Positions 1 through 64,000 of a DNA stretch of 64,000 bases are shown here, piece after piece. The DNA is from Prorocentrum cordatum (Eukaryota; Sar; Dinophyceae; Prorocentrales; Prorocentraceae). The stretch covers positions 1-64,000 of the forward strand of contig CAUYUJ010015766.1 of the NCBI GenBank assembly GCA_963575745.1. The letters run 5' to 3'. The notes under the pieces were generated by a model. The model was not told the DNA's origin and did no database searches. It saw only the letters and a list, made by a program, of their open reading frames with translations. Positions within the stretch are counted from its first letter, which is position 1, and each line of letters starts with the position of its first letter. The position numbers were made by a program, and so were the translations under genes.

Positions 1-209
1 GACACTGAAACTTCACCATAATCAGTTGGCCCAGCATTTGGCACCGATAAGGAACTCAACAATAGATTGACCTGCTCCTCCGAGTTCCCCTGAAACAGGC
101 ATGGGTTTCGCGCACAATCATCGAGGTTATGAAACCAGCCAAACGCGGGGAAAGTAAGTATTCGGATCAGCCACAAAATATGGATCACGAGCACTAAACT
201 GCATAACAT
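1..209 (-). CDS. partial protein-coding gene at left edge
   Basis: One minus-strand frame is open from the window edge back to a stop near 245-247, and its first ATG ends at 209. After the ATG comes a hydrophobic stretch rich in L, V and I (about residues 2-20, a possible membrane segment or signal anchor), then a polar part containing NLDDCARNPC and SEEQVNLLLSS. A second frame (DPYFVADPNTYFPRVW) is also open, and a 46-nt GT-AG intron (135-90) would join it in phase to the same downstream frame, so the exon structure is unsettled. The gene continues beyond the left edge. I do not recognise the family. It lies outside the repeat pile and is the only candidate ordinary gene here. Confidence 0.35.
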   Translation of the reverse strand, partial: MLCSLVLVIHILWLIRILTFPAFGWFHNLDDCARNPCLFQGNSEEQVNLLLSSLSVPNAGPTDYGEVSV

Positions 210-247
210 CAAACACAGCTTGTCTACAAATCGCCAGTTTGATTATC

Positions 248-777
248 CTTGTTTTTCTTTTCCAACTGGTCGAAACAGAACTCATCGAACAAAATTGCGC
301 TGTCATGATGCAGCACAAGGAAGGCGCACGCAAGAACAACTAATCAATCCAATGCCGACAGATCACCCGTTCGGTACTCAGAGATGTACGTTACGTGTGC
401 ATGCACAAAACCTGTCCGCACGATGCGGCTCGAGGAGTCCCCGACGGGCCAAGGCCGCGGGAGAGCGGGAGGTAAGCTCCGCTTCCGCAACCTTGGTTAC
501 CGCCGGAGACACGTAGAGTTTCCTTGGCATGCGAGCGCGGCAATCTCGCATTCAGCGCGCGCGAGGGTGTGCGGTTTCATAGAAATGTGCTTGAGAGCTC
601 CTTAGCTTGCCCACAGCTCGAGTTCAGTTCAGACAGACACACACCATCGCGAAAAAATCGCGATAGATTCCCCCTTTCCAGCCGCGGCCGGCACGGCCGC
701 GCCCGCGGCCGCGGCTGGGAGAGGAAAAAACACTTCGAACAATTCGCCATAGATTTTCCCTCCCAGCCACAACTGCT
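248..777. other. unique DNA between gene fragment and repeat pile
   Basis: I see none of the mobile-element classes or satellite monomers here. The plus-strand frames that are open do not look like protein (they are rich in R and S and give no recognisable motif). The stretch could hold the promoter and upstream exons of the minus-strand gene, but nothing in it proves this. A phrase resembling 'cgcgatagattccccctttcc' minus its first base recurs as a diverged direct copy near 746-770, flanking the GC palindrome. Confidence 0.5.
678..718. repeat. GC-rich inverted repeat
   Basis: The arms CCAGCCGCGGCCG (678-690) and CGGCCGCGGCTGG (706-718) are perfect reverse complements around a 15-nt all-GC-rich spacer. 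It sits in an isolated CpG-rich patch between the gene fragment and the satellite edge. Its role is unknown; a promoter-proximal element or a fold-back is possible. Confidence 0.7.
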
Positions 778-1431
778 GTTTTCAGTAGCGGCTCTGGTAG
801 CAGACCGATCTCAGACGTCTCGATCAGCTCGAATTAAACAAAGAAAGCAAGCAACGCCTCTCCGTAATTTGAATCGCAGCTCTGGTTGCAGACCGATCTC
901 AGTGCTTAGACTAGGGCTCATTGTCAGTCGAGAGGCCCCCAGTGAGTCTACAGCTCGATTCTCGCACAAAAAATGCAAAGTCCGAATAGTGTCTTAGTCA
1001 CAGCTCTCTTAGCAAACCGATCTCAGGCATCGAAATGCTTGATACAGCCGCTCCTCAGCAATTCCTGTCGATTCGTGTGCATCGCAGCTCCGCAGCTAGC
1101 CTGCAGCTCGAGTAAAAGTAGAGAAACAAATACTGTCTCAAGAAAACAATAGCACGAATTTTCAGTTGCAGCTCTAGTAGCAGACCGATATCAGACGTCT
1201 CGATACCGTAGGAGAATATGTTGAATCATTTACTGTTAAACGGTGTGCTTTCTAGCTCCGTAGCTTGCCTACAGCTCGAATAACGTGGAGGTATTGGTAC
1301 AAATAGCTGTTGCTCTTGTAGGAGACCGACCTCAGGCATTTAGATACTTCGGACTAGCTCCTGATGAGTCGCGTATGATTGCTGTGCCGAAGAACTCTAT
1401 AGCTTATCTACAGCTCATGTTCAGTTAAGAA
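778..1431 (-). repeat. decayed edge of the satellite
   Basis: Fragments such as gcagaccgatctcag and cagctcgag recur at irregular spacing and recognisably derive from the ~178-bp monomer, but with many substitutions and deletions. This is the most diverged satellite in the window and marks the outer, presumably oldest, edge of the pile. Confidence 0.75.
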
Positions 1432-1657
1432 TACCGACAGCACCTGCCAAGGTGGCACTGAACACCCCATCCCGCCTGAGTGTTTTTTCTGATAGTAATA
1501 TCCACTCGACCTGAGATCAAAATGGCGAGCGTAAATAAGATGAAGGTTGGTGGAAGCACTACCGAATTGCAGAGTGAAAGTTTCTTGGAACCGACTAAAA
1601 TCACAACAGCCCGTCGAGATACGTCCAGCCAACTAGCCCGCCGGCTCGTTCGAATCA
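1432..1657 (-). mobile_element. degenerate class B L-block remnant
   Basis: The block matches the conserved leader of class B (gagatcaaaatggcgagcg, then ccaactagcccgccgg) but with many changes. It is cut at cgaatca, where the next element's 3' end begins. Confidence 0.65.
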
Positions 1658-2875
1658 CAGGGCGCCGGCCGTAAACCGTCAACCTTCGTTACCGCTGGGG
1701 GACTCGTAGAGCTTCCTGACAACATATAATGTCGAAGAAAAACACTGAACAAATAGTTCTTCAGCCCAAGAAATTTCAGACCTCTCCAATGTAACAGCCG
1801 AACGCCCCCGATGCTTCTGGATTGTCTTCTGAACGAGCTCTGTAGCTCTCCTACAGCCCGAGTTACGTGCGTAATCGACAGCACCTCTCAAGATGACTCG
1901 AACAATACGAATAGTTTCGCAAACCTAGCTCGAGTATCAGACCGAGTTCAGACCTCTCCATGCGACAGAGGGACGCGTCTGATGTCTCTGAATCGATTCC
2001 TGTGATTACCAGCCCTGCAGCCCCCCCTACAGCCCGAGTTAAGTGCAGGAAGCCGACAGCACCTCTCAGGATGACTCGAACAATACGAATAGTTTCGCGC
2101 ACCTAGTTCGGGCAGCAGACAGAGGTCGGAGCTCTGGATTCGAAAGGCGGACGCACCTAACGTCTCCGAATCGATTCCAGCGATTACCAGCCATGCAGCC
2201 CCCCACAGCCCGAGTTGAGCGCAGAGAACCGACAGCATCTCTCAAGATGACTCGAACAATACGAATAGTTTCGCGATTCTAGATCGGGCAGCAGACCGAG
2301 TTCAGAGCTCTGGATTCAACAGACAACGGCCACTGATGATTCTGAATCAGATTCTGTACGTATCAGCTCTGAAGCTGTCCTGTAGCTCGAGTTAAGTACA
2401 GAGAACCGAGAGCGCCTGTCAAGATGACTCGATTAATACGAATAGGTTTGCGGACCTAGCTCGGCTAGCAGACCAAGTTCAGACCTCTGGGTTCAACAGG
2501 CGAGCGCGGCTGATCATTCTGAATCGATTAGCTGTGCTTACCAGCTCTGTAGCTGTCCTGAAGCTCGAGTTATCTGAGAAAACCGGCAGCGCGTGACAAG
2601 ATGACCCGAAACGGCCGATCCCGCCTGGACGCTTTTTGGCAGTAATATGTATCCGATCGAGCTGAGATCAAGATGGCGAGCGGAAATAAGATCGAATATC
2701 ACGGGAAAAAATACTAGAGCTCTAACGAATGGTTGAATTTCGAGAACAAAATTTTCAACCGAGCAAAAGTCGTCAAAACGTCCGTCGAGATTTTTCTTGC
2801 CAACTAGCTCTCCAGCGCCCCGGAATTACTCTTAAGCTTCCAGCAACAACTTGCTAAGGGAAGCTCTACGAGTTA
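1658..2875 (-). mobile_element. class B element, complete
   Basis: Read on the minus strand, it runs from its 5' tip (2875) through the L block (about 2610-2860) and about five satellite monomers to the inverted tip (1702-1713) and the 3' hairpin (about 1664-1698). The stem carries mismatches (CCGGCCGTAA against TTACCGCTGG), as expected of an old copy. In intact class B copies the stem lies about 7-40 nt from the 3' end. Confidence 0.8.
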
Positions 2876-2925
2876 CTCTCAAGTTTCGTCGCTTCACTCG
2901 CATGGGGAGCTCTTGGGGAGCGAAA
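2876..2925 (-). other. variant 5' tip fragment
   Basis: This short stretch (ctctcaagtttcgtcgc...) resembles the variant class B tip seen again near 13558-13606. It is interrupted by a class C1 element. Confidence 0.4.
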
Positions 2926-3223
2926 CTTGGTAGCGTCCAAAATCCGGAGAGCGAAAGGAGCCTACGGAACCGGAAAACCCCCCCTGGGGAGTTCTTGGGG
3001 GCGCCCCTGCAGCCCTTCCGAAGCACTGCCAGGAACGCTTCCACGCGTCCCTGCACGCTTGCAGGCACGCGTGGAAGCTTGCCAGAAGCTCTCCCGGACC
3101 AGCTGCCGGCTCGAACGAACTGCTGCGAGGATGCTGGAGCGGCGGAGATGGGCTGCTGGCGGGCACCACCACCGCCCGGCTTCTAATCTTAAGCCCTCTA
3201 GCTCTCAGAGAGCTCTCCGGGAA
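2926..3223 (-). mobile_element. class C1 element
   Basis: It begins on the top strand with CTTGGTAGCGTCC followed by CCGGAGAGC and ends with GCTCTCCGGGAA, so the ends are inverted copies. The centre holds the class C palindrome (about 3036-3075, cttccacgcgt...acgcgtggaag). No coding sequence is recognised; the frames open here are shadows of the GC-rich palindromic sequence. Confidence 0.75.
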
Positions 3224-3230
3224 CAGATTG

Positions 3231-3627
3231 TACCTCGTAGAGCTCTTCGGCATCGATGAGCTAGAGGTATTCCGGCGCGGGGTGGAGCTACTTGGCCGAC
3301 CCGGCCAGAAAGGACAAAGTGGTAATTTTTGGGTGGTTTTGCGAAATTCTGAAGGATATTTGACAATTCATTTTGAGAAAGCAGATTTTTACTCCGAGCA
3401 TTGGTATCTTAACTTGATTCTGCGGGCAGCTCAGCTCTTCCGAGACAGTTTTACTATCCAAACATTTGGAGGAACCGACGTTACGTTCACACCGAGAAAT
3501 GCAAATATGATGTTTTTCTAGAAATCCTCTGAGAAACGGTCTGCTTTCAATCTGAGCATTCTTACGCGTGCAAGCAGCTCTACGAGGTTTCCGGCGGTCA
3601 AGGTTGACGGTTCACCGCCGGCGCCAG
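3231..3627 (+). mobile_element. class A1 element, complete, against the local grain
   Basis: A full 397-bp copy runs from TACCTCGTAGAGCTC to GCGCCAG and includes the inverted tip and the 3' hairpin (about 3591-3620). It is one of only three plus-strand hairpins in the left arm. A frame of 97 codons is open from the tip (reading ELFGIDELEVFRRG...), and the same frame recurs in other class A copies. I do not call it a gene. Confidence 0.8.
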
Positions 3628-3628
3628 T

Positions 3629-3768
3629 TAGAGAAGAAGCCGGCGGGCACGGCTGCGCCAGCTCGTCTCCAAGGGCCCCGGTGGAGCGCCCACGCAACGA
3701 GTTGCTTCAGGTTGCAGCGCGTTCCGACAAGCCTTTTCCTATTCGTTCCCACTGCGCGTGTCCCGAAG
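3629..3768. other. GC-rich unclassified segment
   Basis: About 140 bp sit between a class A1 end and a class B 3' end. The segment faintly resembles class C2 (gaagccggcgggcac) but is not alignable end to end. I see no gene in it. Confidence 0.4.
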
Positions 3769-3769
3769 A

Positions 3770-5120
3770 CTGGGCGCCGGCGGTAAACTGTCAACCTTCC
3801 TTACCGCCGGGGGACTCGTAGAGCTTCCTGACAATATATAATGTGAAAAAATGCAGAGAACGAATAGTTTTTCAGCGCAAGCGATTTCAGACCTCTCGAT
3901 GCAAAAAAACCGAACGCCCCCGATGCTTCTAGATTGTCTTCTTTTCGAAGCTCTCCTACAGCCCGAGCTACGTGCGTAAATCGAGAGCACCTCTCAAGAT
4001 GACTCTAACAAACATAGTTTGGCAACCCAGCTCGAGTATCAAACCGAGTTCAGACCTTTGAATGCGACAGGCGGACGCGTCTGATGTCTGCGAATCTCCT
4101 GTGATTAACAACCCTGCAGCCCCCATACAGCCCGAGTTAAATGCAGAAAACCGACAGCACCTCTCAGGATGACTCGAACAAAACAATAGTTTCGCGGACC
4201 TAGTTCGGGCAGCAGACCGAGTTCCGAGCTCTTGATTCGACAGACAGACGCGCCTAATGTCTTCAAATCGATTCCTGTGACCACCAGCACTGTAGCTCCC
4301 CCCCAGCCCGAGTTGAGTGCAGAAAACCGAGAGAACTTCTCAAGATGACTCGAACAATACGAATAGTTTTGCGATTCTAGATCGGGCAGCAGACCGAGTT
4401 CAGAGCTCTCGATTTAATAGACAAATGCGACTGGCGACAGGCGAACATGACTAATGTCTGCGAATCGACTCCTCTGATTACCAGCCATGCAGCCCCCTGC
4501 AGCCCGAGTCAAGTGCAGAAAACTGACAGCACCTCTCAGGATGACTCGAGCAATACAATAGTTTCGCGGACCTAGATCTGACAGCAGACCGAATTCAGAG
4601 TTCTGGATTCAACAGACGAATGCGACTCATGATTCTGAATTGGTTTCTGTAAGTACCAGCTCTCTAGCTGTCCTATAGCTCGAGTTCAATACAGAAAACC
4701 CAGACTCGAATAATACGAATAGGTTTGCTGACCTAGCTCAGCTGGCAGACCGAGTTAAGACCTCTAGATTCAAGCGAACGCGCCTGCTCATTCTGAATCG
4801 ATTAGCTGTGCTTACCAGCTCTGTAGCTGTCCTACAGCTCGATTTCTCTTCAGATAACCGTGATCACGTGTCAAGATGACTTGAAACGGCCGATCCCGCC
4901 TGCCTGCTTTTTGGGAGTAAAAGGTACCCGATCGAGCTGAGATGAAGATGGCGAGCGGGAATAAGATCGAATATCATGGGAAAAAACACTAGAGCTCAAA
5001 CGAATTGTTAAATTTCGAAAACAAAATTTTGAACCGACCAAAAGTCACGAAAAGGTCCGTCGAGATGTTTCTTACCAACTAGCTCTCCGGCGCCCCGGAA
5101 TTACTCTTAAGCTTCCAGCA
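3770..5120 (-). mobile_element. class B element, 5' tip missing
   Basis: It has the 3' hairpin (about 3777-3810), a conserved TATATA just inside the inverted tip, about six monomers (3850-4880) and the L block (4880-5115). It stops in the tip palindrome at cttccagca, where a class C1 tail begins. Confidence 0.75.
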
Positions 5121-5169
5121 TTGGTAGCGCCCAAAACCCGGAGAGCGAAAAGCCCCTCGGGAATAGGAA
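5121..5169 (-). mobile_element. class C1 fragment
   Basis: Only the TTGGTAGCG tail and the CCCGGAGAGC inverted tip remain, followed directly by the next class A2 end. Confidence 0.6.
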
Positions 5170-5557
5170 CTGGGAACCGGCGGTAAACCGTCAACCTGGT
5201 TACCGCCGGAATCCGCGTAGAGCTCTTTTTTTGCACGGCGATCCTCGGAACACATGAAGAAAGCTTCTGGAGCAGGAAACGAAAAACTCCCAAAAAAATG
5301 TTTTTCTGTTTTTATCCAACGTCGGTTCCTCCAAGTGCTTTGATAGTAATACTGGACCCACAGATTCGACTGGCAGATGCGAAATAACCACCTAGAGGTG
5401 CGAAAAATCTGGTTTCTCAAAATGAATGGTCAATTATCTTGCTAATCAAAGTAAAACCGACCCCAAGTCACCACATTGTCTTGGTCGGTTCGGCCAACTA
5501 GCTCCATCCCGCGCCGGAATTTCTCTAGCTCATCGACGCCGGAGAGCTTTACAAGTA
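5170..5557 (-). mobile_element. class A2 element, complete
   Basis: This 388-bp copy has arms CCGGCGGTAA/TTACCGCCGG (5177-5210) and a body characteristic of A2. Its 5' tip reads GAGCTTTACAAGTA on the top strand. Confidence 0.75.
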
Positions 5558-5853
5558 CGAGTTGTTAGAACTGCAAAATCGGCTGAGCCAGCCCGCGGAA
5601 GGTATGATCGCGTCCCTTTTCGACATTTCGCCAACTAGCTCCACCCTGTCGCCGAATTCCTCTAGCTCTTCTACCATCAGAGCTCTACGAGGCACTAGAA
5701 GTGCAAGCAGACGCCTGAGAGAACTAGAAGTGCAAGCAGATAGCTTCTGATGGCATTTTCTGCAAAACTGGAAATTGCATTTTTTGGACTGCCAACGTGA
5801 AGTCGGTCCCTGGCTTCGCTCGGGAGACTTTTTTTGACGGGATGAACTAAGAA
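5558..5853 (-). mobile_element. rare sixth element type, composite
   Basis: It contains ctgcaaaatcggctgagcc followed by a class-A-like tip (ccaactagctccaccctg...agctctacgaggca). The same unit appears once more at about 57170-57300. A ~29-bp phrase starting actagaagtgcaagcaga is tandemly duplicated at about 5694-5750. Confidence 0.5.
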
Positions 5854-6777
5854 CTGGGCGCCAGCGGTAAACCGTCAACCTTTGTTACTTACCGCCGGGT
5901 GACTCGTAGAGCTTCCTGATAACATGTAATGTCGAAAAAAACACTAAAAAAATAGTTTCTCAGCCCAGGCAATTTGAGACCTCTCGGATGCAACAGCCGA
6001 ACGCCCCCGATGCTTCTGGATTGTCTTCTGGACGAGCTCTGCAGCTCTCCTACAGCCCGAGTTGTGCGTAAATCGACAGCACCTCTCAAGATGACTCGAA
6101 CAATACGAATAGTTTGACAAACCTAGCTCGAGTAGCAGACCGAGTTCAGACCTCTGCATACGCGTCTGATCTCTCTGAATCGATTGCTGTGATTACCAGC
6201 CCTGCAGCCCCCCCCCCTACAGCCCGAGTTAAGTGCGGGGAACCGACAGCACCTCTCAGGATGACTCGAACAATACGAATAGTTTCGCGGACCTAGTTCG
6301 GGCAGCAGACAGAGTTCGGAGCTCTGGATTCGACAGGCGGACGCGCCTGATGTCTCCGAATCGATTCCAGTGATTACCAGCCATGAAGCCCCCCTTCAGC
6401 CGGAGTCAAGTGCAGAGAACCGACAGCATCTCTCAAGATGACTCGAACAGTACGAATAGTTTCGCGATTCTAGATCGGGCAGCAGACCGGGTTCAGAGCT
6501 CTGGATTAAACAGACAACGGCCACTGATGATTCTGAAACATATTCTGTACGTATCAGCTCTGTAGCTGTCCTGTAGCTCGAGTTAAGTACAGAAAACCGA
6601 GAGCGTCTGTCAAGATGACTCGAATAATACGAATAGCTTTGCGGACCTAGCTCGGCTAGCAGACCGACTTCAAACTCTGGATTCAACAGGCGAACGCACC
6701 TGACCATTCTGAATCGATGAGATGTACTTACCAGCTCTGTAGCTGTCCTGAAGCTCGAGTTATCTTGAGAAAACCGA

Positions 6778-7820
6778 CTGGGCGCCGGCGGTAAACCGTC
6801 AACCTTGGTTACCGCCGGGAGACTCGTAGAGCTTCCTAGCTCGACTTAAGTTGAAAACCGACAGCACCTACCAACATTCCGACTGATAGTGAATATTTTT
6901 TGACCTCTAAATGCGACAGGCGAACGCGTCTGATGTCTGCGAATCGACTCCTGTCATTACCAGCCCTGCATCCCCCCTACAGCCCGAATTAAGTGCAGAA
7001 AACCGACAGCCCCTCTCAGGATGACTCGAACAATACAGTAGTTTCGCAACCTAGTTCGGGCAGCAGACCGAGTTCCGAGCTCTGGATTCGACAGGCGGAC
7101 GCGCCTGATGTCTTCAAATCGATTCCTGTGACCACCAGCACTGTAGCCTCCCTCAGCGCGTTGAGTGAAGAGAACAGAGAGCACTTCTCAAGATGACTCG
7201 ACCAATACGAATAGTTTCGCGATTCTAGATCGGGCAGAAGACCGAGTTCAGAGCTCTGGATCCGACAGACAAACGCAACTGATGATTCTGAATCGGTTTC
7301 TGTAAATATCAGCTCTGTAGCTGTCCTACAGCTCGAGTTAAGTACAGAAAACCGAGAGTTCCTGTCAAGATGACTCGAATGATAGGAATAGGTTTGCGGA
7401 CCTAGCTCGGCTAACAGACCGAGTTCTGACCTCTGGATTCTACAGGCGGACGCGCCTAATCATTCTACATCGATTAGCTGTGCTTACCAGATCTGTAGCT
7501 GTCCTAAAGCTCGAGTTATGTTCAGAAAACTGTCAGCGCGTATCCAGATGACTCGAAACGGCCGATCCCGCCACAGTGCTTTTCGATAGTAATATTTACC
7601 CGATCGAGCTGAGATCAAGATGGCGAGCGGCAATGAGATCGAATATCACAAGAAAAAAAAACTAGAGCTCAAACGAATTGTTGAATTTCGAGAACAAAAT
7701 TTTCAACCGACCAAAAGTCAGCAAAAGTTCCGTCGATATTTTTCGAGCCAACTAGCTCTCCAGCGCGCCGGAATTACTCTTAAGCTTCCAGCAACTAGCT
7801 TAGGGAAGCTCTACGAGTCA
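6778..7820 (-). mobile_element. class B2 element, complete
   Basis: This 1043-bp copy with about four monomers has the 5' tip TGACTCGTAGAGC (bottom strand, at 7820) and the hairpin at about 6785-6818. It is inserted in a satellite monomer of the 5854 element at G^T (bottom strand). Confidence 0.85.
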
Positions 7821-7835
7821 CAGTGCGTGTCAAGA

Positions 7836-8234
7836 CTGGCGCCGGCGGTGAACCGTCAACCTGGCCACCGCCGGGAATCTCGTAGAGCTCCTTGCACGCG
7901 TAAGAATGCTCAGATCCAAAGCAGACCGCTTCTCAGAGCATTTCTAGAAAAACATCATATTTGCCTTCCTCGGTGTCAACTTGACGTCGGTTCCTCTAAA
8001 TGTTTCGATAGTGAAACTATCTCGAAAGAGCTGAGCTGCCCGCAGAATAAAGTTAAGATACAAATGCTCGGAGTAAAAATCTGCTTTCTCAAAATGAATT
8101 GTCAAATATTTTTCAAATCTCAGCGAAACCGACCCAAAGTTATCACATCTTCTTTTCTGGCCGGGTCGACCAACTAGCTCCACCCCGCGCCGGAATTCCT
8201 CTAGCTCATCGATAACGAAGAGCTCTACGAGGTA
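7836..8234 (-). mobile_element. class A1 element, complete
   Basis: This 399-bp copy is inserted at caaga^tgac in the same host monomer, 15 bp from the previous insertion. The flanks join perfectly without a target duplication. The minus-strand frame ELVGRPGQKR... is the recurrent class A frame. Confidence 0.85.
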
Positions 8235-8396
8235 TGACCCGAAACCGGCGATCCCGCCTGGATGCTTTTTGGCAGTAAAAGATACCCGATCGAGCTGAAA
8301 TCAAGATGGCGAGCGGGAAAAAGATCGAATATCACGGAAAAAATACTAGAGCTCAAACGCATTGAGGAATTTCGAGAACAGAATTTTGAACCGACC

Positions 8397-9562
8397 TACT
8401 TGGTAGCGTCCACTGGGCGCCGGCGGTAAACCGTCAACCTTTGTTACCCCCGGGGGACTCGTAGAGCTTCCTGACCATATATAATGTCGAGCAAAATTGC
8501 AGAGAAGAAATAGTGGTTCAGCCTAAGCGATTTCAGACCTCTCGAAGGAACATCCGAACGCCGCCCATGCTTCTGGATCGTTTTCTTTGCGCACGGGCTC
8601 CATAGCTGTCCTACAGCCCGACTTACGTGCGAAAAGCGACAGCACCTCTCAAGATCACTCGAAGAATACACATAGTTTCCTATATCTAGCTCGAGTATCA
8701 GACCGAGCTCAGACCTCTCAATGCGACAGGCGGACGCGCCTGCTGAATCGATTACTATGATTACCAGCCCTGCAGCCCCTTACAGCCCGAGTTGAATGCA
8801 GAAAACGGACAGCAGCTCTCAGGATGACTCGAAGAATAGAAATAGTTATGCGAACCCAGCTCGGGCAGCAGAACGAGTTCAGAGCTCTTAATGCCACAGG
8901 CGGACGCGACTGATAGCTATGAATTGGTCCCAGTGATTACCAGCGCAGCCCCCTTACAGCTCGAGTTAAGTGCAGAAAACGGACAGCATCTGACAAGATG
9001 ACTCGAAGAATACACATAGTTTTGTGGACCTAGCTCGGGCAGCATACCGATTTCTGAGCTCTCGATTCGGCAGGCAGACGCGCCTGGTGTCTCCCAATCG
9101 ATTCCCGTGATTACGAGCCCTGTAGCCGCCAAAAGTCGAGGAAAGAAAAGTAACAGCAGCTCTGAAGATGACTCGAACAATACGAATAGCTTTGCGAACC
9201 TAGCTTGGGCAGCAGACCGAGTTCAGACCTCCGGATGGAACAGACGAACGCACCTGATTATTCCTAATCGATTGCTGTGATAAGGAACTCTGTACATGCC
9301 CTAGATCTCGAGATAAGTACAAAATACCGACAATGCGTATCAAGATGACTCGAAACAGCCGATCCCGCCGCGATGCTTTTTTACAGAAATATTTACCCGA
9401 TCGAGCTGAGACTGGGCCAACTAGCCCCACCCCGCGCCGGAATTGCTCTAGCTCATCGATGCCGAAGAGCTCTACGAGGCATTAAGATGGCGAGCGGGAA
9501 TAAGATCGAATATCACGGGAAAAAATACTAGAGCTCTAACGAATTGAATTTGAAGAACAAAA
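8397..9562 (-). mobile_element. class C tail, then class B element
   Basis: Bases 8397-8412 are an isolated CTTGGTAGCGTCC tail. From 8413 follows a class B element with a slightly damaged hairpin, about five monomers and an L block that ends at 9562. It is interrupted by the 70-bp mini-element at 9412-9481. Confidence 0.75.
9412..9481 (-). mobile_element. 70-bp hairpinless mini-element
   Basis: It consists only of a class A 5' tip and ends at CTGGG (bottom strand CCCAG) inside the sequence TTGGCCCAG that every class A carries near its tip. The flanks gctgaga and ttaagatggcg rejoin to the intact L block with no duplication, so this is a precise insertion at A^T. It looks like an element that ended at an internal look-alike of its own 3' terminus. 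Confidence 0.75.
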
Positions 9563-9860
9563 CTAGCGCCGACGGTGAACAGTCAACCTGGTCACCGCCG
9601 GGAACCTCGTAGAGCTTCTTGCACGCGTAAGAAAGCTCAGCGTCAAAAGAGAGGCTTCTGGAACCATTTCTCGAAAAAGAGACAAATTAATTTTTCGTGT
9701 CGACATAGAGATGGTTCCGCCAAGTGTTTTGATAGTAAAAGTGCACCTAGAGAGTTCATATTAAGACAGAGAGGCCCTCATAGTCGTTGACAGGTGCGAA
9801 AATTCTGCTTTCTCAAAATAAATGGCCAAATATCTTCCAAATATTCGCAAAACCACCGAA
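9563..9860 (-). mobile_element. class A1 element, 3' part
   Basis: It has a variant hairpin with left arm CCGACGGTGA, so one base pair is lost. The body continues to ccaccgaa, where the next element is inserted. Confidence 0.7.
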
Positions 9861-10226
9861 TGGGAACCGGCGGTAAACCGTCAACCAGATTACCGTCGGG
9901 CCCCTCGTAGAGCTCTTTTGATGCACAGCGCTTCTGGGAACACATTAGAAAGCTTCTGAAGCAAGAGCAGGAAAATTCAGAAAAACACGATTTTGTAGTT
10001 TTCATTCAAAGTCGGTTCGCTCAAGTCTTGTGATAGTAATACTGCAGCTACGGACCTGAGAATTCACTGGCAGGCGCGGCACAGCCCACCACACGTGAGA
10101 AAAATACTGGTTCTCAAATCGAATTTCCAAATTTTGCATAAAGTGAGAAAACCCGACCCCGGGTCACCACATCCTCTCTTTTCCTCAGGCCCGCCAACTT
10201 TGTAGCGTCCAAACACCGAAGAGCAA
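9861..10226 (-). mobile_element. class A2 3' part plus class C scrap
   Basis: The A2 hairpin (about 9867-9900) and body are followed by a 28-bp class C1 fragment (about 10199-10226). Confidence 0.65.
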
Positions 10227-10563
10227 CTGGCGCCGGCGGTGGACCGTCAACCTGGTCACCGCCGGAAACCTCGTAGAGCTCCTTGCATCCGTAAGAGAGC
10301 TCAGGATCAAAGCGAGAGCTTCTGGGAGCTTTTCTACAAAAACTTCAAGTTAAGAATTTTCGGAGTTAACATGAAGTCGGTTCCTCCAAGTGAACTGGTA
10401 CTAAAAATGGTTCTAGAAGGCTGAGCTGCTCAGGGAACAAAGTTAATATGTCAATGCTCAGAGTAAAAATCTGCTTTCTCAAAATAAATTGTCAAATATC
10501 TTTCAAAAAATTGCAAAACCACACAAAAGTTGTCACATTGTCCGCCTCAGCCGGGTGGGCCAA
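10227..10563 (-). mobile_element. class A1 element, 3' part
   Basis: The hairpin and body run to ggtgggccaa. It is cut at the class A hot spot (bottom strand CTAG^TTGG) by the following class B2 element. Confidence 0.75.
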
Positions 10564-11285
10564 CTGGGCGCCGGCGGTAAACCGTCAACCTTGGTTACCG
10601 CAGGGAGACTCGTAGAGCTTCCTAGCTCGACTTACGTCGAGGAAACCGACAGCACCTACCAATATTCCGACTCATAGTGAATATTTTCTGCCCTCTGAAT
10701 GCGACAGGCGGACGCGTCTGATGTCTGCAAATCGACTCCTGTCATTACCAGCCCTGCAGCTCCCCTACAACCCGAGTTAAGTGCAGAAAACCGACAGCAC
10801 CTCTCAGGATGACTCGAACAATACAGTAGGCTCGCAGACCTAATTCGGGCAGCAGACCGAGTTACGAGCCTGATGTCTTCAGATCGATTCCTGTGACCAC
10901 CAGCACGTAGCCCCAGAGTGAAGAAAACCAAGAGCACTTCTCAAGATGACTCGACCAATACGAATAGTTTCGCGATTCTAGATCGGGCAACAGACCGATT
11001 TCAGAGCTCTGGATTCGACAGACAAACGCAACTGATGATTCTGAATCGGTTTCTGTAAATATCACCTCTGTAGCTGTCCTGCAGCTCGAGTTAAATTCAG
11101 AAAACAGAGAGTTCCTGTCAAGTCAACTCGAATAATACGAATAGGTTTCCGAACCTAGCTCGGCTAACAGACCGAGTTCAGACCTATGGCGTCAACAGGC
11201 GATCGCGCCTAATCATTCTATATCGATTAGCTGTGCTCACCAGCTCTATAGCTGTCCCAAAGCTCGAGTTATGTTCAGAAAACCG
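10564..11285 (-). mobile_element. class B2 element, 3' half
   Basis: The hairpin and about three monomers are present. It ends abruptly at the left breakpoint of an inverted segment. Confidence 0.7.
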
Positions 11286-11645
11286 AAACTACTGTATTGT
11301 TCGATTCATCCTGAGAGTTTCAGGGGTCAAAACATATTCACTATAAGTCGGAATGTTGGTAGGTGCTGTCGGTTTCCTCGACGTAAGTCGAGCTAGGAAG
11401 CTCTACGAGTCTCCCGGCGGTAACCAAGGTTGACGGTTACCGCCGGCGCCCAGTTGGCAAGAAAAATCTCGACGAAACTTTTGCTGACTTTTGGTCGGTT
11501 GAAAATTTTGTTCTCGAAATTCAACAATCCGTTTGAGCTCTAGTATTTTTTCCCGTGATATTAGATATTATTCCCGCTCGCCATCTTGATCTCAGCTCGA
11601 TCAGCTCGATCGGGATCGGCCGTTTTCAGTCATCTTGATACGCGC
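11286..11645 (+). mobile_element. inverted B2 end plus L block
   Basis: A plus-strand B2 3' end (inverted tip, then a hairpin at about 11413-11448 ending CGCCCAG at 11452) is followed by a plus-strand L block. Neighbours on both sides are minus-strand. The hairpin has lost one T in its right half (ggttgacggttaccg). Confidence 0.75.
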
Positions 11646-12390
11646 TGGCAGACCTAATTCGGGCAGCAGACCGAGTTCCGAGCTCTGGATTCGACAGGCG
11701 GACGCGCCTGATGTCTTCAAATCGATTCCAGTGACCACCAGCACTATAGCCCCCTCACCGCGAGTTGAGTGAAGAAAACCGAGAGCACTTCTGAAGATGA
11801 CTCGACCAATACGAATAGTTTCGCGATTCTAGATCGGCCAGCACACCAAGTTCAGAGCTCTGAATTCGACAGACAAACGCAACTGCCGATTCTGAATCGA
11901 ATTCTGTAAATATGAGCTCTGTAGCGGTCCTACAGCTCGAGTTAAGTACAGAAAACCGAGAGTTTCTTTCAGGATGACTCGAACTGTACGAATAGGTTTG
12001 CGGACCTAGCTCGGCTACCAGACCGAGTTCAGACCTCTGGATTGGACAGGCGATCGCGCCTAATCATTCTACATTGACTAGCTGTGCTTACCAGCCCTGT
12101 AGCTGCCCTAAAGCGAGTTATGAAAAAAACCGTCAGCGCGTATCAAGATGACTGGAAGCGGCCGATCCCGCCACAGTGCTTTTCGATAGTAATATTCACC
12201 CGATCGAGCTGAGATCAAGATGGCGAGCGGCAATGAGATCGAATATCACGGGAAAAAATACTAGAGCTCAAACGAATTGTTGAATTTCGAGAACAAAATT
12301 TTCAACGGACCAAAAGTCACCAAAAGTTCCGTCGAGGTTTTTCTTGCCAACTAGCTCTCCAGCGCGCCGGAATTACTCTCAGCTTCCAGC
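11646..12390 (-). mobile_element. class B 5' half (satellite and L block)
   Basis: About three monomers and an L block in the normal left-arm orientation. It stops inside the tip region and fuses to a class A body at 12391. Confidence 0.7.
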
Positions 12391-13703
12391 TCGAAAAATT
12401 GAATCTTCAATTTTTCATCTCGATAGAAAGTTAGTTGCGCCAAGTGTTTTGATAGTAAAAGTGCGCCTTCAGCGCTCATATTAAGACGCAGAGGCCCTCA
12501 AAGTTATCTACAGGTGCAAAAAATCTGCTTTCTCAAAATCAATTGTCGAATATCCTTCAAATATTTGCAAAACTACCCAAACTGGGCGCCGGCGGTAAAC
12601 CGTCAACCTTGGTTACCGCCGGGGAACTCGTAGAGCTTCCTAGCTCGACTTAAGTTGAGAAACCGACAGCACCTACCATGACCTCCGAATGCGACAGGCG
12701 GACGCCTCTGATGTCTGCGAATCGACTCCTGTCATTACCAGCCCTGCAGCCCCCCTACAGCCCGAGTTTCAGTGCAGAAAACCGACAGCACCTCTCAGAA
12801 TGACTCGAACAGTACAGTAGTTTCGCAGACTTAATTCGGGCAGCAGACCGAGTTCCGAGCTCTGGATTCGAAAGGCGGACGCGCCTGATGTATGTCTTCA
12901 AATGGATTTCTGTGACCACCAGCACTGTAGCCCCCCTCAGCGCGAGTTGAGTGAAGAGAACTGAGAGCACTTCTCAAGATGACTCGACCAATACGAATAG
13001 TTTCGCGATTCTAGATCGGCCAGCAGACCGAGTTTAGACCTCTGGATTTAACAGACAAACGCAACTGATGATTCTGAATCAGATTCTGTACGTATCAGCT
13101 CTGTAGCTGTCCTACAGCTCGAGTTAAGTACAGAAAACCGAGAGTTTCTGTCAAGATGACTCGAATAATACGAATAGGTTTGCGGAGCTAGCTCGGCTAA
13201 CAGACCGAGTTCAGACCTCTGGATTGAACAGACGAACGCGCCTAATCATTCTACATCGATTAGCTGTGCTTACCAGCTCTGTAGCTGTCCTAAAGCTCGA
13301 GTTATGTTCAGAAAACCGTCCGCGCGTATCAAGATGACCCGAAACGGCCGATCCCGCCATGACGCTTTTCGATAGTAATACCCACCCGATCGAGCTGATA
13401 TCAAGATGGCGAGCCGCAGTAAGATCATAGATCACGGGAAAAAATACTAGAGCTCTAACGAATGGTCAGATTTCGAGAACATAATTTTTAACCGAGCCAA
13501 AGTTGTGAAAAGTTCAGTCGAGATTTTTCGAGCCAACTAGCCTGCCAGCGTTTTCGAATAACTCTTAAGCTTCGCCGCTGCGCTCTCAGGGAAGCTCTAC
13601 GAGTCAAGTTGTCACATTGTCCGCTTCGGCCGGCTGGGCCAACTAGCTCCACCCCGCGCCGGAATTCCTCTGGCTCATCGACGACGAAGAGCTCTACGAG
13701 GTA
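12391..13703 (-). mobile_element. class A1 body hosting a B2 insertion
   Basis: The pieces 12391-12581 and 13607-13703 rejoin at aactaccca/agttgtcacattg. The host lacks its own hairpin but keeps its 5' tip (gaagagctctacgaggta). Confidence 0.7.
12582..13606 (-). mobile_element. class B2 element, complete
   Basis: This 1025-bp copy has about four monomers and a 5' tip ending GAGTCA on the top strand. The tip palindrome is a variant (ttcgccgctgcgctctcagg). It lies inside a class A body. Confidence 0.8.
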
Positions 13704-14013
13704 CTTGCTAAGGGAAGCTCTACGAGTTACTAGCTCCACCCTGCGCCGGAATTCCTCTAGCTCATCGACTGGCACCGGCGGTGAACCGTCAACCTGTTCT
13801 CTGCCGGGAACCTCGTAGAGCTCTTTTCACGCGTGAGAGTGCTAAGAGTCGAACGAGAGAGCTTCTCGAGGCATTTCTCGAAAAGTTGAATCTTCAATTT
13901 TTTCATGTCGATAGAAAGTTGGTTGCGCCAAGTGTTTCGATAGTAAAAGTGCGCCTTCAGCGCTCATATTAAGACGAAGAGCTTAGAGGTATGACGAAGA
14001 GCTCTACGAGGTA
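13704..14013 (-). mobile_element. stacked 5' tips with a short class A1
   Basis: A class B tip (13704-13729) is followed by a class A tip split into 13730-13768 and 13992-14013 by an insertion at A^T (atcga/tgacgaagagc). The insert (13769-13991) is an A1 3' end with hairpin whose middle has been deleted down to a degenerate tip. Confidence 0.7.
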
Positions 14014-14293
14014 ATTGGTAGCGTCCACTTGACAGCGTTCAAAATCCGGATAGCAAAGAGAAAACCCTGCGGAAACGCTGCCAGAAACCCTTCCTTGCGT
14101 GCCTGCACGCATGCAGGCGCGCGTGGAAGCTTGGCGGAACCTCCCGGACACGTCGCCGGGGCGCCGGAGTTTCTGCGGGGAACCGCCGTGGAGCAGATCC
14201 TGGCAGGCAACCCACCGTCTGGCTTCTAATCTTAAACCCTTTAGCTCTGAGCGAGCTCTCCAAGAAAAACCCGGAGAGCAAAGAGAACACACA
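14014..14293 (-). mobile_element. class C elements, fragmentary
   Basis: A bare tail (14014-14027) is followed by a class C copy (from 14028, CCGGATAGC end, ending near 14264) and the start of another C1 (CCCGGAGAGC, to 14293). The central palindrome lies at about 14090-14135. Confidence 0.65.
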
Positions 14294-16831
14294 CTGGGCG
14301 CCGGCGGTAAACCGTCAACCTTTCTTACCGCCGGGAAACTCGTAGAGCTTCCTGACAACATATAATGTAAACACTGAAAAAATTGTTTTTCAGCCCAAGC
14401 AATTTCAGACCTCTCGGATGCAACAGCCGAACGCCTCCTATGCTTCTGGATTGTCCTCTGTACGAGCTCTGTAGCTCTCCTACAGCCCGGGTTTCGTGCG
14501 TAAAGCACCTCTCAAGATGACTCGAACAATACGAATAGTTTGACAAACCTAGCTCGAGTATCACACCGAGATCAGACCTCTGCATGCCACAGGCGGACGC
14601 GTCTGATGTCTCTGAATCGATTCCTGTGATTACCAGCCCTGCAGCCCCCCTACAGCCCGAGTTAAGTGCAGGAAACCGACAGCACCTCTCAACATGACTT
14701 GAACAATACGAATAGTTTTGCGGACCTAGTTCGTGCAGCGGACAGAGTTCGGATCTCTGGATTCAGAAGGCGGACGCGCCTGATGTTCCCAATCGATTCC
14801 ATTGATTGCCAGCCATGCAGCCACCCTACAGCCCGAGTTAAGTGCAGAGAACCGACAGCATCTCTCAAGATGACTCGCACGATACGAATAGTTTTGCGAT
14901 TCTAGATTGGGCAGCAGACCGAGTTCAGAGCTCTGGATTCAACATAGAACGGCCACTGATGATTCTGAATCGGATTATGTACGTATCAGCTCTGTAGCTG
15001 CGCTGTAGCTGGAGTTAAGTACAGAAAACCGAGAGCGTCTGTCAAGATGACTCGAATAATACGAATAGATTTGCGCACCTAGCTCGGCTAGTTGACCGAG
15101 TTCAGACCTCTGGGTTCAACAGGCGAACGCGCCTGATCATTCTGAATCCATAAGCTGTGCTGACCAGCTCTGTAGCTGCCCTGAAGCTCGAGTTATCTTG
15201 AGAAAACCGTCACCGCGTATCAAGATGACTCGAAACGGTCGATCCCGCCGGAGTGCTTTTTGGCAGTAAAAGGTACCCGATCGAGCTGAGATCAAGATGG
15301 CGAGCGGGAATAAGATCCAATATCATGGGAAAGAATACTAGAGCTCAAACGAATTGTTGAATTTCGAGAACAAAATTTTCAACCAAAAGGTCCATCGACT
15401 GGGCGCCGGCGGTAAACCGTCAACCTTTCTTACCGCCGGGGGACTCGTAGAGCTTCCTGACAGTATATAATCTGGAAAAAAACTCCAGAGAACGACTAGT
15501 TCTTCAGCCCAAGCGATTTCGGACCTCTCAAGATGACTCTAACAGAAAAAACAAACAGTTTCGCAACACAGTTCGAATATCAAACCGAGTTCAGACCTCT
15601 TAATGCGACAGGCGGACGCGTCTGATGTCTCCCAATCGATTCATGTGATTACCAGCCCTGCAGCTCCCCTACAGCCCGAGTTAAACGCAGGAAAACCGAC
15701 AGCATCTCTAAGGATGACTCGAATAATACGATAGCTTCGAGGACCTAGTTCGAGCAGCAGGCCGAGTTCCGAGTTTTGGGTTCGACGGACGGACGCGCCT
15801 GATGTGTCCGAATCGATTTCTGTGACCAGCAGCACTGTAGCCCTCTCCCAGCACGAGTTCAGTGCAGAAACATGAGCACTTCTCAAGATGATTCGGAGAA
15901 TACGAATAGGTTCGCGAACCTAGCTCGGGTAGCAGGCCGAGTTAAGATCTCTCGATTCAAGAGACGAACGCGCCTCATGACTCCTAATCGATTTCGACTA
16001 TGAGCTCAGCTGAGCTCTCCTAGATCAAGATGATCGAATAATACAAATAGGTTTGACCTAGCTCGGCTAGCAGACCGAGTTCAGACCTCTGATTAGCTGC
16101 CATACAGCTCGAGCTCGGGTTAAGTACCGAAAACTGAGAGCGTCTGTCAAGATGACTCGAATAATACAAATAGGTTTGCAGACCTAGCTCGGCTAGCAGA
16201 CCGAGTTCAGACCTCTGGATTCCGGGCGAACGCGCCTGATGATTCTGAATGCGATAGCTGTGCTAACCAGCTCTGTAGCTGCCCTAGAGCTCGGGTTAAG
16301 TACCGAAAACTGAGAGCGTCTGTCAAGATGACTCGAATAATACAAATAGGTTTGCAGACCTAGCTCGGCTAGCAGACCGAGTTCAGACCTCTGGATTCAA
16401 AAAGAGAACGCGCCTGATGATTCTGAATGCGACTGTGCTAACCAGCTCTGTAGCTGCCCTAGAGCTCGGGTTCAGTACAAAATACTGACAACGCGTATCA
16501 AGATGACTCGAAATCGCCGATCCCGCCGGGACGCTTTTTGGCAGTAAAAGGTACCCGATCGAGCTGATATCAAGATGACGAGCGGGAATAAGATCGAATA
16601 TCACGGGAAAAAATACTAGAGCTCGAACGAATTGTTGAATTTCGAGAACAAAATTTTCAACCGACCCAAAGTCAGCAAAAGGTCCGTCGAGATTTTTCTT
16701 GCCAACTAGCTCTCCAGCGCCCCGGAGTTACTCTTAGCTTCCAGCAATGACTTGCTAAGGGAAGCTCTACGAGTTATTTTTCTTGCCAACTAGCTCTCCA
16801 GCGCCCCAGAATTACTCTTAGCTTCCAGCAA
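14294..16831 (-). mobile_element. class B host element
   Basis: The pieces 14294-15398 and 16777-16831 flank a complete class B inserted in the L block. It has about five monomers. The tip is lost at cttccagcaa, where a class A1 end begins. Confidence 0.75.
15399..16776 (-). mobile_element. class B element, complete
   Basis: This 1378-bp copy has about six monomers and a hairpin at 15406-15439. It contains a local tandem duplication of a monomer segment (16020-16460, with repeated tctgtcaagatgactcg). The 5' tip is intact. Confidence 0.8.
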
Positions 16832-17166
16832 CTGGCGCCGGCGGTGAACCGTCAACCTGGTCACCGCCGGGAACCTCGTAGAGCTCCTTTGACGCGTAAG
16901 AGTGCTCAGAGTCGAAAGAGAGAGCTTCTGGAAGCATTTCTCGAAAAAGCGAAAAAATGATTTTTCGTGTCGACATAGAGATGGTTCCCCCAAGTGTTTC
17001 AGTAGTAAAATAGCGCCTACAGAGCTCATACTAAGACAGAGAGGCCCTCATAGTCGTTGACAGGTGCGAAGAATCTGCTTTCTCAAAATGAACTGTCAAA
17101 TACCTTTCAAAAAATTACAAAACCACCCAAAGTTATCACTTTGTTCTTTCTGGCCGGGTCGACCAA
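16832..17166 (-). mobile_element. class A1 element, cut at hot spot
   Basis: The 3' hairpin and body are present. It is interrupted at gtcgaccaa (bottom strand AG^TTGG) by another class A1. Confidence 0.75.
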
Positions 17167-17504
17167 CTGGCGCCGGCGGTGAACCGTCAACCTGGTCACC
17201 GCCGGGAACCTCGTACAGCTCATTTTACGCGTGAGAGTGCTCGGAGTCGAAAGAGAGAGCTTCTGGAAGCATTCTCGGAAAAAAAGAAAAATTGATGTTT
17301 TTCGTGTCGACATGAAGATGGTTCCGCCAAGTGTTTTGATAGTAAAAGTGCGCCTACAGAGCTCATAATAAGACAGAGAGACCGTCGTTGTCGTTTACAG
17401 GTGCGAAAAATATGCTTTCTCCAAATGAATTGTCAAATATCTTTGAACAAAATACAAAACCACCCAAAAGTTATCACTTTGTCCTTTCTGGCCGGGTCGA
17501 CCAA
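17167..17504 (-). mobile_element. class A1 element, cut at hot spot
   Basis: A near-copy of its left neighbour, interrupted at the identical position gtcgaccaa, this time by a class B2 element. The inverted tip reads CTCGTACAGCTC, with one substitution. Confidence 0.75.
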
Positions 17505-18405
17505 CTGGGCGCCGGCGGTAAACCGTTAACCTTGGTTACCGCCAGGAGACTCGTAAAGCTTCCTACCTCGACTTAAGTTGAGAAAACAGACAGCACTTAC
17601 CAACAATCTTACTTATAGTGAATAGTTTTTGACCTCTGAATGCGACAGACGGACGCGTCTGACCAGCCCTGCAGCCCCCCTACAGCCCGAGTCAAGTGCA
17701 GAAAACCGACAAATGGGAATAGTTTCGCGGACCTAGTTCGGGCAGCAGACAGAGTTCAGAGCTCTGTATTCGACAGGCGGACGCGCCTGATGTCTTGAAA
17801 TCGATTCCAGTGATTACCAGCCATGCAGCCCCCCTACAGCCCGAGTTAAGTCCAGCAAACCGACAGCATCTCGCAGGCGACTCGAACGATACGAATAGTT
17901 TCGCGATTCTAGATCGGGCAGCAGACCGAGTTCGAAGCTCTGGATTCGACAGACAAACGCAACTAATGATTCTGAGTCGGTTTCTGTATCTATCAGCTCT
18001 GTAGCTGTCCTACAGCTCGAGTGAAGTACAGAAAACCGAGAGTTTCTGTCAAGATGACTCGAATAATACGAATAGGTTTGCGGACCTCGCTCGGCTAGCA
18101 GACCGAGTTCAGACCTCTTGGTTAACAGACGAACGCGCCTGATCATTCTGCATCGATTAGCTGTGCTCACCAGCTCTGTAGCTGCCCTAGAGCTCGAGTT
18201 ATCTTCAGAAAACCGTCAGCGCATATCAAGATGACTCAAAACGGCCGATCCCGCCACAGTGCTTTTCGATAATATTCACCCGATCGCGCTGATATCGAGA
18301 TGGCGAGCGGGAATAAGATCGAATATGACGTGAAAAAATACTAGAGCTCAAACGAATTGTTGAATTTCGAGAACCGAATGTTCAATCGACCATTGGTAGC
18401 GTCCA
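17505..18405 (-). mobile_element. class B2 element, 3' part
   Basis: The hairpin carries one loop change (accgttaacc). About three to four monomers and part of the L block follow, then a 13-bp class C tail (18393-18405). Confidence 0.7.
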
Positions 18406-19450
18406 CTGGGCGCCGGCGGTAAACCGTCAACCTTTCTTACCGCCGGGGGACTCGTAGAGCTTCCTGACAATGTACAATGTAGAAGAGAATTTCAGAGAAC
18501 GACTAGTTTTTCAGCCCAAGCGATTATAGACCTCTCAAGATGACTCTAACAAAACAAACGAACAGTTTTCCAATCGAGCTCGAGTATGAAACCGAGTTCA
18601 GACCTCTGAATGCGACAGGCGGACGCGTCTGATGTCTGCGGATCGATTCCTGTGATTACCAGCTCTGCAGCCCCCCATACAGCCTGAGTTAAGTGCAGAA
18701 AACCGAGAGTACCTCTCAGGATGACTCGAATAATACAACAGTTTCGCGGATCTCGTTCGAGCAGCAGACCGAGTTCCGAGCTCTCGGTTCGACGAACGGA
18801 CGCGCCTGATGTCTCGAAATCGATTCCTGTGACCAGCAGCACTGTAGCCCTCCCCCAGCACGATTTAAGTACAGAAAACCGAGAGCACTTCTCAAGATGA
18901 CTCGAACAATACCAATAGGTTCGCGAACCTAGCTCGGGGAGCAGGCCGAGTTCAGAGCTCTTGATTCAACAGACGAACGCGCCTGATAATTCTCAATCGA
19001 TTTCTGTGATTATCAGCTCTGTGGCTGCCCTACAGATCGAGTTAAGTACGAAAAACCGAGAGCGTCTGCTACAATGACTCGAATAATACGAATAGGTTTG
19101 CGACCCTAGCTCGGCTAGCAGACCGAGTTCAGACCTCTGGATTCAACAGGCGAACGCGCCTGATCATTCTGAATGCATTAGCTGTGCTGACCAGCTCTGT
19201 AGTTGTCCTGAAGCTCGAGTTATCTTCAGAAAACCGACAGCGCGTATCAAGATGACTCGAAACGGCCGTTCCCGCCTGCTTTTTGGCCTTCAAAGTTACC
19301 CGATCGAGCTGAGATCAAGATGGCGAGCGGGAATAAGATCGAATATCATGGGAAAAAATACTAGAGCTCTAACGAATTGTCAAATTTTGAGAACAAAATT
19401 TTCAACCGACCAAAAGTCAGCAAAAGGTCCGTCGAGATTTTTCTTGCCAA
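18406..19450 (-). mobile_element. class B element, cut in L block
   Basis: The hairpin, about four monomers and an L block run up to ttgccaa, where a class A2 end begins (bottom strand AG^TTGGC). Confidence 0.75.
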
Positions 19451-19838
19451 CTGGAACCGGCGGTAAACCGTCAACCTGGTCACCGCCGGGAACCTCGTAG
19501 AGCGCTTCCCTTGCACGACGATCGTCGGAACACATAGAGAAAGATTCTGGAGCGAGAAACAAAAAACTCGAAAAATCACGTTTATCTTAACGTCGGTTCC
19601 GCTAAGTCATTTGATAGTAATACTGCACCTATAGACCTGAAAATTTTACTGGCAGACGCGAAATAACCCACGACAGGTGCGAAAAATCTGCTTTCTCAAA
19701 ATGAATTGTCAAATATCTTTCAAATATTCGCAACACCACCCAAAAGTCATTACTTTGTCCTTTCTGGTCGGGTCGACCGACTAGCTCCACGCCGCACCGG
19801 AATTCCTCTAGCTCATCGATGCCGAACTGCTCTACAAA
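19451..19838 (-). mobile_element. class A2 element, complete
   Basis: About 388 bp. The hairpin arms are not perfectly matched (GGTAA against TCACC), as though recombined between A1 and A2. The 5' tip is degenerate (ctgctctaca). Confidence 0.7.
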
Positions 19839-20040
19839 ATGTGGCGAGCGGGAATGAGATCGAATATCATGGGAAAAAATAACAGAGCTCAAACGAATTG
19901 TTGAATTTCGAGAACAAAATTATCAACCGACACAAAAGTCAGCAAAAGGTTAGTCGAAATTTTTTTTCTTGCCAACTAGCTCTCCCCGGAATTACTCTTA
20001 AGCTTCCAGCAACTTGCTAGCGTCCACTTGGTAGCGTCGA
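19839..20040 (-). mobile_element. L-block fragment and two class C tails
   Basis: The class B leader continues (atggcgagcgggaatgag to cttccagcaa), followed by two successive CTTGGTAGCGTCC-type tails. Confidence 0.6.
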
Positions 20041-20370
20041 CTGGCGTCGGCCGTCAACCTGGTCACCGCCGGGAACCTCGTAGAGCTCCTAGCACGCGTA
20101 GGAGTGCTCAGCATCAAAAGAGAGGGCTTCTGGAAGCATTTCTCGAAAAAGAGAAAGCATGATTTTTTTCATGTCGATGCGAAGATGGTTGCGCCAAGTG
20201 TTTTGATAGTAAAAGAGCGCCTAGAGAGCTCATATTAAGACAGAGAGGCCCTCATATTCGTTTACAGGTGCGAAAAATCTGCTTTCTCAAAATGAATTGT
20301 CAAATATCTTTCAAAATTCGCAAACCCACCCAAAAGTTGTCACATTGTCCGCCTCGGCCGGGTGGGCCAA
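20041..20370 (-). mobile_element. class A1 with broken hairpin
   Basis: The left arm of the hairpin is deleted (ctggcgtcggccgtcaacc) while the right arm CACCGCCGG remains. The body is cut at gtgggccaa by the next element. Confidence 0.7.
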
Positions 20371-21359
20371 CTGGGCGCCGGCGGTAAACCGTCAACCTTG
20401 GTTACCGCCGGGAGACTCGTAGAGCTTCCTAGCTCGACTTAAGTTGAGAAAACAGACAGCACTTACCAGCAGTAAATAGTTTTTGACCTCTGAATGCGAG
20501 AGACGGACGCGTCTGATGTCTGCGAATCGACTCCTGTCAGTACCAGCCCTGCAGCCCCCCTACAGCCCGAGTTAAGTGCAGAAAACCGACAGCACCTCTC
20601 AGGATGACTCGAACAATAGGAATAGTTTCGCGGACCTAGTTCGGGCAGCAGACAGAGTTCAGAGCTCTCTATTCGACAGACGGACGCGCCTGACGTCTTC
20701 AAGCCGATTCCAGTGATTACCAGCCATGCAGCCTCCCTACAGCCCGAGTTAAGTCCAGATAACCGACAGCATATCGCAAGCGACTCGAACGATACGAATA
20801 GTTTCGCGAGTCAAGATCAGGCAGCAGACCGAGTTCAGAGCTCTGCATTCGACAGACAAACGCAACTGATGATTCTGAATTGGTGCCTGTAAATATCAGC
20901 TCTGTAGCTGTCCTACAGCTCGAGTTAAGTGCAGAAAACCGAGAGTTTCTGTCTAGATGACTCACATAATACGAACAGGTTTGCGGACCTAGCTCGGCTA
21001 GCAGACCGAGTTCAGACCTCTGGGTTCAACAGGCGAACGCGCCTGATCATTCTGCATGCATTAGCTGTGCTTACCAGCTCTGTAGCTGCCCTAGAGCTCG
21101 AGGTATGTTCAGAAAACCGTCAGCGCATATCAAGATGACTCAAAACGGCCGTTCCCGCCACCGTGCTTTTCGATAGTAGTATTCACCCGATCGAGCTGAG
21201 ATCAAGATGGCGAGCGGAGATAAGATCGAATATCACGGGAAAGCATACTAGAGCTCTAACGAATTGTTGAATTTCGAGAACAAAATTTTCAACCGACCAA
21301 AAGTCATCAAAAGTTCGGTCGAGATTTTTCTTGCCAACTAGCTCTCCAGCGCTCCGGAA
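20371..21359 (-). mobile_element. class B2 element, 5' tip missing
   Basis: The hairpin, about four monomers and an L block run to cgctccggaa (bottom strand TTCCGG side of the TAA^TTCC hot spot), where an A2 element is inserted. Confidence 0.75.
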
Positions 21360-21758
21360 CTGGAACCGGCGGTAAACCGTCAACCAGAATACTGCCGGGG
21401 CCCTCGTAGAGCTCTTTCCTCGCACGCCGCTGATCGGTATACATGCAGATAGAATCTGGAAGAAAACCAAAAAAAACTCGAAAAATAACGTTTTTATGTG
21501 TGTATCCAAACACGGTTTCGCCAAGTGTTTTGATAGTAATACTGCGCCTACAGACCTCAGAATTCACTGACGAACGCGAAATAACCCACTACAGGTGCGA
21601 AAAATACCAGATCTCAAAACGAATGTTGAAATCTCTCACGAAGTTCGTCCAACCGACCCAAAGTTCGCACATTGTCCGTCGGGGCCGGGTCGACCAACTA
21701 GCTGCACCCCGCGCCCGAATTCCTCTAGCTCATCGATGCCGAAGAGCTCTGCGAGGTA
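21360..21758 (-). mobile_element. class A2 element, complete
   Basis: 399 bp. It is inserted at the class B tip hot spot, and its own tip (gagctctgcgaggta) is followed directly by another class A end. Confidence 0.8.
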
Positions 21759-22095
21759 CTGGCACCGGCGGTGAACCGTCAACCTGGTCTCCGCCGGGAA
21801 CCTCGTAGAGCTCTTTTCACGCGTGAGAGTGCTAAGAGTCGAAGGAGAGAGCTTCTCGAGGCATTTCTGGAAAAATTGAATCTTGAATTTTTTCATGTCG
21901 ATAGAAAGTTGGTTGCGCCAAGTGTTTTGATAGTAAAAGTGCGCCTTCAGCGCTCATATTAAGACGCAGAGGCCCTCGAAGTTGTCTACAGGTGCGAAAA
22001 ATCTGCTTTCTCAACATGAATTGTCAAATATCTTTCAAATATTTGCAAAACTACCCAAAAGTTGTCACATTGTCCGCCTCGGCCGGCTCAGCCAA
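21759..22095 (-). mobile_element. class A1 element, cut at hot spot
   Basis: The hairpin has a C-to-T type change in its right arm (ggtctccgcc). It is interrupted at cagccaa by a class B element. Confidence 0.75.
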
Positions 22096-23126
22096 CTGGG
22101 CGCCGGCGGTAAACCGTCAACCTTTGGAACCGCCGGGGGACTCGTAGAGCTTCCTGACTCGTAGGAATGTGGAAAAATATTTCAGAGAATGACTATTTAT
22201 TCAGCCCAAGCGATTATAGACCTCTCAAGATGACTCTAACAAAAAATCGAAGAGTTTAGACCCAGCTCGAGTATGAAACCGAGCTCAGACCTCTGAATGA
22301 GACAGGCAGCGCGTCTGGTGTCTACCAATCGACTTATGTGATTGCCATCCCTGCAGCCCCCCTTCAGCCCGAGTTAAGTGCAGAAAACCGACAGCAGCTC
22401 TCAGAATGACTCGAGTAATACAATAGTTTCGCAGGCCAAGTTCGAGCAGCAGACCGAGTTCCGAGCTCTGGCTTCCACAGACGGACGCGCCTGATGTCTC
22501 TGAATCGATTGCTGTCCCCAGCAGCACTGTAGCCTCCCCCCAGCACGGAATGCCGACAGCACTTCTCAGGATGACTCGAACAATACGAATAGGTTTGCGA
22601 ACCTAGCTCGGGCAGCAGGCCAAGTCCAGTGCTCTCGACTCAACGAACAAAGGCGCCTGATGATTCCCGATCGATTTCTGTGACTACGAGCTCTGTAGCT
22701 GCCCTATGGCTCGAGTTAAGTGCAGAAAATCGAGGGCGTTTATCAAGATAACCCAAATAATACGAATAGATTTGCGGACCAAGCTCGACTAGCAGACCGA
22801 GTTCAGACCTCGAGATTTGACAGGCGAACGCGCCTAATAATTCTGAATGCGATAGGTGTGCTCACCAGCTCTGTGGCTGCCCTACAGCTCGAGTTAAGTA
22901 CAAAATACAGACAACGCGTATTAAGATAACTCGAAACGGCCGTTGTCGCCAGAGTGCTTTTTGGCAGTGAAAGGTACCCGATCGAGCTAAGATCGAATAT
23001 CACGGAAAAAAATTCTAGAGCTCTAACGAATGGTCAAATTTCGAGAACGAAATTTTTAACCGACCAAAAGTCACCAAAAGTTCTGTCGAGATTTTTCTTG
23101 CCAACTAGCTCTCCAGCGCTCCGGAA
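22096..23126 (-). mobile_element. class B element, cut at tip hot spot
   Basis: A hairpin with a damaged right arm (tttggaaccgcc), about four monomers and an L block to gctccggaa. Confidence 0.75.
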
Positions 23127-23462
23127 CTGGGATCCGGCGATAAACCGTCAACCAGGTTATCGCCGGGACCCTCGTAGAGCTCTGAATAGACAATTCAGAT
23201 CCGAGATAACAGCAGAAACACGCTTCTCAACCAGCTTCAAAAATCAAAGAATCTCGTTTTCGGTCGTACACAATACTGGTTCCCCTCAGTCTTTTGATCG
23301 ATATAATGCAGCTAGAGCCCTAAGGATTGCACAATCGAAAGCGCCATGATTCACTGCATAGAATAAAAATTCAAATTCAGAAAATGAATTTCAAAATCTC
23401 TCGCTATCTTCCAAAAACCGACCCGAGGTTACCACATTGTCCGCCCGGGCCGGGTTGGCCAA
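23127..23462 (-). mobile_element. class A2-like element with compensatory hairpin
   Basis: The arms are CCGGCGATAA and TTATCGCCGG: a G:C pair present in other copies is changed to A:T on both sides, which keeps the stem. The body is a diverged A2 relative and is cut at gttggccaa. Confidence 0.8.
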
Positions 23463-23745
23463 CTGCGATCCGGCGGTAAACCGTCAACCAGGTGCCGGTT
23501 CCGGCGAGTTCCTGCGCGGATCGTGGACCGGCGGAGCTGAGCGTGTCCCCCCACCACCCACCGCCGGCTTCTTATCTGAAGCCCTCAGCTCTCCAAGAAG
23601 CTATCCGGGAAAAACCGACCCCAGGTTACCACACTTGTAAGCGTCCAAAACCCGGATAGCAAAGCAAAGCGCGAAACGCCGCACGGGGTCCTCTGCCAGG
23701 CCGCTTGAAACGATGCGCGGGACGCTGGAAACCTCGCAGGAGACA
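23463..23745 (-). mobile_element. half hairpin fused to class C2 pieces
   Basis: The left hairpin arm and loop (to about 23492) join directly to a C2 right part (ending GCTATCCGGGAA near 23610). A scrap of A2 body follows, then a C2 left part from 23634 that is cut at ggagaca by the next class B. Confidence 0.65.
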
Positions 23746-24755
23746 CTGGGCGCCGGCGGTCAACCGTCAACCTTTCTTACCGCCGGGGGACTCGTAGAGC
23801 TTCCTGACAATATATAATGTGGAAAAGAATTTCAGAGAACGACTATTTTTTCAGCCAAAGCGATTATAGACCTCTCAAGATGACTCTAACAAAACAAACG
23901 AAAAGTTTTCCAATCGAGCTCGAGTATCAAACCGAGTTCAGACCTCTCAATGCGACAGACGGACGCGTCTGATGTCTGCGGATCAATTCCTCTGATTACC
24001 AGCTCTGCAGCCCCCCATACAGCCTCAGTTAAGTGCGGAAAACCGAGAGTACCTCTCAGGATGACTCGAATAATACAACAGTTTCGCGGATCTCGTTCGA
24101 GCAGCAGACGGGTTCCGAGCTCTCGGTTCGACGAACGGACGCGCCTGATGTCTCGAAATCGATTCCTGTGACCAGCAGCACTGTAGTCCTTCCCCAGCAC
24201 GATTTAAGTACAGAAAACCGAGAGCACTTCTCAAGATGACTCGAACACTACCAATAGGTTCGCGAACCCAGCTCGGGGAGCAGGCCGAGTTCAGAGCTCT
24301 TGATTCAACAGACGGACGCGCCTGATAATTCTCAATCGATTTCTGTGATTATCAGCTATGTGGCTGCCCTACAGATCGAGTTTAGTACGAAAAATCGAGA
24401 GCGTCTGCTACAATAACTCGAATAATACGAATAGGTCTGTGACCCTAGCTCGGCTAGCAGACCGAGTTCAGATCTCTGGATTCAACGTGCGAACACGCCT
24501 GGTCATTCTGAATGCATTAGCTGTGCTGACCAGCTCTGTAGTTGTCCTGAAGCTCGAGTTATGTTCAGAAAACCGACAGCGCGTATCAAGATGACTCGAA
24601 ACGACTGTTCCCGCCTGCCTGCTTTTTGGCCTTCAAAGTTACCCGATCGAGCTGAGATCAAGATGGCGAGCGGGAATGAGATCGAATATCATGGGAAAAA
24701 ATACTAGAGCTGTAACGAATAGTCAAATTTTGAGAACAAAATTTTCAACCGACCA
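23746..24755 (-). mobile_element. class B element, cut in L block
   Basis: The hairpin, a close relative of the 18406 array (about four monomers) and an L block run to aaccgacca, where a class C2 starts. Confidence 0.75.
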
Positions 24756-25108
24756 CTTGTGAGCGTCCAAAACCCGGATAGCGAAGCCAAGCGCGGAACG
24801 CCGCACGGGGACCTCTGCCAGGCCGCCTGAAACGATGCGCGGGACGCTGGAAACCTCGCAGGAGACGCTTGCAGGGGCGCCGTTTACGATGCGTGGGGCC
24901 CTGCAAAGCGCGCAGGGAAGATCTGCCTAGGAGCCTCGAAAAACTCCCGAAGCTCTTCCGAAGCTCTGCCGAAGCGCTTCGCGCACCCTTGAGCCACGCG
25001 TATTGGGAAACGCTAGGAAGCCACGCTCCCGGACCCGCTGCAACCTCCGGCGAGTTGCTGCGAGAATCGTGGACCGGGGGAGGTGGGCGTGTGCTCCTCA
25101 CCACCCAC
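24756..25108 (-). mobile_element. class C2 element, right end lost
   Basis: It begins CTTGTGAGCGTCC with CCCGGATAGC and contains the C2 hallmark gaagctcttccgaagctctg. It ends without its right tip and fuses to an A2 body. Confidence 0.7.
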
Positions 25109-25473
25109 CGCAGGCGAAAAATTCGACAAATGACGAGTTTTCGGTTTTCATACAGTGGGTTCCTCAAAGTGTTTTGATAGTAATACTGGACCTAGAGCCA
25201 TAAAGAATTTACCAGCAGGTGCGACGTAGCTTATTACAGGGAATAAACATCTCACTTCTAAAAACGAACTTCAAAATTTTGCATAAAATGAAAAACACCG
25301 ACCTCAGGTTACCACATCCTCTCTTTTCGTCGGGCCGCCCAACTAGCTCAACCCTGCGCCCGAATTCCTCTTAGCTCTTTGCCGGAGAGCTCTACGAGGT
25401 ACTAGCTCTCCAGCTCCCCGGAATTACTCTTAAGCTTCCAGCAATAACTTGCTAAGGGAAGCTCTACGAGTTA
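25109..25473 (-). mobile_element. A2 body with tip, then class B tip
   Basis: The A2 body and tip (to 25401) are followed by a class B 5' tip cut at CTAG (25402-25473), whose tip palindrome is intact. The next element's 3' end abuts this tip. Confidence 0.7.
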
Positions 25474-27041
25474 CTGGGCGCCGGCGGTAAACCGTCAACC
25501 TTGGTTACCGCCGGGGAACTCTAGAGCTTCCAAGCTCGACTTAAGTTAAGAAAACCGAGAGCACCTACCAACATTCTGACTCATAGTGGATATTTTTTGA
25601 CCTCTGAATGCGACAAGCGAACGCGTCTGATCAGACCGAGTTCAGCCTCTCAATGCGACAGCCTCATGTGATTACCAGCCCTGCAGCCCCCCTAGAGCCC
25701 GAGTTAAGTGCAGAAAACCGACAGCATCTCTCAGCATGATTCAAATAATATAATAGTTTCGCAGACCTGTTTCGAGCAGCAGACCAAGTTCTGAGCGCTC
25801 GAATCGACCAACGAACGCGCCTGATCTGTGCAAATCGATTTCTATGACCCGCAGCACTGTAGCTCCCCCCCCAGCACGAGTGTGCAGAAAATTAAAAGCA
25901 CTGTTCACGATGATTCGGAATACGAATAGTTTCGCGAACCTAGCTCGGGCAGCAGGCCGAGTGCAGAGCTCCCGATTCAACAGAGAAACGCGCCCGATAA
26001 TTCTCAATCCTTTTCTGACTGTAGGCTCTGTAGCTGCCTACAGCTCGAGTTAAGTACAGAAAATACCGAGAGCGTTTGTCAAGATGACTCGAATAATACG
26101 AATAGATTTGCGGACCTAGCTCGGCTAGCAGACCGAGTTCAGACCTCTGGAGTCAAGAGGCGAATGCGTATCATGATTCTGAGTGCGATAGGTGTGCTTA
26201 ACAGCACTGTAGCTGCCCAGCTCGAATTAAGTACAAAATACCCAGCATGCGTACCAAGTTCACTCGAACAATACGAATAGATTTGCGGACCTAGCTCGGC
26301 TAGCAGAGCGAGTTCAGACCTATCGATTCAACAGACAAGCGCGCCTGATGATTCTGGGTGCGATAGAAGTGCTCACCAGCACTGTAGTTGCCCTGCAGCT
26401 CGAATTAAGTACAAAATATCCACCATGCGTATCAAGTTCACTCGAACAATACGAATAGGTTTGCGGACCTAGCTCGACCAGCAGACCGAAGGCGAACGCG
26501 CCTGATAGTTCTGAGTGCTATAGATGTGCTTACCACCGCTGTCGACCCTAAAGCTCGAGTTAAGTAGAAAATATCGACAACGCGTATCAAGTTGACTCGA
26601 ATAGTACGAATAGGTTTGCGGACCTGGCTCGGCTAGCAGACCAAGTTCAGACCTATGGATTCAACAGGCGAACGCGCCTGATGATTCTGAGTGCGATAGC
26701 TGTGCTTACCAGCTCTGTAGCTCTCCTACAGCTCGAGTTAACTACAAAATACCGACAACGCGTATCAAGATGACTCGAAACAGCCGATCCCGCCAGTGCT
26801 TTTTGACAGTAAAAGGTACCCGATCGAGCTGAGATCAAGATGACAAGCGCGAATAAGATCGAATATTACGAGAAAAAATACTAGAGCTCTAACGAATGGT
26901 CAAATTTCGAGAACATACTTTTCAATCGACCAAAAGTTGTGAAACGTTCAGTTCTTTTTTTTCGAGCCAACTAGCTCTCCAGCGCGCCGGAATTACTCTT
27001 AGCTTCCAGCTATAACTAGCTAAGGGGAGCTCGACGAGTTA
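25474..27041 (-). mobile_element. class B2 element, complete and longest
   Basis: This 1568-bp copy has about seven monomers. Several carry a subfamily change (acgcgtatcaagttcactcg). The core before the hairpin has lost bases (ggggaactctagagc). Confidence 0.8.
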
Positions 27042-27330
27042 CTTGCAGGGGCCCTGTTTACGATGCGTGGGGCCCTGCAAAGTGCGCAAGGAAGATCTGC
27101 CTAGGAGCCTGGAAGAACTGCCGAAGCTCTTCCGAATCTTTGCGGAAGCGCTTCGCGCACCCTGGAGCCGCGTATTGGGAAACGCTAGGAAGCCACGCTC
27201 CCGGACCCGCCGCAACCTCCGGCGAGTTGCTGCGAGAATCGTGGATCGGCGGAGGTGGGCGTGTCGCCCTCACCACCCACCTCCGGCTTCTTATCTGAAA
27301 CCTTCAGCTGTCCAAGGAGCTATCCGGGAA
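27042..27330 (-). mobile_element. class C2 element, left end lost
   Basis: It starts at cttgcaggggccc within C2 and ends GCTATCCGGGAA. The left (tail) end lies on the far side of the class B element inserted in it. Confidence 0.7.
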
Positions 27331-27786
27331 TGGTCCGCCCGGGCCGGGCTGGCCAACTAGCTCCCGCCCGCGCCCGAATTCCTCTAGCTCGTCGATGCCG
27401 AAGAGCTCTACGAGGTACTAGCTGCATCCCGTCCCGGAATTTTTCTAGCTCATCGATGCCGAAGAGCTCTACGAGGTATTACTCTTAGCTTCCAGCAATA
27501 ACTTGCTAAGGGAAGCTCTACGAGTTACTAGCTCCACCCCGCGCCGGAATTCCTCTGGCTCAAAGACGACGAAGAGCTCTACGAGGTATTACTCTTAAGC
27601 TACCAGCAATAGCTTGCCAAGGGGAGCTCTACGAGTTACTAGCTCCACCCCGCGCCGGAATTCCTCTAGCTCATCGATGCCGAAGAGCTCTACGAGGTAC
27701 TAGCTCCCCAGCTCCCCGGAATTACTCTTAAGCTTCCAGCAAGAACTTGCTAAGGGAAGCTCTACAAGTTACTTGTTAACATCCAA
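27331..27786 (-). mobile_element. stack of seven nested 5' tips (left arm)
   Basis: Reading from right to left, tips alternate: B (27700-27771, cut at CTAG), A (27639-27699), B (27589-27638), A (27528-27588), B (27479-27527), A (27418-27478), A2 (27331-27417). Three A tips are exactly 61 bp and the middle B tips 49-50 bp. A class C-like tail (27772-27786) follows. Each tip is the 5' piece of an element whose remainder should lie further left. Confidence 0.85.
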
Positions 27787-29069
27787 CTGGGCGCCGGCGG
27801 TAAACCGTCAACCTTTCTTACCGCCGGGGGACTCGTAGAGCTTCCTGACAATATATAAGTGTGGACAAGAAACCCAAAGAACAAATATTTTTTCAGCCCA
27901 AGCGATTTCAGACCTCTCAAGATGACTGTAATTAAAAAACAAACAGTTTCGCAACCCAGTTCGAGCATCGAACCGACTTCAGACCTCTGAATGCGACAGG
28001 CGGGCGCGTCTGATGTCTGCGTATCCACTCATGTGATTCCCAGCCCTGCAGTTCCCCCTGCAGCCCGAGTTAAGTGCGGAAAACCGACAGTATCGACTCG
28101 AATAATATAATAGTATCGCGGACTTAGTTCGCAAACCGAGTTCCGCGCTCTGGTATCGACCAACAGACGCGCCTGATGTGTGCGAACCGATATCTGTCCC
28201 GCAGCACTGTAGCCCTCCTCCAGCACGAGTTCAGAGCAGGAAATTGAGAGCACTTCTCAAGATGATTTAGACAATACGAATAGTTTCGCGAACCTAGCTC
28301 AAGCAGCAGGCCGAGTTCAGAGCTCTCGATTCAACAGACGAACGCGCCTGCTCATTTCCAATCGATGTCTGTGACTATGAACTCTGCAGCTGCCCTACAG
28401 CTCGAGTTGAGTACAAAATACCGAGAGCGTCTGTCAAGATGACTCGGATGATACGAATAGGTTTGCGGACATAGCTCGGCTAGCAGACCGAGTTCAGACC
28501 TCTGGATTCAACAGGCGAACGCGCCTGATAATTCTGGATGCGATAGGTGTGCTTGCCAGCTTTGTAGCTGCCCTACAGCTCGAGTTAAGTACAAAATACC
28601 GAGAGCGCCTGTCAAGATGACTCGAATAATACGAATAGGTTTGCGGACCTAGCTCGGCTAGCAGACCGAGTTCAGACATCTGGATTCAACAGGCGAACGC
28701 GCCTGATGATTCTGAATGCAATAGGTGTGCTTGCCAGCTCTGTAGCTGCCCTACAGCTCGAGTTGAGTACAAAATACCGACAGTGCGAATCAAGATGACT
28801 CGAAACGGCCGTTCCCGCCTGCCTGCTTTTTGGCCTTCAAAGTTACCCGATCGAGCTGAGATCAAGATGGCGAGCGGGAATAAGATCGAATATCATGAGA
28901 AAAAATACTAGAGCTCTAACGAATGGTCAAATTTTGAGAACGAAATTTTCAACCGACCAAAAGTCACCAAAAGGTCCGTCGAGATTTTTGTTGCCAACTA
29001 GCTCTCCAGCTCCCCGGAATTACTCTTAAGCTTCCAGCAATAACTTGCTAAGGGAAGCTCTACGAGTTA
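27787..29069 (-). mobile_element. class B element, complete
   Basis: This 1283-bp copy has about five monomers, an L block of the ggccttcaaag subtype and an intact tip palindrome. Confidence 0.85.
28484..28661 (-). repeat. representative 178-bp satellite monomer
   Basis: From cagaccgagttcagacc to the next copy is 178 bp. Each monomer carries ggcgaacgcgcctg, a short inverted repeat ctgtagctg/tacagctcgag, gatgactcgaataatacg and ttgcggacctagctcgg. Similar monomers form every class B array in the window. In the right arm they are on the other strand. Confidence 0.9.
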
Positions 29070-29732
29070 AACCCGAAGAGCGGAGACATCCTCAGGACTT
29101 GTCTGCGTCCAAAACCCGGATAGCAAAGCCAAGCGCGGAACGCCGCACGGGGACCTCTGCCAGGCCGCCTGAAACGATGCGCGGGACGCTGGAAAACCTC
29201 GCAGGAGAAGCGCTGCCAGGAACGCTTCCATGCGTGCCTGCACGCATGCAGGCACGCGTGGAAGCTCGCCAGAAGCTCTCCCGGACCAGTTGCTGGTTCA
29301 CCGGAGCTGCTGCGGGGAACGTGGACCGCCGTGGAAGAGCTCCTGGCGGCCACCACCACCGTCCGGCTTCTAATCTTAAGCCCTTTAGCTCCCAGCGAGC
29401 TCTCTGGGAAAAACCCGGAGAGGGGAGAGACCCTTTGAAGTCGGGAACTCTTTCATGAAGCGCTCTGGGAAGCTCCCCTGCATCGCTGCCGAAGCGCTGC
29501 CAGAAACGCTTCCACGTGTGCCTGCGCGCGTGCAGGCACGCGTGGAAGCTTGCCAGAAGCTCTCCCGGACCCGTTGCCAGTTCAGGCGAGTCGCTGCGGG
29601 ATGCGTGGACCGCCGTGGAGGAGCTCCTGGCGGGCACCACCACCGTCCGGCTTCTAATCTTAAGCCCTTTAGCTCTCAGCGAGCTCTCCGGGGAAAAGTC
29701 ACCAAAAGTTCCGTCGGGATGTTTGTTGCCAA
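29070..29732 (-). mobile_element. two class C elements and an L-block scrap
   Basis: A C2/C1 chimera (29098-29411) is followed by a C1 copy (about 29411-29694, palindrome near 29510-29552), then 38 bp of class B leader up to ttgccaa. Confidence 0.7.
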
Positions 29733-30796
29733 CTGGGCGCCGGCGGTAAACCGTCAACCTTTGTTTCCGCCGGGGGACTCGTAGAGCCTCCTGACAACAT
29801 ATAATGTCGAACAAAATTGCAGAGAACGCATAGTTTTTCTGTCCAACTCGAGTATCAGACCGAGTTCAGACCTCTGAATGCGACAGGCGGACGCGTCTAA
29901 TGTTTCCGAATCGATTCCTGTGATTACCCGCCCTGCAGCCTCCCTACAGCCCGAGTTAAGTGCAGAAAGCCGACAGCAGCTCTCAAGATGACTGGAAGAA
30001 TACGAACGGTTTCGCGATTCTCGATCGGGCAGCAGACCGAGTTCAGAGCTCTGGATTCGACAGACAAACGCGACTGATGATTCTGAATCGGTTTCTGCAA
30101 CCATCAGCCCTGTAGCTGTCCTATAGCTTGAGTTTAGTACAGGAAACCGAGAGCGCCTATCAAGATGATTCGAATAATACAAATAGGTTTGCGGACCTGG
30201 CTCGGCTAGCAGACCGAGTTCAGACCTCTGGTTCGAACAGCCGACCGCGCCTGATCATTCTGAGTCGATGAGGCGTGCTTACCAGCTCTGTAGCTGTCCT
30301 ATATCTCGAGTTAAGTTCAGAATACCGACAGTGCGAATCAAGATGACTCGAATAATACGAATTGGTTTAGCGGACCTAGCTCGGCTAACGAACCGAGTTC
30401 AGAGCTCTGGGTTCAACAGGCGAACGCGCCTAATCATTCTACATCGATTAGCTGTGCTTACCAGCTCTGTAGCTGTCCTACAGCTCGAGTTAAGTACAAA
30501 ATACCGACAACGCGTATCAAGATGACTCGAAACGGCCGATCCCGCCAGTGTGCTTTTTGGCAGTAAAAAGTACCCGATCGAGCTGAGATCAAGATGGCGA
30601 GCGGGAATAAGATCGAATATCACGGGAAAAAATACTAGAGCACAAACGAATTGTTGAATTTCGAGAACAAAATTTTCAACCGACCAAAAGTTGTGAAGAG
30701 TTCAGTTCTTTTTTTTCGAGCCAACTAGCTCTCCAGCGCTCCGGAATTACTCTTAAGCTTCCAGCAATGACTTGCTAAGGGAAGCTCTACGAGTTA
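29733..30796 (-). mobile_element. class B element, complete
   Basis: This 1064-bp copy has about four monomers. The right hairpin arm reads gtttccgcc, with one mismatch. Its tip abuts a class A tip cut at the 61-bp hot spot. Confidence 0.8.
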
Positions 30797-30947
30797 CTAG
30801 CTCCACCCCGCGCCGGAATTTCTCTAGCTCATCGATGCCGAAGAGCTCTACGAGGTACTAGCTCCACCCCGCGCCGGAATTCCTCTAGCTCATCGATGCC
30901 GAAGACCTCTACGAGGTATTACTTGCTAGGGAAAGCTCTACGAGTTA
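30797..30947 (-). mobile_element. stack of three nested 5' tips
   Basis: Reading from right to left: a class B tip (30919-30947, 29 bp), a class A tip (30858-30918, 61 bp) and a class A tip (30797-30857, 61 bp). The 61-bp lengths repeat exactly. Confidence 0.8.
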
Positions 30948-31140
30948 CTGGAAACCCTTCCTGGCAAGCCCACGGAAGCACGCGTGAAGCTCTTCTGGGG
31001 CTCTGGGGGGCTCCCCGGCAGCGCTTCCGAAGCGCTGCCAGAAACGCTTCCACGCGCGCCTGCGCGCATGCAGGCATGCCTAGACGCTCGCCGGCAGTTC
31101 TCCCGGACACGCTACCGGGTCAGGCGAGCTGCTGGGAGAA
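30948..31140 (-). mobile_element. class C1 internal fragment
   Basis: It contains the C1 centre and palindrome (cttccacgcgcgcctgcgcgc region) but neither outer tip. Confidence 0.65.
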
Positions 31141-31345
31141 CTGGGCGCCGGCACTTCTCAGGATGACTCGAATAATACAATAGTTTCGCGGACCTAGTTG
31201 GAGCAGCAGACCGAGTTCCGAGCTCCGGGTTCGACATACGGACGCGCCCGATGTCTCCAAATCGATGTATGTGACGAGCAGCACTGTAGCCCCCCCCAGC
31301 ACGAATTAAGGAGAAAACCGACAGCACTTCTCAAGATGACTCGAA
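31141..31345 (-). mobile_element. class B remnant with truncated hairpin
   Basis: Only CTGGGCGCCGGC of the hairpin remains, fused to about one satellite monomer. It is the last minus-strand hairpin end in the window. Confidence 0.7.
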
Positions 31346-31763
31346 CTTGTAAGCGTCCAAAACCCGGCTAGCGAAGCCAGGCGCGAAGCGCGAAGCGCTC
31401 CAAAACGCCGCACGGGGACCTCTGCCAGGCCGCCTGAAACGATGCGCGGGACGCTGGACACATCGGAGGAGACGCTTGCAGGGGCGCCGTTTACGATGCG
31501 TGGGGCCTTGAAAGCGCACAAGGACGATCTGCCTAGGAGCCTGGAAGAACTGCCGAAGCTCTTCCGAAGCTCTGCCGAAGCGCTTCGCGCACCCTGGAGC
31601 CACGCGTATTGGGAAACGCTAGGAAGCCACGCTCCCGGACCCGCTGCAAGCTCCGGCAAGCTGCTGCGACGATCGTGGACCGGCAGAGGTGGGCGTGTCC
31701 TCCTCACCACCCACAGCCGGCTTCTTATCTGAAGCCCTCTGCTCTCAAGGAGCTATCCGGGAA
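31346..31763 (-). mobile_element. class C2 element, complete
   Basis: 418 bp, with outer inverted tips CCCGGATAGC (variant cccggctagc) and GCTATCCGGG. It serves as the intact reference for the interrupted C2 next to it: the target cttcttatctgaa is unbroken at about 31731. Confidence 0.8.
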
Positions 31764-32493
31764 TGAAACGATGTGCGGGGCGCTGGACACCTCGGAGGAG
31801 ACGCATGCAGGGGCGCCGTTTACGATGCGTGGGGCCCTGAAAGCGCACAAGGACGATCTGCCTAGGAGCCTGGAAGAACTGCCGAAGCTCTTCCGAAGCT
31901 CTGCCGAAGCGCTTCGCGCACCCTGGAGCCACGCGTATTGGGAAACGCTAGGAAGCCACGCTCCCGGACCCGCTGCAAGCTCCGGCAAGCTGCTGCGACG
32001 ATCGTGGACCGGCGGAGGTGGGCGTGTCCTCCTCACCACCCACAGCCGGCTTCTTATACCTCGTAGAGCTCTTCGTCGTCGATGAGCTAGAGGAATTCCG
32101 GCGCGGGGTGGAGCCAGTTGGGCCACCTGGCCGAGATGGACAATGTGACAACTTTTGGGTGGTTTTGCGAATATTTGAAAGATATTTGACAATTCATTTT
32201 GATAACCTAGATTTTTTGCACCTGTAGTGAGTTATGCCGCACTCGCCAGTGAAATTTTCAGGTCTGTAGGTACAGTACTACTATCAAAACACTTGGAGGA
32301 ACCAACGTTGGCTGAAAACAGAAAAACGTGATTTTTCGATTTTTTCGTTTCTCGCTCCAGAAGCTCTCTTGATGTATTACGAGAAGCGCGGTGTTAGAAA
32401 AGAGCTCTACGAGGGTCCCAGCGGCAATCTGGTTGACGGTTTACCGCCGGTTCCCAGTCTGAAACCCTCTGCTCTCAAGGAGCTATCCGGGAA
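31764..32493 (-). mobile_element. class C2 element interrupted by an A2
   Basis: A near-identical tandem partner of the 31346 copy that lacks its first ~90 bp. It is split at cttctta/tctgaa by a plus-strand A2 element. Removing 32057-32457 restores the neighbour's sequence. Confidence 0.85.
32057..32457 (+). mobile_element. class A2 element with proven empty site
   Basis: A 401-bp insert from TACCTCGTAGAGCTC to TTCCCAG. Comparison with 31346-31763 shows insertion exactly between A and T with no duplicated target. Hairpin left arm is damaged (cagcggcaa). Confidence 0.9.
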
Positions 32494-33111
32494 CAATACG
32501 AATAGTTTCGCGATTCTAGATCGGGCAGCAGGTCCAGTTCAGAGCTCTCGATTCAACAGACGACGCGAATGATGATTGATAATCGATTTCTGTGATTATA
32601 AGCCCTGTACCTGCCCTAGAGCTCGAGCTAAGTACAGATAACCGAGAGCTTTTGCTAAGATCACTCGAATAATACGAATAGGTTTGCAGACCTAGCTCGG
32701 CTAGCAGACCGAGTTCAGACTCCTGGATTCGTCAGGTAAACACGCCTGATCATTCTGAATGCATTAGCCGTGCTTACCAGCCCCGTAGCTTTCCTAAAGC
32801 TCGAGTTATGTTCAGAAAACCGTCATCGCGTATCAAGATGACTCGAAACGGCCGAGCCCGCCCCTGTGCTTTTTGGCAGTAAAAGATGCCCGATCGAGCT
32901 GAGATCAAGATGGCGAGCGGGAATAAGATCCAATATCATGGGAAAAAATACTAGAGCTCAAACGAATTGTTGAATTTCGAGAACAAAAATTTCAACCGAC
33001 CAAAAGTCAGCAAAAGGTCCGTCGAGACTTTTCTTGCCAACTAGCTCTCCGGCGCCCCGGAATTACTCTTAAGCTTCCAGCAATAATTGCTAAGGGAAGC
33101 TCTACGAGATA
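32494..33111 (-). mobile_element. class B 5' half
   Basis: About two monomers, an L block and a 5' tip in left-arm orientation. The hairpin end has been lost at the class C2 boundary. Confidence 0.7.
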
Positions 33112-34176
33112 TTTTGGACCGGCGGAGATGGGCTGCTGGCGGGCACCACCACCGTCCGGTTTCTAATCTTAAACCCTTTAGCCCTCAGCGAGCTCTCGGT
33201 CTTCGACGAAGAGCTCTACGAGGTGAAAGTTGTCACTTGGTAGCGTCCAAAACCCGGAGAGCACAGACGGGACGCACTGAAAAGCCTTCCTGGCAAGCCC
33301 ACAGAAGCTCTCGGGAAGCTCTTCTGGGGCTCGGGGCCCCTCCTGCAGCGTCTCTGAATCGCTGCCAGGACCGCTTCCACGCGTGCCTGCACGCGTGGGG
33401 GCTCGCGTGGAAGCTGGCCAGAAGCTCTCCCGGACACGCTGCCGGGTCGGGCGAGTTGCTGCGAGGATTCTGGAGCGACAGAGATGGGCTGCTGGCGGGC
33501 ACAACCACCGCCCGGCTTCTAATCTAAAACCCTCTAGCTCTCAGAGAGCTCGCCGGGAACATTGTCCGCCGCACTTGGTAGCGTCCACTTGGTACTGGGA
33601 AAAACCCGGAGAGCAAAGAGGACACACACTGAAAAGCCTATCCTGGCAAGCCCACAGAAGCTCTCGTGACGCTCTTCTGGGGCTCGGGAAGCTCCCCTGC
33701 AGCGTCTCTGAAACGCTACCAGAAACGCTTCCACGCGTGCCTGCGCGCGTGGAGGCACGCGTGGAAGCTTGCCAGAAGCTCTCCCGGACCCCCTGCCGGG
33801 TCGGGCGAGTTGCTGCGAGGATCGTGGAGCGACAGAGATGGGCTGCTGGCGGGCACCACCACCGCCCGTCTTCTTGTCTAACCTCTAGCTATCAGCGTGT
33901 TTTCCGGGAAAAACCCGGATAGCAAAGAGGACACGCACTGAAAAGCCTTCCTGCCCTCGTGAAGTTTTTCTGGGGTTCGAGGGGCCTCCCTGCAGCGTCT
34001 CTGAAACGCTGCCAGGAACGCTCGCGTGGAAGCTTGCCGGAAGCTCTCCCAGACCCGCTGCCGGGTCGGGCGAGTTGCTGTGAGGAGTGGGCCGGCAGAG
34101 ATGGGCTGCTGGCGGGCACCACCACCGCCCGTCTTCTCGTCTAAAACCCTCTAGCTCTCAGAGTGCTCTCCGGGAA
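33112..34176 (-). mobile_element. class C1 array (minus)
   Basis: A partial C1 (33112-33206) and a class A tip scrap are followed by a complete C1 (33236-33559, 324 bp) and two more copies (about 33597-33910 and 33911-34176). Each carries CCCGGAGAGC-type ends and a central palindrome. All frames open here are GC-rich palindromic artefacts. Confidence 0.75.
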
Positions 34177-34532
34177 AAAGTCAGCAAAATGTCCGTCGAG
34201 ACTTTTCTTGCCAACTTGCTCTCCAGCGTGCCGGAATTACTCTCAAGCTTCCAGCAACTAAGTAAAAACCCGAGAGGGAGAAAGCCCTTAGGATGGGAAA
34301 TCTTTTCCTAGAGGGCTCACTGGGTCTTGAAGCGCTTCGAAGGCACTACCAGGCACGCCCTCCAGCGTGCTTGCACGCGTGCTGGCACACGTGGACGCGC
34401 GCCTTCCTGCAATGTTCTGTCAATCCGTCCTGGGGCGCCTGCAGAGCTCTGTGAACCCTTTCTGAAGATGCTGCATTGCTGCGGACCCGCTGCCGGGCCA
34501 GGCGAGTTGCTGGTAGGATCGTGGAATAGAAT
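34177..34532. other. strand-switch zone, diverged class B/C debris
   Basis: A minus-strand L-block and tip scrap (34177-34260) is followed by a strongly diverged class C relative. To the left, elements run on the minus strand; to the right, on the plus strand. I see no gene. Confidence 0.55.
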
Positions 34533-35059
34533 TTCCCGGAGGGCTCGCTGAGAGCTTCAAGATTAGAAGTCAGACGGTGGTGGTGCCCCCAGGAGCTCTC
34601 CATAGTTCCCCGCAAAAACTCCGGCGAGCCGGCAACGTGTCCAGGCGAGCTTCCGGCAAGCTTGCACGCGTGCCCGCACTCTTGCAGGCACGCATGGAAG
34701 CGATTCTGGCAGCGCTTCAGCAGCGCTGCAGGGGGCCCCCCCAGAGCTCTCGAGGAAAGGTTTCCCGTCCCCGAGGGTCTCTTCGCTCTCCGGGTTTTGG
34801 ACGCTACCAAGTTCCCGGAGAGCTCGCTGAGAGCTACAGGGTTTAAGATTAGAAATCGGACGGTGGTGTTGCCCGCCAGGAGCTCTTGCACGGCGGTCCA
34901 CGCTCCCCGGAGCAACTCGCCTGGCCCGGCAACGGGTCCGCGAGAGGTTCTGGCAAGCTTCCACGCATGCCTGCACGCGCGGAGGCACGTGTGGAAGCGT
35001 TTCTGGCAGCGCTTCGGTAGCGCTGCAGGGGAGCTTACCTGAGCTCTCGAGAAAAGATT
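34533..35059 (+). mobile_element. two class C1 elements (plus)
   Basis: The first runs 34533-34811 and ends ctaccaag. The second starts at once with TTCCCGGAGAGC and runs to about 35059. They are head to tail and opposite in direction to the copies left of 34176. Confidence 0.75.
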
Positions 35060-35174
35060 TTCCTGGAGAGCTCGCTGAGAGCTAAGGGTTAAGATTCCTC
35101 GTGGAGCTCTTCGGTATACCTCGTAGAGCTCTTCGGCAACGAGCTAGAGGAATTCCGGCGCGGGGTGGAGCTAG

Positions 35175-35752
35175 TACCTCGTAGAGCTCTTCGAAGCTGA
35201 GCTAAGAGGAATTCGGGCGCAGGGTGGAGCTAGTTGGCCGACCGCGCATGAAGAGATAATGTGTTAACTTTGGGTCGAGTTTCTAATGTTTCTGCAATAA
35301 GAAAAAATCGTTTTGAGAACGGGTATTTTCCTCACGTGTAGTAGGTTATGCCGCGACTGCCAGTTAAATTCTCAGGTCCGTAGCTGCAATATTACTATCA
35401 AAACACTTGCTGGAACCGACGGCCGTTTCGAGTCATCTTGACGCGCGTTAACGGTTTCTGTACTTATCTCGGCATATAGGACAGCTGCAGAGCTGATGCT
35501 TACAAAAACCAATTGTGAATCATGAGGCGCGTTCATATGTTCGATCTACAGCTCTGAACTCGGTCTGCTGCTTGAGCTGGGTCCGCAAACTTATTTGTAT
35601 TCTTCGAGTCATTTTGACGAGTGTTGTCCGTTTTCTCTACTGAACTCGCGATCTTGAACAAAAAATCTCAATGTGTAGTGGGCAGCGCCGCGCAAGAAAG
35701 CTCTACGAGGCTCCCGGTGGTAACCTGGTTGACGGTTTACCGCCGGCTCACA
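35175..35752 (+). mobile_element. A2-type element with satellite patch
   Basis: An A2-like 5' part fuses at about 35420 to class B satellite (about 35426-35650) and then to an A2-like 3' end with hairpin arm CCGGTGGTAA and terminus GGCTCACA. A chimera, inserted in the class A hot spot at CTAG^TT. Confidence 0.65.
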
Positions 35753-36052
35753 TTAGCCCACCCGGCCGAGGCGGACAATGTGACAACTTTTGGGTGGTTT
35801 TGCGATTTTTTGAAAAATATTTGACCATTTATTTTGAGAAAGCAGATTTTTCGCACCTGTAGACAACTATGAGGGCCTCAGCGTCTTAATATGAGCTCTC
35901 TACATGCACTCTTACTATCAAAACACTTGGAGAAACCAACTTCATGTCGACATGCAAGAAAACATGTTTTCTCTTTTCTAAGAAATGCTTCCAGAAGCCC
36001 TCTCGTTTGATACTGAGCACTCTTACGCGTGTTAGGAGCTCTACGAGGTTTC

Positions 36053-36076
36053 GGCTCAAGTCCCCCTCGGCTCAAG
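36053..36076 (+). other. two relict spliced-leader ends, copy 1
   Basis: GGCTCAAG, an 8-nt spacer TCCCCCTC, then GGCTCAAG again. The spacer resembles the bases after the core of a class B hairpin (CTACGAG then TCCCCC), suggesting the parent copy sat in such a hairpin and was trans-spliced at that AG. Confidence 0.7.
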
Positions 36077-36141
36077 GCGCGTGACATTTGATCCCCTCTG
36101 CCTGGGTAACCTCCAGTGGGATCGAGTGCGCGTCAGGGAGT

Positions 36142-36311
36142 CACACGTTTGTCGCCTAGAGTGATATTGCACTGCCATTCTTCTGACACGTTTGATCGCC
36201 TTGAGTGGTCTTCAATTGATTTGTTTCACACGTTTGTCGCCTAGAGTGATATTGCACTGCCATTCATTTGACACGTTTGATCGCCTTGAGTGGTCTTCAA
36301 TTGATTTGTTT
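36142..36311 (+). repeat. 85-bp tandem repeat, 5' region of retrocopy 1
   Basis: Two 85-bp units start cacacgtttgtcgcctagag at 36142 and 36227 and differ by only a few bases. They lie just upstream of the long frame. A similar phrase (acacgtttgatcgcc) occurs within each unit. Confidence 0.9.
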
Positions 36312-36349
36312 TGCTGGGGCTTCCGAGGCAGTCTCTGCAATCTTTCGCT

Positions 36350-37384
36350 ATGCCACACGTACGGAGTGCAAGTGCTCGCATCATGCGTCGGGCGCTGGCT
36401 GTTCAAAACGGATACTGTGTGCATTTACCTATTCGTTTGCCTCTGGATGGTTTGGTGCCACCTACGTGTCTCCCACCACCAGGGCTGGAGCGGGCGACTG
36501 CCGATTTGGTTCTAGATTATCTCTTCTTGCGCGATCCACCTGTTGTTAAACGCAGTTTGGAGGAGGAGGCTGACATTACGACTGTTTCGGAGAATCTTTC
36601 TTGCCGTATGCAGGCTTCTGAGTCGCTGGTTGATGTAGGTATTGGAGTGCAGGCTTCTGAATCGCTGGTTGATGTTGGAGTGCAGACGGTTGATACACGC
36701 TTGGCGGAGGAGGAGGTGGAGGCTACCGTTGCGACTATCTCGGAGACTCTTTCTTGTCGTTCCCTTGTTGACTCAGGAGTGCAGACGGATGATGCTTGCC
36801 TGAGTGTGCTACCCAAGGAGGAGGCGGCCGTTACGACACATTCTGAGATTTCTTGTGCGGACGTTGTGGACTTTCATTGTGAAGTCGGCTGTCAGACAGA
36901 GATTGTCGCTGGGATGGAGAGAGGAGCTTCAGGGGTTCTTCTTGGGAAAGTGACTGTGGAGGCTGAGGAGGAGCTGGAGGCACCCTCGAGAGCGGAGTTT
37001 TCTCCGAATGTGCAGGCTGTTCCTGATAGCCACGCCTTGTCAGGAGCGTCCCAGGGGTGTCTGAATCGTCCCGTCACGCTCAATGGGATATCGAATCCGG
37101 GTTCTGATGCGTTTGTCCGTGTCCGGATGGACGTCTCCAAGACTGTGCGTCAGTCGGAGGGGGAGTTCCAAGCTGTTCCTCCGGATTCCAAGCGTTCTGA
37201 TGGAAAAGGGGATGTACGAGGGCACCGCAAAGGCAGAGGCAAAGGCCAACGATATCATAGCAGTGCCAAGCCTGCTAAGAGCTCTAAAGGCGCCAACATC
37301 GTGTTTGACGAAGTGTATAGGTTCGGTAGGACGTTGACGGACTGTGAACGAAGGTGTAAATCTCAGGTTCGGCCTCTGTGGTAG
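36350..37384 (+). CDS. 344-residue protein of unknown function (copy 1)
   Basis: The frame starts at the first ATG (36350) and ends TAG at 37384. It has no signal peptide or membrane segment. Residues 35-60 are proline- and leucine-rich. Residues about 84-185 hold an imperfect repeat: ESLVDVG twice (91-97 and 104-110), then SLVDSGVQT (138-146), VQT at 111 and CQT at 181, separated by acidic EEE-rich linkers. The C-terminal third is basic (about 281-313, GRGKGQRYHSSAKPAKSSKG). This acidic-repeat plus basic-tail plan could suit an RNA-binding or Gag-like role, but there is no CCHC knuckle and I do not recognise a family. It differs from copy 2 at four residues that I can see. Confidence 0.7.
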   Translation: MPHVRSASARIMRRALAVQNGYCVHLPIRLPLDGLVPPTCLPPPGLERATADLVLDYLFLRDPPVVKRSLEEEADITTVSENLSCRMQASESLVDVGIGVQASESLVDVGVQTVDTRLAEEEVEATVATISETLSCRSLVDSGVQTDDACLSVLPKEEAAVTTHSEISCADVVDFHCEVGCQTEIVAGMERGASGVLLGKVTVEAEEELEAPSRAEFSPNVQAVPDSHALSGASQGCLNRPVTLNGISNPGSDAFVRVRMDVSKTVRQSEGEFQAVPPDSKRSDGKGDVRGHRKGRGKGQRYHSSAKPAKSSKGANIVFDEVYRFGRTLTDCERRCKSQVRPLW

Positions 37385-37663
37385 TTATTCGTTTTTCTTC
37401 GTGTGCTTCCTTTCATTCCGTACTTATTGTATTGGATTGTTGATTGTGATTGCATAGTCTCTTTTGTTTGTGCTCTAAGAATTCTGTGTGTGCATGTTCA
37501 GTTCTTGGCCAGGTCTCCTGGCTCTCACGTCGTAACATTATCCTTGCCTTATCAAAGCCAGCTTTGATGGGGGTGTTTGTAGCCGCGGAAGTGCCTGTGG
37601 TGGGTGTGGATACTGATTGGTCTGCGGTACTAATATATCTTCTCGCAGACCGACATCATTTTC
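37385..37663 (+). other. T-rich region between the two frames, copy 1
   Basis: Downstream of the long frame the DNA is T-rich. A frame with ATG at 37567 reads MGVFVAAEVPVVGVDTDWSA. A 22-nt GT-AG stretch (37627-37648, with tactaat) would join it in phase to the small frame that follows. Whether this is an intron is unproven, and an intron would be odd in a retroposed mRNA. Confidence 0.4.
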
Positions 37664-37798
37664 ATGGATGTTTATCTTGAGGCTTGGTGTCTGCCACCAA
37701 GCGCCACTGTTACAGTTACGGAACTATCTGCGGCGGAGCGCGTATGCGATGTGCTCACACAGGTAGTGCAGACCTTCTTTGATCATTCGCAGGGATAA
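37664..37798 (+). CDS. 44-residue frame with ELSAAER motif (copy 1)
   Basis: ATG at 37664 to TAA at 37796-37798. The peptide contains ATVTVTELSAAERVC, matching ATVTEAELSAAERLC in the separate insert at 62131-62463, so this short frame is likely part of a real protein family. It could extend upstream through the 37567 frame by a 22-nt intron. No function is recognised. Confidence 0.5.
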   Translation: MDVYLEAWCLPPSATVTVTELSAAERVCDVLTQVVQTFFDHSQG

Positions 37799-38007
37799 GT
37801 CACACATTGTTTCTTCTTTATCTGTGTTCTTGTTTAATCCATCAGCCCCGCTGTTCACTGACTCATTCGTTTTATCTTTGTGTGCTTTGCGTTTGATTGT
37901 GTCATTGCGGCATGCGTTTCTCTTTATTCCTTCAGCTTCGCTGTGTGGTATAAGAGCTGACTGCTTGCGTGATAAATAAGAGGGTCTGTTTCGCCTGATG
38001 CTTTGTT

Positions 38008-38036
38008 GGACCTGGCCTTAGTGGCCAAGACGGTCC
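38008..38036 (+). other. 3' stem-loop of retrocopy 1
   Basis: GGACC and GGTCC form an outer stem and TGGCC/GGCCA an inner one around ttagt, 12 nt before the poly(A). It may be the signal recognised by the retrotransposition machinery. Confidence 0.6.
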
Positions 38037-38859
38037 CAGCAAAGACGCAAAAAAGACCAGATTGACGGTTCACCGCCGGCGCCAGTCGATGAGCTAGAGG
38101 AATTCCGGCGCGGGGTGGAGCTAGTTGGCCCAGCCGGCCGAGGCGGAAAAACTATTCGTTCTGTGGAATTTCTCCCACATTGTATACTGTCAGGAAGCTC
38201 TACGAGTCCCCGGCGGTAAGAAAGGTTAGCGGTTTACCGCCGGCGCCCAGTTGGCCCAGCCGGCCGAGGCGGACAATGTGACAACTTTTGGGTGGTTTTG
38301 CAAAATTTGAAAGATTTTTGACAATTCATTTTGAGAAAGCAGATTTTTCGCACCTGTCGTGGGTTGAGACGCGTCTGCCAGTAAAATTTTCAGGTCCGTA
38401 GCTGTAGTATTACTATCGAAACACTTGGGGGAATCAACGTTGGATAAAAACAGAAAAAACATGATTTTTCGAGTTTCTCATGTCTTGCTCTAGACGCTTT
38501 CTTCATGCTTACCGATGAGCGCCGTGTCAGAAAAGAGCTCTACGAGGGCTCCGGCGGTAACCTGGTTGACGGTTTACCGCCAGTTTCCAGTTAGAAGCCG
38601 GACGGTGGTTGCGCCCGCCAGGAGCTTCTCGGCGGCGCTCCAGAATCTCCGCAGGGCTTTTTTTGAGCCGGCAGCGCGTCCGGGAGAGCTTCCCGCAAGC
38701 TTCCACGCGGGCCTGCACGCGTGCAGGCACGCGCGGAAGCGTTTCTGGCAGCGCTTCGGCAGCGCTGCAGGGGAGCTTCCCAGAGCTCTCGAGAAAAGAT
38801 TTTCCTGGAGAGCTCGCTGAGAGCTAAGGGGTTAAGATACCTCGTAGAGCTCTTCGGTA

Positions 38860-39839
38860 TACCTCGTAGAGCTCTTCGGCAACGATGAGCTAGAGGAATT
38901 CCGGCGCGGGGTGGAGCTAGTACCTCGTAGAGCTCTTCGAAGCTGAGCTAAGAGGAATTCGGGCGCAGGGTGGAGCTAGTTGGCCGACCGCGCATTAAGA
39001 GATAATGTGTTAACTTTGGGTAGAGTTTCTAATGTTTCTGCAATATTTAAAAATTCGTTTTGAGAACGGGTATTTTTCTCACGTGTAGTAGGTTATGCCG
39101 CGACTGCCAGTTAAATTCTCATGTCCGTAGCTGCAATATTTCTATCACAACACTTGCTGGAACCGACGGCCGTTTCGAGTCATCTTGACGCGCGTTAACG
39201 GTTTCTGTACTTATCTCGGCATATAGGACAGCTGCAGAGCTGATTCTTACAGAAACCAATTGTGAATCATGAGGCGCGTTCATATGTTCGATCTACAGCT
39301 CTGAACTCGGTCTGCTACTTGAGCTGGGTCCGCAAACTTATTTGTATTCTTCGAGTCATTTCGACGAGTGTTGTCCGTTTTCTCTATTGAACTCGCGATA
39401 TCTTGAACAAAAAATCTCAATGTGTAGCGGGCAGCGCCGCGCAAGAAAGCTCTACGAGGCTCCCGGTGGTAACCTGGTTGACGGTTTACCGCCGGCTCGC
39501 ATTGGCCCACCCGGCCGAGGCGGACAATGTGACAACTTTTGGGTGGTTTTGCGATTTTTTGAAAGATATTTGACCATTTATTTTGAGAAAACAGATTTTT
39601 CGCACCTGTAGACAACTATGAGGGCCTCAGCGTCTTAATATGAGCTCTCTACATGCACTCTTACTATCAAAACACTTGGAGAAACCAACTTCATGTCGAC
39701 ATGAAAGAAAACATGTTTTCTCTTTTCTAAGAAATGCTTCCAGAAGCCCTCTCGTTTGATCCTGAGCACTCTTACGCGTGTTAGGAGCTCTACGAGGTTC
39801 CCGGCGGTGACCAGATTGACGGTTCACCGCCGGCGCCAG
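38860..39839 (+). mobile_element. class A1 element, intact hairpin (unit 2)
   Basis: The pieces 38860-38920 (61 bp) and 39502-39839 total 399 bp. The hairpin at about 39800-39833 is unoccupied, giving the empty-site version of the site filled in unit 1. Confidence 0.85.
38921..39501 (+). mobile_element. A2-type chimera (unit 2)
   Basis: Counterpart of 35175-35752: A2 front, satellite patch, A2-like end with hairpin arm CCGGTGGTAA and terminus GGCTCGCA. Confidence 0.65.
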
Positions 39840-40305
39840 TCGATGAGCTAGAGGAATTCCGGCGCGGGGTGGAGCTAGTTGGCCCAGCCGGCCGAGGCGG
39901 AAAAACTGTTCGTTCTGTGGAATTTCTCCCACATTGTATACTGTCAGGAAGCTCTACGAGTCCCCCGGCGGTAAGAAAGGTTAGCGGTTTACCGCCGGCG
40001 CCCAGTTGGCCCAGCCGGCCGAGGCGGACAATGTGACAACTTTTGTGTGGTTTTGCAAAATTTGAAAGATATTTTACAATTCATTTTGAGAAAGCAGATT
40101 TTTCGCACCTGTAGTGGGTTGAGACGCGTCTGCCAGTAAATTTTTCAGGTCCGTAGCTGTAGTATTACTATCGAAACACTTGGGGAATCAACGTTGGATA
40201 AAAACAGAAAAACATGATTTTTCGAGTTTCTCAGGTCTTGCTCTAGACGCTTTCTTCATGCTTACCGATGAGCGCCGTGTCAGACAAGAGCTCTACGAGG
40301 GCTCC

Positions 40306-40329
40306 GGCTCAAGAAAATCTCGGCTCAAG
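40306..40329 (+). other. two relict spliced-leader ends, copy 2
   Basis: GGCTCAAG (40306-40313), spacer AAAATCTC, GGCTCAAG (40322-40329). The spacer resembles aaaaatctcg of the class B L block, where it follows AG (ggcaag). Confidence 0.65.
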
Positions 40330-40394
40330 GCGCGTGACATTTGATCCCCTCTGCCTGGGTAACCTCCAGTGGGATCGAGTGCGCGTCAGGGAGT

Positions 40395-40564
40395 CACACG
40401 TTTGTCGCCTAGAGTGATATTGCACTGCCATTCTTCTGACACGTTTGATCGCCTTGAGTGGTCTTCAATTGATTTGTTTCACACGTTTGTCGCCTAGAGT
40501 GATATTGCACTGCCATTCATTTGACACGTTTGATCGCCTTGAGTGGTCTTCAATTGATTTGTTT
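40395..40564 (+). repeat. 85-bp tandem repeat of retrocopy 2
   Basis: Units start at 40395 and 40480, the same as in copy 1. Confidence 0.9.
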
Positions 40565-40602
40565 TGCTGGGGCTTCCGAGGCAGTCTCTGCAATCTTTCG
40601 CT

Positions 40603-41637
40603 ATGCCACACGTACGGAGTGCAAGTGCTCGCATCATGCGTCGGGCGCTGGCTGTTCAAAACGGATACTGTGTGCATTTACCTATTCGTTTGCCTCTGGA
40701 TGGTTTGGTGCCACCTACGTGTCTCCCACCACCAGGGCTGGAGCGGGCGACTGCCGATTTGGTTCTAGATTATCTCTTCTTGCGCGATCCACCTGTTGTT
40801 AAACGCAGTTTGGAGGAGGAGGCTGACATTACGACTGTTTCGGAGAATCTTTCTTGCCGTATGCAGGCTTCTGAGTCGCTGGTTGATGTAGGTATTGGAG
40901 TGCAGGCTTCTGAATCGCTGGTTGATGTTGGAGTGCAGACGGTTGATACACGCTTGGCGGAGGAGGAGGTGGAGGCTACCGTTGCGACTATCTCGGAGAC
41001 TCTTTCTTGTCGTTCCCTTGTTGACTCAGGAGTGCAGACGGATGATGCTTGCCTGACTGTGCTACCCAAGGAGGAGGCGGCCGTTACGACACATTCTGAG
41101 ATTTCTTGTGCGGATGTTGTGGACTTTCATTGTGAAGTCGGCTGTCAGACAGAGATTGTCGTTGGGATGGAGGGAGGAGCTTCAGGAGTTCTTCTTGGGA
41201 AAGTGACTGTGGAGGCTGAGGAGGAGCTGGAGGCACCCTCGAGAGCGGAGTTTTCTCCGAATGTGCAGGCTGATCCTGATAGCCACGCCTTGTCAGGAGC
41301 GTCCCAGGGGTGTCTGAATCGTCCCGTCACGCTCAATGGGATATCGAATCCGGGTTCTGATGCGTTTGTCCGTGTCCGGATGGACGTCTCCAAGACTGTG
41401 CGTCAGTCGGAGGGGGAGTTCCAAGCTGTTCCTCCGGATTCCAAGCGTTCTGATGGAAAAGGGGATGTACGAGGGCACCGCAAAGGCAGAGGCAAAGGCC
41501 AACGATATCATAGCAGTGCCAAGCCTGCTAAGAGCTCTAAAGGCGCCAACATCGTGTTTGACGAAGTGTATAGGTTCGGTAGGACGTTGACGGACTGTGA
41601 ACGAAGGTGTAAATCTCAGGTTCGGCCTCTGTGGTAG
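40603..41637 (+). CDS. 344-residue protein of unknown function (copy 2)
   Basis: An intact frame of the same length as copy 1. Visible differences are S/T at about residue 152, A/V at 187, R/G at 191 and V/D at 224. Retention of an open 345-codon frame in both copies fits recent insertion, selection, or both. Confidence 0.7.
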   Translation: MPHVRSASARIMRRALAVQNGYCVHLPIRLPLDGLVPPTCLPPPGLERATADLVLDYLFLRDPPVVKRSLEEEADITTVSENLSCRMQASESLVDVGIGVQASESLVDVGVQTVDTRLAEEEVEATVATISETLSCRSLVDSGVQTDDACLTVLPKEEAAVTTHSEISCADVVDFHCEVGCQTEIVVGMEGGASGVLLGKVTVEAEEELEAPSRAEFSPNVQADPDSHALSGASQGCLNRPVTLNGISNPGSDAFVRVRMDVSKTVRQSEGEFQAVPPDSKRSDGKGDVRGHRKGRGKGQRYHSSAKPAKSSKGANIVFDEVYRFGRTLTDCERRCKSQVRPLW

Positions 41638-41916
41638 TTATTCGTTTTTCTTCGTGTGCTTCCTTTCATTCCGAACTTATTGTATTGGATTGTTGATTGT
41701 GATTGCATAGTCTCTTTTGTTTGTGCTCTAAGAATTCTGTGTGTGCATGTTCAGTTCTTGGCCAGGTCTCCTGGCTCTCACGTCGTAACATTATCCTTGC
41801 CTTATCAAAGCCAGCTTTGATGGGGGTGTTTGTAGCCGCGGAAGTGCCTGTGGTGGGTGTGGATACTGATTGGTCTGCGGTACTAATATATCTTCTCGCA
41901 GACCGACATCATTTTC

Positions 41917-42051
41917 ATGGATGTGTATCTTGAGGCTTGGTGTCTGCCACCAAGCGCCACTGTTACAGTTACGGAACTATCTGCGGCGGAGCGCGTATGC
42001 GATGTGCTCACACAGGTAGTGCAGACCTTCTTTGATCATTCGCAGGGATAA
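41917..42051 (+). CDS. 44-residue frame with ELSAAER motif (copy 2)
   Basis: Same as 37664-37798 in copy 1, including the upstream 22-nt GT-AG stretch (41880-41901). Confidence 0.5.
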   Translation: MDVYLEAWCLPPSATVTVTELSAAERVCDVLTQVVQTFFDHSQG

Positions 42052-42260
42052 GTCACACATTGTTTCTTCTTTATCTGTGTTCTTGTTTAATCCATCAGCC
42101 CCGCTGTTCACTGACTCATTCGTTTTATCTTTGTGTGCTTTGCGTTTGTTTGTGTCATTGCGGCATGCGTTTCTCTTTATTCCTTCAGCTTCGCTGTGTG
42201 GTATAAGAGCTGACTGCTTGCGTGATAAATAAGAGGCTCTGTTTCGCCTGATACTTTGTT

Positions 42261-42289
42261 GGACCTGGCCTTAGTGGCCAAGACGGTCC
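42261..42289 (+). other. 3' stem-loop of retrocopy 2
   Basis: Identical to the copy 1 stem-loop and similarly placed before the poly(A). Confidence 0.6.
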
Positions 42290-42557
42290 CAGCAAAGACG
42301 CAAAAAAAAAACCTGGTTGACGGTTTACCGCCGGTTTCCAGTTAGAAGCCGGACGGTGGTTGCGCCCGCCAGGAGCTTCTCGGCGGCGCTCCAGAATCTC
42401 CGCAGGGACTTTTTTGAGCCCGCAGCGCGTCCGGGAGAGCTTCCCGCAAGCTTCCACGCGGGCCTGCGCGCGTGCAGGCACGCACGGAAGCGTTTCTGGC
42501 AGCGCTTCGGCGGCGCTGCAGGGGGGCTGTCCAGATCTCTCCAGGAAAGACTTCCTG

Positions 42558-42959
42558 TGACTCGTGGAGCTTCCCTAAGCTAGTTGCTGGAAACTTAAGA
42601 GTAATACCTCGTAGAGCTCTTCGGCATCGATGAGCTAGAGGAATTCCGGCGCAGGGTGGAGCTAGTAACTCGTAGAGCCTCCCTTCAGCAAGTTATTGCT
42701 GGATGCTTAAGAGTAATACCTCGTAGAGCTCTTCGGCATCAATAAGCTAGAGGAATTCCGGCGCGGGGTGTAGCTAGTAACTCGTAGAGCTTCCCTTAGC
42801 AAGTTATAACTCGCAGAGCTTCCCTTAGCAAGTCATTGCTGGAAGCTTAAGAGTAATACCTCGTAGAGCTCTTCGGCATCGATGAGTGACTCGTAGAGCT
42901 TCCCTAAGCTAGTTGCTGGAAGCTTAAGAGTAACTCGTAGAGCTTCCCTTAGCAAGTTA
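42558..42959 (+). mobile_element. stack of nine nested 5' tips (right arm)
   Basis: Tips begin at 42558 (B), 42605 (A), 42666 (B), 42717 (A), 42778 (B), 42807 (B), 42857 (A), 42887 (B) and 42931 (B). Each is cut by the next at a purine^T. The remainders follow in reverse order downstream. All nine start with TAACTCG, TGACTCG or TACCTCG (one with a substitution just after). Confidence 0.95.
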
Positions 42960-44440
42960 TTCCCGGATAGCTCCTTGGAGAGCTGAGGGTTTCAGATAAG
43001 AAGCCGGAGGTGGGTGGTGAGGGAGACACGCCCACCTCCGCCTGTCCACGATTCTCGCAGCAGGTTGCCGGAACCGGCAGCGGGTCTGGGAGCGTGGCTT
43101 CCTAGCGTTTCCCAATGCGCGTGGCTCCAGGGTGCGCAAAGCGCTTCGGCAGAGCTTCGGAAGAGCTTCGGCAGTTCTTCCAGGCTCCTAGGCAAATCTT
43201 CCTCGTGCGCTTTGCAGGGCCCCACGCATCGTAAACGGCGCCCCTGCAGGCGTCTCCTGCGAGGTTTCCAGCGTCCCGCGCATCGTTTCAAGCGGCACGG
43301 CAGAGGTCCCCGTGCGGCGTGTTGGAGCGCTTCGCGCTCCGCGCCTGGCTTCGCTATCCGGGTATTGGACGCTTACAAGTGGAAGCTTAAGAGTAATTCC
43401 GGGAAGCTGGAGAGCTAGTTGGAAAGAAAAATCTCGATGGACCTTTTGCTGACTTTTGGTCGGTTGAGAATTTTGTTTTCAAAATTTGAACATTCGTTAG
43501 AGCTCTAATATTTTTCCCATGATATTCGATCTCATTCCCGCTCGCCATCTTGATCTCAGCTCGATCGAATAACTTTAAAAGCCAAAAAGCAGGCAGGCGG
43601 GAACAGCCGCTTCGAGTGATCTTGATATGCGCTGTCGGTTTTCTCAAGATAACTCGAGCTTCAGGACAACTACAGAGCTGGTCAGCACAGCTAATGCATT
43701 CAGAATGATCAGGCGCGTTCGCCTGTTGAATCGAGAGGTCTGAACTCGGTCTGCTAGCCGAGCTAGGGTCGCAAACCTATTCGTATTATTCGAGTCATTG
43801 TAGCAGACGCTCTCGGTTTTTTTTACTTAACTCGATCTGTAGGGCAGCCACAAAGCTGATAATCACAGAAATCGATTAAGAATTTCCAGGCGCGTTCGTC
43901 TGTTGAATGACGAGCTCTGAACTCGGCCTGCTCCCCGAGCTAGGTTTGCGAACCTATTGGTATTGTTCGAGTCATCTTGAGAAGTGCTCTCGGTTTTCTG
44001 TACTTAAATCGTGCTGGGGAGGGCTACAGTGCTGCTGGTCACAGGAATCGATTTCGAGACATCAGGCGCGTCCGTTCGTCGAACCGAGAGCTCGGAACTC
44101 GGTCTGCTGCTCGAACGAGATCCGCGAAACTGTTGTAGTATTCGAGTCATCCTGAGAGGTACTCTCGGTTTTCTTCACTAGAGCTGGTAATCACTGGAAT
44201 CGATCCGCAGACATCAGACGCGTCCGCCTGTCGCATCCAGAGGTCTGAACTCGGTTTCATACTCGAGCTCGATTGGAAAACTGTTCGTTTGTTTTGTTAG
44301 AGTCATCTTGAGAGGTCTGAAATCGCTTGGGCTGAAAAACTAGTCGTTCTTTGAAATTCGTTTCCACATTATATATTGTCAGGAAGCTCTACGAGTCCCC
44401 CGGCGGTAAGAAAGGTTGACGGTTTACCGCCGGCGCCCAG
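42931..44440 (+). mobile_element. nest level 9: class B
   Basis: Pieces 42931-42959 and 43380-44440 (about 1090 bp) flank a class C2 element. About 4 bp (ttgc) of the tip palindrome are missing at the junction. Confidence 0.8.
42960..43379 (+). mobile_element. class C2 element, complete, innermost
   Basis: 420 bp from TTCCCGGATAGC to GCTATCCGGG and the tail gacgcttacaag. Inserted in the tip palindrome of the level 9 class B. Confidence 0.85.
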
Positions 44441-47051
44441 TAATTCCGGCGCGCTGGAGAGCTAGTTGGCAAGAAAAATCTCGACGGAACTTTTGCTGAC
44501 TTTTGGTCGGTTGAAAATTTGTTCTCGAAATTTGACCATTCGTTAGAGCTCTAGTATTTTTTTCCGTGATATTCGATCTTATTCCCGCTCGCCATCTTGA
44601 TCCCAGCTCGATCGGGTAACTTTGAAGGCCAAAAAGCACTCTGGCGGGATCGGCCGTTCCGAGTCATCTTGATATGCGTTCTCGGTATTGTATACTCAAA
44701 TCGATCTGTAGGAGAACTACAGAGCTGGTAAGCACAGCTATCGCACTCAGAATCATCAGGCGCGTTCGCCTGTTCCAGTCAGAGGTCTGAACTCGGTCTG
44801 TTAGCCGAGCTAGGTCCGCAAACCTATTCGTATTATTCGAGTCAACTTGATACGCGTGGTTGGTATTTTCTACTTAACTCGAGCTGTAGGGCAGCTACTG
44901 TGCTGGTAAGCACACCTATCGCACTCAGAATCATCAGGCGCGTTCGCCTGTTGAATCCATAGGTCTGAACTCAGTCTGTTAGCCGAGCTAGGTCCGCAAA
45001 CCTATTCGTATTATTGGAGTGAACTTGATACGCGTGGTGGGTATTCCCTCCTAAATTCGAGCTGCAGGGCAGCTAGAGAGCTGGTAAGCACATTCATCGC
45101 ATTCAGAATTATCAGGCGCGTTCGCCTCCAGAATCGAGAGGTCTGAAATTGGTCTGCTAGCCGAGCCAGGTCCGCAAACCTATTCGTATTATCCGATGCA
45201 TCTTGACAGACGCTCTCGGTTTTCTCTACTTTACTCGAGCTGTAGGGCAGCTACAGAGCCTACAGTCACAGAAATCGATTGAAAATTATCGTGCGCGTTT
45301 GTCTGTTGTATCGAGAGCTCTGAACTCGGCCTGTTGCCTGAGCTAGATTCGCGAAACTATTCGTATTGTCCGAATCATCGTGAAAAGTGCTCTCAATTTT
45401 CTGCACTCAACTCGTGCTGGGGGATGGCTACAGTGCTGCGGGTCATAGAAATCGATTTGCACACATCAGCGCGTTCGTTGCTCGATTCGAGAGCTCAGAA
45501 CTTGGTCTGCTGCTCGAAACAGGTCCGCGAAACTATTGTATTATTCGAGTCATCCTGAGAGATGCTGTTGGTTTTCTGCACTTAACTCGGTCTGTAGAGG
45601 GGCTGCAGGGCTGGTAATCACATGCGTCGATTCGCAGACATCAGACGCGTCCGCCTGTCGCATTGAGAGGTCTGAACTCGGTCTGATACTCGAACTGGAT
45701 TGCGAAACTCTTTTTTTTTTAGGAGTCATCTTGAGAGGTCTGAAATCGCTTGGGCTGAAAACTAGTCGTTCTGGATTTTTTTCCACACTATATACTGTCA
45801 GGAAGCTCTACGAGTCCCCCGGCGGTAACAAAGGTTGACGGTTTACCGCCGGCGCCCAGTATTTTTTCCCGTGATATTCGATCTTATTCCCGCTCGCCAT
45901 CTTGATCTCAGCTCGATCGGGTAACTTTACTCGCGGGATCGGCCGCGAGTCATCAGCTGACGGTTTTATGAACATAACTCGAGCTCTAGGGCAGCTACAG
46001 AGCTGGTAAGCACAGCTAATTGCAGAATGATCAGGCGCGTTCGCCTGTTGAACCCAGAGGTCTGAACTCGGTCTGTGAGCCGAGCTAGGTCCGCAAACCT
46101 GTTCGTATTATTCGAGTCATCTTGACAGAAACTCTCGGTTTTCTGTACTTAACTCGAGCTGTAAGACAGCTACAGAGCTGATATTTACAGAAACTGATTC
46201 AGAATCGCCAGTTGCGTTTGTCTGTCGAATCCAGAGCTCTAAACTCGGTCTTCTGCTCGATCTAGAATCACGAAATTATTCGTATTGGTCGAGTCATCTT
46301 GAGAAGTGCTGTCGGTTTTCTTCACTCAACTTGCGCTGAGAGGGGGCTACAGTGCTGGTTGTGATATGAATCGATTTAAAGAGATCATGCGCGTCCGCCT
46401 TTCGAATCCATAGCTCGGAACTCGGTCTGCTGCCCGAACTAGGTTCGCGGAACTATTGTATTGTTCGAGTCATCCTGAGAGATACTGTCGGTTTTCTGCA
46501 CTGACCTCGGGCTGTAGGGGGGCTGCGGGGCTGGTAATGACAGAAGTCGATTCGCAGACATCAGACGCGTCCGCTTGTCGCATTCAGAGGTCAAAAAATA
46601 TTCACTATGAGTCAGAATGTTGGTAGGTGCTGTCGGTTTTCTCAACTTAAGTCGAGCTTGGAAGCTCTACGAGTTCCCCGGCGGTAACCAAGGTTGACGG
46701 TTTACCGCCGGCGCCCAGTTAGAGGAATTCCGGCGCGGGGTGGAGCTAGTTGGCCCAGCCGGCCGAGGCGGACAATGTGGCAACTTTTGGGTGGTTTTGC
46801 GAAAATTTGAAAGATATTTGACCATTTATTTTGAAAAAGCAGATTTTTAGGCCGAGCATTGGCATATGAACTCCTCTCTTACAGCAGCTCCGGGAACTGA
46901 GCGAATATGAACATCGAAAAAATCGAATTTTAAGATTTTCGAAAAGTCTCCATTTTTTGATTCTGTGTCGATTCTCTCCATTCTTACTAGTGAGGGGAGC
47001 TCTACGAGGTTCCCGGCGGTGACCAGGTTGACGGTTCACCGCCGGCGCCAG

Positions 47052-47449
47052 TACCTCGTAGAGCTCTTCGGCATCGATGAGCTAGAGAAATTCCGGCGCG
47101 GGGTGGAGCTAGTTCGCCCAGCCGTCCGAGGCGGACAATGTGGCAACTTTTGGGTGGTTTTGCGAAAATTTGAAAGATATTCGACCATTCATTTTGAAAA
47201 AGCAGATTTTTACGCCGAGCATTGGCATGTAAAATCTTCTCTCACAGCAGCTCAGCTCTCTCGATGCATTTTTGCATGAGTTGACTTCCGGGAACTGAGC
47301 AAATATGAACATCGAAAACATCGAATTTCAAGATTTTCGAAAAATTTACATTTTTTGATTCTGTGTCGATTCTATGCACTCTTACTAGTGAGAGGAGCTC
47401 TACGAGGTTCCCGGCGGTGACCAGATTGACGGTTCACCGCCGGCGCCAG
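47052..47449 (+). mobile_element. class A1b element, complete
   Basis: 398 bp. It directly follows the end of level 7 in the same target site of level 6, so two insertions used one site. The plus-strand frame ELFGIDELEKFRRG is the recurrent class A frame. Confidence 0.9.
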
Positions 47450-50400
47450 TTCCAGAGCGCTTGAGAGCTAGTTGGCAAGAAAAATCTCGACGGACTTTTT
47501 GGTGACGTTTGGTCGGTTGAAAATTTTGTTCTTAAAATTTGACCATTCGTTGGAGCTCTAGTATTTTTTCCTATGATATTCGATCTTATTCCCGTTCGCC
47601 ATCTTGATCTCAGCTCGATCGGGTACCTTTTACTGCCAAAAAGCGTCCCGGCGGGAACGACCGTTTCGAGTCATCTTGTCACGTATTGTCGGTATTTTGT
47701 ACTTAACTCGAGCTGTAGAGCAGCCACAGAGCTGGTAAGCACACCTATCGCATTCAGAATTATCAGGCGCGTTCGCCTGTCAAATCCAGAGGTCTGAACT
47801 CGGTCTGCTAGCCGAGCCAGGTCCGCAAACCTATTCGTATTATTCGAGTCATCTTGACAGACGCTCTCGGTTTTCTGTAATTAACTCGAGCTGTAGGGCA
47901 GCTACAGGGCTCATTGTCATAGACATCGATGGGGAATCATCAGTCGCGTTTGTCTATTGAACCGAGAGCTCTGAACTCGGCCTGCTGTCTGAGCTAGGTT
48001 CGCGAAGCTATTCGTATAACGCGTGTTATCTTAAGAAGTGCTCTCAATTTTCTGCACTTAACTCGTGCTGGGGGAGGGCTACAGTGCTGCGGTTCACAGA
48101 TATCGATTTTCACACCTCAGGCGCGTCTGTCGGTCGATTCTAGAGCCCTGAACTCGGTCTCCTGCTCGAACTCGGTTCGCAAAACTATTCCAATATTCGA
48201 GTCGATACTGTCGGTTTTCTGCGCAGAAACTCGGGCTGTAGGGGGGCTGCAGGGCTGGGAATCACATGAGTGTTTGTAGTCATCAGACGCGCCCGCCTGT
48301 CGCATTCAGAGGTCTGAACTCGGTTTGATACTCGAAATGGGTTGCGAAACTGTTTGTTTTTTGTTAGAGTCATCTTGAGAGGTCTGAAATCGCTTGGGCT
48401 GAAAAAATATTCTTTCTTTGATTTTTTTCACTATATATACTGTCAGGAAGCTCTACGAGTCCCCCGGCGGTAAGAAAGGTTGACGGTTTACCGCCGGCGC
48501 TTAGTTGCTGGAAGCTTAAGAGTAATTCCGGAGCGCTGGAGAGCTAGTTGGCAAGGAAAATCTCGACTGACCTTTTGGTGACTTTTGGTCGGTTGAAAAT
48601 TTTGTTCTCGAAATTCAACCATTCGTTAGAGCTCTAGTATTTTTTCCCGTGATATTCGATCTTATTCCCGCTTGCCATCTTGATCTCAGCTCGATCGGGT
48701 ACCTTTTACTGCCAAAAAGCGTCCCGGCGGGAACGGCCGTTTCGAGTCATCTTGTCACGCGTTGTCGGTATTTTGTACTTAACTCGAGCTGTAGAGCAGC
48801 CACAGAGCTGGTAAGCAACCTAGCGCATTCAGAATGATCAGGCGCGTTCGCCTGTCAAATCCAGAGGTCTGAACTCGGTCTGCTAGCCGAGCTAGGTCTG
48901 CATACCTATTCGTATTATTCGAGTCATCTTCACAGACGCTCTCGGTTTTCTGTACTTAACTCGAGCTGTAGGGCAGCTACAGGGCTCATTGTCATAGACA
49001 TTGATGGGGAATCATCAGTTGCGTTCGTCCATTGAACCGAGAGCTCTGAACACGGCCTGCTGTCCGAGCTAGGTTCGCGAAGCTATTCGTATTCTGCATA
49101 TTATCTTGAGAAGTGCTCTCAATTTTCTGTACTCAACTCGTGCTGGGGGAGGGCTACAGTGCTTCGGTTCACAGATATCGATTTCCACACCTCAGGCGCG
49201 TCTGTCGGTCGATTCGAGAGCTCCGAACTCGGTCTGCTGCTCGAACTAGTTTCGTGAAACTATTCTAGTATTCGAGTCGATACTGTCGGTTTTCTGCACA
49301 GAAACTCGGGCTGTAGGGGGGCTGCAGGGCTGGGAATCACATGAGTGTTTGCAGACATGAGAGGCGCCCGCCTGTCGAATTCAGAGGTCTGAACTCGGTT
49401 TGATACTCGAAATGGGTTGCGAAACTGTTTGTTTTTTGTTAGAGTCATCTTGAGAGGTCTGAAATCGCTTGGGCTGAAAAAACTAGTCGTTCTTTGAGTT
49501 TTTTCCACACTATATACTGTCAGGAAGCTCTACGAGTCCCCCGGCGGTAAGAAAGGTTGACGGTTTACCGCCGGCGCCCAGTTGGCCAACCCGGCCCGGG
49601 CGGACAATGTGGTGACCGGCGGTCGGTTTTTCGAAGATGGCGAGAGATTTTGAAATTCATTTTGCAAATTTGAATTTTTATTATATGCAGTGAATCATGG
49701 CGCTTTCGATGGTGAAATTCCCAGGGTGCTAGCTGCATTATTTCGATTGAAAGACTAGGGGGCACCACCATTCTGTACGACAAAAAAGAATGTCTCTATG
49801 TTTGGAGCTAGTATGCAGAAGCTTTTTTCTGCTGTTATCTCGGAACCAATCTGGTCTATCCAGAGCTCTACGAGGGTCCCGGCGGTAACCTGGTTGACGG
49901 TTTACCGCTGGTTCCCAGTTCCGGAGCGCTGGAGAGCTAGTTGGCAAGAAACATCTCGACGGACCTTTTGATGACTTTTGGTCGGTTGAAAATTTTGTTC
50001 TCGAAATTCAACAATTCGTTTGAGCTCTAGTTTTTTTTCCCGTGATATTCGATCTTATTCCCGCTTGCCATCTTGATCTCAGCTCGATCGGGTACCTTTT
50101 ACTGCCAAAAAGCGTCCCGGCGGGATCGGCTGTTTCGAGTCATCTTGATACCCGTTGTCGGTATTTTCTACTTAACTCGAGCTGTAGGGCAGCTACAGTG
50201 CTGGTAAGCACACCTATCGCACTCAGAATTATCAGGCGCGTTCGCCTGTTGAATCCATAGGTCTGAACTCGGTCTGCTAGCCGAGCTAGGTCCGCAAACC
50301 TATTCGTATTATTCGAGTCAACTTGGTACGCGCTGTCGGTATTTTCTACTTAACTCGAGCTGTAGGGCAGCTACAGTGCTGGTAAGCACACCTGTCGCAC

Positions 50401-52692
50401 TCAGAATTTTCAGGCGCGTTCGCCTGTTGAATCCATAGGTCTGAACTCGGTCTGCTAGCCGAGCTAGGTCCGCAAACCTATTCGTATTATTCGAGTCAAC
50501 TTGATACGTGTGGTGGGTATTTTGTACTTAATTCGAGCTGCAGGGCAGCTACAGAGCTGGTAAGCACATCCATCGCATTCAGAATCATCAGGCGCGTTCG
50601 CCTCTTGACTTCCGAGGTCTGAACTCGGTCTGCTAGCCGAGCTAGGTCCGCAAATCTATTCGTATTATTCGAGTCATCTTGACAAGCGCTCTCGGTTTTC
50701 TGTACTTAACTCGAGCTGTAGGGCAGCTACAGAGCCTATAGTCACAGAAATCGATTGGGAATTATCGGGCGCGTTTGTCTGTTGTATCGAGAGCTCTGAA
50801 CTCGGCCTGCTGCCCGAGCTAGGTTCGCGAAACTATTCGTATTGTCCGAATCATCGTGAAAAGTGCTCTCAATTTTCTGCGCTCAATTCGTGCTGGGGAG
50901 GGCTACAGTGCTGTGGGTCATAGAAATCGATTTGCACACATCAGGCGCGTTCGTTGGTCGATTCGAGCTCAGAACTTGGTCTGCTGCTCGAAACAGGTCC
51001 GCGAAACTATTGTATTATTCGAGTCATCCTGAGAGATGCTGTCGGTTTTCTGCACTTAACTCGGGCTGTAGGGGGGCTGCAGGGCTGAAAATCACATGAG
51101 TCGATTCGCAGACATCAGACGCGTCCGCCTGTCGCATTGAGAGGTCTGAACTCGGTCTGATACTCGAACTGGGTTGCGAAACTGTTTGTTTTTTTGTTAG
51201 AGTCATCTTGAGAGGTCTGAAATCGCTTGGGCTGAAAACTAGTCGTTCTCTGGATTTTTCCCACACTATATACTGTCAGGAAGCTCTACGAGTCCCCCGG
51301 CGGTAAGAAAGGTTGACGGTTTACCGCCGGCGCCCAGTTGGTCGACCCGGCCAGAAAGGACAAAGTGTTAACTTTTGGGTGGTTTTGAGATTTTGTGAAA
51401 GATATTTGACAATTCATTTTGAGAAAGCAGATTTTTACTCCGAGCATTGGTATCTTAACTTCGTTCTCTTAGCAGCTGAGCTCTCTAGGCGCACTTCTAC
51501 TATCGAAACACTTGGAGCAACCATCTTCATGTCGACACGAAAAAAATATTGGTTTTTCTTTTTTTTTGAGAAATGTTTCGAGAAGCTCTCTCTTTCGGTT
51601 CTGAGCACTCTTACACGTGAAATGAGCTCTACGAGGTTCCCGGCGGTGACCAGGTTGACGGTTCACCGCCGGCGCCAGTTCCGAAGCGCTGGAGAGCTAG
51701 TTGGCTCGAAAAAAAAAGAACTGAACTTTTCACAACTTTTGGTCGGTTGAAAAATTTGTTCTCGAAATTCAACAATTCGTTTGTGCTCTAGTATTTTTTC
51801 CCGTGATATTCGATCTTATTCCCGCTCGTCATCTTGATCTCAGCTCGATCGGGTATCTTTTACTGCCAAAAAGCACACTGGCGGGATCAGCCGTTTCGAG
51901 TCATCTTGATACGCGTTGTCGGTATTTTGTACTTAACTCGAGCTGTAGGACAGCTACAGAGCTGGTAAGCACAGCTAATCGATGTAGAATGATTAGGTGC
52001 GTTCGCCTGTTGAATCCAGAGCTCTGAACTCGGTTTGCTAGCCGAGCTAGGTCCGCAAACCTATTCGTATTATTCAAGTCATCTTGATTCGCACTGTCGG
52101 TATTCTGAACTTAACTCGAGATATAGGACAGCTACAGAGCTGGTAAGCACGCCTCATCGACTCAGAATCATCAGGCGCGTTCGGCTGTTCCAACCAGAGG
52201 TCTGAACTCGGTCTGCTAGCCGAGCCAGGTCCGCAAACCTATTCGTATTATTCGAATCATCTTGATAGGCGCTCTCGGTTTCCTGTACTTAACTCGAGCT
52301 ATAGGACAGCTACAGGGCTGATAGTTACAGAAACCGATTCAGAATCATCAGTCGCGTTTGTCTGTCGAATCCAGAGCTCTGAACTCGGTCTGCTGCGCGA
52401 TCCAGAATCACGAAACTGTTCGTATTCTTCCAGTCATCTTGAGAGCTACTGTCGGCGTTCTGCACTTAACTCGGGCTGTAGGGAGGCTGCAGGGCGGGTA
52501 ATCACAGGAATCGATTCGGAGACATCAGACGCGTCCGTCTGTCGCATTCAGAGGTCTGAACTCGGTCTGATACTCGAGTTGGGCTGAAAAACTATTCGTT
52601 CTCTGCAATTTTTTTCGACATTATATGTTGTCAGGAAGCTCTACGAGTCCCCCGGCGGTAACAAAGGTTGACGGTTTACCGCCGGCGCCCAG

Positions 52693-52736
52693 TTCCCGAG
52701 GGTCTCTTCGCTCTTTTGGGTTTGGACGCTCCCAAG
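52693..52736 (+). mobile_element. last piece of the class C1 host
   Basis: ttcccgagggtctcttcg to cgctcccaag completes the element that began at 38802. The three pieces add up to about 296 bp. Confidence 0.85.
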
Positions 52737-53133
52737 TACCTCGTAGAGCTCTTCGGCATCGATGAGCTAGAGGAATTCCGGCGCGGGGGAGCTAGTTGGC
52801 CCAGCCGGCCGAGGCGGACAATATGATAACTTCTGGGTGGTTTTGCGAAAATTTGAAAGATATTTAACCATTTATTTTGAGAAAGCAGATTTTACGCTGA
52901 GCATTGGCGTATGAACTTCTCTCTCTCAGCAGCTGAGCTCTCTCGATGCATTTTTGCACGAGTTGACTTCCAGGAACTGAGCGAATATGAACATCGAAAA
53001 AAAATCGAATTTCAAGATTTTCGAAAAATCTTTATTTTTCCACTCTGTGTCGATTCTCTGCACTCATACCAGTGAGAGGAGCTCTACGAGGTTCCCGGCG
53101 GTGACGAGGTTGACGGTTCACCGCCGGCGCCAG
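52737..53133 (+). mobile_element. class A1b element, complete
   Basis: 397 bp, inserted right after the class C1 terminus CAAG. It contains a short palindrome (gatgcatttttgcacg region) typical of A1b. A further 8 bp (53134-53141) of unclear origin follow. Confidence 0.85.
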
Positions 53134-53141
53134 TGGTTCCG

Positions 53142-53812
53142 TACCTCGTAGAGCTCTTCGTTATACCTCGTAGAGCTCTTCTGCATCGATGAGCTAGAGG
53201 AATTCCGGCGCGGGGTGGAGCTAGTTGGACCACCCGGCCGAGGCGGACAATGTGACAACTTTTGGGTGGTTTTGCGAATATTTGAAGGATATTTGACAAT
53301 TTATTTTGAGAAAGCAGATTTTTCGCACCTGTGGACGATTATGAGGGCCTCTGCGTCTTGATAAGAGCTCTCTAGGTGCACTTTTACTATCAAAACACTT
53401 GGCGAAACCAACTTCATGTCGACCTGAAAAACATCAGGTTTTTTCTTTTTTTCGAGAAATGCTTCCAGAAGCCCTCTCTTTTAATGCTGAGTACTCTTAC
53501 GCGTGCAAGGAGCTCTGCGAGGTTCCCGGCGGTGACCAGGTTGACGGTTCACCGCCGGCGCCAGTCGATGAGCTAGAGGAATTCCGGCGCGGGCTGGAGC
53601 TAGTTGATCGGCCCGGCCAGAAAAGGCAATGTGATAACTTTGGGTTGGTTTTGCTAAGATTTGAAAGATATTTGACAATTTATTTCGAGAAAGCAGATTT
53701 TTACTCCGAGCATTCTGAGAAGCTCCGCTTTGATCCTGAGCTTTCTCACGAATACAAGGAGCTCTACGAGGTTCCCGGCGGTGACCAGTTGACGGTTCAC
53801 CGCCGGCGCCAG
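53142..53812 (+). mobile_element. class A1 host with internal deletion
   Basis: The 22-bp tip (53142-53163, ending cttcgtta) rejoins tcgatgagctag at 53565. The remainder is only 248 bp because part of the body is deleted. It encloses the next entry. Confidence 0.8.
53164..53564 (+). mobile_element. class A1 element, complete
   Basis: 401 bp, inserted at A^TCGATGAG of the surrounding class A. The hairpin is perfect: CCGGCGGTGA with TCACCGCCGG. Confidence 0.9.
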
Positions 53813-53864
53813 TCCCGAAAGAGTTTCTTAGCTCTCCGGGTTTAATTCGTAGAGCTTCCCTTAG

Positions 53865-55070
53865 TAACTCGTAGAACTTCCCTCAGCCAGTTATTGCTGG
53901 AAGCTTAAGAGTAATTCCGGCGCGCTGGAGAGCTAGTTGGCAAGAAAAATCTCGACGGACCTTTTGGTGACTTTTGGTCGGTTGAAAATTTTGTTCTCAA
54001 AATTTGAAGATTTGTTTGAGCTAGTATTTTTTCCATGATATTCGATCTTATTGCCGCTCGCCATCTTGATCTCAGCTCGATCGGGGTACCTTTTACTGCA
54101 AAAAAGCAGGCGGCCGGGATCGGCCGTTTCGAGTCATCTTGATACGCGATGACGCTTTTCTGAACATAACTCGAAATTTAGGACAGCTACAGAGCTGGTA
54201 AGCACAGCTAATCGATTCAGAATGATCAGGCGCGTTTGCCTGTTGAATCGAGAGGTCTGAACTCGATCTGCTAGCCGAGCTAGGTCCGCAAACCTATTCA
54301 TTTGAGCCATCTTAGCAGACGCTCTCGGTTTTCTGTACTGAACTCGAGCTGTAAGGGCAGCTACAGAGCTCATAGTCACAGAAATCGATTGGGGATCATC
54401 AGGCTTGTTCGTCTGTTGAATCGAGAGCTCTGAAATTGGCCTGCTGCCCGATCTAGAATCGCGAAACCATGTTCGAGTCATCTTGAGAAGTGCTCTCGGT
54501 TTTCTGCACTTAACTCGTGCTCGGGGAGGGCTACAGTGCTGCTGGTCACAGAAATCGATTTGGCGACATCAGGCGCGTCCGTCTGTCGAGCCCAGAGCTC
54601 CGAACTCTGTCTGCTGCCCGAACCAGGTCCGGGAAACCATTGTATTATTCGAGTCATCCTGAGAGGTGCTGTCGTTTTTCTGCACTTAACTCGCGCTGTA
54701 GGGGGGCTGCAGGGCTGGTAATCACAGGAGTCGATTCGCAGACATCAGACGCGCCCGCCTGTCGCATTCAGATGTCTGAACTCGAGATTTGAAAGATATG
54801 TGACAATTCATTTTGAGAAACCAGATTTTTCGCACCTGTAGTGGATTTAGGCGTGTCTGCCAGTAAATTTTCAGGTCCGCAGCTGCAGTATTACTATGAA
54901 AACACTTGGCGGAACCGACGTTGGATAAAAACCGAAAAACGTGATTTTTCGATTTTTTCGTTTCTCGCTCCTGAAGCTTCCTTCATGTGTTCCGAGAAGC
55001 GCGGTGTGAGAAAAGAGCTCTATGAGGGTCCCGGCGGTAACCTGGTTGACGGTTTACTGCCGGTTCCCAG
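53865..55070 (+). mobile_element. class B front fused to A2 tail
   Basis: The tip, L block and about four monomers run to about 54786, then switch without a break into A2 body (atttgaaagatatg) and an A2 hairpin ending TTCCCAG. A recombinant element. Confidence 0.75.
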
Positions 55071-55468
55071 TACCTCGCAGAGCTCTTCGGCATCGATGAG
55101 CTAGAGGAATTCCGGCGCGGGGTGGAGCTAGTTGGACCTCCCGGCCAGAAAGGACAAATTGGTGACTTTTGGTCAGTTATGCGAAAACTTGAAAGATATT
55201 TGACCATTTATTTTGAGAAAGCAGATTTTTGCGCGTCGCATTGGCATATAAACTCCTCTCTGACAGCAGCTCAACTCTCTCGATGCATTTTTGCATGAGT
55301 TGACTTCCGGGAACTGAGCGAATATGAACATCGAAAAAATCGATCATGCAGATTTTCGAAAAATCCATATTTTTTCACTCTGTGTCGATTATCTGCACTC
55401 TTACCAGTGAGACGAGCTCTACGAGGTTCCCGGCGGTGACCGGGTTGACGGTTCACCGCCGGTGCCAG
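55071..55468 (+). mobile_element. class A1b element, complete
   Basis: 398 bp, tip tacctcgcagagc and terminus GTGCCAG. Hairpin stem intact. Confidence 0.85.
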
Positions 55469-55940
55469 TTATTGCTGGAAGCTAAGAGTAATTCCGGGGC
55501 GCTGGAGAGCTAGTTGGCAAGAAAAATCTCGACGGACCTTTTGGTGACTTTTGGTCGGTTGAAAATTTTGTTCTCGAAATTTGAACATTCGTTAGAGCTC
55601 TAGTATTTTTTCCCGTGATATTTGATATCATTCCCGCTCGCCATCTTAATCTTAGCTCGATCGGGCAACTTTTACTGCCAAAAAGCAGGCAGGCGGGATC
55701 GGCCGTTTCGGGTCATCTTGTCACGCGCTGTCGGTTTTCTCAAGATAATTCGAGCTTTAGGACAGCCACAGAGCTGGTAAGCACGGCTAATCGATTCAGA
55801 GTGACCAGGCGCGTTCGCCTGTTAAACCCAGAGGTCTGAGCTCGGTCTGCTAGCCGAGCTAGGTCTGCAAACCTATTCGTACTATTCGAGTCATCTTGAC
55901 AGGCGCTCTTGGTTTTCTGTACTTAACTCGGGCTACAAGA

Positions 55941-56268
55941 CTTGGTATCGTTCAAAACCCGGAGAGCAAAGAGAACACACACCGGAAAACCTTCCTGGCA
56001 AGCCCACAGAAGCACGCGTGAAGCTCTTCTGGGGCTCTGGGGGGCTCCCCGGCAGCGCTTCCGAAGCGCTGCCAAAAACGCTTCCGCGCGTGCCTGCGCG
56101 CGTGCGGGCACGCGTGGAAGCTTGCCGGAAGCTCTCCCGGACACGCTGCCGGGTCAGGCGAGCTGCTGCGAGAAGTCTGGACCGGCGGAGATGGGCTGCT
56201 GGCGGGCACCACCACCGTCCGGCTTCTAATCTTAAACCCTTTCTAGCTCTCAGCGAGCTCTCCGGGAA
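55941..56268 (-). mobile_element. class C1 element, complete, opposite strand
   Basis: 328 bp inserted in a satellite monomer. The flanks ctacaaga and tatctacagagc rejoin to a monomer of normal length with no duplication (bottom strand A^T). It is the clearest complete C1 and shows that class C also inserts before a T. Confidence 0.9.
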
Positions 56269-56996
56269 TATCTACAGAGCTGATACGTACAGAATCTGAT
56301 TCAGAATCATCAGTGGCCGTTGTCTGTTGAATGCAGAGCTCTGAACTCGGTCTGCTGCCCGATCTAGAATCGCGAAACTATTCGTATTGTTCGAGTCATC
56401 TTGAGAGATGGTGTCTGTTCTCTGCACTCAACTCGGGCTGTGGGGGGGCTGCGTGGCTGGTAATCACTGGAATCGATTCGGAGACATCAGGTGCGTCCGA
56501 CTTTCGAATCCAGAGCTCGGAACTCTGTCTGCTGCCGAGTCCGCGAAACTATTATTGTTCGAGCCATCCTGAGAGATGCTGTCTGTTCCCTGCACTCAAC
56601 TCGGGCTGTAGGGGGGCTGCATGGCTAGTAATCGCAGGAATCGATTCAGAGACATCAGACGCGTCCGCCCGTCGCATGCAGAGGTCTGAACTCGGTCTGA
56701 TACTCAAGCTAGGTTTGCCAAACTATTCGTATTGTTCGAGTGATCTTGAGAGGTGCTGTCGATTTACGCACGTAACTCGGGCTGTAGGAGAGCTACAGAG
56801 CTCGTACAGAAGACAATCCAGAAGCATGGGGGGCGTCCGGCTGTTACATCGGAGAGGTCTGAAATTGCTTGGGCTGAAAAACTTTTTTTCAGTGTATTTT
56901 TTTTCGACATTACATGTTGTCAGGAAGCTCTACGAGTCCCCCGGCGGTAAGGAAGGTTGACGGTTTACCGCCGGCGCCCAGTTGGACGCTACCAAA

Positions 56997-57471
56997 TTTC
57001 AACCGACCTAAAGTCACCACAGGGCCCGTCGAGATTTTTCTTGCCAACTAGCTCTCCAGCGCCCCGGAATTACTCTTAGCTTCCAGCATTAACTTTCTCA
57101 GGGAAGCTCTACGAGTTTATTGTGAGGTAACGTGTGTAATGCCAAGCTTCGCTCTGCGCAAATAGCAGCCCGAACGACTTGTTAGAACGACAAAATCGGC
57201 TGAGCCAGGCCACGGAAGGTATGATCGCGTCCCTTTTCGACATTTCGCCAACTAGCTCCACCCTGTCGTCGAATTCCTCTAGCTCTTCTACCCCTCGGAA
57301 ATAGGAACTTGGTAGCGTCCAAGACCCGAAGAGCAAAGAGAACACACGCCAGAAGGCTGTCCTGGCGAGCCCTCCGACGCACTCGTGGAACGCTTCTGGG
57401 GCTCTGGGGGGCTTCCCTGCAGCGCCTCTGAAGCGCTGCCAGGAACGCTTCCACGCGTGCCTGCGCGCGGA
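56997..57471 (-). mobile_element. reversed composite block
   Basis: A minus-strand L-block and class B tip (to about 57118) is followed by the rare sixth element type (about 57119-57307) and a class C1 front (57308-57471). All are opposite to the right-arm direction. Confidence 0.65.
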
Positions 57472-57704
57472 CAGCTACAGAGATGATACGTGTAATCTGA
57501 TTCAGAATCATCAGTGGCCGTTGTCTGTTGAATCTAGAGCTCTGAACTCGGTCTGCTGCCCGATCTAGAATCGCTAAACTATTCGTACTGTTCGAGTCAT
57601 CTTGAGAGCTGCTGTTGGTTTCCTGCACTTAACTCGGGTTGTAGGGGGGCTGTAGGGCTGGAAGCATCGGGGGCGTTCGGCTGTTCCATCCGAGAGGTCC
57701 GAAA
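57472..57704 (+). repeat. satellite fragment
   Basis: About one and a half class B monomers, fused to the reversed block at gcgcggacagctacag. Confidence 0.75.
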
Positions 57705-57882
57705 TACCTCGTAGAGCAATTCGTCGTCGATGAGCTAGTGACTCGTAGAGCTTCACTTAGCAAGCTATTGCTGGAAGCTTAAGAGTAATTCCGGCGCGCT
57801 GGAGAGCTAGTTGGCAAGAAGTGAGAGGAGCTCTACGAGGTTCCCGGCGGTGACCAGGTTGACGGTTCATCGCCGGCGCCAG
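57705..57882 (+). mobile_element. class A tip, class B tip and A1 tail
   Basis: The A tip (57705-57738, cut at CTAG) and B tip with palindrome (57739-57820) fuse at ggcaagaa/gtgagagg to an A1 3' end with hairpin, ending GCGCCAG. Confidence 0.7.
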
Positions 57883-58863
57883 TAATTCCGGCGCGCCGAA
57901 GAGCTAGTTGGCAAGACAAATCTCGACGAAAGTTTTGGTGACTTTTGCTCGGTTGAAAATTTTGCTCTCGAAATTCAACAATTCGTTTGAGCTCTAGTAT
58001 TTTTCCCTATGATATTTGATCTTATTCCCGCTCGCCATCTTGATCTCAGCTCGATCGGGTGAATATTACTATCGAAAAGCACTGTGGCGGGATTGGCCGT
58101 TTCGAGTCATCTTGATACGCGCTGACGGTTTTCTGAACATAACTCGAGCTTTAGGACAGCTACAAAGCTGGTAGGCACAGCTTTTCGGCGCGTTCGCCTG
58201 TTCAATCCAGAGGTCTGAACCCGGTCCGTTAGCCAAGCTAGGTCCGCAAACCTATTCGTATTATTCGAGTCATCTTGACAGGGGCTCTTGGTTTTCTGTA
58301 CTCAACTCGAGCTGTAGGACAGCTACAGAGCTGATATTTACAGAAACCGATTCGGAATCATTAGTTGCGTTTGTCTGTCGAATTCAGAGCTCTGAACTCG
58401 GTCTGCTGCTGGATCTAGAATCGCGAAACTGTTTGTATTGGTCGAGTCATCTTGAGAAGGGCTCTCGGTTTTCTTCACTCAACTCGCGCTGAGGGTGGCT
58501 ACAGTGCTGGTGGTCACAGGAATCGATTTGAAGACATCAGGCGCGTTCGCCTGCCAAATCCGGAGCTCAGAACTCGTTCTGCTGCCCGAATTAGGTCTGC
58601 GAAACTACTGCATTGTTCGAGTCATCCTGATGTGCTGTCGGCTTGCTGCACTTAACTCGGGCTTTAGGGGGGCTGTAGGGCTGGTAATGACAGGATCGAT
58701 TCGCAGAGATCAGACGCGTCCGCCTGTCGCAGAGGTAAAAACATATTCACTATAAGTCGGAATGTTGGTAGGTGCTGTCGGTTTCCTCAACTTAAGTCGA
58801 GCTAGGAAGCTCTACGAGTCTCCCGGCGGTAACCAAGGTTGACGGTTTACCGCCGGCGCCCAG
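57883..58863 (+). mobile_element. class B2 element, remainder
   Basis: Resumes at taattccggcg; L block, about four monomers and a B2 hairpin ending CGCCCAG at 58863. Confidence 0.75.
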
Positions 58864-59336
58864 TTGGCCCACCCGTCCGAGGCGGACAGTGTGACAACTT
58901 TTGGGTGGTTTTGCGTCCGGGAGAGCTTCCGGCAAGCTTCCACGCGTGCCTGCACGCGTGCAGGCACGCATGGAAGCGTTTCTGCCAGCGCTTCGGCAGC
59001 GCGGCAGGGGAGCTTCCCAGAGCTCTCAATGAAAGATTTCCCGTCCCCAAAGGGTCTCTTCGCTCTCCGGGTTTTGGACGCTACCAAGTGAGAACGTGGT
59101 TTTGCGATTGTTTGAAGGATATTTGATAATTCATTTTTCAGGTCCGTAGGTACAGTATTACTATCAAAACACTTGGGGGAACCAACGTTGGGTAAAAATA
59201 TAAAGACGTGATTTCTCGATTTTTTCGTTTCTCGCTCCAGAAGCTCTTCTGATGTGTTACGAGAAGCGCGGTATGAGAAAAGAGCTCTACGAGGGTCTCG
59301 GCGGTAACCTGGTGGACGGTTTACCGCCGGTTCCCA
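58864..59336 (+). mobile_element. A2 element with class C1 patch
   Basis: An A body fragment (58864-58915) is fused to the 3' half of a C1 (58916-59088) and then to an A2 remainder and hairpin ending TTCCCA. Confidence 0.65.
58936..58977. repeat. 42-nt class C palindrome
   Basis: gcttccacgcgtgcctgcac and its reverse complement are continuous with no loop to speak of and one mismatched pair. The same palindrome marks the centre of every class C1. Confidence 0.8.
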
Positions 59337-59658
59337 TTACGCAACTCAGGCTGTTACAGAGCTCGTAGAGAAGATCCAGAAGCATCGGGGGGCGTTCGGC
59401 TGTTGCATCGAGAGGTCTGAAATCGCTTGGGCTAAAAAAATATTCGTTCTCTGCGATTTTTTTCGACATTATATATTGTCAGGAAGCTCTACGAGTCCCC
59501 CGGCGGTAAGAAAGGTTGACGGTTTACCGCCGGCGCCCAGTTGCTTGGGCTGAGCAATTATTTTTTCGGTGTAATTTTTTTCGACATTATATGTTGCCAG
59601 GAAGCTCTACGAGTCCCCCGGCGGTAACAAAGGTTGGCGGTTTACCGCCGGCGCCCAG
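59337..59658 (+). mobile_element. two class B 3' ends in series
   Basis: The first end finishes at 59540. It is followed by the remainder of another class B that was cut at aaa^ttgcttgggc, with its own hairpin ending at 59658. Only a partial monomer precedes each. Confidence 0.75.
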
Positions 59659-60713
59659 TTTCGTTTTCGAAATTCCTCAATTCGTCTGAGCTCTATTATT
59701 TTTCCCGTGATATTCGATCTTATTCCGGCTCGGCATCTTGATCTCAGCTCGATCGGGTACCTTTTTCTGCTAAAAAGCACACTGGTGGGATCGGCCGTTT
59801 CGAGTCATCTTGTCACACGCTGTCGGTTTTCTCAAGATAACTCAAGCTTCAGGACAGCTACAGAGCTGGTAAGCACAGCTAATCGATTCAGAATGATTAG
59901 GCGCGTTCGGCTGTTGAGCCCAGAGGTCCGAACTCGCTCTGCTAGCCGAGCTAGGTCCGCACACCTATTTGTTTTATTCGAGTCATCTTGACAGACACTC
60001 TCGGTTTTCTGTAGTGAACTCGAGCTACACGGCTACAGAGCTGATACGTACAGAATATGATTCAGAATCATCAGTGGCCGTTGTCTGTTGAATCCAGAGT
60101 TCTGAAATCGGTCTGTTGCCCAATCTAGAATCGCGAAACTATTCGTATTGTTCGAGTCATCTTGAGAGATGCTGTCGGTTCTCTGCATTTAACACGGGCT
60201 GTAGGGGGGCTGCATGGCTTGTAATCACTGGAATCGATTCGAAGACATCAGGCGCGTCCGCCTGTCGAATCCAGAGCTCTGAGCTCTGTCTGCTGCCCGA
60301 ACTAGGTCCGCGAAACTATTCGTATTGTCCGAGTCATCCTGAGAGGTGCTGTGGGTTTCCTGCACTTAGCTCGGGCTGTAGGGGGGGCTGCAGGGCTGGT
60401 AATCACAGGGATCGATTCAGAGACATCAGACGCGTATGCAGAGATCTGAATTCGGTCTGATACTCGAGCTAGGTTTGCCAAACTATTCGTATTGTTCGAG
60501 TCATCTTGGGAGGTGCCGTCGATTTACGCACGTAACTCGGGCTGTAATCCAGAAGCATCGGGGGCGTGCGGCTGTTGCATCCGAGAGGTCTGAAATTGCT
60601 TGGGCTGAAACACTTTTTTTTCGGTGTAATTTTTTTCGACATTACATGTTGTCAGGAAGCTCTACGAGTCCCCCGGCGGTAACAAAGGTTGACAGTTTAC
60701 CGCCGGCGCCCAG
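59659..60713 (+). mobile_element. class B element, remainder
   Basis: Resumes at tttcgttttcgaaattcc inside the L block. About four monomers and a hairpin ending CGCCCAG at 60713. Loop base changed (ggttgacagt). Confidence 0.75.
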
Positions 60714-61347
60714 TAATTCCGGGGAGAGCTAGAAAAATTTCGACGGACCTTTTGCTGACTTTTGGTCGGTTGAAAATTTGGTTCTCGAAATTCCTCAATT
60801 CGTTGAGCTCTAGTATTTTTTCCCGTGATATTCGATTTTATTTGTGCCAGAGCTCTGAAGCGAAGCAGAAATTCGAATTGCGTTTCAAACGGGCCGAGCA
60901 GGTGAACTTTAAACCAATTGTGACCAACTGTTTGACGGTTTTAGAATCGAACGCTCTACCTGTCCGGATCTTATTTCCCGTACTGTAATCCGGTCTGGAT
61001 CTCTGAAATCGGTACCTGTCGCCGAGCACCAAGAACGTAGGCGCCGAGAGACTCTGCACTACTATTCCAAATCACATCTTATTCAGGTAATCGGGGATCA
61101 GGGCTGGTAATCACAGGGATCGATTCAGAGACATCAGACGCGTATGCAGAGATCTGAACTCGGTCTGATATTCGAGCTATTTTAACATTCGTATTGGAGT
61201 CATCGCCGTCGTTCGGGCTGTTCGGGCTGTCTGGCATCCGAGAGGTGAAAAGAGGCGGGCTTTAAAAAACTTTTTTTTCGTTAATTTTTCGAAGCTCTCG
61301 AGTCCCCCGGCGGTAACAAAGGTTGACAGTTTACCGCCGGCGCCCAG
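60714..61347 (+). mobile_element. class B remainder with foreign insert
   Basis: An L block (60714-60838), a non-repeat insert and then decayed satellite (61099-61290) and a hairpin with the core reduced to gctctcgag. Confidence 0.65.
60839..61098. other. unique insert, possible gene fragment
   Basis: About 260 bp unlike any repeat here. The plus strand has an open stretch of about 48 codons (EAKQKFELRFKRAEQVNFKP...) ending TAA near 60988. The minus strand is also open for 73 codons (61059-60838). The segment ends near ttattcag/gtaatc, which resembles a splice junction. I do not recognise a family. Confidence 0.4.
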
Positions 61348-62130
61348 TAATTCCGGGGCGCTGGAGAGCTAGTTGGCAAGAAAAATCTCGACGGACCTTT
61401 TGCTGACTTTTGGTCGGTTGAAAATTTCGTTTTCGAAATTCCTCAATTCGTTTGAGCTCTAGTATTTTTTCCCGTGATATTTGATCTTGTTCCCGCTCGG
61501 CATCTTGATCTCAGTCGATCGGGTACCTTTTACTGCCAAAAAGCATACTGGCGGGATCGGCCGTTTCGAGTCATCTTGTCACATCGAGCTCGTTTCGATC
61601 GAGCTACAGAGCTCGAGCTCTAATCCACGTTCTGGCTGTCAGAGGTCTTTCTGCTGCCCGAGCTATACACTCGAGTCTCTTAGGAGCTCAGAGCTCTAGC
61701 AGGCTGCGTGGTTGGCAAGAAAAATCTCGACGGACCTTTTGCTGACTTTTGGTCGGTTGAAAATTTTTTTTCTCGGAATTCCTCAATTCGTTTGCGCTCT
61801 AGTATTTTTGTCCCGTGATATTTGATCTTGTTCCCGCTCGGCATCTTGATCTCAGCTCGATCGGGTACCTTTTACTGCCAGAAAGCACACTGGCGGGATC
61901 AGCCGTTTCGAGTCATCTTGTCACGCGGTGACGGTTTTCTCAAGATAACTCGAGCTTTAGGACAGCTACAGAGCTGGTAAGCACAGCTAATCGATTCAGA
62001 ATTATTAGGCGCGTTCGGCTGTTGAACCCAGAGGTCTGAACTCGGTCTGCTAGCCGAGCTAGGTCCGCAAACCTATTCGTATTATTGGAGTCATCTTGAC
62101 AGACGCTCTCGGTTTTCTGTATTTAACTCG

Positions 62131-62406
62131 GTTATCTGTTTCTATATCAAACAGAACAGGACAAACATCAAATACATCAGAGGATGTTGGGATGGTGGAG
62201 TGAGCAGTGAGGGTGCTGCAGGAGGTCACTGGATCGAAGTTGCTCCAGAGAATGGCCCGTGGACACTCGTGAGCTCAGAAGCCTACATGTTTGATGTAGG
62301 TGCCACCGTGACGGAGGCAGAATTATCTGCTGCCGAGCGCCTGTGCACAGGTGTGGAGCACATTGTTAAAGAAATTTCCTCTGCAAAGCGGAGGAGGCGG
62401 ATTTAA
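62131..62406 (+). pseudogene. coding remnant with ELSAAER motif
   Basis: The frame is open through the entire insert to TAA (62404-62406), 91 codons, without an upstream ATG; a GTG lies at 62200. It reads GGHWIEVAPENGPWTLV, then ATVTEAELSAAERLC, and ends SAKRRRRI, a basic, nuclear-localisation-like tail. The ATVT..ELSAAER.C motif is shared with the 44-residue frame of the retrocopies. The lack of an initiator suggests a truncated or exon-only copy. Function unknown. Confidence 0.5.
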
Positions 62407-62463
62407 CTGGCTCTAGCCCTTAGGCTTGGGCGCACGCGCCCTGTGTAGCCTGACCAAACACCA
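62131..62463 (+). mobile_element. 333-bp insert with 6-bp target duplication
   Basis: It interrupts a satellite monomer and is flanked by AACTCG on both sides (62125-62130 and 62464-62469), where uninterrupted monomers have one copy. This differs from the no-duplication rule of classes A-C. Near its 3' end AGGCT/AGCCT and GGGCGC/GCGCCC can form a hairpin (about 62420-62452). There is no poly(A). Confidence 0.7.
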
Positions 62464-63203
62464 AACTCGAGCTACAGGACAGCTACAGGGCTGATACGTA
62501 CAGAATCTGATTCAGAATCATCAGTGGCCGTTGTCTGTTGAATCCAGAGCTCTGAACTCGGTCTGTTGCCCGATCTAGAATCGCGAAATATTCGTATTGT
62601 TCGAGTCATCTTGAGAGATGCTGTCGGTTCTCTGCAGTTAACTCGGGCTGTAGGGGGGCTGCAGCGCTGGTAATCACTGGAATCGATTCGGAGACATCAG
62701 ACGCGTCCGCCTGTCGAATCCAGAGCTGCGAACTCTGTCCGCTGCCCGAACTAGGTCCGCGAAACTGTTCGTATTGTTTGAGTCATCCTGAGAGGTGCTG
62801 TGGGTTTCCTGCAATTAGCTCGGGCTGTAGGGGGGGGCTGCAGGACTGGTAATTACAGGAATCGATTCATAGACATCAGACGCGTCCGCCTGTCGCATGC
62901 AGAGGTCTGAACTCGGTCTGATACTCGAGCTAGGTTTGCCAAACTATTCGTATTGTTCGAGTTATCTTGAGAGGTGGTGTCGATTTACGCACGTAACTCG
63001 CGCTGTAGAAGAGCTACAGAGCTCGTGCAGAAGACAATCCAGAAGCATCGGGGGCGTTCGGCTGTTGCATCCGAGAGGTCTGAAATTGCTTGGGCTGGAA
63101 AATTGTTTTTTCTGTGTAAGTTTTTTCGACATTATATGTTGTCAGGAAGCTCTACGAGTCCCCCGGCGGTAAGAAAGGTTGACGGTTTACCGCCGGCGCC
63201 CAG

Positions 63204-64000
63204 TTGGACGCTACCAAGTGGTCGGTTGAAAATTTTGTTCTCGAAAGTCCTCAATTCGTTTGAGCTCTAGTATTTTTTCCCGTGATATTCGATCTGATTC
63301 CCGCTCGCCATCTTGATCTCAGCTCGATCGGGTACCTTATTTTACTGCCAAAAAGCACACTGGCGGGATCGGCCGTTGATACGCGTTGTCGGTATTCCGT
63401 ACTCAACTCGAGATAGAGGACAGCTACAGAGCTGATAAGCACATGTTATCGATTGAGAATGATAAGGCGCGTTCGTCTGTTCCATCCAGAGGTCTGAAAT
63501 CGGTCTGCTAGCCGAGCTAGGTCCGCAAACCTAGTCGTATTATTCGAGTCATCTTGACAGACGTTCTCAGTTTTCTGTGCTAAACTCGAGCGATAGGACA
63601 GCTATAGAGCTGATATTTACAGAAACCGATTCTGAAACATTAGGCGCGTTTGTCTGTTGCATCCAGAGCTCTGAATTCGGTCTACTTCCCGATCTAGAAT
63701 CGCGGAACCATCGTATAGTTCGCGTGATCTTGAGAGGTGTCGTCGGTTTTCTGTACTTAACTGGGGCTGTATGGTGGCTACAGTGCTGGTGGTCACAGGA
63801 ATCGATTCAGAGACATCAGGGGTGTCCGCCTGTCGAATCCAGAGCTCGGAACTCGGTCTGCTGCCCGAACTAGGTCCGCGAAACTATTCGTACTCTTCGA
63901 GTCATCCTGAGAGGTGCTGTCGGTTTTCTGCACTTAACTGAGGCTGTGGGCTGAAAAATTATACGTTCTCTGCAATTTTTGTTGACATTATATATTGTCA
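63204..64000 (+). mobile_element. class C1 tail, then class B to window edge
   Basis: ttggacgctaccaag (63204-63218) is a C1 end. A class B remainder follows from the L block with about three to four monomers. The window ends at acattatatattgtca, a few bases before the expected core and hairpin. Confidence 0.75.

Follow-up and report, generated by a model that had tools for sequence, protein, structure and literature searches.

How does a stretch of DNA come to hold nine 5' ends of repeated elements in immediate succession, with the remainders of the same elements lined up downstream in reverse order? The question is raised by a window of 64,000 nt (the whole stretch analysed, positions 1 to 64,000 of contig CAUYUJ010015766.1) from Prorocentrum cordatum, a dinoflagellate and free-living bloom alga. 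To our knowledge, target choice by Helitron-like elements is poorly understood.

Two nests on opposite strands

Nest 1 lies on the plus strand (42559-52737). Nine 5' tips fill 402 bp (42559-42960) in the order B, A, B, A/C, B, B, A, B, B from left to right, and their remainders follow in exactly inverse order at 43381-52693 (Table 1). Every segment between 42559 and 52737 could be placed, which bears out the arrangement described in the initial annotation. Its tally of junctions was likewise recovered from the segment coordinates: seven of nine are base-exact, one carries a base change and one lacks 4 bp. The same annotation had compared rejoined sizes with intact copies; A2 measures 402 bp and the uninterrupted A-type copies 397–401 bp (n = 5). 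Where it had each tip end at a purine, the cut itself stands but its placement does not; the same cut was offset by one ambiguous base, and a T lies to its left. The order of nest 1 has a probability of 6.6e–5 under permutation of the same labels. The nest is ten levels deep including the innermost element, or eleven if a tipless body (45861-46719) is included; this body is the surplus among ten remainders versus nine tips, and B8 may be a hybrid with its lost tip.

Table 1. Components of the two nests, with coordinates in the window.
Feature	Position	Remainder	Strand	Remarks
Nest 1, B1	42559..42605	51680-52693	+	outermost nested element; 1061 bp rejoined
Nest 1, A2	42606..42666	51339-51679	+	402 bp rejoined
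Nest 1, B3	42667..42717	49920-51338	+	1470 bp rejoined
Nest 1, C4	42718..42778	49583-49919	+	A-like tip, class C body; 398 bp rejoined
Nest 1, B5	42779..42807	48506-49582	+	1106 bp rejoined
Nest 1, B6	42808..42857	47451-48505	+	1105 bp rejoined
Nest 1, A7	42858..42887	46720-47052	+	363 bp rejoined; single-base difference at junction (tip ends in T, its class having the base C)
Nest 1, B8 (assigned)	42888..42931	44442-45860	+	1463 bp rejoined
Nest 1, B9	42932..42960	43381-44441	+	1090 bp rejoined; TGCT (4 bp) absent at junction, before remainder
Nest 1, innermost element, class D'	42961..43380		+	TCCCGGATAGC ... TTACAAGT
Nest 1, tipless B-class body	45861..46719		+	without first ~162 nt
Nest 1, complete uninterrupted class A element	47053..47450		+	head to tail with A7
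Nest 1, outer host, class D, 3' end	52694..52737		+	interrupted at 42558
Nest 2, three outer tips	30796..30946	14293..17503	–	tips B 30946-30918, A 30917-30857, A 30856-30796; remainders start at 17503, 17165, 16830
Nest 2, eight more 5' parts (B, A, B, A, B, C, C, D')	27041..27770	18405..23744	–	remainders in inverse order, starting at 23744, 23632, 23461, 23125, 22094, 21358, 20369, 19449
Nest 2, complete A/C-type element	21757-21359		–	399 bp, among the remainders

Nest 2, on the minus strand, runs from 30946 to 14293 and closes 11 further junctions at matching positions; the last of its outer remainders (start 16830) is itself split by a B element at 16775-15398. Its eight-level core has a probability of 3.0e–4 under label permutation. 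Across the whole window we counted 25 nested exact pairs, whereas 300 shuffles of the labels gave 16.3 on average and never more than 20. This count comes from a non-crossing matching, used in place of a first stack matcher that was brittle on the minus strand and had given 12 top matches (shuffle mean 3.2, maximum 9, 2000 shuffles) and 18 'any' matches (shuffle maximum 19). A segmental duplication lies near the nests (34.8–42.5 kb, 94–98% identity), some elements in the window are head-to-tail neighbours, and a few orphan tips, such as those cut at 53866 and 57740, have no detected remainder.

Colinear alignment and bracket order in both nests support the earlier claim that outer elements are older than inner ones. 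Restored elements are colinear with their own class, with 74–96% identity among 11 B rows. The predicted rise of divergence from inner to outer levels failed to appear in the terminal branches of either nest: from outer to inner, the B branches of nest 1 measure 0.069, 0.024, 0.026, 0.048, 0.072, 0.064 and 0.035, and those of the nest 2 core increase inward (0.008, 0.066, 0.098, 0.186). What divergence mainly records, then, is descent from different source copies and not insertion age.

Element ends and affinities

The elements start with RACTCG or ACCTCG following a T and mostly end in CAGT; class D starts with TCCC and ends in CAAGT. A T precedes the cut at 68 of 73 candidate 5' starts, or 64 of 66 once four duplicates and three false starts are dropped, but just 52 of 79 ends have T or C immediately after it. 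No target-site duplication flanks the restored junction sites of either nest. Asymmetric terminal inverted repeats span 14, 15 and 14 bp in A, B and C (0/500 shuffles each) and 10 bp in D (3/500 shuffles); the repeat of class D' is not convincing (66/500 shuffles). The 3' arm of the repeat lies 42–45 nt from the end in A–C and 18 nt in D. A 3' hairpin with a stem of ~10 bp was found in A (z = –3.8), B (–1.9) and C (–2.0); first cuts starting within the hairpin gave no signal (z = 0.8 for B, –0.7 for C), and no hairpin was found at the 3' end of D' (z = 1.3). At the 5' end, a hairpin is probable in class B (z = –5.05 for 46 nt, –2.25 for 79 nt; –0.5 for the short-loop B tip) and weak in class A (z = –1.5 and –2.0; –0.3 on folding a longer stretch), and in D' it does not exceed shuffles (z = 0.0). 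A and C are 91% alike over nt 1–66 versus only 56% and 41% in the body. In class B, which contains tandem ~178-bp units, similarity is highest over the last 59 nt (96%) and over the tip (91%). The preferred insertion region is thus the elements' conserved end.

Judged by their sequence, the elements look like a non-coding Helitron2/HINE-like rolling-circle type. Two other assignments were rejected. A canonical Helitron (Helitron1: 5'-TC, CTRR-3', A^T) does not fit the RACTCG/ACCTCG start, the mostly CAGT end and the T before the cut, and a cut-and-paste transposon or MITE does not fit a 3' arm 42–45 nt inside the end (A–C) without target duplication. Non-autonomous Helitron2 elements, in the part of the source available (PMC3627910), share the asymmetric inverted repeats, the 3' hairpin, insertion after T and a usual lack of duplication, and have a 5' hairpin like that probable here in class B. 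However, their 3' arm lies ~20–30 nt from the end, versus 42–45 nt in A–C (18 nt in D), and their preferred target is TTTT^T/C, whereas here it is the elements' own 5' end. The Helentron-associated HINE/DINE-1 elements, as far as the available part of PMC4067079 describes them, also have subterminal inverted repeats, a palindrome at the 3' end, some copies with tandem repeats and an unchanged target site, and they prefer TT; compared through element DNA, they differ in using T-rich targets in place of element tips. Dinoflagellate introner elements are intronic and carry inverted repeats and 3–5 nt direct repeats at both ends, according to the part of PMC10666404 consulted. The word Helitron does not occur in the main texts of that P. 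cordatum genome paper or of a dinoflagellate review (PMC11453091).

Looking for a partner enzyme in the organism's own genome, we scored 150 of 1615 candidates and found at least 151 matches to Helitron_like_N (PF14214), but could link none of them to the ends of the present elements. Open frames bearing PF14214 reach 3573 aa, and one group of them has frames of 1797 aa; the longest listed frame in the window has 357 aa. Eight of the window's 46 listed ORFs were compared with Pfam without a match, and there was no Rfam (gathering threshold) or tRNA match in the window. The 21-mer DinoSL gave no match at up to three mismatches, only GGCTCAAG pieces being noticed by eye, and the exact 3'-end pattern was absent from viral_contigs and genome_contigs.

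Target sites and orientation

We found that insertions into A, B and C elements past the 5' boundary are strongly overrepresented in the first 75 nt, with 31 of 42 in the window (expected 9.3%, p = 1.5e–23). The same holds for eight other contigs (140 kb; 71 of 89 mapped insertions) and for these together with the rest of the element-bearing contig (72 of 90, expected 9.5%, p = 2e–56). The 3.4-kb loci L002-L008, whose query covers a nest junction, use the same sites; the off-contig counts rest not on these loci but on 10-kb stretches that partly represent the same places. Mapped insertions also share the strand of their host element. In the window this is true of 55 out of 56 (51 of 52 without four duplicated ends), and 14 stretches of the eight other contigs add 101 out of 104, which brings the total to 152 of 156. 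For 27 of 83 3' ends there is no mappable host class.

Within the tip, a few positions dominate. Thirteen of 145 A/B/C events fall exactly at the 5' boundary, and among the 132 past it, A62/A63 received 40 and B48/B51 received 33. AAT^TCCGG accounts for 5 events in A (site 40) and for 22 in B (site 51), and the tip of the 5' hairpin is also hit (A 22|23; B 26|27 to 29|30). In class B, three AGT^ sites in the tip account for 7 insertions and the remaining 14 for 1. Folding of single strands showed no significant tendency of the used sites to be unpaired (p = 0.16 in class B, p = 0.06 in class A). We considered whether the most-used site of B (50|51) marks a pseudo 5' end of D type but place no weight on this: B 51–78 is similar to the 5' end of D (0/2000 shuffles), the matching A stretch is not (744/2000).

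Explanations for the nests and their implications

We suggest, with a probability of about 0.6, that non-autonomous Helitron2/HINE-like elements (A, B, C and D/D') home to the opening ~75 nt of copies already in place, and that the nests result from this. A newcomer would integrate directly after a T, with no duplication of the target; the site being stranded, it would adopt the orientation of its host and leave a short tip on its left and the rest on its right. Since a stranded site would fix the newcomer's orientation, repeated rounds would give a bracketed nest and strand-coherent islands. Most likely, a Rep-type transposase supplied in trans from autonomous Helitrons would nick at recognised resident 5' ends, which would serve as landing pads. 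The nests, the common orientation, the preferred sites and the conservation of the ends are observed directly; we infer a rolling-circle mechanism and the identity of this enzyme, and likewise that end recognition, not local sequence alone, would cause the preference.

A plain liking for short motifs near the 5' end (CTAGT^TGG, AAT^TCCGG), with neither end recognition nor recruitment, could suffice where these motifs are shared, and the two motif regions do draw most events, AAT^TCCGG in both A and B. We nevertheless regard it as unlikely, given that just one of the 14 further AGT^ sites in the B body is used and that differing sequences, at the 5' hairpin tip and at the 5' boundary itself, are also hit. 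If insertion were scattered and only 5'-tip events survived or were recognised, the others having decayed or recombined away, many body junctions might be too decayed to detect, as the unmapped 3' ends would allow; yet the same few base positions recur, and a mid-element insertion leaves two long recognisable halves that mapping should favour (an argument, not a test), which makes such a survival bias quite improbable.

Tip arrays might also have moved as composites that join multiple 5' ends to a single 3' end, a proposal made for Fusarium FoHeli in the available part of PMC5148889. Such movement could still explain the orphan tips, but is contradicted for the two nests, where remainders are present in inverse order, which a composite would not leave; as a general account it is very improbable. 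To tandem or segmental duplication, rolling-circle read-through or misassembly we give hardly any credence: a segmental copy and head-to-tail neighbours do exist, but neighbours differ in class, identity among B elements is 74–96%, and the same junction sites occur on eight other contigs.

The preference for resident 5' ends has partial parallels. FoHeli of Fusarium oxysporum, in the portion of PMC5148889 consulted, shows self-insertion, short repeated 5' ends and a 3' repeat 38–51 bp from the end, but one nested example plus composites versus the nests of about ten levels, recurrent sites and one orientation found here. Plant LTR retrotransposons, in the excerpt of PMC6911290 used, also nest non-randomly in particular element parts, although they belong to another element class with another mechanism and their preferred part is the 3'UTR. 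We found no account of recurrent same-orientation 5'-end nesting in Helitron-like elements, a weak negative, with most subscription papers outside the scope of the search.

Since the preferred target is defined to within a few bases, recurs across many copies and forms part of the element's own end, a single set of DNA substrates would serve to test both target choice and end recognition. The nests also provide a relative clock by position, independent of sequence divergence, which fails here. They suggest a growth route for strand-coherent, repeat-rich islands in very large dinoflagellate genomes. More tentatively, and at somewhat less than even odds, this might be a self-homing rolling-circle system in which every copy already present offers the transposition machinery its 5' end as a landing pad and a single founder can seed an orientation-locked island. 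If so, the island would grow inward from one end as a readable stratigraphic record, and such islands would be a sink that may spare the remaining genome.

Element classes and their structural affinity

Non-coding mobile elements make up a large share of the 64-kb window. Script searches found 83 3' ends, including 18 of D type (one candidate without a recognisable terminus is left out), and 73 candidate 5' starts. Class A elements (~398 bp) start with ACCTCGTAGAGCTC and end with the inverse of this repeat, a hairpin and CGCCAGT. Class B elements (1.04-1.57 kb in copies rejoined or read whole) start with AACTCGTAGAGCTTCC or GACTCG..., contain ~178-bp tandem units and end with CGCCCAGT. Class C joins the class A tip, i.e. 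the short 5' part, to a distinct body, and class D/D' runs from TCCCGGAGAGC or TCCCGGATAGC to ...CAAGT. A and C are 91% identical in nt 1-66 and 77% identical in their final 58 nt, with 56% and 41% between; for B copies identity is 96% over the last 59 nt, 91% at the tip, 86% over nt 78-300 and 82% over nt 301-1000. A ~144-bp mini-element at 57740-57883 (+), a B tip joined to a class A 3' end, indicates that ends from different classes can combine. Judged by structure, Helitron2/HINE would be the best fit for these classes because of the asymmetric repeats, the 3' hairpin, the T before the cut and the absence of duplication. The ends of canonical Helitrons and the features of MITEs were not found in these elements.

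The window also holds two similar copies of a retroposed-looking unit (36048-38070 and 40303-42310, +; 94.6% identity over a 2.4-kb aligned block, flanks included); the unit has a frame of 357 aa, an A-rich tail and paired GGCTCAAG pieces, which we take to resemble spliced-leader relics. By eye, both are placed within the 5' arm of a 3' hairpin, which belongs to a class A element in one case and to a class C element in the other, and they therefore look like separate insertions at equivalent places. A segmental duplication (94-98% identical) pairs 34849-36050 with 38591-39799 and 38055-38555 with 39809-40308. Six short EukProt proteins (P0019-P0024) filed under 'Pyramimonas sp.' match, at 37-85% identity, the translation of a stretch covering a B end and a class A body, and may reflect contamination or sharing; in P0019 the A end runs, by eye, straight into the B 51 site, nest-like. 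The fragment at 62140-62450 (+) presumably resembles a retrotransposon RNase H end.

Two nests of interrupted elements

The initial annotation had described nine 5' tips whose remainders follow in reverse order, and we found this arrangement to hold. In nest 1 (plus strand, 42559-52737) the remainders close the nine tips in reverse order, through seven base-exact junctions, one with a base change and one lacking 4 bp, as had been reported. Permutation of the nest's own labels gives the observed order a chance of 6.6e-5. Nest 1 lies within a class D host and has ten levels counting the innermost D'; a tipless body at 45861-46719 would be the eleventh, its missing tip was most likely lost when DNA between two adjacent, nearly identical tips was deleted. 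A complete A element adjoins A7, the element with tip 7 (42858-42887).

Nest 2, on the minus strand (30946 to 14293), contains 11 cut elements, and 11/11 junctions match in position. Rejoining gives 395-398 bp for three A elements and for one C, the size of uninterrupted copies. At the D' junction the final tip base is T versus C in relatives, as also at tip 7 of nest 1. The nest also has irregularities: A27698 holds an additional degenerate element, D' sequence is fused to C27416, B30946 took a second insertion with loss of ~2 nt, and another B piece without a tip lies between 29731 and 27771.

Cut elements of nest 2 (minus strand)
Class	5' start	Remainder from	Junction
B	30946	16830	match
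	30917	17165	match
	30856	17503	match
B	27770	19449	match
A	27698	20369	match
	27637	21358	match
	27587	22094	match
	27526	23125	match
	27477	23461	match
C	27416	23632	match
D'	27329	23744	match

Window-wide, 25 nested pairs emerged when exact class-and-site labels were matched without crossing, A and C being treated as equal, versus a shuffle mean of 16.3 and maximum of 20 (300 shuffles). Self-insertion is already known, as one nested case and as composites having several 5' ends, in the available text of PMC5148889. Unlike that single nested case, the nesting described here is recurrent, locked in orientation, directed to 5' ends and at least ten levels deep; it is apparently new, as no account of it was found in the literature searched.

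Insertion sites and apparent islands of single orientation

A recognisable host, the resident element hit, follows 56/83 3' ends, and orientation is that of the host in 55/56 (51/52 once four segmental-duplication ends are removed). Of the 52, 42 lie in A, B or C beyond the 5' boundary. The first 75 nt of the host, holding 9.3% of T^N positions (^ marks the cut), take 31 of these 42 (p 1.5e-23, assuming independent events and equal T^N positions), or 27/37 without weak alignments. Among the 17 AGT^ positions in B, three in the tip received seven insertions and the 14 others one. Insertions are commonest at A 61^62, B 50^51 and B 47^48. Repeated use is also seen at the tip of the 5' hairpin (A 22^23, B 26^27, B 29^30) and at the 5' boundary, where 13/145 insertions fall exactly. 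T precedes 68/73 candidate 5' starts, or 64/66 without four duplicates and three starts judged false as reversed ends of other copies (0/3 preceded by T). For the first base past the cut, 79 ends show T 39 times and C 13 times. When single strands were folded, the sites showed no significant tendency to be unpaired.

The genome has 4,128,499,153 bases in 21,875 contigs; the available text of PMC10666404 gives the published assembly as 4.15 Gb. Of 16 protein relatives, 15 carry the name Prorocentrum cordatum, and the host is very probably this dinoflagellate. Fourteen 10-kb stretches on eight other contigs, picked via matches to a query that spans a nest junction, so that their counts include some junctions selected thereby, yielded 16 nested pairs versus a mean of 8.0 and maximum of 12 (500 shuffles). 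Of their 133 A/B/C-type 3' ends, the only types counted, 104 were mapped, of which 101 share the orientation of their host and 3 oppose it; the first 75 nt take 71/89 A/B/C insertions, and T precedes 60/64 5' starts. The 3' ends occupy a single strand in 13/14 stretches (9 versus 2 in the remaining one). In the window, 41 are minus and 2 plus left of 33.6 kb, and 38 plus and 2 minus to the right. Just two such ends occur at 64-124 kb of the same contig (N, 12,600 of 60,000 bases), and none in nine 5-kb stretches chosen by contig number (N, 7,743/45,000 bases, one stretch wholly N). Thus, the elements appear to sit in islands of single orientation. Signs of GC and AT skew change at ~34-36 kb, near the minus-to-plus flip around 33600. 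Six exact head-to-tail abutments were seen (47053, 52738, 55072 and 34813, +; 25472 and 21757, -); since two of them join plainly distinct classes (C followed by A; D followed by A), read-through dimers cannot account for all six.

Age of the insertions and choice of target

Divergence had been predicted to rise from inner to outer levels, but we found no correspondence with nest depth. B9, the innermost B of nest 1, and B27770, the outermost B of the nest 2 core (its eight inner levels), are 96% identical, and the three B elements within that core diverge by 15-23% from B27770. If the 4% between B9 and B27770 sets a limit on the age of both insertions, the differences of the inner B elements would be mostly pre-existing. 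This one pair suggests that inner elements arrived with most of their differences and that diverged copies were still being mobilised.

The targeted stretch is, as read from the sequence, the conserved transposition end. A transposase recognising resident 5' ends as its target would account both for this coincidence and for insertions placed right at the 5' boundary. A plain motif preference of the enzyme, acting without end recognition, is possible at lower odds. For the Helitron Rep domain PF14214 we found at least 151 matches in the genome (150 of 1615 candidates scored), all those listed being above the cut-off, with open frames among them of up to 3573 aa, and matches in 0/14 control genomes. 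Overall, the many PF14214 matches suggest that a candidate source of the enzyme, acting in trans, may be present in this genome.
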